Source of the DNA: Kineosporia sp. A_224
Lineage (GTDB): Bacteria > Actinomycetota > Actinomycetes > Actinomycetales > Kineosporiaceae
Direction: 5' to 3'
NCBI RefSeq assembly: GCF_002198655.1
Contig: NZ_MWLN01000225.1
Coordinates: forward strand, 10,056 to 43,079
Length of the DNA stretch: 33,024 nt
Shown: one piece after another, positions 1 to 33,024 of the stretch
Position numbering within the stretch: position 1 is the stretch's first letter
Layout of the letters: each line of letters opens with the position of its first letter
The notes under the pieces: generated by a model
Seen by the model: only the letters and a program-made list of their open reading frames with translations
Databases searched by the model: none
What the model was told of the DNA's origin: nothing
Program-made: the position numbers and the translations under genes

Positions 1-40
1 ACGGCAAGGGCTTCGCGGTCGTCGCGTTGAGCGCGAGCAT
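1..40. other. Inverted junction inside the chemotaxis receptor gene
   Basis: On the plus strand bases 3-26 read GKGFAVVA, preceded by the last two bases of a CAC (His) codon. This is the invariant (EH)GKGFAVVA of the receptor signalling domain. From base 26 onward the same gene is on the minus strand and reads NMLALNA, which normally lies about 11-12 residues before GKGFAVVA. The two pieces therefore face each other with the intervening AIEAARAGE segment missing. A short CGCG could serve as shared sequence at the joint. Confidence 0.8.
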
Positions 41-1627
41 GTTCGTCTGGAACGCGATGTCGTCGATGATCGCGATCTTCGCCGCGATCTGCTTCATCGC
101 CTCGACCGTCTTCTCGACCGCGTCGCCGCCCTCGGTCGCCTCGGTCGCCGCCTTGCCGGCGATGCCGTCGGTGGCCTTGGCGTTGTCGGAGTTCTGGGCG
201 ATGCTCGCGGCCATCTGCTCGATGCTCGCGCTCGTCTCCTCGACGCTCGCCGCCTGCTCGGTCGTCGCCTGGGACAGGTTCTGCGACGCCCCGCTGATGT
301 GGTTGGCGGCGTTGGCGAGCTGGCCGGCCGCGGAGACGACCTCCCCGACGGTCTCGGCGAGCTTGGCCACGGTGTTGTTCGTCGTGACCCGCAGCGCCTC
401 GAGCTGGCCGCGGTAGGGCGTCTGGATCGTCTGCGTGAGGTCGCCCTGCTCCATGGCCGTGAGGATCCGGCTCACCTCGTCGAGCGGGCCGATCACCGCG
501 TCGAGGGTGTTGTTGATCCCCTCGACGATGGACCGGAAGCCACCGGCGTGCCGCATCGCGTCCGCGCGGGTCTCCAGCCGGCCCTCGACGGCGGCCTTGG
601 CGAGCAGGTCGGTGTCGGCGATGAGCGCCCGCAGGTTGGACCGGACCTGCTCGACCGTCTCGTTGATGAAGACCTTCTTGCCGGGGAAGGTCTCGAGCGG
701 TGCGTCGAAGTCCCCCACGCCGAAGGCCTTGACGACCGCCATCGCCTTCTTCTTCACCGCGATGTGGCCGTTGACCATGTCGTTGACACCCTGCGCCATG
801 ACCTTGAACTCGCCCGGGAACTGCTCGACCGGCATGACGACGTCGATGTCGCCCGCGTCGTGCTCCACGGACATGTGGTTCATCGAGGCGATGAAGCCCT
901 TGAGGTTCGCGCGGAAGGTCTCGATCGTGTCGTTGATGAAGGCCTTCTTGCCCGGCAGCTGCTCCATCGGCGCGTCGAAGTCACCCTCGCCGAACGCCTT
1001 GATGACCGCCATCGCCTTCTTCTTCACCGCGATGTGCGCGCCGACCATGTCGTTGACGCCCTGGGCCATCCGGCCGAACTCGCCCGGGAACTCCCCGGCC
1101 GGGATCGAGACGTCGATGTCGCCCGCGTCGTGCTCGGCGGACATGTGGTTCATCGCCGCCATGAGGCCCTTGAGGTTGCCGCGGACCGTCTCGATCGTGT
1201 CGTTGATGAAGGCCTTCTTGCCCGGCAGCTGCTCGAGGGGGGCGTCGAAGTCACCCTCGCCGAACGCCCGGACGACCGCCATCGCCTTCTTCTTCACCGC
1301 GACGTGGCCACCGACCATGTGGTTGATCGCGTGCGCGAGAGGCCGGTAGCCCTCGGGGAGCCGCGCGGCGTCGATGGCGACGTCGATGTCGCCCGCGTCG
1401 TGCTCGGCGGCCATGTGGGCGATCTCCGCCTGCAGCGTGGCGATCGTGTCGATGAGCGAGTTCGCCGCGAGGCACAGCGGCAGGTCTTCGTGGTCGACCC
1501 CCTCGACCGGCGCCCGCAGGGTGAGATCGTTGCGGGCGGCAGCCTCGAGGGCCGTCGTGACGGCGGCGTGCACGGCTGCGGAACGGGACCCCGGGCGGGC
1601 CCCCTGACGGCTCAGACGGTCGAACAC
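1..1627 (-). CDS. Methyl-accepting chemotaxis protein, soluble, 3'-truncated
   Basis: Chemotaxis signal transducer that would control CheA through CheW. From the GTG at 1627 (GGAG seven bases upstream; in-frame stop at 1706-1708) about 534 codons are present. No membrane segment or signal peptide is seen, so it should be a cytoplasmic receptor. Residues ~55-320 hold 90-residue tandem units with recurring elements EHDAGDIDV, FPGEF, MAQGVNDMV, AVKKKAMAV, FGEGDFDAP and PGKKAFINDTIE; these resemble paired HAMP-like modules (inference). From ~370 the coiled-coil signalling domain follows, with NLSQATTEQAASVEETSASI and, near the hairpin tip, IDDIAFQTNMLALNA. The usual AAIEAARAGEHGKGFAVVA does not follow: the last codons read TTAKPLP, because bases 1-26 are inverted. 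The C-terminal half of the signalling domain is missing from the window. Confidence 0.9.
   Translation of the reverse strand, partial: MFDRLSRQGARPGSRSAAVHAAVTTALEAAARNDLTLRAPVEGVDHEDLPLCLAANSLIDTIATLQAEIAHMAAEHDAGDIDVAIDAARLPEGYRPLAHAINHMVGGHVAVKKKAMAVVRAFGEGDFDAPLEQLPGKKAFINDTIETVRGNLKGLMAAMNHMSAEHDAGDIDVSIPAGEFPGEFGRMAQGVNDMVGAHIAVKKKAMAVIKAFGEGDFDAPMEQLPGKKAFINDTIETFRANLKGFIASMNHMSVEHDAGDIDVVMPVEQFPGEFKVMAQGVNDMVNGHIAVKKKAMAVVKAFGVGDFDAPLETFPGKKVFINETVEQVRSNLRALIADTDLLAKAAVEGRLETRADAMRHAGGFRSIVEGINNTLDAVIGPLDEVSRILTAMEQGDLTQTIQTPYRGQLEALRVTTNNTVAKLAETVGEVVSAAGQLANAANHISGASQNLSQATTEQAASVEETSASIEQMAASIAQNSDNAKATDGIAGKAATEATEGGDAVEKTVEAMKQIAAKIAIIDDIAFQTNMLALNATTAKPLP
661..1470 (-). repeat. 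Three tandem 270-bp in-gene repeats in the chemotaxis receptor
   Basis: Units begin at about 661, 931 and 1201 with a period of exactly 270 bp (90 codons). The units at 931 and 1201 share long identical stretches, for example the first 34 bases of each, and CATCGCCTTCTTCTTCACCG recurs in all three. The unit at 661 is more diverged. DNA-level identity above what the protein needs suggests fairly recent duplication or ongoing conversion. Confidence 0.9.
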
Positions 1628-1922
1628 TCGACGACTCCAGCTCTCGAGACGCGCCGGGCGGCGCGTGCCTGTTCGGACGGACGGCTCCGGGGTGCTGCTG
1701 TCCGCTCACTCCGGGCATCGGCCGCAACGGGCGGGGACTGAAGCGTCCTGATCATCCGGGCGCCGAGATCCTGGGCGGGACATGCCCAGGACTCCCGGCG
1801 GAACGCGGAGGACCGTTCGCGACGACCGACGTCCTCAAGTCATCGGCAGCCGGTCGCAGCCGCTGGACGGCACCACCTGCCGCCCGCCGGGTGATGGGTC
1901 GTTGACCCGTCCGGGTGGGCCG
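1628..1922. other. Intergenic region between the chemotaxis receptor and the TetR gene
   Basis: About 295 bases with no credible gene. It holds the receptor gene's upstream region (1628-1700), a perfect 8-bp inverted repeat at 1769-1791, and a short hairpin GGGTC-GTT-GACCC at 1896-1908 just past the TetR stop codon. Nothing else recognisable is seen. Confidence 0.5.
1769..1791. terminator. Perfect 8-bp stem-loop, possible terminator or operator
   Basis: TCCTGGGC at 1769-1776 and GCCCAGGA at 1784-1791 are perfect inverted repeats around a 7-base loop. There is no T-run on either side. It could end the long leftward operon or be an operator for the receptor gene; the sequence does not decide. 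Confidence 0.4.
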
Positions 1923-2558
1923 TCACCCGGTGCGACGCACCGCCCCGTCGAGCACCTGGGCCCATCGCCGCAGCACGCCCCGGCGGCGTCGGCTGTCGTC
2001 GGTGAGGACGTCGGCGAGCGCCAGGCCGCGGAGCAGGTCGAGGGTGCCCTGGACGAGCTCCCGGTTGCCGGGCAGCGTCTCGTCGACCCCGAGCAGCGCG
2101 ACCGCCGTCCGGTGCACCTCGGCGTTGACCTCCGCCTCGGAGCGGGCCACGAGCGCGCGCAGGTCGTCCTCGACCGCCGCGGCCGTGTGCAGGTGCAGGG
2201 CGGCGCGGAACAGCGGCCCGGTGTAGACGCCGCAGAGCATGACGAGGACGGCCTCGGTCCGCTCCCCGGACGGGGCGAGCCGGGCCGCCTCGCGGCGCAC
2301 GTGCGCGAGCCGCTCCTGGGCGGTGAGCTCGAAGGCCGCGGCGAACAGCGACTCCCGGGTCGGGAAGTGGTGCTGCGCCGCACCCCGGGAGACGCCGGCG
2401 CGCTCGGCGACGGTGACGACCGTTGAGCCCGCCCAGCCGTGCTCGGCGAGGGACTCCACCGCGGCCTCGAGGACCTTGCGCCGGGTCAGCCGGCTGCGGT
2501 CCTGCTGCGGCTCGCGACCGGCGGGCTCCCGCCCGGCCCGGCCCGCCGTCACCACCAC
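1923..2558 (-). CDS. TetR/AcrR family transcriptional regulator
   Basis: Probable ligand-responsive repressor of the catabolic operon of which it is the last gene. The N-terminal DNA-binding domain has the TetR pattern RRKVLEAAVESLAEHGWAG, then a helix-turn-helix with VAERAGVSRGAAQHHFPTRE and SLFAAAF. The remainder is an alpha-helical ligand domain with no recognisable specificity. The start is taken as one of three consecutive GTG codons (2558, 2555, 2552), because AGGAGG lies at 2564-2569. An upstream ATG at 2609 would add 17 Arg-rich residues overlapping a small repeat and is less likely. The gap to the ligase gene is about 70 bases. Regulation of the operon by this protein is inference from position; CoA thioesters are typical ligands for such neighbours. 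Confidence 0.88.
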   Translation of the reverse strand: MVVTAGRAGREPAGREPQQDRSRLTRRKVLEAAVESLAEHGWAGSTVVTVAERAGVSRGAAQHHFPTRESLFAAAFELTAQERLAHVRREAARLAPSGERTEAVLVMLCGVYTGPLFRAALHLHTAAAVEDDLRALVARSEAEVNAEVHRTAVALLGVDETLPGNRELVQGTLDLLRGLALADVLTDDSRRRRGVLRRWAQVLDGAVRRTG

Positions 2559-2588
2559 GTGAACCTCCTGGTCCGTCCTGCTGCGGCT

Positions 2589-2646
2589 CCGTCGCGCCCG
2601 GTGCGTCACGATCGAGCGCCCGGTGCGTCAGATCGAGCGCCCGGTG
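2589..2646. repeat. Tandem ~21-bp direct repeat over the ligase stop codon
   Basis: GATCGAGCGCCCGGTG occurs at 2610-2625 and again at 2631-2646, and the shorter GCGCCCGGTGCGTCA also occurs at 2594-2608. The right-hand copy encodes the last residues (TGRSI) of the ligase; the other copies lie between its stop codon and the TetR gene. It looks like a small tandem duplication of the gene end. Confidence 0.75.
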
Positions 2647-4217
2647 CCCTCCCAGTAGGGCCTGCGCAGCACGTTCTTGAGGATCTTGCCCGTCGCGTTG
2701 CGCGGGAAGGCCTCGACGACGTCGACGCTGCGCGGGCACTTGTAGCCGGCGAGGTGCTCACGGGCGTACGCGACGACCTGCGCGGCGTCGACGGTGTGCC
2801 CCTCGGCGGGGACGACGATCGCCTTGACCGCCTCGCCCCAGACGTCGTCGGGGACACCGACCACCACCGCCTCGGCGATGCTCGGGTGCTCGACGAGGAC
2901 GCGTTCGACCTCCGGGCCGTAGACGTTCTCGCCACCGGTGATGATCATGTCCTTGACCCGGTCCTCGATGAAGACGAAGCCGCCGTCGTCGACCCGGCCG
3001 ACGTCCCCGCTGCGGACGTACCCGTCCGGGGTGATCGTCTCGGCGGTGGCCTCCGGCTTGTTGAGGTAACCGCCCATCCGCTGCTCGGTCCGCCACCACA
3101 GCTCGCCCGGGGTGCCCGGCGGGACGTCCTCGCCGGTCGCCGGGTCGACGACCCGCAGCTCCACCCCGGGGATCGGGGTGCCCGCCGACGCGAGCCGCTC
3201 GGGCCGGGCGGCGTCCCGGTGCGCCGCCGGCTTCAGCGTGGTCACGACACCGCTCAGCTCGGTCATCCCGTAGACCTGGAGGAAGTCGGTGGCCGGGCAC
3301 GCCTCCATCGCGGCGCGCAGCACCGGCAGCGGTGCCGGGGAGGCCCCGTAGCCGAGGATCTTCAGTCGTGCGAGCGCCCCGAGCGCAGGGGCGCCGGCCT
3401 GGACGAGCCCGGCGATGACGGCCGGCACGAGGAAGGCGTGCGTGCACCCGCCGAGGAAGCTCCCGACGAGGCCCGGGCCGGTCACCTCGCGCAGGACCGT
3501 CGTCGGGACCCCGGCGTCGAACCCGACGAGCGCGTAGCAGCTGCCGCCGACGTGGAAGAGCGGCATCGCGACGAGGTTGCGGTCGCCGGGGCCCATCGGG
3601 AAGTCGCTGCGCAGGGCCACGGTGTGCGCCACGAGGCCGCGGTGCGTGAGCGTCGCCCCCTTGGGGAAGCCGGTCGTGCCGGAGGTGTACAGCACGAGCG
3701 CGGTGTCGTCCGGCTCCACGTCGGGCGCGGCGTCGGCGGGCGTGGCCGCGGCGAGGAACGCCTCGTAGGTGTCCTGCTCGCCCCCGACGACGACCACGGT
3801 CGTGATCCCGGGCAGCCGCTCATGGACCGCCTCCCAGGCGGGCACGAGGTCGGCGCCGACGAACAGCAGGCGCGGGGCGGCGTCCCCGAGGACGTACACG
3901 AGCTCGTCGGGTGCCAGCCGCCAGTTGACGACGGCGTTCGCGGCCCCCACCGCGCTCGCGCCGAGCGTCACCTCCAGGCACGCGGGGTGGTTCTTGTCGA
4001 CGAACGCCACCCGGTCGCCGCGGCCGATGCCGGCGGCGGCGAGCGCACCGGACACGCGGCGGGCCCGGTCGTCCCACTGCGCCCAGGTCCATGTGGTGCC
4101 CTCGTACGCGACCGCCTCGGCGTCGGGCGTCGTCGTCGCCCAGTGCCGGACGATGTCGCTGACGAGCCGCGGGCGCGGACCCGGCCGTGGGGTGGCGATG
4201 GCGTCGGAGGTGGTCAT
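2628..4217 (-). CDS. AMP-forming acyl-CoA synthetase (acid--CoA ligase)
   Basis: Activates a carboxylic acid to its CoA thioester via an acyl-adenylate; likely the entry step of this operon. The 529-residue protein starts at the ATG at 4217, with AAGGAG seven bases upstream (MTTSDAIATP). It has the P-loop LYTSGTTGFPKGATLTHRG, the core motif VYGMTELSG, the hinge YVRSGDVG, then FIEDRVKDMIITGGENVYGP and the C-terminal NATGKILKN with the adenylation Lys. Length and motifs fit FadD-type ligases; chain length and branching preference cannot be read. It lies 20 bases downstream of the hydratase gene, so probably in the same transcript. Confidence 0.93.
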   Translation of the reverse strand: MTTSDAIATPRPGPRPRLVSDIVRHWATTTPDAEAVAYEGTTWTWAQWDDRARRVSGALAAAGIGRGDRVAFVDKNHPACLEVTLGASAVGAANAVVNWRLAPDELVYVLGDAAPRLLFVGADLVPAWEAVHERLPGITTVVVVGGEQDTYEAFLAAATPADAAPDVEPDDTALVLYTSGTTGFPKGATLTHRGLVAHTVALRSDFPMGPGDRNLVAMPLFHVGGSCYALVGFDAGVPTTVLREVTGPGLVGSFLGGCTHAFLVPAVIAGLVQAGAPALGALARLKILGYGASPAPLPVLRAAMEACPATDFLQVYGMTELSGVVTTLKPAAHRDAARPERLASAGTPIPGVELRVVDPATGEDVPPGTPGELWWRTEQRMGGYLNKPEATAETITPDGYVRSGDVGRVDDGGFVFIEDRVKDMIITGGENVYGPEVERVLVEHPSIAEAVVVGVPDDVWGEAVKAIVVPAEGHTVDAAQVVAYAREHLAGYKCPRSVDVVEAFPRNATGKILKNVLRRPYWEGTGRSI

Positions 4218-4237
4218 CACGGTCTCCTTCGGTGCGG

Positions 4238-5023
4238 TCAGCGGGCCCAGGACGGCGGACGGCGCTCGGCGAAGGCGGTCATCCCCTCGCGGGCCTCGGC
4301 GGAGGCGAACAGCGACGCGGACAGGGCGGCGAGGGCCGGGCCGGTCGCGTCGAGGGCGGCGAGGACGTCGGCCGCGGCGACCTTCTTCGACTCGGTGAGG
4401 CCCTGCGGCGAGCACAGCCGCAGCGCCGCGAGCACCTCGTCGACGGCGGCCGCGGGGTCGTCGGCAGCGACCGTCACGAGGCCCGCGGCCTGCGCCTGCG
4501 CGGCGTCGAACGTCTCGCCCGTGAGGTAGTAGCGGCCCGCCGCGCGGCTCGTCATCCGCGGGGTCGTGACAGCGGAGATGACGGCGGGCGCGAGGCCGAG
4601 GCGGGACTCGGTGAACGCGAAGGTGCTCCTCGGGCCGGCGACGACGACGTCACAGGCACCGACCAGGCCGAGCCCGCCGGCCCGGACGTGCCCGTCGACG
4701 AGCGCGACGACCGGGCACCGGTGGGCGACGAGCCCGCGCAGCAGCCGCAGCAGCGTCTCAGCTGTGGCTTCGACGCCGTCTGCGAGCGCCTCGCGCAGGT
4801 CGGCACCGGCGCAGAACGTCGTCCCCGTGTGGGTGAGCACGACCGCCCGCACGTCGCGGTCGGCGGCCGCCCGGTCGAGCGCGGCCTCGAACCCCGCGAC
4901 GAGCGCCCGGGAGAGCGCGTTGCGGTTGGCCGGTGAGTCCAGGGTGAGGGTGGCGACGGCGTCCCGGACGGCGTACCGCACGACCTCGCCGTCGTCCGGC
5001 TGCCCGCCCATGGGTGTGCCCAT
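4238..5023 (-). CDS. Enoyl-CoA hydratase, methylglutaconyl-CoA hydratase-like
   Basis: Crotonase-fold protein of 261 residues expected to hydrate an alpha,beta-unsaturated acyl-CoA. The oxyanion-hole segment reads TTFCAGADLREAL. The second active-site segment reads GHVRAGGLGLVGACDVVVAG, followed by FAFTESRLGLAPAVIS. RAGGLGLV plus TE-RLGL-PAVI is the pattern I associate with methylglutaconyl-CoA hydratases (AUH, LiuC) and AtuE rather than with FadB-type hydratases. The ATG at 5023 overlaps the dehydrogenase stop by one base (TGATG) with GAGG upstream, so translation is coupled. Substrate assignment is inference from motif and neighbours. Confidence 0.9.
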   Translation of the reverse strand: MGTPMGGQPDDGEVVRYAVRDAVATLTLDSPANRNALSRALVAGFEAALDRAAADRDVRAVVLTHTGTTFCAGADLREALADGVEATAETLLRLLRGLVAHRCPVVALVDGHVRAGGLGLVGACDVVVAGPRSTFAFTESRLGLAPAVISAVTTPRMTSRAAGRYYLTGETFDAAQAQAAGLVTVAADDPAAAVDEVLAALRLCSPQGLTESKKVAAADVLAALDATGPALAALSASLFASAEAREGMTAFAERRPPSWAR

Positions 5024-6192
5024 CAGTAGGACCTCGGCAGCCCGAGACTGTTCTGCGCGACGAAGTTGAGGATCATCTCGCGGCTCACCGGGGCGATCCT
5101 GCCGACCCGGGACATCGTGAGCAACGGGGCGAGACCGTACTCCCGGCTCAGGCCGTTGCCGCCGAGGGTCTGGATCGCCTGGTCGACGGCCCGGGCACCC
5201 GCCTCGCCGGCCGCGTACTTCGCCATGTTCGCCGCCTCGCCGGCGGCCTCCTCGTGCCCCTCGTCGACGAGTGCCGCGGCCTTCTGCATCATGAGCCGGG
5301 CCAGCTCGACCTCGACCTTCACCTGGGCGAGCGGGTGCGAGATGCCTTGGTGCGCACCGATCGGCACCGACCAGACCTGCCGCTCCTTCGCGTACGCGAC
5401 CGCCTTGTCGAGCGCGTAGCGGGCCGTCCCGAGGGCGTAGGCCGCAGCCATGACCCGCTCCGGGTTGAGGCCGGCGAAGAGCTGGGCGAGACCGGCGTCC
5501 GGGTGCCCGACGAGAGCGTCGGCGGGCAGCGCGACGTCGTCGAGGAAGAGCGCGAACTGCCGCTCCGGGGTGAGCAGCTCCATGTCGATGGCGCGGTGCT
5601 CGAAGCCGGGGGTGGTGCGCGGGACGACGAACAGCGCCGGCCTGAGCCTGCCCGTGCGCGCGTCCTCGGTGCGGGCCACAATCATGACGTCGTCGGCGGC
5701 GTCGACTCCCGAGACGTAGACCTTGCGGCCCGTGAGCAGCCAGCCCGCGTCGTCCCCCGTGCCGTCGCGCCGGGCGACGGTCGTGATGTTGTGCGAGTTG
5801 GAGCCGGCGTCCGGCTCGGTGATGCCGAAGGCCATGACCCGGCTGCCGTCGGCGAGACCGGGCAGCCAGCGGGCCTTCTGCGCGTCGGTGCCGAACCGCG
5901 CGACGACGGTGCCGCAGATCGCCGGCGACACGACCATCATGAGCAGGCCGCAGCCGACGGCGCCGAGCTCCTCGAGGACGAGGGAGAGCTCGTAGAGCCC
6001 GGCCCCGCCGCCGCCGTGCTCGGCGGGCAGGTTCACCCCGAGGAAACCGAGCTTGCCGGCCTCGGCCCACAGCTCGTCGGCGTGCCGCCCGGCCCGGGAG
6101 ACCCGCTGGAAGTACTCGAAGCCGTAGCGCCGCCCGAGGTCGCCGACGACCTCGCGCAGGGCGGCCCGTTCGGGGCTCTCGACGAAGCTCAT
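5023..6192 (-). CDS. Acyl-CoA dehydrogenase with non-canonical catalytic site
   Basis: FAD enzyme of 389 residues that would introduce an alpha,beta double bond into an acyl-CoA and pass electrons to ETF. Family landmarks are FGITEPDAGSNSHN (120s-130s), the DDVALPAD segment, the arginine-rich KERQVWSVPIGAHQG and the FAD-binding IQTLGGNGLSREYG. The usual C-terminal catalytic Glu (YEGT) is replaced: residues 366-374 read IAPVSREMI, with Pro368 at the Glu position. Glu245 in GLNPERVMAA matches the helix-G Glu used by isovaleryl-CoA and long-chain dehydrogenases, which suggests a branched substrate (inference). The gene overlaps the carboxylase alpha gene by 4 bases (ATGA) and has AGGAGG upstream. 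Confidence 0.93.
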   Translation of the reverse strand: MSFVESPERAALREVVGDLGRRYGFEYFQRVSRAGRHADELWAEAGKLGFLGVNLPAEHGGGGAGLYELSLVLEELGAVGCGLLMMVVSPAICGTVVARFGTDAQKARWLPGLADGSRVMAFGITEPDAGSNSHNITTVARRDGTGDDAGWLLTGRKVYVSGVDAADDVMIVARTEDARTGRLRPALFVVPRTTPGFEHRAIDMELLTPERQFALFLDDVALPADALVGHPDAGLAQLFAGLNPERVMAAAYALGTARYALDKAVAYAKERQVWSVPIGAHQGISHPLAQVKVEVELARLMMQKAAALVDEGHEEAAGEAANMAKYAAGEAGARAVDQAIQTLGGNGLSREYGLAPLLTMSRVGRIAPVSREMILNFVAQNSLGLPRSY

Positions 6193-8303
6193 CGCTGCTC
6201 CTCCTCGCTCCCGGCCGCGCCCGCCGCATCGTCAGCTGTGTCAGCTGTGTCAGCCGTGTCACTGACGACGGCGAGGACCGCACCGACCTCGACCTGGTCG
6301 CCGACGGCGACCAGGACCTGCGCGACGACCCCGGCGGCCGGGGCCGCGAGGACGTGCTCCATCTTCATGGCGTCCAGCCAGACGAGCGGGGTACCCGCCT
6401 CGACCCGTTGCCCGGCAGCGGGTCCGAGCCGGACCACGGTCCCGGGCATGGGCGCGAGCAACGAGCCGGCGGCGGCTGCGGCCCCGGCCTGCGGGAAGCG
6501 TGCGAACGGGGTCAGCGCGACCGGGCCCAGCGGGGAGTCGACGCACACCAGGGCCGCGTCGCCCTCGCCGTGCGGGGCGCTGCCGTGGGCGGCGACGTCG
6601 AACGTACGGCGGACACCGTCGACGTCGAGGACGACCCTCTCCGGGTCCGCGGCGACGAGCGCGACGTCGCCGGACCCGTCGGCCCGCAGGCCGTCACGGC
6701 CCAGCCGGTAGGCGACGTCGACCCGCTCCCCGGCGTGCTCGAACGCCGCCGTCTGCGGGTGCGCGAGGACGTTGCGCCACCCGCCGGGCAGGTCGCCGAG
6801 CACCGGGGCCGCGCGCCGTCGTCCGGCCGCCGTCGCCAGGGCCGCCGCGATCGCGGACCAGCGGACGGCGTCCGGGCCGGCGAGCGGTGCCGCGAGGACG
6901 GCCAGGTCGTGCCGGTCGAAGAACCCGGTGTCGGTGTCGCCGGCGGCGAAGGCGCTGTGCCGCAGCGTGTTGACGAGCAGGTCGCGGTTCGTCGTGACCC
7001 CGTGGACCCGGGCCGAGACCAGGGCCGTGGCCAGCCGGGCCACGGCGTCCTCGCGGTGCGGGGCCCAGGCGATGACCTTCGCGAGCATCGGGTCGTAGTG
7101 CGGCGAGACCGTGCCGCCGCTCTCGACGCCGCTGTCGAGCCGGAGCACCGCGCGGTCGGCGGGCCGGTCCGGCACGGCGAAGCGGGCGTCGACGCCGGGG
7201 ACCTCGAACCGGTGGAGCGTGCCGGTGCGCGGCGCCCAGCCGGCGGCCGGGTCCTCGGCGTAGAGGCGCACCTCGACGGCGTGGCCGCGCGGCGCGGGCG
7301 GCTCCGGGTCGAGCGGGCGGCCCGCGGCGACCGCGAGCTGGGCGGCGACGAGGTCGAGGCCGTACCGCAGCTCGGTCACCGGGTGCTCGACCTGCAGCCG
7401 GGTGTTCGTCTCGAGGAAGAAGAAGCGCGGCACGCCGTCCGAGCCGGTGCCCGCGCCGTCCACGAGGAACTCGACGGTCCCGGCCCCGACGTAGCCGATC
7501 GCGCGGGCGGCCGTCGTCGCGGCGTCGAGGAGCCGCTCCCGCAGCGCGGGCACGGCGTCGACGAGCGGGGACGGCGACTCCTCGACGATCTTCTGGTGCC
7601 GGCGCTGGATCGAGCACTCGCGCTCGCCGAGCGCCCAGACGGTGCCGTGGGTGTCGGCGAGCACCTGCACCTCGACGTGCCGGCCGCGCTCGACGTACGG
7701 CTCGACGAAGACGCTGCCGTCACCGAACGCGGCGAGCGCCTCGGCGCCGGCGCTCTCCACGGCGCCGGCCAGGTCCGCGAGGTGGCGGACGACGCGCATC
7801 CCGCGCCCGCCGCCGCCCGCCGACGCCTTGACGAGGACGGGCAGGTCGGCCGCCGTGACGGTCGCGGGGTCGAGGTCGGCGAGCACGGGGACGCCGACCG
7901 CCTCCATCGCCTTCTTCGCCGCGGTCTTCGAGCCCATCGCGCTGATCGCGGCCGGCGGCGGGCCGACCCAGACGAGCCCGGCGGCGGCGACGCCCGCGGC
8001 GAGGTCGGCGTTCTCCGAGAGGAAGCCGTACCCCGGGTGGACGGCGTCCGCCCCGGCCCGCAGCGCGGCTTCGACGACGAGGTCCCCGCGCAGGTAGGTG
8101 TCGGCGGCGGACGTGCCGGGGAGCCGGACGGCGGCGTCCGCCTCGGCGACGAAAGGCGCACCGGTGTCGGCGTCGGAGAAGACCGCGACCGTGCCGATCC
8201 CCAGGGCGCGGCAGGTCGCGAAGACCCGGCGGGCGATCTCGCCGCGGTTCGCGACGAGGACCGACGTGATCGGCCGGAAGGTCTTGCGCGGTATGGGAAC
8301 CAT
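6189..8303 (-). CDS. Biotin-dependent acyl-CoA carboxylase, alpha subunit
   Basis: Biotin carboxylase plus biotin carrier protein of about 704 residues, partner of the carboxyltransferase encoded just upstream. It carboxylates biotin with ATP and bicarbonate. Visible are the N-terminal VLVANRGEIARRVF, AVHPGYGFLSENA, the ATP-grasp Gly-rich loop KASAGGGGRGMRVV, ERECSIQRRHQKIVEE, FLETNTRLQVEHPVTE and, near the C-terminus, the biotinylation site DAMKMEH with Lys647. Domain order and length fit 3-methylcrotonyl-, geranyl- or propionyl-type alpha subunits. The ATG at 8303 (GAGGG just upstream) is used; a GTG at 8306 is equally possible. The C-terminal tail contains a short DTA repeat (TADTADTADD). 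It lies 7 bases after the beta-subunit stop codon. Confidence 0.95.
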   Translation of the reverse strand: MVPIPRKTFRPITSVLVANRGEIARRVFATCRALGIGTVAVFSDADTGAPFVAEADAAVRLPGTSAADTYLRGDLVVEAALRAGADAVHPGYGFLSENADLAAGVAAAGLVWVGPPPAAISAMGSKTAAKKAMEAVGVPVLADLDPATVTAADLPVLVKASAGGGGRGMRVVRHLADLAGAVESAGAEALAAFGDGSVFVEPYVERGRHVEVQVLADTHGTVWALGERECSIQRRHQKIVEESPSPLVDAVPALRERLLDAATTAARAIGYVGAGTVEFLVDGAGTGSDGVPRFFFLETNTRLQVEHPVTELRYGLDLVAAQLAVAAGRPLDPEPPAPRGHAVEVRLYAEDPAAGWAPRTGTLHRFEVPGVDARFAVPDRPADRAVLRLDSGVESGGTVSPHYDPMLAKVIAWAPHREDAVARLATALVSARVHGVTTNRDLLVNTLRHSAFAAGDTDTGFFDRHDLAVLAAPLAGPDAVRWSAIAAALATAAGRRRAAPVLGDLPGGWRNVLAHPQTAAFEHAGERVDVAYRLGRDGLRADGSGDVALVAADPERVVLDVDGVRRTFDVAAHGSAPHGEGDAALVCVDSPLGPVALTPFARFPQAGAAAAAGSLLAPMPGTVVRLGPAAGQRVEAGTPLVWLDAMKMEHVLAAPAAGVVAQVLVAVGDQVEVGAVLAVVSDTADTADTADDAAGAAGSEEEQR

Positions 8304-8310
8304 CACGCCC

Positions 8311-9909
8311 TCACATCCTGAAGACGCCGTAGCCGCGGGCTCCCGCGACGGGCGCGCTGTGCGCTGCGGACAGGGCGAGCCCGAGGACGGTCCGGGTGTC
8401 CCGCGGGTCGATGACGCCGTCGTCGTAGACCCGCCCGGACAGGAACATCGGGAGCGACTCGGCCTCGACCTGGCGCTCGACGGCGGCCCGCAGGTGGGCG
8501 TCCGCCTCCTCGTCGAACGGCAGCCCGCGGGACTGCGCCGACGCGCGCGCGACGATCGACAGGACCCCCGCGAGCTGGGCCGGCCCCATGACCGCCGAGC
8601 GGGCCGACGGCCAGGTGAAGAGGAATCGGGGGTCGTAGGCCCGCCCGCACATCCCGTAGTGCCCGGCGCCGTACGAGGCGCCCATGAGCACCGAGAGGTG
8701 CGGCACGGTCGAGTTGGAGACGGCGTTGATCATCATCGAGCCGTGCTTGATGATGCCGCCCTGCTCGTAGGCCGCGCCGACCATGTAGCCGGTCGTGTTG
8801 TGGAGGAAGACGAGCGGGGTGTCGGCAGCGTTGGCGAGCTGGATGAACTGCGCCGCCTTCTGCGACTCCTCGCTGAAGAGCACGCCGCGCGCGTTGGCGA
8901 GCACCCCGACCGGGTAGCCGTGGACGCTGGCCCAGCCGGTGACGAGGCTCGTGCCGTAGAGCGGCTTGAACTCGTCGAGGTCCGAGCCGTCGACGACCCG
9001 GGCGACGACCTCGCGGGGGTCGAACGGGGAGCGCAGGTCGCCGGGGACGATCCCGAGCAGGTCGTCCGGGTCGTGGCGGGGCCCCGCGTAGACCGGTGCC
9101 GGGGCCGGGCCGGCCTTGCGGTGGTTGAGCCGGGCGACGATCCGGCGGCCGATCCGGATCGCGTCGTGCTCGTCGTCGGCGAGGTGGTCGGCGAGCCCGG
9201 AGCGGCGGGCGTGCATCTCCGCCCCGCCGAGCGACTCGTCGTCCGACTCCTCGCCCGTGGCCATCTTCACCAGCGGCGGCCCGCCGAGGAACACCTTCGA
9301 CTGCTCGCGGATCATGACGACGTGGTCGCTCATCCCGGGCAGGTAGGCCCCGCCGGCCGTGGAGTTGCCGAAGACGATGGCGATCGTCGGGATCCCGGCC
9401 GCGGACAGCCGCGTGATGTCCCGGAAGATCCGTCCGCCGGGGATGAAGATCTCCTTCTGGGTCGGCAGGTCGGCGCCGCCGGACTCGACGAGGTTGACCA
9501 GCGGCAGCCGGTTCTTCGCGGCGATGTCGAGCGCCCGGTAGGTCTTCGCGGCGGTCCACGGGTTCGTCGTCCCGCCCTTGACCGTGGGGTCGCTCGCGAC
9601 GACGACGCACTCGACGCCCTCGACGACCCCGATCCCGGTGACGACGCTCGCGCCGACCGTGAAGTCGCTGCCCCACGCGGCGAGCGGGGACAGCTCGAGG
9701 AACGGGGAGTCGCGGTCGAGGAGCAGCTCGATGCGTTCGCGCGCCAGGAGCTTGCCGCGGGCCCGGTGCCGGGCGACGGCCTTCTCGCCGCCGCCCGCGA
9801 CGGCCGCCGCGTGCTGCGCCTCGACCTCCGCGAGCCGGGCGAGCATCGTCTCCCGGTTCGCGACGGCGTCCGCCGAGCGCGGGTCGAACGTGCTCCTCAG
9901 AGCGGTCAC
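8311..9909 (-). CDS. Acyl-CoA carboxylase, beta (carboxyltransferase) subunit
   Basis: Transfers the carboxyl group from biotin to an acyl-CoA; 532 residues. Crotonase-type carboxyltransferase motifs include RHRARGKLLARERIELLLD, SDPTVKGGTTNPWT, NLVESGGADLPTQ, GNSTAGGAYLPGMSD, FLGGPPLVKMATGEE and, in the second half, FLHNTTGYMVGAAYEQGG and MGASYGAGHYGMCGRAYDP. These are closest to methylcrotonyl-/geranyl-CoA carboxylase beta chains rather than to PccB/AccD. The loop after LPTQ (KEIFIPGGRIFRD) is about three residues shorter than in methylcrotonyl-CoA carboxylases as I remember them. The GTG at 9909 overlaps the AtuA stop by 4 bases (GTGA), so translation is coupled. Confidence 0.94.
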   Translation of the reverse strand: MTALRSTFDPRSADAVANRETMLARLAEVEAQHAAAVAGGGEKAVARHRARGKLLARERIELLLDRDSPFLELSPLAAWGSDFTVGASVVTGIGVVEGVECVVVASDPTVKGGTTNPWTAAKTYRALDIAAKNRLPLVNLVESGGADLPTQKEIFIPGGRIFRDITRLSAAGIPTIAIVFGNSTAGGAYLPGMSDHVVMIREQSKVFLGGPPLVKMATGEESDDESLGGAEMHARRSGLADHLADDEHDAIRIGRRIVARLNHRKAGPAPAPVYAGPRHDPDDLLGIVPGDLRSPFDPREVVARVVDGSDLDEFKPLYGTSLVTGWASVHGYPVGVLANARGVLFSEESQKAAQFIQLANAADTPLVFLHNTTGYMVGAAYEQGGIIKHGSMMINAVSNSTVPHLSVLMGASYGAGHYGMCGRAYDPRFLFTWPSARSAVMGPAQLAGVLSIVARASAQSRGLPFDEEADAHLRAAVERQVEAESLPMFLSGRVYDDGVIDPRDTRTVLGLALSAAHSAPVAGARGYGVFRM

Positions 9910-11678
9910 AGCAGCGCCTCCGGGATGTCGACGACGCGGGAGCGCAGCCACTCGGCCAGCCCCTTGGCCTGCGGGTCGAAGCGGTGCTGGGCGGCCACCC
10001 CTTCGCCGAGGACCCCCTCGACGACGAAGTTCACCGCCCGCAGGTTCGCGAGCACCGACCGGGTGACCGGCAGGTCGGCGGTCTCGGGCAGCAGGGCCCG
10101 GAACGTCTCGACGGTGAGGCTGCGCTCGAGCCACGGCCAGACGTCGGGCGTCCGGGCCCAGACGCCGACGTTGGCGCTGCCGCCCTTGTCCCCGGAACGG
10201 GCGCCGACGACGGTGCCCAGCGGGGCGCGGCGGGTCGGAGCACCCGGCGCGCAGCCCGCCGGCAGGTCCGGTGCCGGGGCGGCGAGGGCGTCGTCCGGGG
10301 CCGTGGACGCGCTCTCGCGCAACGGGTTCGGCGGGACGACGACCCGGACGCCGTCCGGCAGCACAGCGACCTGCTCGACGTCCGCGGCGTCGACGGCGGC
10401 GGCGGTGAAGACGCCGTACGGGCTCGCGTCCCCGGGCGGGGCGGTGAGGTGGAAGCCCGGGTAGCCGGCCAGGGCCAGCTCGACGGCGGCCGCGGAGAAC
10501 GCCCGGCCGACGACCTTCGGGTCGCCGTCCTTGACGGCGCAGCGCAGGAAGGCGCTCGCCTCCTCCTGGGTCGCGGCGTCCGGGTGGTCGGTGCGGGCGA
10601 GCGTCCACCGGACCTCGCGCGGCGAGCGGGGCAGCGCCGCGAGGGCGTGCTCGAGCTGGGCCCGCGCGAGCGTCGCCTTGGCCTCGACGTCGAGACCCGT
10701 GAGCACGAAGGTCACCTCGTTGCGGAACCCGCCGAGGCCGGCGAGCCCGGCCTTGAGGGTCGCGGGCGGCCGTTCGCCGCGGACGCCCTCGATCCGCACC
10801 CGGTCGGGGCCCTCCTGCACGAGGTGCACGGTGTCGAGCCGGGTCACGACGTCGGGGCCGGGGTAGCGGGGGCCGGCGACCTCGTAGAGCAGCTGGGCCG
10901 TCACGGTTCCGACGGTCACCGCACCGCCGGTGCCGGGGTGCTTCGTGACGACGCTGCTGCCGTCGGCGTGCACCTCGACGAGCGGGAAGCCGGGGCGGGT
11001 GAGGTCGGTGCCCGCGGCGAGCAGGTCGGCGAAGAGCGCGTAGTTGCCGCCGGTCGCCTGGGCGCCGCACTCGACGACGTGCCCGGCGACGACGGCGCCG
11101 GCCAGCGCGTCGAGGCAGGCCGGGTCGTCCGCGCGCCAGCCGAAGTGCGCCGCGGCCGGCCCGACGACGAGCGAGGCGTCGGTGACCCGGCCGGTGACGA
11201 CGACGTCGGCCCCGGCGTCCAGGCAGGCCGCGATGCCCCAGCCGCCGAGGTAGGCGTTGGCGGCCACCGGCTGCGCACCGTGCCGGCCCACCGCGTCGAG
11301 GCCGAGGGCGGCCGCGCGGGGCAGGAGGTCGTCGCCCTCGACGTGGGCGACGCGCACGTCGAGCCCGAGCCGGTCCGCGAGCGCCCGGACGGCGTCCGCG
11401 AGGCCGGCGGGGTTGACGCCGCCCGCGTTGGTGACGATCTTCACGCCTCGGTCGAGCGCCGTCCCGAGCGTGCCCTCGAGCTGGCGCAGGAACGTCTTCG
11501 CATACCCGGTCGCCGGGTCCTTCGCACGGTCCCGACCGAGGATGAGCATGGTCAGCTCGGCGAGGTAGTCGCCGGTGAGGACGTCGAGGTCGCCGCCGGA
11601 GAGCATCTCGGCCACCGCGGAGAACCGGTCGCCGTAGAAGCCGGACGCGTTGCCGATCCGCAGCGGGGGCCGGGTCAC
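9906..11678 (-). CDS. AtuA-family protein (DUF1446), acyclic terpene utilisation-like
   Basis: Protein of 590 residues with the two-part AtuA architecture. Residues ~1-450 are the DUF1446 domain, with RIGNASGFYGDRFSA, GGDLDVLTGDYLAELTM, KIVTNAGGVNPAGLADAV, VVVTGRVTDASLVVGPA and VECGAQATGGNY. Residues ~480-590 are the small C-terminal AtuA-like domain with ARSGDKGGSANVGVWAR. AtuA is required for citronellol/geraniol degradation in Pseudomonas but its reaction is not established to my knowledge; acyl-CoA hydrolase or lyase roles have been proposed. Here it is coupled by GTGA overlaps both to the DinB-type gene before it and to the carboxylase after it, which ties it to the carboxylated intermediate. 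It might supply the missing C-C cleavage or CoA-removal step. Confidence 0.92.
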   Translation of the reverse strand: MTRPPLRIGNASGFYGDRFSAVAEMLSGGDLDVLTGDYLAELTMLILGRDRAKDPATGYAKTFLRQLEGTLGTALDRGVKIVTNAGGVNPAGLADAVRALADRLGLDVRVAHVEGDDLLPRAAALGLDAVGRHGAQPVAANAYLGGWGIAACLDAGADVVVTGRVTDASLVVGPAAAHFGWRADDPACLDALAGAVVAGHVVECGAQATGGNYALFADLLAAGTDLTRPGFPLVEVHADGSSVVTKHPGTGGAVTVGTVTAQLLYEVAGPRYPGPDVVTRLDTVHLVQEGPDRVRIEGVRGERPPATLKAGLAGLGGFRNEVTFVLTGLDVEAKATLARAQLEHALAALPRSPREVRWTLARTDHPDAATQEEASAFLRCAVKDGDPKVVGRAFSAAAVELALAGYPGFHLTAPPGDASPYGVFTAAAVDAADVEQVAVLPDGVRVVVPPNPLRESASTAPDDALAAPAPDLPAGCAPGAPTRRAPLGTVVGARSGDKGGSANVGVWARTPDVWPWLERSLTVETFRALLPETADLPVTRSVLANLRAVNFVVEGVLGEGVAAQHRFDPQAKGLAEWLRSRVVDIPEALL

Positions 11679-12487
11679 GCCCGCTCCCCCGCCGGCCGCC
11701 CGGCCCCCGGAGGGCCGGCGAACGCCTGCGCGACGTCGAGCCAGGCGTCGGCGTCCGGGCCGGTCGCGACGAGCGCGGTGTCCGCGCGGTGCCGGCGCCG
11801 GGCGGCGAGCAGGCACAGGTCGAGCGCCGGCCCGGTGACGTGCTGCGCGGCGTCCGGCGGGCCGAACACCCACGTGCCCCCGTCCGGTGCGGTGAGCTCG
11901 ACCCGGATCTCGTCGGCGGGGGGCGGGCGACCGTGCACGGCGAAGGAGAAGCCCGTCGTCCGGACGGCGAGGCGCGCCACGTGCCGCAGCCGCGCCGTCG
12001 GCACCCGGGTGACCCCGAGCGCGTCGGCGACGTCCTGGCCGTGCGCCCAGGTCTCCATGAGGCGGGCCGTCGCCATCGAGGTCGCCGCCATCGGCGGCCC
12101 GAACCAGGGCAGCTTCGTGCCGTCGGGCACGGCCCGCAGCGCGGCGTCGAGGGCTGCACGGGCGCTGCGCCAGCGGGTGAGCAGCGCACCGCCGGACGCT
12201 GCCGCGCCGGTCTCGGCCTCGCGGTCGACGACGTGCTCGGGCGCCTCGCCGGAGGCGAGCAGCGCCTGCACCGCCGCGAGGAACGCGGCCGGGTCGGTCG
12301 CGGCGAGCGCGGCGATCTCGTCGGTCCAGGCGAGGTGGGCGATCTGGTGGGCGACGGTCCAGCCGGGGGCGGGGGTGGCCGACCGCCAGGTCGCGGCGCC
12401 GTCCGTCGGCCCGTCGGGGAGGTCCGCGACGAGCGCGTCGAGGTCGGCACACTCCGCGCGCAGGTCGGTGAGCACCTCGTCGAGCAT
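11675..12487 (-). CDS. TIGR03084-type DinB/MDMPI-fold metal-binding protein
   Basis: First gene of the catabolic operon, 270 residues. It has the mycothiol-maleylpyruvate-isomerase-like N-terminal fold: a helical segment with PGWTVAHQIAHLAWTDE (two His) and a later METWAHGQDVADALG (Glu and His), which supply the usual metal-binding triad. The C-terminal ~90 residues contain GFSFAVHGRPPP and end in a Pro/Gly-rich tail. Proteins of this family accompany AtuA genes in actinobacteria; no reaction is known to me. A mycothiol-dependent or hydrolytic role is possible but unproven. The start is the ATG at 12487, with AGGAGG seven bases upstream. It shares the 189-base divergent promoter region with the luciferase-like gene. 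Confidence 0.85.
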   Translation of the reverse strand: MLDEVLTDLRAECADLDALVADLPDGPTDGAATWRSATPAPGWTVAHQIAHLAWTDEIAALAATDPAAFLAAVQALLASGEAPEHVVDREAETGAAASGGALLTRWRSARAALDAALRAVPDGTKLPWFGPPMAATSMATARLMETWAHGQDVADALGVTRVPTARLRHVARLAVRTTGFSFAVHGRPPPADEIRVELTAPDGGTWVFGPPDAAQHVTGPALDLCLLAARRRHRADTALVATGPDADAWLDVAQAFAGPPGAGRPAGERA

Positions 12488-12553
12488 CGCTGCACCTCCT
12501 GCGCCGCGGCGCCGTCGCCGCCCCAGGAGGGTGACACGGGCCCTCGCGACAAA

Positions 12554-12649
12554 TCAAGCACGTCTGCTTTGTTCTGCACAGCCGTGCAGCCGTGGGTGCC
12601 TGCATGCGGGCGCCCCGACACCCGTCTGCATCCACCCATCGCTGCACGG
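12554..12649. promoter_or_regulatory. Nested inverted repeats in a divergent promoter region
   Basis: Three inverted repeats lie between the two divergent genes: AAGCA-CGTC-TGCTT at 12556-12569, CTGCAC-AGCC-GTGCAG at 12574-12589, and an imperfect pair of about 29 bases at 12582-12610 and 12621-12649 (CCGTGCAG... facing ...GCTGCACGG). The CTGCAC/GTGCAG half-site is used more than once. This layout suits dimeric repressor binding, perhaps by the TetR encoded at the other end of the operon. Confidence 0.5.
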
Positions 12650-12664
12650 GTGCGGCCGACCCGA

Positions 12665-12670
12665 GACACT
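12665..12670 (+). promoter_or_regulatory. Candidate -10 hexamer for leaderless start of the LLM gene
   Basis: GACACT stands six bases before the ATG at 12677, and no Shine-Dalgarno sequence is visible. An NANNNT hexamer five to seven bases before the start codon is the usual sign of leaderless transcription in actinobacteria. Confidence 0.4.
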
Positions 12671-12676
12671 GGCGCC

Positions 12677-14257
12677 ATGCCCGACTACGGCCACGACCTG
12701 ATCTTCGGCACCTTCATCACCCCGGAGGCCGCCGCGGCCGAGCGGGTCGTCGCCCTCGCCCGGCTCACGGACGCCGTCGGTCTCGACCTCGTGACGGTGC
12801 AGGACCACCCGTACCAGCCGACGTTCCTCGAGACCTGGACCCTGCTGTCGGTCATCGCGGCGTCGACCCAGTCGGTGCGCGTCGTCCCCAACGTCGCGAA
12901 CCTGCCGCTGCGCCCGCCCGCCGTCCTCGCCCGGGCCGCGGCGAGCCTGGACCTGCTGAGCAACGGCCGGGTCGAGCTGGGCCTGGGCACGGGCGCCTTC
13001 TGGGACGCCATCGCCGCGAACGGCGGCCCCCGCCGCACGCCCGGCGAGGCCGTCGGGGCGCTCGAGGAGGGGATCGCCGTCATCCGCGGACTGTGGGCGG
13101 ACGGCGGCGCGGTCCGGGTGGACGGCGAGCACTACTCGGTCGTCGGGGCCAAGGCCGGCCCGGCGCCGGCGCACCCGATCGGGATCTGGCTCGGCGCGTA
13201 CAAGCCGCGGATGCTCGCGGTGACCGGACGGCTCGCCGACGGCTGGTGGCCGAGCCTCGGCTACGCCGCTCCCGACACGCTCGCAGCGATGAACGCCCGC
13301 ATCGACGAGGCGGCGGAGGCGGCCGGCCGCGGGGCCCAGGACGTCCGGCGGCTCTACAACGTGCACGGCCGGTTCACGGTGCAGGGCAACGGGTTCCTCT
13401 CCGGGCCGGCCGAGCAGTGGGCGGAGGAGCTCGCCGACCTCACGCTCACGCAGGGGATGAGCGGCTTCGTCCTCGGCAGCGACGACGCCGACGACATCCA
13501 GCGGTTCGCCGCCGAGGTGGTGCCCGCCGTCCGCGAGATCGTCGCCGCCGAGCGCACCAGGGCGCAGCAGCCGGCCACCACCGGGCCGGTCGACCTCGGC
13601 GGGCCGGTGGAACCGGCCCACGTCGACGTCGCCACCGGCGCCCCGGTCTGGCCCGCCGGGCTCGCGGTCACCCCGACCCCGGACGACGGGACCCGGCGCA
13701 GCGCCGTCCGGCCCTGGGACGAGGCGACCCGGCCCGTCGTCGCGCCGCCCGACCCGGCCCGCCCCTACACCGCCCACGAGCAGGCCGCCGGGCAGCACCT
13801 CGTCGACGTCCACGACCACCTGCGCAGCGAGCTGCGCCAGGTGCAGGGCCTCGTCGAGCAGGTCGCCGCCGGCACCCTGGACGCCGGCACCGCCCGGTCG
13901 CACATCAACGCGATGACCATGCGGCAGAACAGCTGGACGGTCGGCGCCTACTGCGCGTCGTACTGCCGTGTCGTCACGGTCCACCACACGCTCGAGGACG
14001 AGAGCGTCTTCCCGCACCTGCGCCGCGCCGAGCCCCGCCTCACGCCCGTGCTCGACCGGCTCGCCGAGGAGCACCTCGCGATCCACGGCGTCCTCGAACG
14101 GGTCGACCAGGCCCTCGTCGCCTTCGTCGCGCCGGGCAGCGCGGGCACGGCGCCTCTCCGGGAGGCCGTAGACCTGCTCTCGGACACCCTGCTGAGCCAC
14201 CTCTCGTACGAGGAGCACCAGCTCGTGGAACCGTTGGCCCGCCACGGCTTCTACTGA
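12677..14257 (+). CDS. Luciferase-like flavin monooxygenase fused to a hemerythrin domain
   Basis: Protein of 526 residues with two domains. Residues ~1-300 are a luciferase-like (LLM) flavin/F420-dependent oxidoreductase, with LIFGTFITPE, DLVTVQDHPYQPTFLETW, LASLDLLS-type NGRVELGLGTGAFWDA and a PIGIWLGAYKPRML strand. A Pro/Asp-rich linker (~300-365) leads to a hemerythrin HHE four-helix domain (~370-526) with HLVDVHDHLRSEL, VVTVHHTLEDESVFPHL, EEHLAIHGVLE and LSHLSYEEHQLVEPL; these supply the expected di-iron His/Glu/Asp ligands. The pairing suggests oxygen delivery to, or redox sensing by, the flavin site (inference). It is transcribed away from the terpene-like operon from a shared control region and may act in the same pathway. 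The stop codon faces the beta-glucosidase stop 20 bases away. Confidence 0.93.
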   Translation: MPDYGHDLIFGTFITPEAAAAERVVALARLTDAVGLDLVTVQDHPYQPTFLETWTLLSVIAASTQSVRVVPNVANLPLRPPAVLARAAASLDLLSNGRVELGLGTGAFWDAIAANGGPRRTPGEAVGALEEGIAVIRGLWADGGAVRVDGEHYSVVGAKAGPAPAHPIGIWLGAYKPRMLAVTGRLADGWWPSLGYAAPDTLAAMNARIDEAAEAAGRGAQDVRRLYNVHGRFTVQGNGFLSGPAEQWAEELADLTLTQGMSGFVLGSDDADDIQRFAAEVVPAVREIVAAERTRAQQPATTGPVDLGGPVEPAHVDVATGAPVWPAGLAVTPTPDDGTRRSAVRPWDEATRPVVAPPDPARPYTAHEQAAGQHLVDVHDHLRSELRQVQGLVEQVAAGTLDAGTARSHINAMTMRQNSWTVGAYCASYCRVVTVHHTLEDESVFPHLRRAEPRLTPVLDRLAEEHLAIHGVLERVDQALVAFVAPGSAGTAPLREAVDLLSDTLLSHLSYEEHQLVEPLARHGFY

Positions 14258-14277
14258 GCGGGAACCCTACGACCGCG

Positions 14278-15678
14278 TCACGGCGTACCGTGCCGGGCGA
14301 TGACGTCGCGGTACCAGAGCGCACTGTCCTTCGGGGTGCGCTCGAGGGTGTCGTAGTCGACGCGGACGATCCCGAAGCGCTGGTCGTAGCCGCGGGCCCA
14401 CTCGAAGTTGTCCATGAGGGACCACGCGAGGTAGCCGCGGACGTCGGCGCCGCGCTCGATCGCCCGGCCGACGGCGTTGATGTGGCCGTCGAGGTAGGCG
14501 GTCCGGTCGGCGTCGTGGACGGCGCCGTCCGCGCTGACGACGTCGGGGAACGCCGCACCGTTCTCGGTGATCATGAGCGGCAGCCCGGGGGCGCGCCGGT
14601 GCAGGCGGACCAGCAGGTCCTCCAGCCCCGAGGGGTCGATGCTCCAGCCCATCGTCGTGTAGGGCGGGCCCTGGTCGACGAAGTCGACGTCCTCGCTGCC
14701 GACCCACGGGGACGCCTCCGAGTCGCCGTGGCCGTCGGCCTGGACCCGCGGCCCGACGCCGTCCCAGGCCTGGACGACGGTCGGCGTGTAGTAGTTCACG
14801 CCGAGGACGTCGAGGCGCTGGGCGGCGGTCTTCTCGTCGCCGTCACGGACGAAGGACCAGTCGGTGACGGACGCCGTGTCCGCGAGCAGCGCGGCCGGGT
14901 AGGCACCGTCGAGCATCGGACCGAGGAAGACCTGGTTGCCGACGCGGTCGATCCGGGCCGCCGCCTCGACGTCGGCGGCGCTCGCGGGGTCGGCCGGGCG
15001 GACCTCGTGGAGGTTGAGGGTCACCGAGCAGCGTGCGGCGTCGCCGAGGACGCCGCGGATCGCCTGGACGGCGAGACCGTGCCCGAGGTTGAGGTGGTGC
15101 GCGGCGGCGAGCGCGGCCGCCGGCTCCCGGCGGCCGGGCGCGTGCACACCCGAGCCGTAGCCGAGGTACGCCGTGCACCACGGCTCGTTGAGCGTCGTCC
15201 AGGTGTGGACCCGGTCACCGAGCGCGCCGGCGAGCACCGACGCGTACTCGGCGAACCGGTAGGCGGTCTCCCGCTCGGGCCAGCCGCCGGCGTCCTCGAG
15301 GGGCTGCGGGAGGTCCCAGTGGTAGAGCGTCGCGATCGGCCGGATCCCCTTGTCCAGCAACGCGTCGACGAGCCGGGAGTAGAAGTCGAGCCCGGCCTGG
15401 TTCACCGCGCCCGAGCCGGTCGGCACGATGCGCGGCCAGGCGACCGAGAAGCGGTAGCCCTGCAGCCCGAGGCCGGCCATGAGCGCGACGTCGGCGTCGA
15501 CCCGGTGGTAGTGGTCGCACGCGACGTCACCGGTCGCGCCGTCCAGGGTCAGCCCGGGGGTGTGGGAGAAGGTGTCCCAGATCGACGGGCCGCGGCCGTC
15601 CTCGGTCGCCGCCCCCTCGATCTGGTAGGACGCGGTCGCCGCGCCCCACAGGAACCCCTCCGGGAACGTCATTCCCAT
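14278..15678 (-). CDS. GH1 beta-glucosidase, BglC-like
   Basis: Retaining glycoside hydrolase family 1 enzyme of 466 residues, cleaving beta-glucosides such as cellobiose in the cytoplasm; no signal peptide. The start ATG at 15678 follows GGAGG by five bases. Family signatures are the N-terminal [19 protein letters not shown], the acid/base TLNEP (Glu165), the tyrosine motif VNYYTP, the nucleophile LMITENGA (Glu372) and the C-terminal [14 protein letters not shown]. Length matches bacterial GH1 enzymes. A CebR-type operator about 90 bases upstream suggests control by cellobiose/cellotriose, as for bglC in Streptomyces. No transporter or cebR gene is in this window. Confidence 0.95.
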
Positions 15679-15768
15679 ACGTGCCTCCAGCGGTCGTGTC
15701 GGTCGTGCAGGTCACCCGTCGCGGCGACCATCCTGTACCGGTCCAGGTGGCACGCTACCCGGTCCTGC

Positions 15769-15782
15769 TGGGAGCGCTCCCG
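15769..15782. promoter_or_regulatory. CebR box (cello-oligosaccharide repressor operator)
   Basis: TGGGAGCGCTCCCG contains the perfect palindrome GGGAGCGCTCCC and matches the Streptomyces CebR box TGGGAGCGCTCCCA at 13 of 14 bases. It lies in the region between the beta-glucosidase and NRPS genes, about 90 bases before the former's start. The match is to a known operator of a LacI-family repressor; binding here is inferred. Confidence 0.8.
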
Positions 15783-15920
15783 TCCGTGCGCCGGGCGGCA
15801 CGTCCGACACGCGGTCATCCTGGCGGGACCTGCCCCCGGACCAGGAGGATGGTCACGGTCGGGGCCGGACGGCGCACCCCGCCCGGGGACGTCCCGCCGC
15901 ACGCCGCACGGAGGTGACCG

Positions 15921-18900
15921 GTGGTCGACGTGACCGGAGCGGACGACCCGTTCCTGCGAGGGGCCCTCGCCCCGCCGGAGCGCACCCTCGTCGACGTCTT
16001 CCGCGAGACCGTCGCCCGGCACCCGGGCGCTCCCGCGATGGACGACGGCACGTCGGTGCTCACGTACGCGGGCCTGGCCGCCGCGGTCCGGGCGACCGCC
16101 GACGGGCTGCGCGCGGCCGGCATCTCGCGCGGCGACCGGGTCGGCGTCCGGATGCCGTCGGGCACCCACGCGCTCTACACCTCGATCCTCGCGGTCCTGT
16201 CCGCCGGCGCCGCCTACGTCCCCGTCGACCTCGACGACCCCGACGAGCGGGCCCACCTCGTCTTCCGCGAGGCGGACGTCGCCGCGGTGCTCACCGCGGA
16301 CGAGGGCCTCGTCGTCCGCCGGCGCAAGGCCCGGACGGCACGGCCCGCGGCAGGTTCGGAGCCCGAGGGCGCTGCCACCGACCCCACGCCGGACGACGAC
16401 GCGTGGATCATCTTCACCTCCGGGTCGACGGGCACCCCGAAGGGCGTCGCCGTGACGCACCGCAACGCCGCGGCCTTCGTCGACGCCGAGGCCCGGATGT
16501 TCCTCCAGGACCGCCCGCTCGGCCCCGGCGACCGGGTGCTCGCGGGGCTGTCCGTCGCCTTCGACGCCTCGTGCGAGGAGATGTGGCTCGCCTGGCGGTA
16601 CGGCGCGTGCCTCGTCCCGGCGCCGCGCGCCCTCGTCCGCAGCGGCATGGACCTCGGCCCGTGGCTCGTCAAGCAGCGGGTCAGCGTCGTCTCGACGGTG
16701 CCGACGCTCGCGTCGCTGTGGCCGGCGGAGGCGCTGGACGCCGTCCGGCTGCTCATCTTCGGCGGCGAGGCCTGCCCGCCGGACCTCGCCGCCCGGGTCG
16801 TCGTCCCCGGCCGCGAGGTGTGGAACACCTACGGCCCCACCGAGGCGACCGTCGTCGCGTGCGGAGCCACCCTCGACGGCACCGGCCCGGTCCGGATCGG
16901 CCTGCCGCTCGACGGCTGGGACCTTGCGGTCGTCGACAAGGACGGCGCCCGCGTCGCCGAGGGCGAGGTCGGCGAGCTGGTCATCGGCGGCGTGGGCCTG
17001 GCGCGCTACCTCGACCCGGCGAAGGACGCCGAGAAGTACGCGCCGATGCCGACGCTCGGCTGGGACCGCGCCTACCGCAGCGGCGACCTCGTGACCCTCG
17101 ACCGGGCCGGGCTGCTCTTCCAGGGCCGCGCCGACGACCAGGTCAAGCTCGGCGGCCGGCGGATCGAGCTCGGCGAGGTGGACGCGGCCCTCCAGGCGCT
17201 GCCCGGCGTCGCCGGGGCGGCCGCCGCCGTCCGGAAGACCGCCGCCGGCAACCAGATCCTCGTCGGGTACGTCGCGCTCGCGACCGACGAGCCCGCCGGG
17301 GCGGGGAACGGGGCCGGGGACGGCGCGGACGTCGGGACCGAACCCGGGACGGACGGCGCGGCACCCGGTTTCGACGTCGCCGCCGCGACCGCCCGGCTGC
17401 GTGAGAGCCTGCCCGCCGCGCTCGTCCCGCGGCTCGCCGTCGTCGGCACGATCCCGACCCGCACGTCGGGCAAGGTCGACCGGGACGCCCTGCCGTGGCC
17501 GCTCGAGGGCATGACGTCGGAGCCTGCGGTGGCGTCCCACCTCACCGGTACCGCGGCCTGGGAGGCCGAGCAGTGGGCCCGGATCCTCGGCGCGAGCATC
17601 GCCGGCCTCGACGACGACTTCTTCGCCCACGGCGGCGGCAGCCTCGCCGCGGCCCAGCTCGTCTCGGTGCTGCGGACCCGGTACCCCGAGGTCACGGTCG
17701 CCGACGTCTACGAGAACCCGCGGCTCGGTACGCTCGCCGACACCCTCGAGGAGTTCACCCCGTCGGTGAGCTCGACGGACCGCGTCGTCAAGCCGGTCCG
17801 GTGGCAGATGCGCGTCGCACAGACCGTGCTCGGGGTGCCGCTCGCGGCCGTGACCGGGCTGCGCTGGCTGCTGTGGCTCGCCGTCGCCGTGAACCTCCTC
17901 GTGGAACTCGACCTCTGGCGCCCGGACGACGGGACACGGGCCCTGATCTTCACGGCTCCCGGATGGGCGCAGCACGTCTCCTGGTGGTGGGTCGCCCTCG
18001 GTTGGCTCGTCCTCGTCTCCCCGCCCGGCCGGTTCCTCCTCGCCGGCGCCATGGCCCGGGTCGTCACCCGCGGCGTCCGGCCCGGCAACTACCCGCGCGG
18101 CGGCCGGGTGCACCTGCGGATCTGGTTCGCCGAGGCCTGGGCGTCGGCGGTCGGCGCCGACGGGCTGCTCTGCGCGCCGTGGGTCGTGCACTACGCGCGG
18201 CTGCTCGGGGCGTCCGTCGCCAAGGACGTCGACCTGCACGCCCTGCCGCCCGTCACCGGCCTGCTGACCCTCGGGAAGGGCTGCTCGGTCGAGCCCGAGG
18301 TGGACCTGTCCGGGCACTGGGTCGACGGCGACGTGCTCGTCGTGGGCCGGGTCCGGGTCGGGGCCGGCGCGTCGGTCGGCGCCCGGAGCACGCTCGGCCC
18401 GGGTGCCCGGCTCGGCCAGGGCGCCCAGCTCGCCCCGGGCTCGGCGGTGCTCGGCTCCGTGCCGCCCGGCGAGCGCTGGGCCGGCTCCCCGGCCGAGTTC
18501 GACGGCCCGGCGCGGCACGACGCCCCGACCGGGCGGCCGCCGCGCGGGCTGCGCTGGGTGCCCGTCTTCGGGCTCGGAGCGGCCGCGTTCGCCGGGCTGC
18601 CGCTGCTCGCCGCGGGTGCCGGGCTGCTCGTGCTCGCGCCGCGGCTCGACCCTGTGCTCATGTCCGGTGCGGAGGCCGCCCGCACGGTGCTGCTCTGGTC
18701 CCCGCTCGCCGGCCTCGCCGCCTTCACGACGTACGCCGTCGTCGTCGCGGTCGCCGTCCGGCTGCTGTCGGTCCGCCTGACGACCGGCCACCACGCCGTC
18801 CGCAGCCGGGTCGGCTGGCAGGCCTGGGGCGTCGAGCGGCTCATGGACGAGGCCCGCACCTGGCTGTTCCCGCTGTACGCCGGGCTGTTCACCCCGGTCT

Positions 18901-20036
18901 GGCTCCGGATCCTCGGCGCGAAGGTCGGCCGCGGGGTCGAGGCCTCGACGGTCGTCATGCTGCCGAGCCTCACGTCGGTCGGCGAGCACGCCTTCCTCGC
19001 GGACGACACGATGGTCGGCTCCTACGAGCTCTCCGGCGGATGGATGCGGATCGCCCGCGCCAAGGTCGGCAAGCGGGCCTTCCTCGGCAACTCCGGGATG
19101 ACGGCGCCCGGCCGCAAGGTGCCCAAGGACTCGCTCGTCGCGGTGCTCTCCGCAGCGCCCAAGCGGGCCAAGCGGGGCACGTCGTGGGTCGGCAGCCCGC
19201 CGGTGCAGATGCGCCGCGCCGCGCAGGAGACCGACACGAGCCGCACCTATGCGCCGGCGACCCGGCTCAAGGTGGCCCGCGGCACCGTGGAGGCGCTGCG
19301 GATCGTGCCGACGCTGGCCTCGGTGACGCTCGCGGCGGGCGTGCTCGTCGTGCTCCAGGCCGCCGTCGTCACCTGGGGCTGGTGGGCCGCCGCGCTGCTC
19401 GCCGGCCCGGTGCTGCTCGCCGCGGCCGTCGCCGCCGCGGTCGTGACGTCGCTCGCGAAGTGGCTTCTCGTGGGCCGGATCCGGGCCGTCGAGTACCCGC
19501 TGTGGAGCTCGTTCGTCTGGCGCAACGAGCTCGCCGACACCTTCACCGAGATGCTCGCGGCGCCGTTCTTCCTGCGCTCGGCCGCGGGCACCCCGGCGAT
19601 GGTCTGGTGGCTGCGCTCGATGGGCTCGCGGATCGGTCGCGGCGTCTGGTGCGAGTCGTACTGGCTGCCCGAGGCCGACCTCGTGACGCTCGGGGACGGC
19701 GCGACCGTCAACCGCGGGTGCGTCGTCCAGACCCACCTCTTCCACGACCGGATCCTCTCGATGGACCACGTGACCCTCGAGCCCGGCGCCACCCTGGGGC
19801 CGCACGGCGTCGTCCTGCCCGCGGCGACGATCGGCACGTCGTCGACCGTCGGACCCGCCTCGCTCGTCCTGCGCGGCGAGGAGGTGCCCGCCCAGACCCG
19901 GTGGCGCGGCAACCCGATCGTCTTCTGGCCGGACGACGCCCCGCGGGCCACCGGGCCCGCCGTCCGGGTCGAGGAGCCGACCCCCGGGCCGACCCCCGGG
20001 CCGACCGCCGGGGCGGCCCCGGCCGCGGGCGCATAG
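15921..20036 (+). CDS. Pls/PosA-family membrane NRPS (A-T plus beta-helix domains)
   Basis: Single-module peptide synthetase of 1371 residues, relative of epsilon-poly-L-lysine synthetase. It starts at the GTG at 15921 after GGAGG. Adenylation domain ~20-520: FTSGSTGTPKGVAVTHRN, FDASCEEMWLAWRYGA, NTYGPTEAT, YRSGDLV, GRADDQVKLGGRRIELGE and TSGKVDRDALP. Thiolation domain ~535-610 with FFAHGGGSLAAAQ (phosphopantetheine Ser574). Then hydrophobic segments near 630-665, 688-715, 878-910, 922-950 and 1129-1185 alternate with three left-handed beta-helix (hexapeptide-repeat) regions near 750-850, 990-1090 and 1235-1335, as in the Pls C-terminal region. There is no thioesterase or classical condensation domain. 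It should activate one amino acid and join it repeatedly or to an acceptor at the membrane. The C-terminus is a PTPG repeat. The amino acid cannot be read with confidence. Confidence 0.92.
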   Translation: MVDVTGADDPFLRGALAPPERTLVDVFRETVARHPGAPAMDDGTSVLTYAGLAAAVRATADGLRAAGISRGDRVGVRMPSGTHALYTSILAVLSAGAAYVPVDLDDPDERAHLVFREADVAAVLTADEGLVVRRRKARTARPAAGSEPEGAATDPTPDDDAWIIFTSGSTGTPKGVAVTHRNAAAFVDAEARMFLQDRPLGPGDRVLAGLSVAFDASCEEMWLAWRYGACLVPAPRALVRSGMDLGPWLVKQRVSVVSTVPTLASLWPAEALDAVRLLIFGGEACPPDLAARVVVPGREVWNTYGPTEATVVACGATLDGTGPVRIGLPLDGWDLAVVDKDGARVAEGEVGELVIGGVGLARYLDPAKDAEKYAPMPTLGWDRAYRSGDLVTLDRAGLLFQGRADDQVKLGGRRIELGEVDAALQALPGVAGAAAAVRKTAAGNQILVGYVALATDEPAGAGNGAGDGADVGTEPGTDGAAPGFDVAAATARLRESLPAALVPRLAVVGTIPTRTSGKVDRDALPWPLEGMTSEPAVASHLTGTAAWEAEQWARILGASIAGLDDDFFAHGGGSLAAAQLVSVLRTRYPEVTVADVYENPRLGTLADTLEEFTPSVSSTDRVVKPVRWQMRVAQTVLGVPLAAVTGLRWLLWLAVAVNLLVELDLWRPDDGTRALIFTAPGWAQHVSWWWVALGWLVLVSPPGRFLLAGAMARVVTRGVRPGNYPRGGRVHLRIWFAEAWASAVGADGLLCAPWVVHYARLLGASVAKDVDLHALPPVTGLLTLGKGCSVEPEVDLSGHWVDGDVLVVGRVRVGAGASVGARSTLGPGARLGQGAQLAPGSAVLGSVPPGERWAGSPAEFDGPARHDAPTGRPPRGLRWVPVFGLGAAAFAGLPLLAAGAGLLVLAPRLDPVLMSGAEAARTVLLWSPLAGLAAFTTYAVVVAVAVRLLSVRLTTGHHAVRSRVGWQAWGVERLMDEARTWLFPLYAGLFTPVWLRILGAKVGRGVEASTVVMLPSLTSVGEHAFLADDTMVGSYELSGGWMRIARAKVGKRAFLGNSGMTAPGRKVPKDSLVAVLSAAPKRAKRGTSWVGSPPVQMRRAAQETDTSRTYAPATRLKVARGTVEALRIVPTLASVTLAAGVLVVLQAAVVTWGWWAAALLAGPVLLAAAVAAAVVTSLAKWLLVGRIRAVEYPLWSSFVWRNELADTFTEMLAAPFFLRSAAGTPAMVWWLRSMGSRIGRGVWCESYWLPEADLVTLGDGATVNRGCVVQTHLFHDRILSMDHVTLEPGATLGPHGVVLPAATIGTSSTVGPASLVLRGEEVPAQTRWRGNPIVFWPDDAPRATGPAVRVEEPTPGPTPGPTAGAAPAAGA

Positions 20037-20039
20037 GGT
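20034..20039 (+). promoter_or_regulatory. Candidate -10 hexamer built on the NRPS stop codon
   Basis: TAGGGT begins with the TAG stop codon of the NRPS gene and ends five bases before the GTG at 20045. No Shine-Dalgarno sequence precedes the peptidase start, so a leaderless transcript may begin at or next to the start codon. Confidence 0.45.
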
Positions 20040-20044
20040 CGCCC

Positions 20045-21394
20045 GTGATGACGAACCGACGATCGACGGGTCGCGCGCCCGCCGAGGGCTCCGCCGGGGA
20101 CCCCTATCGCCCCAAGAGCGGCGACGACGCCTACCGGGTGCTCCGGTACGACATCGACCTCGATTACCGGGTCGCGAGCAACCGGCTCGACGCGACGGTG
20201 GCGCTCTCCGTGCTGACCCGGCGCGCGACGTCCCGCCTGCACGTCGACCTCGCCGGCCTGCGGGTCGTCAAGGTGCTCGTCGACGGCCGGCCGGCCCGGT
20301 ACGCGCACCGCGGCCGCAAGCTCGTCGTCACGCTGCCGAGGCAGGCACCGGCCGACACCGCCCTGACCCTGTCCGTGCGGTACAGCGGCTCCCCGGCACC
20401 GCTCGACGGGCCCTGGGGCGAGGTCGGCTGGGAGGAGCTGAGCGACGGCGTCATCGTCGCGAGCCAGCCGGACGGCGCGCCGTCCTGGCTGGCCTGCAAC
20501 GACCACCCGGGCGACAAGGCGAGCTACCGCTTCACCGTGACGACGGAGTCGCTCTACACGGTCGTGTGCAACGGCTCGCTCGTCGACCGGCGCGCCGGCG
20601 CCAGCCGGACGACCTGGGTCTACGAGTCGCCGGAGCCGATGGCGACCTACCTCGCGACGGTGCAGGTCGGCCGGTACCGGCTCGTCGACACCGCGATGGG
20701 GCCGGTCCGGCAGCGCGCCGCGGTGCCGCCCCGGCTGCTCGCGGCGTTCGACCACGACTTCGCGCCGCAGGCCGCCATGGTGCGGCTGTTCGAGCGGGTC
20801 TTCGGCCCGTACCCGTTCGAGGCGTACACCGTTGTCGTCACCGACGAGGCGCTCGAGATCCCGCTCGAGGCGCAGGGTCTGTCGATCTTCGGCGCCAACC
20901 ACGTCGACGGCCGGCGCGGCAGCGAGCGGCTCGTCGCCCACGAGCTCGCGCACCAGTGGTTCGGCAACAGCCTCACGCTCGGGCGCTGGCAGGACATCTG
21001 GCTCCACGAGGGCTTCGCGGCGTACGCCGAGTGGCTGTGGTCCCAGGAGAAGGGTCGCGAGACCGCGGACGCCCTGGCCCGCAAGGCCTGGCAGCGGCTG
21101 TCCGGGCTCCCGCAGGACCTCGTCATCGCCGACCCGGGCCCGGACCTCATGTTCGACGACCGGCTCTACAAGCGCGGGGCGCTCGCCGTGCACGCGCTGC
21201 GGCTGACGATGGGCGACGCGGCGTTCGGCCCGATGCTCCGGGCCTGGACGACCGAGCACCGGCACGGCACGGTGACGACCGCCGGCTTCGAGGCGCACGC
21301 GCAGGCCTGGACCCCGGAGCCGCTCGGCGCGCTGTTCACCGCGTGGCTGCGGTCCCCGAAGCTGCCCCGGCTGCCGGCCCCGCCCACCGGCTGA
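20045..21394 (+). CDS. M1-family zinc metallopeptidase
   Basis: Aminopeptidase-like protein of about 449 residues (GTG 20045; ATG 20048 is the next in-frame start). Zinc ligands are in VAHELAHQWFGNS (His298, His302, numbered from the ATG) and WLHEGFAAYAEW (Glu321), with catalytic Glu299. In place of the exopeptidase GxMEN motif it has LEIPLEAQGLSIFG, as in other short actinobacterial M1 proteins. The N-terminal ~200 residues are the beta-rich M1 domain; the long C-terminal helical domain of classical aminopeptidase N is missing. No signal peptide is seen. It starts 8 bases after the NRPS stop and its last 59 bases overlap the converging phosphopantetheinyl transferase gene. It may process the NRPS product or provide self-protection, but this is only inference. 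Confidence 0.92.
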   Translation: MMTNRRSTGRAPAEGSAGDPYRPKSGDDAYRVLRYDIDLDYRVASNRLDATVALSVLTRRATSRLHVDLAGLRVVKVLVDGRPARYAHRGRKLVVTLPRQAPADTALTLSVRYSGSPAPLDGPWGEVGWEELSDGVIVASQPDGAPSWLACNDHPGDKASYRFTVTTESLYTVVCNGSLVDRRAGASRTTWVYESPEPMATYLATVQVGRYRLVDTAMGPVRQRAAVPPRLLAAFDHDFAPQAAMVRLFERVFGPYPFEAYTVVVTDEALEIPLEAQGLSIFGANHVDGRRGSERLVAHELAHQWFGNSLTLGRWQDIWLHEGFAAYAEWLWSQEKGRETADALARKAWQRLSGLPQDLVIADPGPDLMFDDRLYKRGALAVHALRLTMGDAAFGPMLRAWTTEHRHGTVTTAGFEAHAQAWTPEPLGALFTAWLRSPKLPRLPAPPTG

Positions 21395-21983
21395 CGACCG
21401 CGACCGCGGCGGCGTACCCGGTCGGCGCCTCGAGGTCCAGCAGATGCACGGCCGCCGGGTCGGGCAGCGGCAGGTAGGCAGCGACGGTCACGCGCAGCGG
21501 GTGGCGCGGCCAGTCGACGAGCACCGGCGCGGCGTCCGGTGCGGAGACGACGACGGACGACGGCTCGACGAGCAGCCCGACCCCGGCCGCCTTGAGGACG
21601 GCCTCCTTGCGGACCCAGGTCCGGGCCCGGCCGGCGGGGCTCGCGGCGGCCGGGCCGGATCGTTCGCCCGGGTGCAGGGCGACGACCGGGAAGCCGGGGA
21701 ACGCCGTCCCGGCGAGTGCCTCGACGTCGATGCCGACCGGACCGTCGACGCTCACCACGGCAGCGCCGACGCCGCCCGCCGTCGCGACGCTCACGTGGAC
21801 GTCCGGGGCGTCCAGGAGCACCGGCCTGCCGTGCGGGCCGCCGCACGCCGGGCACGGGTCGCGGCCCAGCCGGACGGCGTCCGGTGTCGTCCCGAGCCGC
21901 GGGGCGGCGAGGGCACGCAGCAGCGCGTGGACGTCGTCCGTGCCCGTGACGACGACGTCGAGACCGGCACGGATCCCGGCCAC
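21336..21983 (-). CDS. 4'-phosphopantetheinyl transferase (Sfp-type)
   Basis: Transfers phosphopantetheine from CoA to a carrier-protein serine; 215 residues. It carries the Sfp family sequence DPCPACGGPHGRP, then SVATAGG, the Mg-binding GPVGIDVEAL and the second core motif ARTWVRKEAVLKAAGVG (W-x-x-KEA-x-x-K). The natural partner is the NRPS carrier domain (Ser574) encoded at 15921-20036; this is inference from adjacency. The start is taken as the GTG at 21983, four bases after the preceding dehydrogenase stop with only a weak ribosome site, so translation may be coupled. The 3' end overlaps the metallopeptidase gene by 59 bases, tail to tail. Confidence 0.9.
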   Translation of the reverse strand: MAGIRAGLDVVVTGTDDVHALLRALAAPRLGTTPDAVRLGRDPCPACGGPHGRPVLLDAPDVHVSVATAGGVGAAVVSVDGPVGIDVEALAGTAFPGFPVVALHPGERSGPAAASPAGRARTWVRKEAVLKAAGVGLLVEPSSVVVSAPDAAPVLVDWPRHPLRVTVAAYLPLPDPAAVHLLDLEAPTGYAAAVAVVSRWAGPAAGAASGTAATR

Positions 21984-21987
21984 CGGC

Positions 21988-22842
21988 TCAGACGCCGAAG
22001 ATCTCGCCGATCCGGGCCCGCATCACGGCGGGGTCGACGTCGACGCCGGTCCAGTGCTTGATGCTGATGACGCCCTGGTTGACGAGCATCCCCAGCCCGT
22101 CGAGCACCGTGCAGCCCCGCTCCTCGGCCTGGCGGACGAACAGGGTGCGCGGCGGGTTCGGGATGACGTCGGCGACGACGAGGCCCGCGTGCAGAGAGTC
22201 CAGGTCCACGTCGACCCGGCCCTCGACGTCCGGGTAGAGGCCGATGGACGTCGTGTTGACGACGATCGTCGCGTCGTCCGGCACCCGGTAGGTCGAGTCC
22301 CAGACGACGGGGTCGGACGCCGCGGGCGTCTTCGCCGCGACGAGCGCCGCGAGCTCGGCGCCGCGACCGGCGGAGCGGTTGACGACGGTGACCCGCGAGG
22401 CGCCCGCGAGCGCCGTCTCGACCGCGACCGCTCGGGCGGCGCCGCCGGCGCCGAAGACGACGACGTGCGCGCCGACCGGGTCGGCGACGGTGAGCAGCGA
22501 CGCGAGGAAGCCCTTGCCGTCGGTGTTCTCGCCGAGGTACGAGCCGTCGGGCTGCCGGACGGCGCAGTTCACCGCGCCGATGATCGCGGCGGACCCGCCG
22601 AGGCCGTCGAGGTGCTCGATGACGGCGACCTTGTGCGGCAACGAGCAGTTGAAGCCCGCCCAGCCCATGGCCCGGGCGCCGCGCACGGCGTCCCCGAGGG
22701 CCTCGGGCTGCACGTCGCAGTTGACGTACCGGGCGTCGATGCCGTGGTGGGCGTAGGCCGCCTCGACCATCGCGACCGTCGGGTTCTCGGCGCACGGCGT
22801 CGCGAACGACCCGGTGATCGTCGACAGGAAGTTGACCGTCAT
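21988..22842 (-). CDS. Shikimate dehydrogenase-family protein, atypical substrate pocket
   Basis: NAD(P)-dependent oxidoreductase of the AroE fold, 284 residues, ATG at 22842 with GGAGG just upstream. Recognisable are FNCSLPHKVAVIEHLD (catalytic Lys), GAVNC, LGENTDGKGF (catalytic Asp), the nucleotide loop FGAGGAARAVAVE with VVNRS, NTTSIGLYPD and GLGMLVNQGV. The N-terminus differs from AroE: where the family has an SxS pair that binds the shikimate carboxylate, this one reads TGSFATPCAENPTVA. It may therefore use a related substrate rather than shikimate. It is the first gene of a two-gene unit with the phosphopantetheinyl transferase. Confidence 0.85.
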   Translation of the reverse strand: MTVNFLSTITGSFATPCAENPTVAMVEAAYAHHGIDARYVNCDVQPEALGDAVRGARAMGWAGFNCSLPHKVAVIEHLDGLGGSAAIIGAVNCAVRQPDGSYLGENTDGKGFLASLLTVADPVGAHVVVFGAGGAARAVAVETALAGASRVTVVNRSAGRGAELAALVAAKTPAASDPVVWDSTYRVPDDATIVVNTTSIGLYPDVEGRVDVDLDSLHAGLVVADVIPNPPRTLFVRQAEERGCTVLDGLGMLVNQGVISIKHWTGVDVDPAVMRARIGEIFGV

Positions 22843-22957
22843 CGTCCCTCCACAGCTGGACCCGGGCCAGACCTTACGCGCGAGGCGCCCCGGGCACGAG
22901 CAGGAGCCCGGCCCGGGACGCCCCGGTGCGTGCGTCGGCGCGTGCGCCGACGTCGCG

Positions 22958-23182
22958 TCAGTCGGCGTGCTTCGACAGCGCGACGAGGACGCCCGCGACC
23001 GCGAAGTACTTGTTGCTGCCCAGGTCGCGGACCGTCTTGATGCCGAACGCGGCGGCGAGGTGCTCGGCGTCCGAGTCGCTGACGCCGGCGAGGGCCGCCA
23101 CGGGCGCGTCGAGGATCTCCGCGAGGGACTTGCCCTCGTACGCCTTGTCCAGTGCCTTGTCGAGGTTGACCTGTACTGCCAC
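22958..23182 (-). CDS. Conserved-looking 74-residue protein, helix-hairpin-helix-like
   Basis: Small acidic/helical protein with no signal peptide. It starts at the GTG at 23182, six bases after AAGGAG. The sequence reads DKALDKAYEGKSLAEILDAP, then VSDSDAEHLAAAFGIKTVRD and LGSNKYFAVAGVLVALSK. The segment GVSDSDAEHLAAAFGIKTVRDL resembles the helix-hairpin-helix of DUF4332-like or radC/comEA-like small domains (weak resemblance). Good ribosome site and normal codon use support a real gene. Function unknown. Confidence 0.7.
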   Translation of the reverse strand: MAVQVNLDKALDKAYEGKSLAEILDAPVAALAGVSDSDAEHLAAAFGIKTVRDLGSNKYFAVAGVLVALSKHAD

Positions 23183-23334
23183 GGTCGACTCCTTCGTCGT
23201 CTGCCGGTTCCCCCGTCACGCGTCCGCGTCCGGCGGGTGCGCCGCACGTGCGGCGCCGGGATCACGCTGCCACAGCACCGCCCCGATCGCGAGGACCGCC
23301 GTCCCGGCCGAACGGCGGGTCCTGCGGCGAGGCG

Positions 23335-24186
23335 TCAGGCGGGCAGCGGCTCCGCCGGCGGCAGCTCGGCGAGGCTGTCCCGCTGCGAGAGGGCGACGAC
23401 CCCCGCGATGGCGACGCCGAACGCGGCGACCGCCGCGACCCCCCAGCCGGCGTCGACGCTGTCGCCGAGCCACACGACGCCGACGACGGCCGGCACGGCG
23501 GTCTGGGTGACGATGAGGGCGGACGTCGTCGCGAGCACCCCGGCGCGCTGGAGCGCCGTCGAGTAGAGCAGGAACGCGGTGACACCCGCGATGACGAGGG
23601 CGTACGTCGCGGGGTCGGTCACGAGGGTGCCGACGGACAGGTCCGGCACGACCCGGCCGGCGAGCGCGACGACCGCGTAGCCGCAGCCGGAGAGCAGGCT
23701 GAGACCGACGGCGGCCCACTCGGTGTGGATCCGCCCGACGACCTGGCCGAGGACGACGACCAGACCGGCGGCGAGGAGCAGCAGCGCCCGCTCGCCGGTC
23801 GTCGTCGTCACCGTGCCGTGCGACTCGGCGGCGACGGCGAGCACGAACAGGCCGGAGCAGACCGCGACCACGGCGACCTGCTCGACGCGGCCGAAGGGCG
23901 CGCCCACGGTGCGGGCGGCGAGCACGGCGGTCACGGCGACCGACGACGAGATCACCGCCTGGGCGAGGAAGAGCGGGGCCGTGCGCAGGGCGACGAGGTG
24001 CAGGACGAAGCCGCCGAGGTAGAGCACGACCGCGCCGATGTAGACCGGGTGCCGCAGCAGCCGGACGAGCAGCCGGAAGTCGACGCCCGCCGTGGTCTGC
24101 TCCCGGCGCGCCGAGACGGCCTGGAGGAGCGCGCCGACGCCGAACGCGAGGGCGGCCGCGAGGGCGCAGAGCAGTCCGAGAGCCAC
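23335..24186 (-). CDS. DMT/EamA-like membrane transporter
   Basis: Integral membrane protein of 283 residues with 9-10 hydrophobic segments: for example residues 1-22, 48-68, 73-92, 104-121, 131-150, 156-176, 194-212 and 217-260. Two halves of similar layout suggest the EamA duplication of the drug/metabolite transporter superfamily, in the group sometimes annotated as NIPA-like or DMT family. Substrate cannot be inferred. It starts at the GTG at 24186 with no clear Shine-Dalgarno, but with TAACCT five bases before it on the gene strand. The gap of 152 bases to the 74-residue gene holds no gene. Confidence 0.83.
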   Translation of the reverse strand: MALGLLCALAAALAFGVGALLQAVSARREQTTAGVDFRLLVRLLRHPVYIGAVVLYLGGFVLHLVALRTAPLFLAQAVISSSVAVTAVLAARTVGAPFGRVEQVAVVAVCSGLFVLAVAAESHGTVTTTTGERALLLLAAGLVVVLGQVVGRIHTEWAAVGLSLLSGCGYAVVALAGRVVPDLSVGTLVTDPATYALVIAGVTAFLLYSTALQRAGVLATTSALIVTQTAVPAVVGVVWLGDSVDAGWGVAAVAAFGVAIAGVVALSQRDSLAELPPAEPLPA

Positions 24187-24191
24187 ACCTG

Positions 24192-24197
24192 AGGTTA
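24192..24197 (-). promoter_or_regulatory. Candidate -10 hexamer for leaderless start of the transporter gene
   Basis: On the minus strand TAACCT lies five bases before the GTG at 24186. No Shine-Dalgarno sequence is present. Confidence 0.4.
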
Positions 24198-24259
24198 CGT
24201 CCCCGCGACGCAGCGCGTTCCCCGACCCGGCATGCTCCCAGCCGGGACCCAGCGACCTG

Positions 24260-25045
24260 TCAGTGTTCCCCGGCGGCCGCGGGTGCCATCGGGGTGACCC
24301 CGAGAGCGGCCGTACGGCGACGGGTCACCGTCAGGTGCAGGCTCATGGCGAGGTAGTACACGAGGTACGCCAACGAGGCCCCGACGACGATCGGGTTCGG
24401 GTTCGGCATCTGCGTGAGGAGGACGGCGTAGAGCACGAGCCAGCCCGCGGTGAACGCGAGGTTGGTGCGCCGGAAGGCCGCCGTCCGCGACGGGTAGATG
24501 TAGCAGATCGGCACGAAGACGAGCGCGCTGCAGACGAGCAGGATCGCCGTCACCGTGGCCGGGCTGAGGTCGGCGATGATCACGTAGAACGCGACCACGT
24601 TCCAGTAGCTCGGGAAGCCCAGGAAGAAGTGGTCGTCGGTCTTCGCGTCGACCCGGCAGAACTGGTAGCTCGAGGCGAGGAGCGGGATCGTCGCCAGCGC
24701 CGTGCCGAATGCCCCCTCGGGCAGGTAGCCGCCGCTCCAGAGCAGGAGCATCGGCGCGAACGCGTAGGTCAGGTAGTCGACGATGTCGTCGAGCCGGGCG
24801 CCGTCGAACCACGGGATGCGCTCCTTGACGCGCATCCGGCGGGCGAGCATGCCGTCGGTGCCGTCGACGATGAGCGTCACGAGACCGAGCCACAGCGCGG
24901 TGATCGCGTCCCCGGCGAAGGCGGCGAGCACGATGAGCAGGGCGAGGGCGCTCCCGCTCGCGGTGTACAGGTGCACGGCACCTGCTCCGGCACGCGCCCA
25001 GTTCCCGTCGTGCAGGAATCCCGCCTTGAGGTCGGGCGTGGCCAC
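24260..25045 (-). CDS. CDP-alcohol phosphotransferase, phosphatidylcholine synthase-like
   Basis: Membrane protein of 261 residues. The start is the GTG at 25045 (AAGGAG four bases upstream, MATPDLKAGF). It contains a CDP-alcohol phosphotransferase signature in modified form: DGTDGMLARRMRVKER followed by FDGARLDDIVDYLTY, with the Asp ligands for the metal ions. The DG-DG--AR--VKE--P--G--LD--VDY pattern is the one of bacterial phosphatidylcholine synthase (Pcs), which joins CDP-diacylglycerol and choline. Several hydrophobic segments precede and follow. Pcs is rare in actinobacteria, so the acceptor alcohol may be different. An in-frame ATG at 25231 would add 62 unrelated Arg-rich residues and is rejected. 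Confidence 0.82.
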   Translation of the reverse strand: MATPDLKAGFLHDGNWARAGAGAVHLYTASGSALALLIVLAAFAGDAITALWLGLVTLIVDGTDGMLARRMRVKERIPWFDGARLDDIVDYLTYAFAPMLLLWSGGYLPEGAFGTALATIPLLASSYQFCRVDAKTDDHFFLGFPSYWNVVAFYVIIADLSPATVTAILLVCSALVFVPICYIYPSRTAAFRRTNLAFTAGWLVLYAVLLTQMPNPNPIVVGASLAYLVYYLAMSLHLTVTRRRTAALGVTPMAPAAAGEH

Positions 25046-25352
25046 GGCACTCCTTCGGCTGGTGCGCCCTCGCGCTGTCCGGGCGGCACTCTCGACTATG
25101 TCGGGCGGCAGTCTGGCCGGGCGCATCCGGCGCGCCCGCTGCTGCAGGCGTGAGGAGCACGATATCTCGCCCAGCCACCGGACAGATGCCTCGTCGTTAC
25201 CCGCCTGTGCCGTTATGTCCAGAATTTTCATGATCTCCGAAGTGCGAGCGGCGTAAGAGTCGTGTAACGCGATGCCCTCCGCGGGCCACCGAGACTGGCG
25301 AAGGGGTCAGCGGTGACCCGCCGCGACGACGCGATCACCAGGAGGCCGCACC
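25046..25352. other. Divergent intergenic region, comparatively A+T-rich
   Basis: About 307 bases between the CDP-alcohol transferase and DM13 genes. It includes one of the few A+T-richer stretches of the window (25196-25280, with CCAGAATTTTCATGATC). A GCGT...ACGC pair encloses AAGAGTCGTGTA near 25250-25269. It should carry the promoters of both genes; no certain -35/-10 pair or operator is recognised. Confidence 0.45.
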
Positions 25353-25952
25353 GTGGACGACCTTTCGACCGCCCCTGCACCTGGATCCGTGGAGCGGCGG
25401 CCGCGCAGGCTCGTCGCCTCGCTGCTCGTCGTGGCGGTGGTCCTCGCCGGTGCCGGGGTCGCGGCCTGGGTGTTCCAGCCCTGGCGGCTGTGGACGACGA
25501 CCGTCGTGGCCGAGGCCGCGCCCGGCGCTGTGCCCGCGCCGGCCGGGACGCCGACCGCAGGGGCCCCGGCGCCCGCCACAAGGGCCTCGGGGTCGCCGTC
25601 CGCGGCCGGGCCGCAGGTCGTCGCGGCCGGTGACCTCGACTCCCTCGCCCACGAGACGACCGGCCGGGTCACGCTCGTCGCGCTCCCGGACGGCGGGCAC
25701 GCCGTCCGGATCGAGGACCTCGCGACCTCCGACGGCCCCGACCTGCGGGTGTGGCTCTCCGCGCGGACCGTGGCGGACGTCGAGGACGCCGAGTCCGGCC
25801 GCTGGCTCGAGCTCGGGCCGCTGCGCGGCAACCGCGGGGCGCTCACGTACCCGGTGCCGGCCGGTACCGATGTCTCGGAGTTCGCGAGCCTCGTCATCTG
25901 GTGCAAGCGGTTCTCGGTCGGTTTCGGGGCGGCGCCGCTGACGGTGGCCTGA
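25353..25952 (+). CDS. Membrane-anchored DM13-domain protein
   Basis: Protein of 199 residues, GTG at 25353 after GGAGG. After a short basic N-terminus (ERRPRRL) comes a signal-anchor (LVASLLVVAVVLAGAGVAAWVF, residues ~21-42), then an Ala/Pro/Gly linker to ~85. The DM13 domain follows (~90-199): GRVTLVALPDGGHAVRIEDL, TSDGPDLRVWLS, LGPLRGNRGALTYPVP and FASLVIWCKRFSVGFGAAPL with the conserved Cys. DM13 domains are thought to bind a redox cofactor or metal; in bacteria the role is unknown. It is probably exported or anchored outside the membrane and lies tail to tail with the two-component system. Confidence 0.87.
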   Translation: MDDLSTAPAPGSVERRPRRLVASLLVVAVVLAGAGVAAWVFQPWRLWTTTVVAEAAPGAVPAPAGTPTAGAPAPATRASGSPSAAGPQVVAAGDLDSLAHETTGRVTLVALPDGGHAVRIEDLATSDGPDLRVWLSARTVADVEDAESGRWLELGPLRGNRGALTYPVPAGTDVSEFASLVIWCKRFSVGFGAAPLTVA

Positions 25953-25964
25953 GCCGCGGGCCCG

Positions 25965-25979
25965 AGCCGGTGACCGGCT
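25965..25979. terminator. Hairpin between convergent DM13 and kinase genes
   Basis: AGCCGGT-G-ACCGGCT is a perfect inverted repeat (effective stem of six pairs with a TGA loop), located between two converging stop codons (25952 and 25981). No T-run is present. A two-way terminator is plausible. Confidence 0.5.
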
Positions 25980-25980
25980 G

Positions 25981-27177
25981 CTACCCGGTCCGGTCGCCGT
26001 CCCGCGGGCCGGCGACCGGCACCCGCAGCTCGAACCGGCAGCCGCCCGGCACGTCCCCGACCGTCACGTCGCCGCCGTGCGCCCGGGCGACCCCGCGGGC
26101 GATCGCGAGGCCGAGCCCGCCGCCGCCGTCCGCGCCCGGCGTCCGGGCCGTGCTCGCCCGCCAGCCCGGCTCGAAGAGCCGCTCGACGTCGGCGGCCGCG
26201 ATCCCGCCGCAGCCGTCCTCGACGCCGACGACCGCGACCGGGGCGTCGTCCGCACCCCGGGGGTCGACCCGGACATTGACCCGGACGTCGACCCGGACGT
26301 CGGCCCGGACGACCGAGCCCGGCGCCGAGTAGCGGACGGCGTTCGCGACGAGGTTGCCGACGACCCGGGCGAGTGCGCGGCCGTCGCCCCGCACCTGGAT
26401 GCCCTGGTGCGGCCCGGGGTGCGCGACCGGCGCGACGGTGACCCCGCGGGCCGCCGCCCCGGCGGCGGCGGCGCCGGTGACGTCGCGGACGAGCGCGGCG
26501 AGGTCGAGCGGGGCGAGGTCGAGCAGGACGGCACCGGCCTGGAGCCGGGAGAGCTCGAAGAGGTCGTCGACGAGGCCGCCGAGCCGGTCGACCTCCTGGA
26601 GGATCTGACGGTGGTAGCGGGCCGGGTCGGCGGCCAGGCCGTCCTCGAGGGCCTCGGCCATGGCCCGGACCCCGGCGAGCGGGGTGCGCAGGTCGTGGCT
26701 CACCCAGGCGACGAGCTCGCGGCGCGAGTCCTCCAGGGCGCGCTCGCGGGCGCGCGCCGCGGCGAAACGGTCCCCCGCCGAGACGAGCTCGGCATGGATC
26801 TCTGCGAGCTCGAGCAGGTGCGGGGTGTCCCCGTCGTCCCGCCCGCCGTCCGCGGTCCGCCGGGCCAGCCGGCGGACGGCGACGACGTCCCGGACGACGA
26901 CCCGGCCCGCGACGACGGCCACGGCGAGGGCGACGACCCCGGCGACGAGGCTCACCCGGACGACGACCCCGAGGTCGTGGGTCGAGATGAACATGGCCCG
27001 GGCGGCGCCCCAGACCCCCGCGACGAGCGAGGCGACCCCGACGACGGCGGTCGCGACGAGCGTGGACCGCACCGAGCGGCGCGGCGCGAGCCGGACGACG
27101 AGCAGTCCCACGACCCCGACAGCGCCGGACCAGGCCAGCGCCAGCAGCACGACCTGCACGCCGGCCGGGACCGTCAT
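25981..27177 (-). CDS. Two-component sensor histidine kinase
   Basis: Membrane kinase of 398 residues; the ATG at 27177 overlaps the regulator stop by four bases (ATGA). Hydrophobic segments near residues 6-30, 37-62 and 72-96 leave little extracellular sequence, so it may sense a membrane or intracellular signal. The DHp box is ELVAWVSHDLRTPLAG with phospho-acceptor His161. The ATPase domain has the N box GNLVANAVRYSAPG, VEDGCGGI, LFEPGWRAS and GGGLGLAIARGVARAHGG. Between N box and G1 box the protein carries a run of DV-RV repeats (RADVRVDVRVNVRVDPRG) encoded by four 12-bp tandem repeats. Its cognate regulator is encoded just upstream. Confidence 0.94.
   Translation of the reverse strand: MTVPAGVQVVLLALAWSGAVGVVGLLVVRLAPRRSVRSTLVATAVVGVASLVAGVWGAARAMFISTHDLGVVVRVSLVAGVVALAVAVVAGRVVVRDVVAVRRLARRTADGGRDDGDTPHLLELAEIHAELVSAGDRFAAARARERALEDSRRELVAWVSHDLRTPLAGVRAMAEALEDGLAADPARYHRQILQEVDRLGGLVDDLFELSRLQAGAVLLDLAPLDLAALVRDVTGAAAAGAAARGVTVAPVAHPGPHQGIQVRGDGRALARVVGNLVANAVRYSAPGSVVRADVRVDVRVNVRVDPRGADDAPVAVVGVEDGCGGIAAADVERLFEPGWRASTARTPGADGGGGLGLAIARGVARAHGGDVTVGDVPGGCRFELRVPVAGPRDGDRTG
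26263..26310. repeat. Four 12-bp tandem repeats inside the kinase ATPase domain
   Basis: Units GTCGACCCGGAC, ATTGACCCGGAC, GTCGACCCGGAC and GTCGGCCCGGAC follow one another without gaps. They encode alternating Val-Arg-Val-Asp/Asn residues in a beta strand or hairpin. The length can change by four residues per unit without a frameshift. Confidence 0.9.
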
Positions 27178-27902
27178 GCCTGCTCCCAGCGGTAGCCGAC
27201 GCCCCACACGGTCGCGAGGAGCGCGGGGGCCGACGGGTCCGCCTCGATCTTCTCCCGCAGCCGGCGGACGTGGACGGTGACGGTCGAGGTGTCCCCGAAG
27301 TCCCAGCCCCACACCTCGCGCATGAGCTGCTCGCGGCTGAACGCCGTCCCCGGGTGGGCCATGAGGTGGGCGAGCAGGTCGAGCTCGCGGGCGGTGAGGG
27401 TGAGCGGGGCGCCGTCCCGGGTGACGGTCCGGGCGGCGAGGTCGACGACGAGCCCGCCCGCGACGAGGCGGCGCCGGCCGGCCGCGGCGAGGGCGGCCGC
27501 CGGGCCCGGCGTGCCACCGCCCCCCGACGGTGCGGCCCGCCGGAGCACCGCCTGCACCCGCAGCACGAGCTCGCGCGGGCTGAACGGCTTGACGACGTAG
27601 TCGTCCGCGCCGCTCTCGAGACCGGCGAGCCGGTCCGCCTCGTCCCCGAGCGCGGTGAGCATGACGACGGGCAGGTCGGCGCGGGCCTCCCGCAGCCGGC
27701 GGCACACCTCGAGGCCGTCGATGCCCGGCAGCATGAGGTCGAGGACGACGAGGTCGGGCCGCTCCCGGGCCGCGACCGCGAGCGCCGTGACCCCGTCCGC
27801 GGCCCGGACGACGGTCAGCCCGGCGTCCTGGAGGTAGGCCGCGACGACGTCGGCGACCGTCTCGTCGTCCTCGACGACGAGCACGGTCAACGGGGCCGCC
27901 AT
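27174..27902 (-). CDS. OmpR/PhoB-family response regulator
   Basis: Response regulator of 242 residues. The receiver domain has the acidic pair EDD (11-13), phospho-acceptor Asp55 in VVLDLMLPG, Thr83 and Lys105 in DDYVVKPFSP. A Gly/Pro/Ala linker (~121-140) leads to the winged-helix DNA-binding domain with LTARELDLLAHLMAHPG, REVWGWDF, TVTVHVRRLREKIE and VWGVGYRW. It is encoded before the kinase, with a 4-base overlap. No Shine-Dalgarno precedes the ATG at 27902; instead TAGGCT lies six bases upstream. Targets are unknown; the DM13 gene and the divergent macro-domain gene are neighbours. Confidence 0.95.
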   Translation of the reverse strand: MAAPLTVLVVEDDETVADVVAAYLQDAGLTVVRAADGVTALAVAARERPDLVVLDLMLPGIDGLEVCRRLREARADLPVVMLTALGDEADRLAGLESGADDYVVKPFSPRELVLRVQAVLRRAAPSGGGGTPGPAAALAAAGRRRLVAGGLVVDLAARTVTRDGAPLTLTARELDLLAHLMAHPGTAFSREQLMREVWGWDFGDTSTVTVHVRRLREKIEADPSAPALLATVWGVGYRWEQA

Positions 27903-27908
27903 GACCGC

Positions 27909-27914
27909 AGCCTA
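27909..27914 (-). promoter_or_regulatory. Candidate -10 hexamer for leaderless start of the regulator gene
   Basis: On the minus strand TAGGCT lies six bases before the ATG at 27902, with no Shine-Dalgarno sequence. Confidence 0.45.
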
Positions 27915-27983
27915 GGCGGCGGGGGCGGGCCCGGAGCCGCAGCCGGGCTCACCGGCCCCTTACGGCCCCGGCCCCCGCGTCGG

Positions 27984-27989
27984 CATGCT
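27984..27989 (+). promoter_or_regulatory. Candidate -10 hexamer for the macro-domain gene
   Basis: CATGCT lies six bases before the GTG at 27996. The GGGAGG between them touches the start codon and is too close to serve as a ribosome site, which favours a leaderless transcript. Confidence 0.35.
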
Positions 27990-27995
27990 GGGAGG

Positions 27996-28508
27996 GTGAA
28001 GCTGCGCACCGTCGTCGGGGACCTCACCGGGCAGCCGGTGGACGCCGTCGTGCGCGTCGTCCCGCCGCCCCGGCGCCGGCGCACCCCGGACGACGAGCTC
28101 GGGCTGCTGCGTGCCGCCGGCCCGCAGGCGCTCGCCGCTTTCGAGGAGCTCCTCGCGCTGTCGCACCCGGCAGGTCTGCCCGCGGGACAGGCGGTCTCGA
28201 CGACGGCCGGCACCCTGCCCGCACGCTGGCTCGTGCACGTGGCCGCCCCGCAGTACGACATCCGGGTCGACCGGGAGCACCTGCTCTCCGCGGCGTACCG
28301 GTCGGTGCTCGCGGTCGCCGACGCGCTCGGTGCCCGCACCCTCGCGCTGACCCCGATCGGGATGACCCAGCCCTACTGGCCGCTCGACGTCGCGACCCGG
28401 GTGGCCCTGACGACCCTGCCGAACACCCCGACCCGGGTCCGCGAGGCGACCCTCGTCGTCCGGACGCCCGCCGCCCTCGACGTCGTCGCCGCGGCGCTGG
28501 CGCGGTAG
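27996..28508 (+). CDS. Degenerate macro-domain-like protein
   Basis: Protein of 170 residues resembling the macro (ADP-ribose-binding) fold. It opens with KLRTVVGDLTGQPVDAVV, has PAGQAVSTTAGTLPARWLVH and AAPQYD in the middle, and LLSAAYRSVLAVADALGART then LALTPIGM, the order found in macro domains. However, the NAAN motif after VDAVV is replaced by RVVP, and the GGGVDGAI loop by a basic/acidic stretch (PPPRRRRTPDDE), so the usual ADP-ribose contacts and any hydrolase activity are probably absent. Start GTG 27996, divergent from the response regulator gene. The family assignment rests on pattern and fold order, so it is moderately certain. Confidence 0.68.
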   Translation: MKLRTVVGDLTGQPVDAVVRVVPPPRRRRTPDDELGLLRAAGPQALAAFEELLALSHPAGLPAGQAVSTTAGTLPARWLVHVAAPQYDIRVDREHLLSAAYRSVLAVADALGARTLALTPIGMTQPYWPLDVATRVALTTLPNTPTRVREATLVVRTPAALDVVAAALAR

Positions 28509-28531
28509 GTGCGCCGGCACTCCGGCGTGAT

Positions 28532-28572
28532 CGTGACGGTCTCCGCGGCGCCGTGCCGCGGGATCGGTCACG
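28532..28572. terminator. Long GC-rich stem-loop after the macro-domain gene
   Basis: CGTGAC at 28532-28537 pairs with GTCACG at 28567-28572. Inside these, CCGCGGC at 28543-28549 pairs with GCCGCGG at 28555-28561 around a GCCGT loop. It starts 24 bases after the macro-domain stop codon. There is no T-run, but such stems commonly end transcripts in high-GC actinobacteria. Confidence 0.5.
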
Positions 28573-28607
28573 ACAAGCCAGTTCGAGCGGGCCGCCGCGC
28601 CGGTGCG

Positions 28608-29015
28608 ATGCAAGACTCGCCCGATGCCCGAGGATGCGCTGCCGGTGCCGACGTACGACCTCGACACCGGGACGTCGATGCGATCACCCGCCGGGTCGTC
28701 CGGCCGGTGCTCGGAGCGCTGCTGCGGCCCGGCGAGGTCGACGAAGTCGACGTCAGCATCGGTCCGGACAGGTCAGGAGCGCCGGAGCACCTGTGGGGCA
28801 CCCACCTCGGCCCCGAACCCGGCCGGTTCGTCTGGCTCCGTGTTCTCTGCTCGGGCGAGGCGTACGACCGCCGCGTCTGCGAGGTGACCGACCAGCCGGA
28901 GGACGCGTTCGCGCTCTCGTGCGACCTCTACTCGGACCTGAAGGAGTTCGTCGCGGAGAGCCGGTTCGGGTGGGGCCAGCTGCGCGACGGGGACTGGACG
29001 GTCCCGCCGCCGTGA
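28608..29015 (+). CDS. Small protein of unknown function, start uncertain, possible frameshift
   Basis: The certain part is the C-terminal ~110 residues (from ~28680 to 29015), with normal codon bias and protein-like sequence: DAITRRVVRPVLGALLRPGE, VDEVDVSIGPDRSG, FVWLRVLCSGEAYDRRVCEV and DLYSDLKEFVAESRFGWGQL. I recognise no family. In its own frame the region before residue DAIT reads as Arg-rich non-coding sequence, and the only ATG is at 28608. In the next frame an ATG at 28624 with a leaderless-type hexamer opens a plausible N-terminus, MPEDALPVPTYDLDTG. One extra base near 28672 would join it to DVDAIT. Either a frameshift or sequencing error, or a start further downstream, is possible. 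Confidence 0.55.
   Translation: MQDSPDARGCAAGADVRPRHRDVDAITRRVVRPVLGALLRPGEVDEVDVSIGPDRSGAPEHLWGTHLGPEPGRFVWLRVLCSGEAYDRRVCEVTDQPEDAFALSCDLYSDLKEFVAESRFGWGQLRDGDWTVPPP
28612..28617 (+). promoter_or_regulatory. Candidate -10 hexamer before an ATG at 28624
   Basis: AAGACT lies six bases before the ATG at 28624, without a Shine-Dalgarno. It fits the leaderless pattern seen at other genes here and points to 28624 as the original start of the small gene that follows. Confidence 0.3.
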
Positions 29016-29065
29016 GCCGCTCGCGCCCGGGACGTCGGCCCGGTGGCGTTGTCGGTGGGTGGTCG

Positions 29066-29071
29066 TAGGTT
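29066..29071 (+). promoter_or_regulatory. Candidate -10 hexamer for leaderless start of the VOC gene
   Basis: TAGGTT lies six bases before the GTG at 29078, and no Shine-Dalgarno sequence is present. Confidence 0.45.
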
Positions 29072-29077
29072 CGTCCC

Positions 29078-29455
29078 GTGATCGACCACGTGGGCATCCA
29101 GGTCGGGGACGTCGAGGCGTCCGTGCGGTTCTACACCGGCGTCTTCGCCGCGATCGGGCTCAAGGAGGTGATGCGCTTCCCCGTCGCGAAGTCCTACGCC
29201 GTCGGGTTCTCCGGTCCGGACGGCAACCCGGACTTCTGGCTCAGCCCCGCGTTCGGCGAGGAGCGGCGCGAGGCGCATCTCGCGCTGCAGGCGCCCGACC
29301 GGGCCGCGGTGGACGCCGTTCACGCCGCGGCGGTGGCCGCCGGGGTCGAGGTGCTGCACACGCCGCGGGAGTGGCCCGAGTACCACCCGGGCTACTACGC
29401 CGTCTTCCTCCGCGACCCGGACGGGCACAACGTCGAGGCCGTCACGCACGCCTGA
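29078..29455 (+). CDS. VOC (glyoxalase/bleomycin-resistance fold) family protein
   Basis: Protein of 125 residues forming one vicinal-oxygen-chelate domain of two beta-alpha-beta-beta-beta units. The first has IDHVGIQVGDVEASVRFYTG with the metal-ligand His at residue 3-4. The second has EAHLALQAPDRAAVDAVHAA and ends in GYYAVFLRDPDGHNVEAVTH with the Glu ligand. No family-specific residues allow a substrate to be named; relatives include small dioxygenase-like and lactoylglutathione-lyase-like proteins. Start GTG 29078, apparently leaderless. The stop codon lies 10 bases from that of the converging pirin gene. Confidence 0.9.
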   Translation: MIDHVGIQVGDVEASVRFYTGVFAAIGLKEVMRFPVAKSYAVGFSGPDGNPDFWLSPAFGEERREAHLALQAPDRAAVDAVHAAAVAAGVEVLHTPREWPEYHPGYYAVFLRDPDGHNVEAVTHA

Positions 29456-29465
29456 GCGGCGCGGG

Positions 29466-30503
29466 TCAGCGCGGCAGCAGCCGCGTCGTCGGCGGGCCCG
29501 GCGCGGGCAACGCAGCAACGGGGTGGGACACGGGCGCGAACCTGCCGGACGACGGGCCGGGTGTCCGGCCGGCCTCCCAGTCAGCCCGCGCCGAGGCGAT
29601 GTCGTCGTGGTCGCGGCCGACGAAGTTCCACCACATGACGAGCCGCTCGCCGAACGGTGCCCCACCGAGCAGGAAGACCCGCGCGGGGCCGTCGGCCTCG
29701 AGCGGCACGACGTCGCGCCCCGGCGGCAGGTGGAGCAGCGCGCCGCGCGGCACGGTGACGCCGTCGACCCGCACGTCGCCCTCGACGGGGAGGAGACCGT
29801 GCTCGAACGACGGGTCGAGCGGTACGCGGGTGGCCGCCGGCGCCGCGCCGGAGTCCCGGCGGAGCACGAGGTCGACGCCGACGATCGGCGAGTACGTCGC
29901 GGCCGGCGAGCGGACGGCGTCCGCGGCGTCCCCGCGGCCGAGCGCCCCCAGGACGACGGTCGCCGTCGCCCCCGGCAGGTCCACGGTCGGCAGCCCGGCG
30001 TGGTGCTCGAAGTGCGGCTCCTGGTGGCGGTCACCGTCGGGCAACGCGACCCACAGCTGGAGGCCGTGCATCGTCGTCCGGTCCACCCCGGCGCCGTCCG
30101 GGTCGCCCGCGTCGGCCGGTCCGTCGAGCACCGAGTCCTCCGCGTGCGCGATCCCCCGGCCCGCCGTCATGAGGTTGAGCTCGCCGGGGCGGACGACCTG
30201 CTCCGACCCGAGCCCGTCGCGGTGGAGCACCTCGCCCGAGTAGAGCCACGTCACCGTCTGCAGCCCGATGTGCGGGTGCGGCGGCACGTGCATGCCGGTC
30301 TCGGCGACCGGCGCCGGGCCGAAGTGGTCGACGAAGCACCAGGCACCGATCGTCCGGATCTGCTTGTGCGGCAACGTCCGCCGCACGAGGAGCGCCCGCG
30401 GGCCGCCGAGCGGCACCTCGCGCGGCTCGAGCAGGCTCGTCCCCGGGCCGTCCGGGGCGGGTGCGCCGTCCGTGCCGACGACGTCGGGGTCGAGCCTGCT
30501 CAT
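29466..30503 (-). CDS. Pirin family protein (first type, 345 residues)
   Basis: Bicupin protein. The N-terminal cupin has the pirin metal site: PHPHIGLQTVTWLYSGEV (His ligands) and ELNLMTAGRGIAHAED (His and Glu). Before it stands LLVRRTLPHKQIRTIGAWCF and after it HGLQLWVALPDG, both typical of pirins. The C-terminal cupin ends in WWNFVGRDHDDIASARADWE. Pirins are iron proteins with quercetinase or redox-sensor activity in characterised cases; the role here is unknown. ATG at 30503 follows GGAGG by four bases. The gap to the second pirin gene is 43 bases, so the two are probably one transcript. Confidence 0.95.
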   Translation of the reverse strand: MSRLDPDVVGTDGAPAPDGPGTSLLEPREVPLGGPRALLVRRTLPHKQIRTIGAWCFVDHFGPAPVAETGMHVPPHPHIGLQTVTWLYSGEVLHRDGLGSEQVVRPGELNLMTAGRGIAHAEDSVLDGPADAGDPDGAGVDRTTMHGLQLWVALPDGDRHQEPHFEHHAGLPTVDLPGATATVVLGALGRGDAADAVRSPAATYSPIVGVDLVLRRDSGAAPAATRVPLDPSFEHGLLPVEGDVRVDGVTVPRGALLHLPPGRDVVPLEADGPARVFLLGGAPFGERLVMWWNFVGRDHDDIASARADWEAGRTPGPSSGRFAPVSHPVAALPAPGPPTTRLLPR

Positions 30504-30546
30504 GCGGTCCTCCGGCGGGTCGGTCCTGGCGGCGGCTGCCGCCGGG

Positions 30547-31338
30547 TCAGGAGAGCCGTGCGTGCATCTCCCAGACGAGGATCTCGGCGTCGGTCGACGC
30601 CGTGACCTTCTGGCCGCCGCCGAGGATCCGGGCGGCGTCGCCGTCCGTCAGCTCGCCTGCGCCCTCGAGCCGCACCGTGCCGCGCGGCACGAAGAGGTGG
30701 ACGAACGGCGCCTCCGGCAGCGTCACGGTGTCGCCCGCGGACATCCGCGAGGCGAGCAGCGCGGCGTACTGGTTCTTGATCCGGATGGCCGCGTGGTCGG
30801 CGTGCCCGGGCATCCCGGACGCGACCGGGACCAGCCCGCCGCGCATGAGCTCGTCGGCGATCTCGAGCTGCTCGTAGCCCGGCGCGATCGAGCCCTCGTC
30901 GGGCACGACCCACATCTGCACGAAGTGCACCGGGTCGAGGTGCTCGGGGCCGCCCTCGAGGCGCCACGAGTCGTTCTTCTCGCTGTGCAGGATGCCGGTG
31001 CCGGCACTCATCCGCTGGGCCAGGCCGGGGTAGATGACGCCGCTGTGCCCGGTGGAGTCCTGGTGCACGAGCGAACCCTGCATGACCCAGGTGACGATCT
31101 CCATGTCCTGGTGGGGGTGCGTCTCGAAGCCGGTGCCGGGCTTGACGATGTCGTCGTTGTTGACGAGCAGCAGCCCGAAGTGGGTGTTCCGCGGGTCGCG
31201 GTGGTGCCCGAAGGAGAACGAGTGCTTGGAGTCGAGCCAGCCGCCCGCCTTCGTCACGAACCGCTCGCCGGCCCGCCGGACGTCGATGCCCGGGTCCACG
31301 ACCTCGAGGGTCGACGCGCTCGCGGGGGTGTCGCTCAT
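30547..31338 (-). CDS. Pirin family protein (YhhW type, 263 residues)
   Basis: Bicupin of the YhhW/quercetinase-like branch: DSKHSFSFGHHRDPRNTHFG, then the metal site TGFETHPHQDMEIVTWVMQG (two His) and RMSAGTGILHSEKND (His and Glu), followed by HFVQMWVVPDEGSIAPGYEQ. It differs from the first pirin in length and motif spacing, so the two are not a recent duplication. Start ATG 31338, AGGAG eight bases upstream. It leads the two-pirin unit, and a MarR-like palindrome lies about 70 bases before the start. Regulation by a MarR repressor responding to electrophiles or oxidants is likely by analogy; no marR gene is in the window. Confidence 0.95.
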   Translation of the reverse strand: MSDTPASASTLEVVDPGIDVRRAGERFVTKAGGWLDSKHSFSFGHHRDPRNTHFGLLLVNNDDIVKPGTGFETHPHQDMEIVTWVMQGSLVHQDSTGHSGVIYPGLAQRMSAGTGILHSEKNDSWRLEGGPEHLDPVHFVQMWVVPDEGSIAPGYEQLEIADELMRGGLVPVASGMPGHADHAAIRIKNQYAALLASRMSAGDTVTLPEAPFVHLFVPRGTVRLEGAGELTDGDAARILGGGQKVTASTDAEILVWEMHARLS

Positions 31339-31758
31339 GGGTCCACGCTCCTGTCCGTCCCCACGAGTCTGCCGTGCCGGCTCGTGACCGGCGCGCCGTC
31401 CTCGTGGGTAGTTTTGAATTCAACTATCCGGAGAACGGTACAGGACGCCGGGACATTCCGGCAGCGGACGACGGGGGCGGACGACGGGGGCGGGCGTGGC
31501 CTCGAAGAGGCGCCGGAACGCCAGGAGGCGGGGGCCGGTGACCTCCCCGTGGAGTCACCGACGCCCCGCCCCGGGGACCGCCCCCGGTCCCGCCTCAGCG
31601 ACGATAGTCATCGCTACGCATGTTTGAAAGCGTTCTCCACGCCTGTCCACTACTTGTCAACTATGGTGTGACCCGCGTATGGAGGCCGTGTCAGGGCGGT
31701 TGATCTCGGGGCCATCGCCACATCCGCCGGTACCGGGCGGACGACTTACGGGGCACGT
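31339..31758. other. 420-base divergent intergenic region with A+T islands and repeats
   Basis: No gene is seen. From left to right it has the pirin leader, the palindrome at 31409-31426, two 13-bp direct repeats (CGGACGACGGGGG at 31465-31477 and 31478-31490), a CGAT-AGTC-ATCG inverted repeat near 31602-31613, and a lower-GC stretch (31600-31670) with TTTGAAAGCGTTCTC and ACTTGTCAACTATGG. TTGTCA at 31654-31659 with TATGGA at 31678-31683 is a weak promoter candidate for the gene at 31759. Confidence 0.5.
31409..31426. promoter_or_regulatory. MarR-type palindromic operator upstream of the pirins
   Basis: TAGTTTTGAATTCAACTA has a perfect core TTGAATTCAA (31414-31423) flanked by TAGTT and CTA. 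It is strikingly A+T-rich for this genome and sits about 70 bases before the start of the pirin unit. TTGAATTCAA-like palindromes are bound by MarR-family repressors in related systems; the specific protein is unknown. Confidence 0.65.
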
Positions 31759-32901
31759 GTGGCAACGATGACCGGGGGAACCTCCGGGCCGACGCCGGAC
31801 GGGCGGGCCGACGACGGCCCGACCGTCGTCGCGGTCCGTCACGACGACCTGGGCGGCCTGCGGGTCGAGCGGTCCGGCAGGAACGGTGCGCCGGACCTCG
31901 ACGCGCCGCCCGAGGACGACGGCGACCACGGCGACCCGGACGACGTCGGGCAGGTCGACGTCGACACCCTCAACCGCGACCTCATGGCCCTGCGCAAGGG
32001 CCGCGCGCTGCAGTCCCCGGGGCTGGTGTCCCGGCTCGGGCCGGCCCTCGTCGCGGCCCTCGACCTCGACCTCGCCCTCCCGGAGACCGAGCTGCGCCGG
32101 CTGGCCCAGAGCGGCATCGTCGAGGCGGCGCAGGCGCTCGCCGGGGACCTGCGCGAGGCCGTGCTCGTGAGCCTGGCCGTCGACGGCTGGACGAACGTGC
32201 CGCTGCTCACCGACCGGATCGACGCCATCGCGACCGCGATGGACCGCGACGCCCGGACGGCGCGACGCCGGCTCGACGCCGCGACCCGCCAGCTCGCCGA
32301 CGCCCTGGCGTCCCGGCAGGCCGGCGAACCGGGCAACCCGTTCGCCCCGACCGGCTGGTACGTCGAGAGCCTCGCGGCCACCATGCGGCTCGACTCGGCG
32401 TCCGCCCGGCTCACCGAGGACCGCGTCATCGTCGCCGACGCCGACGGGCTCGACACCGTGACGGCGACGCTGAGCGTCCAGGCGCTCGAGCCGGGGACCC
32501 TGCCCGAGCTCGGCATCGTCGCCGAGGCGGGCTGCCGGATCCGGGGCGCGCACCGCGTCTCGGAGAGCCACTGGCGGTACGAGCTGGCCCTGCCGCGGCC
32601 GCTGCGGGCCGGCGAGCGCCACCGGTACGTCGTGAGCTTCTCCGCGGACCGGGACCGGATGCGGCCGCACTACGTGCTCATCCCGCTGCGTCGCACGCGG
32701 CGGTTCTCCGCCGAGATCCGGTTCGCCGACGCCGACGCGGTGGCGCTCGCCTGGCGCCTGGACGGCGTCCCGCCGGCGGTGCTCGAGGACGCGCACCCGA
32801 CGACCCGCACGCTGACCCCGGACGAGACCGGGGTGATCCGGGTCCGGTTCGAGCAGGTCGTCCAGGGGCTCTGCTACGGCGTCCAGTGGCGCTGGGCCTG
32901 A
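31759..32901 (+). CDS. Unrecognised 380-residue protein, helical plus beta-rich domain
   Basis: I do not recognise this protein. Residues ~1-70 are Gly/Asp-rich and probably disordered. Residues ~70-200 are helical: VDTLNRDLMALRKGRALQSP, LVSRLGPALVAALDLD, ETELRRLAQSGIVEAAQALA, DRIDAIATAMDRDARTARRR, LDAATRQLADALAS. This LNRDLxxLRKGRxLxxPxLxxRLGP layout occurs at the N-terminus of actinobacterial regulators, in my memory. Residues ~210-380 are beta-rich, with TATLSVQALEPGTLPELGIV, HWRYELALPRPLRAGERHRY and RFEQVVQGLCYGVQWRW. There is no membrane segment. The start is GTG 31759 (ATG 31768 also possible); no ribosome site is clear. It is divergent from the pirin genes across a long control region. 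Confidence 0.75.
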   Translation: MATMTGGTSGPTPDGRADDGPTVVAVRHDDLGGLRVERSGRNGAPDLDAPPEDDGDHGDPDDVGQVDVDTLNRDLMALRKGRALQSPGLVSRLGPALVAALDLDLALPETELRRLAQSGIVEAAQALAGDLREAVLVSLAVDGWTNVPLLTDRIDAIATAMDRDARTARRRLDAATRQLADALASRQAGEPGNPFAPTGWYVESLAATMRLDSASARLTEDRVIVADADGLDTVTATLSVQALEPGTLPELGIVAEAGCRIRGAHRVSESHWRYELALPRPLRAGERHRYVVSFSADRDRMRPHYVLIPLRRTRRFSAEIRFADADAVALAWRLDGVPPAVLEDAHPTTRTLTPDETGVIRVRFEQVVQGLCYGVQWRWA

Positions 32902-32979
32902 CCACCGACCGGCCCGCCGACCACTGACCCGACCGCTCGTCCGGGGCCGGCCCGTCCACACCCCCGGACCGGGCCCGGC

Positions 32980-33000
32980 TTGTCCACAGGGGCATGCCCC
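32980..33000. other. DnaA-box-like 9-mer next to a 12-bp palindrome
   Basis: TTGTCCACA at 32980-32988 equals the actinobacterial DnaA box and is directly followed by the perfect palindrome GGGGCATGCCCC (32989-33000). It stands in the spacer after the 380-residue protein gene, which shows no other feature to the window end. A single box has little meaning; the palindrome may be an operator of the next gene outside the window. Confidence 0.3.
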
Positions 33001-33024
33001 GACAGCCCCGGACCGTCACCCCCG

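Follow-up and report, generated by a model that had tools for sequence, protein, structure and literature searches.

A 33,024-nucleotide stretch of DNA from Kineosporia sp. A_224 (the window, with a G+C content of 75%; positions 10056–43079 of its contig in a 7.2-Mb genome of 242 contigs) carries a pls-pldII locus that very probably represents the known ε-poly-L-lysine system together with a convergent gene for a phosphopantetheinyl transferase (PPTase), the enzymatic activities and the product being predicted from the sequence. The three genes were found exactly where the original prediction, made from the DNA letters alone, had placed them, and this observation was confirmed (Table 1). Both the domain scores and the recurrence of the genes beside orthologues are far beyond chance. 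The interpretation given at that time was partly supported: as judged by sequence comparison, the locus joins the known pls-pldII systems and is not a new polymer pathway.

Table 1. Predicted features of the pls-pldII locus (positions in the window; res, amino acid residues of the synthetase).
Feature	Position	Strand	Basis
Putative Pls-type ε-poly-L-lysine synthetase, A-T-[TM pair-beta-helix]x3	15921..20036	+	GTG start, 1371 aa; profile, structure model
Adenylation domain, res 12-529	15954..17507	+	Pocket D-A-E-S-I-G-T-V-V-K, as in S. albulus Pls (7wew)
Carrier (thiolation) domain, res 550-609, conserved Ser574	17568..17747	+	Pfam, conservation
Membrane helix pair 1, res 628-662, 688-715	17802..18065	+	AlphaFold2; hydropathy partial only
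Beta-helix 1 (C1), approx. res 770-863	18228..18509	+	Pfam Hexapep, model, alignment
Membrane helix pair 2, res 879-908, 916-950	18555..18770	+	Hydropathy, model
Beta-helix 2 (C2), approx. res 1005-1097	18933..19211	+	Model, alignment
Membrane helix pair 3, res 1128-1152, 1154-1183	19302..19469	+	Hydropathy, model
Beta-helix 3 (C3), approx. res 1240-1335	19638..19925	+	Model, alignment, sequence match
QTHLFHDR motif, res 1270-1277; candidate polymerisation active site (His1272)	19728..19751	+	Conservation, alignment
Putative PldII-like M1 metallopeptidase, 448 aa	20048..21394	+	Both Pfam M1 models; HExxH-18-E at about 20939-21010
Putative Sfp-type 4'-phosphopantetheinyl transferase, convergent	21336..21983	-	PF01648; 59 nt overlap with peptidase gene

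The synthetase had been described as a protein with one adenylation and one carrier domain, membrane segments and three beta-helices, lacking a standard condensation domain, and this layout was borne out by the Pfam scan and the AlphaFold2 model. The scan detected AMP-binding at residues 27–362 (225.4 bits, cut-off 29.9), a single PP-binding domain at residues 550–609 (37.7 bits, cut-off 20.8) and, as the only beta-helix above the Pfam cut-off, Hexapep at residues 811–843; no match to Condensation or thioesterase was obtained in it at E-values up to 0.1. Membrane pairs 2 and 3 and part of pair 1 were visible by hydropathy alone. The AlphaFold2 model of residues 540–1340, for which the window sequence and 50 named loci, out of 68 that could be used, served as input, reached a pLDDT of 90.1 and a pTM of 0.91 and showed three pairs of long helices with a beta-helix after each, a layout in agreement with the description of PosA in the available part of its publication (PMC10522769). 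The NCBIfam model TIGR02353 ('Pls/PosA family non-ribosomal peptide synthetase') matched residues 632–1333 with 705.8 bits (cut-off 423.1), in accordance with the proposed Pls/PosA-type homopolymer synthetase. Thus, the characters of the Pls/PosA family were found together: the C-terminal model above its cut-off, one A and one T domain, and three helix pairs with three beta-helices. A profile search of the whole 242-contig genome gave no match to the Condensation domain. Five carrier matches were observed in the host genome, one of them within a long frame that resembles a polyketide synthase by its letters.

The best solved relative by sequence was the ε-poly-L-lysine synthase 7wew from Streptomyces albulus (604.7 bits over residues 12–529; 67% identity of the A domains). 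At the ten pocket positions, which we take to be those mapped from GrsA, the window protein reads DAESIGTVVK and is identical to 7wew at 10/10. The pocket prediction, which had been suggested as a check, therefore gave a lysine-type pocket, the same as that of S. albulus Pls. An identical code was present in 131 of the 133 full-length relatives (the window, 53 from the same order and 79 named), the exceptions being DAESIGTIIK (L042) and DAESIGTVIK (L161); Phe occupies position 2 in L090, L091 and L092. In a tree of 53 hand-picked rows obtained by a quick search, in which one Phe-pocket row forms a very long branch, the window and two genus mates fell within a side of 50 Pls-pocket rows that includes Streptomyces, Kitasatospora and others, with the three Phe-pocket rows apart.

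The original prediction had left the product unassigned, with a new cationic polymer or an envelope component carrying aminoacyl groups as candidates, and this view was not supported, since the pocket agrees with S. albulus Pls at all ten positions and differs from the published alternatives. As far as the available part of PMC10522769 goes, the PosA pocket is DMEHNGTVSK and that of the poly-β-lysine type DGESISVVNK, pocket position 2 is occupied by Phe in Dap/Dab synthetases, and Ala at this position is linked to lysine. The window pocket conforms neither to PosA (Met at position 2) nor to the poly-β-lysine and PDAP/PDAB types (the latter with Phe at position 2). That a synthetase of the Pls family makes another cationic polymer here (poly-ornithine, poly-β-lysine, poly-Dab/Dap or an unreported one) is accordingly improbable: the family is known for several polymers and for pockets that are sometimes degenerate (PMC10522769, available part), but the pocket found is that of S. 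albulus Pls with the Ala tied to lysine, and a peptidase as operon partner is reported, in the part of the literature accessible to us, for Pls and not for the three other synthetases compared. A new polymer was rejected on the basis of the pocket code and the tree position. With a lysine-type pocket and a pldII-type peptidase gene directly downstream, the question of the product is largely answered: the synthetase would be a Pls polymerising L-lysine, the substrate being assigned from the pocket identity.

The conservation of the neighbouring genes was evaluated in 59 regions of the same order and in the best 80 of at least 577 named relatives; of 198 genomes of this order, 58, the window's own among them, scored above the TIGR02353 cut-off. 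From the order set 51 loci were retained after setting aside six that were not full length (L066, with a split frame and both neighbours present, and L090, L091, L092, L096 and L097) and two with less than 2.5 kb of room; from the named set 72 were retained, one being not full length and seven without room. An M1 gene of the same orientation immediately follows pls in 50/51 order loci, rows that include the genus mates L039 and L040 and are not independent, and in 64/72 named loci (114/123 altogether), as anticipated for a peptidase that belongs with the synthetase. The order exception with room was L041, where the M1 gene is 3.5 kb away, and the eight named ones were L107, L108, L110 and L141 (Kitasatospora or Kitasatospora-named), L104, L131 and L172 (Streptomyces) and L161 (Kocuria).

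This adjacency bears on a further reading, according to which the enzyme modifies an envelope component with single lysines or a short oligolysine, the M1 protein being an ordinary aminopeptidase placed there by accident. LbH domains are those of sugar and lipid acyltransferases, and the sequence is compatible with a lysine-modified target; nevertheless, the architecture is that of synthetases for which polymer formation was shown biochemically, as far as the accessible parts of the sources tell, a neighbour present in 114/123 loci with room is not due to chance, and, besides the PPTase gene, no other tested window gene is conserved beside pls. We consider this reading extremely unlikely.

By position and sequence, the putative window peptidase is the counterpart of PldII. 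It shares 42% identity (439 columns) with the pls-adjacent M1 protein of Streptomyces sp. MspMP-M5 (L098), a locus whose A domain is 93% identical to that of S. albulus and whose M1 gene overlaps pls by 4 bp (GTGA). Counting the window protein, 119/119 pls-adjacent M1 proteins have the HExxH-18-E pattern. When the first start codon was assigned mechanically, 93 of the 119 M1 genes overlap or touch pls, 61 of them by exactly 4 nt; in the window, 11 nt separate the synthetase stop from the peptidase ATG, and 8 nt from the first possible GTG. The earlier suggestion of a peptidase acting on the product, in the degrading sense, equals the already published pair pls-pldII. According to the accessible parts of the respective papers, pldII is translationally coupled to pls and encodes the main degrading enzyme, located outside the membrane (PMC9223678), the overlap of the two S. 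albulus genes is 4 bp (PMC4361855), and inactivation of both Pld and PldII left production and chain length unchanged (PMC8506220), so that the peptidase appears dispensable for synthesis. Inspection of the N-terminus of the window peptidase by hydropathy and by eye revealed no hydrophobic stretch or export signal, and its place of action may therefore differ from that of PldII. Tat-like N-termini, picked by eye from 13 regular-expression matches, were present in 9/119 proteins, all from Streptomyces (L098, L099, L101, L102, L103, L105, L106, L116 and L153).

The third gene product matched PF01648 with 35.7 bits (cut-off 25), and among 27 aligned rows residues G64, D66, E68, W103, E107 and K111 were invariant and K106 and A108 nearly so. 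These residues form what we take to be the G-D-E and W..KEA..K motifs of Sfp-type PPTases, and profile and motif together place the protein in that type. A convergent PPTase gene after the peptidase gene was found in 25/51 order loci and 7/72 named loci, and at a greater distance or on the opposite flank of pls in L041, L075, L078, L081 and L160. Hence, the expectation that both neighbours would be conserved beside orthologues held for the M1 gene in either set, and for the PPTase gene in the 25 order loci and not outside the order. A profile built from 27 pls-adjacent PPTases matched in 57/58 genomes with the synthetase (the exception being G065) and in 39/140 without it, figures that lean towards the synthetase genomes because the training set consisted of pls neighbours, part of the matches are weak and kinship was ignored.

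The PPTase could be a general Sfp-type enzyme that stands beside pls incidentally, which would be compatible with the main reading of the other two genes. For this speak the absence of the linkage, by the criterion used, in 26/51 order loci and 65/72 named loci, the profile matches in 39 of the 140 synthetase-free genomes, and the other carriers of the host genome, including the one in the polyketide-synthase-like frame. On the other hand, a match is present in 57/58 synthetase genomes, the convergent arrangement is shared by 25 order and 7 named loci, and the window PPTase scored 139.6 bits with the profile, compared with 45.3 bits for the only other profile match of the host genome. PF01648 had three matches in this genome. 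We regard an incidental neighbour as rather unlikely. The PPTase is thus plausibly the activator of the synthetase, as had been envisaged, on account of its recurrence as a neighbour and its distribution among the genomes as given by the biased profile. A linkage of a PPTase gene to pls was not found in the literature searched, which covered few subscription papers, and we do not claim that it is unpublished.

For the remaining window genes, neighbours were searched at E-values up to 1e-8 in loci that mostly end within 7 to 10 kb of the match. The DMT-type gene at 23335–24186 (−), which had been linked to the other three, scored 37.7 bits, below the curated cut-off of 50, and was matched only in L039, L126 and L146 of 139 loci; the link was not borne out, and the transporter was rejected as part of the module. 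Among the same 139 loci, the shikimate dehydrogenase and the phosphatidylcholine-synthase-like gene were matched only in L039, and GH1 only in L039 and L040, both from the window's genus. The response regulator, a member of a very common family, was matched in 4/59 and 11/80 loci, and AMP-ligase in 32 order and 41 named loci, the latter matches being taken as the synthetases' own domains. These two apart, no other window gene tested was found outside the genus beside pls in more than two or three loci.

The PosA paper of 2023, as far as accessible, gave no structural information on the C-terminal half and left open how the bond is formed without a condensation domain (PMC10522769). A close solved structure for this half was not found by sequence, which gave weak hexapeptide matches only. 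The best solved Foldseek matches, among the 50 listed, were trimeric LbH acyltransferases (E-values 3e-5 to 2e-4), and serine and maltose acetyltransferase, GlmU and LpxD with ACP were included in the list. The query-normalised TM-scores to LbH enzymes among these 50 matches were 0.08–0.15, low because single beta-helices match a model of 801 residues. VIA-align matches were mostly to carrier domains, with little on the beta-helices.

Conservation of 98.5% or more across 128 full-length rows, together with identity in each of three divergent rows, was observed for 37 residues, among them Ser574, His731, Trp735, Asp1028, Glu1203, Arg1232, Gln1270, His1272 and Asp1276. The QTHLFHDR motif of C3 was invariant in 51/51 aligned rows, and in three divergent relatives its second His (His1275) is replaced by Glu. 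As judged from the strands of the model, the equivalent place is residue 799 in C1 (a His in the window protein, as in 45% of rows) and Tyr1035/Glu1036 in C2 (86% and 96% of rows), so that neither copy keeps a conserved His. The TH..FH.R of C3 aligns with TH..FHHR of the Staphylococcus aureus galactoside acetyltransferase in a weak match (E about 0.001); stronger, carbonic-anhydrase-like matches of C3 (E 8e-5) give no significant coverage of the motif, and C1 likewise matches LbH proteins with similar E-values (best 5e-5 for C1 residues). The aligned His of the galactoside acetyltransferase is presumably the catalytic base of the LacA family. A single active site may be proposed for C3, at which the lysyl thioester on the carrier would be the donor and the ε-amine of the chain the acceptor, the least certain step of the whole scheme. 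In the literature searched, with few subscription papers covered, neither a cryo-EM study of a Pls-type enzyme nor, beyond PMC10522769, mutational studies of the tandem domains or a link between the beta-helices and acyltransferases was found. The single-site reading was not found there either, and it is not claimed to be unpublished.

The following mechanism may be proposed. The PPTase would load phosphopantetheine onto Ser574 of the carrier, and the A domain, given its pocket identity with S. albulus Pls, would activate L-lysine and load it as a thioester. The membrane-embedded C-terminal half would then link lysyl units via the ε-amine without a condensation domain of the ordinary type. In the original work on Pls, the free chain was reportedly the acceptor and the carrier-bound lysine the donor. 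The bond would most likely be formed at one site of the LbH-acyltransferase type in C3, where His1272 of QTHLFHDR could act as general base, and C1 and C2 would be structural, degenerate copies. Finally, the M1 peptidase may hydrolyse the polymer or short products and so shield the producer, a role that has been reported, or at least postulated, for PldII of S. albulus. A wider generalisation is offered tentatively, as we would sooner expect some part of it to fail than all of it to hold: in the window's order, pls might form a three-gene module of synthetase, degrading peptidase and dedicated activating transferase; the polymerase half of Pls might be an intramolecular LbH pseudo-trimer with its sole catalytic site in C3 (QTHLFHDR, His1272) and with C1 and C2 degenerate, working by repeated acyl transfer, with the fused carrier as the source and the ε-amine of the free chain as the target; and the peptidase lacking an export signal might clear polymer inside the cell.

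The invariant C3 motif makes the question of bond formation testable by the change of one residue. The locus also strikes one supposed unknown product off the list, and the PPTase recurring beside pls is a possible partner for heterologous expression. Since ε-poly-lysine is a natural preservative sold commercially for food, producers outside Streptomyces would be useful.

In comparison with S. albulus Pls, the window synthetase has the same A-T-(TM pair-beta-helix)x3 layout, the same pocket code and a same-strand M1 gene directly downstream, whereas the A domain diverges by a third and the pls and M1 genes do not overlap, unlike the 4-bp overlap in S. albulus. Compared with its counterpart in Streptomyces sp. 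MspMP-M5, the whole protein shows 55% identity; that locus has no convergent PPTase gene like the one in the window. The peptidase resembles PldII in the M1 zinc motif and the place behind pls, with the above identity referring to the M1 protein of this near relative of S. albulus, and differs in having no visible N-terminal export signal. PosA, the δ-poly-L-ornithine synthetase of Acinetobacter baumannii, belongs to the same family and is alike in the C-terminal fold by description, but has a different pocket and a single-gene operon, according to the available part of PMC10522769. LbH acyltransferases such as the galactoside acetyltransferase and LpxD-ACP share the beta-helix fold and the TH..FH.R at the position of the C3 motif. 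LpxD acylates an amine from a carrier-bound acyl group; these enzymes are homotrimers, whereas in the window protein three beta-helices, unequal to one another, would share a single membrane-bound chain, with the donor carrier fused to it.

A genome of the window's order (G155) carries two copies (loci L096 and L097) of a Pls-family polymerase half, as matched by the NCBIfam model TIGR02353, with three tandem carrier domains and without an adenylation domain. A separate protein composed of an adenylation and a carrier domain directly follows one of the two three-carrier halves, and an ordinary pls gene (locus L053) is also present in the same genome besides both copies. This split variant may represent a polymer synthetase divided between two proteins and unusual in how many carrier domains it has.

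Coordinates of the split Pls-family variant
Feature	Genome	Locus and coordinates
Split Pls-family variant	G155	L097:264-3437 and 3377-6058; L096:8972-12127

The pls loci L042 (genome G065, of the window's family) and L161 (Kocuria polaris) formed a well-supported tree branch of their own, with slightly altered adenylation pockets (DAESIGTIIK and DAESIGTVIK, respectively). No M1 peptidase neighbour was found beside pls in L161, or within the 1.6 kb examined in L042. In Kitasatospora, M1 does not adjoin pls in loci L107, L108, L110, L129 (judged on 2.4 kb of sequence) and L141; K. aureofaciens CPD02 has two pls copies, located on two contigs.

Elsewhere in the window, genes for a TetR regulator, an AMP-dependent ligase, an acyl-CoA dehydrogenase, a biotin carboxylase and a carboxyltransferase at 1923-12678 (-) look like a cluster for branched-chain or similar acyl-CoA degradation; in the frame at 8311-12678 (-), of 1455 residues, the domain is confined to the last third. 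A phosphatidylcholine-synthase-like gene at 24260-25231 (-) scores under every curated cut-off, and two neighbouring pirin-family genes lie at 29466-31338 (-).

Three further relatives from the window's order (L090, L091 and L092) showed no adjoining M1 at a pldII-like score, with weak M1 matches near L091 and L092 (34 and 31 bits). All three have Phe at pocket position 2 (codes DFEALSVVTK and DFEYNGTVTK); PMC10522769 links Phe at this position to polymers of Dap or Dab.
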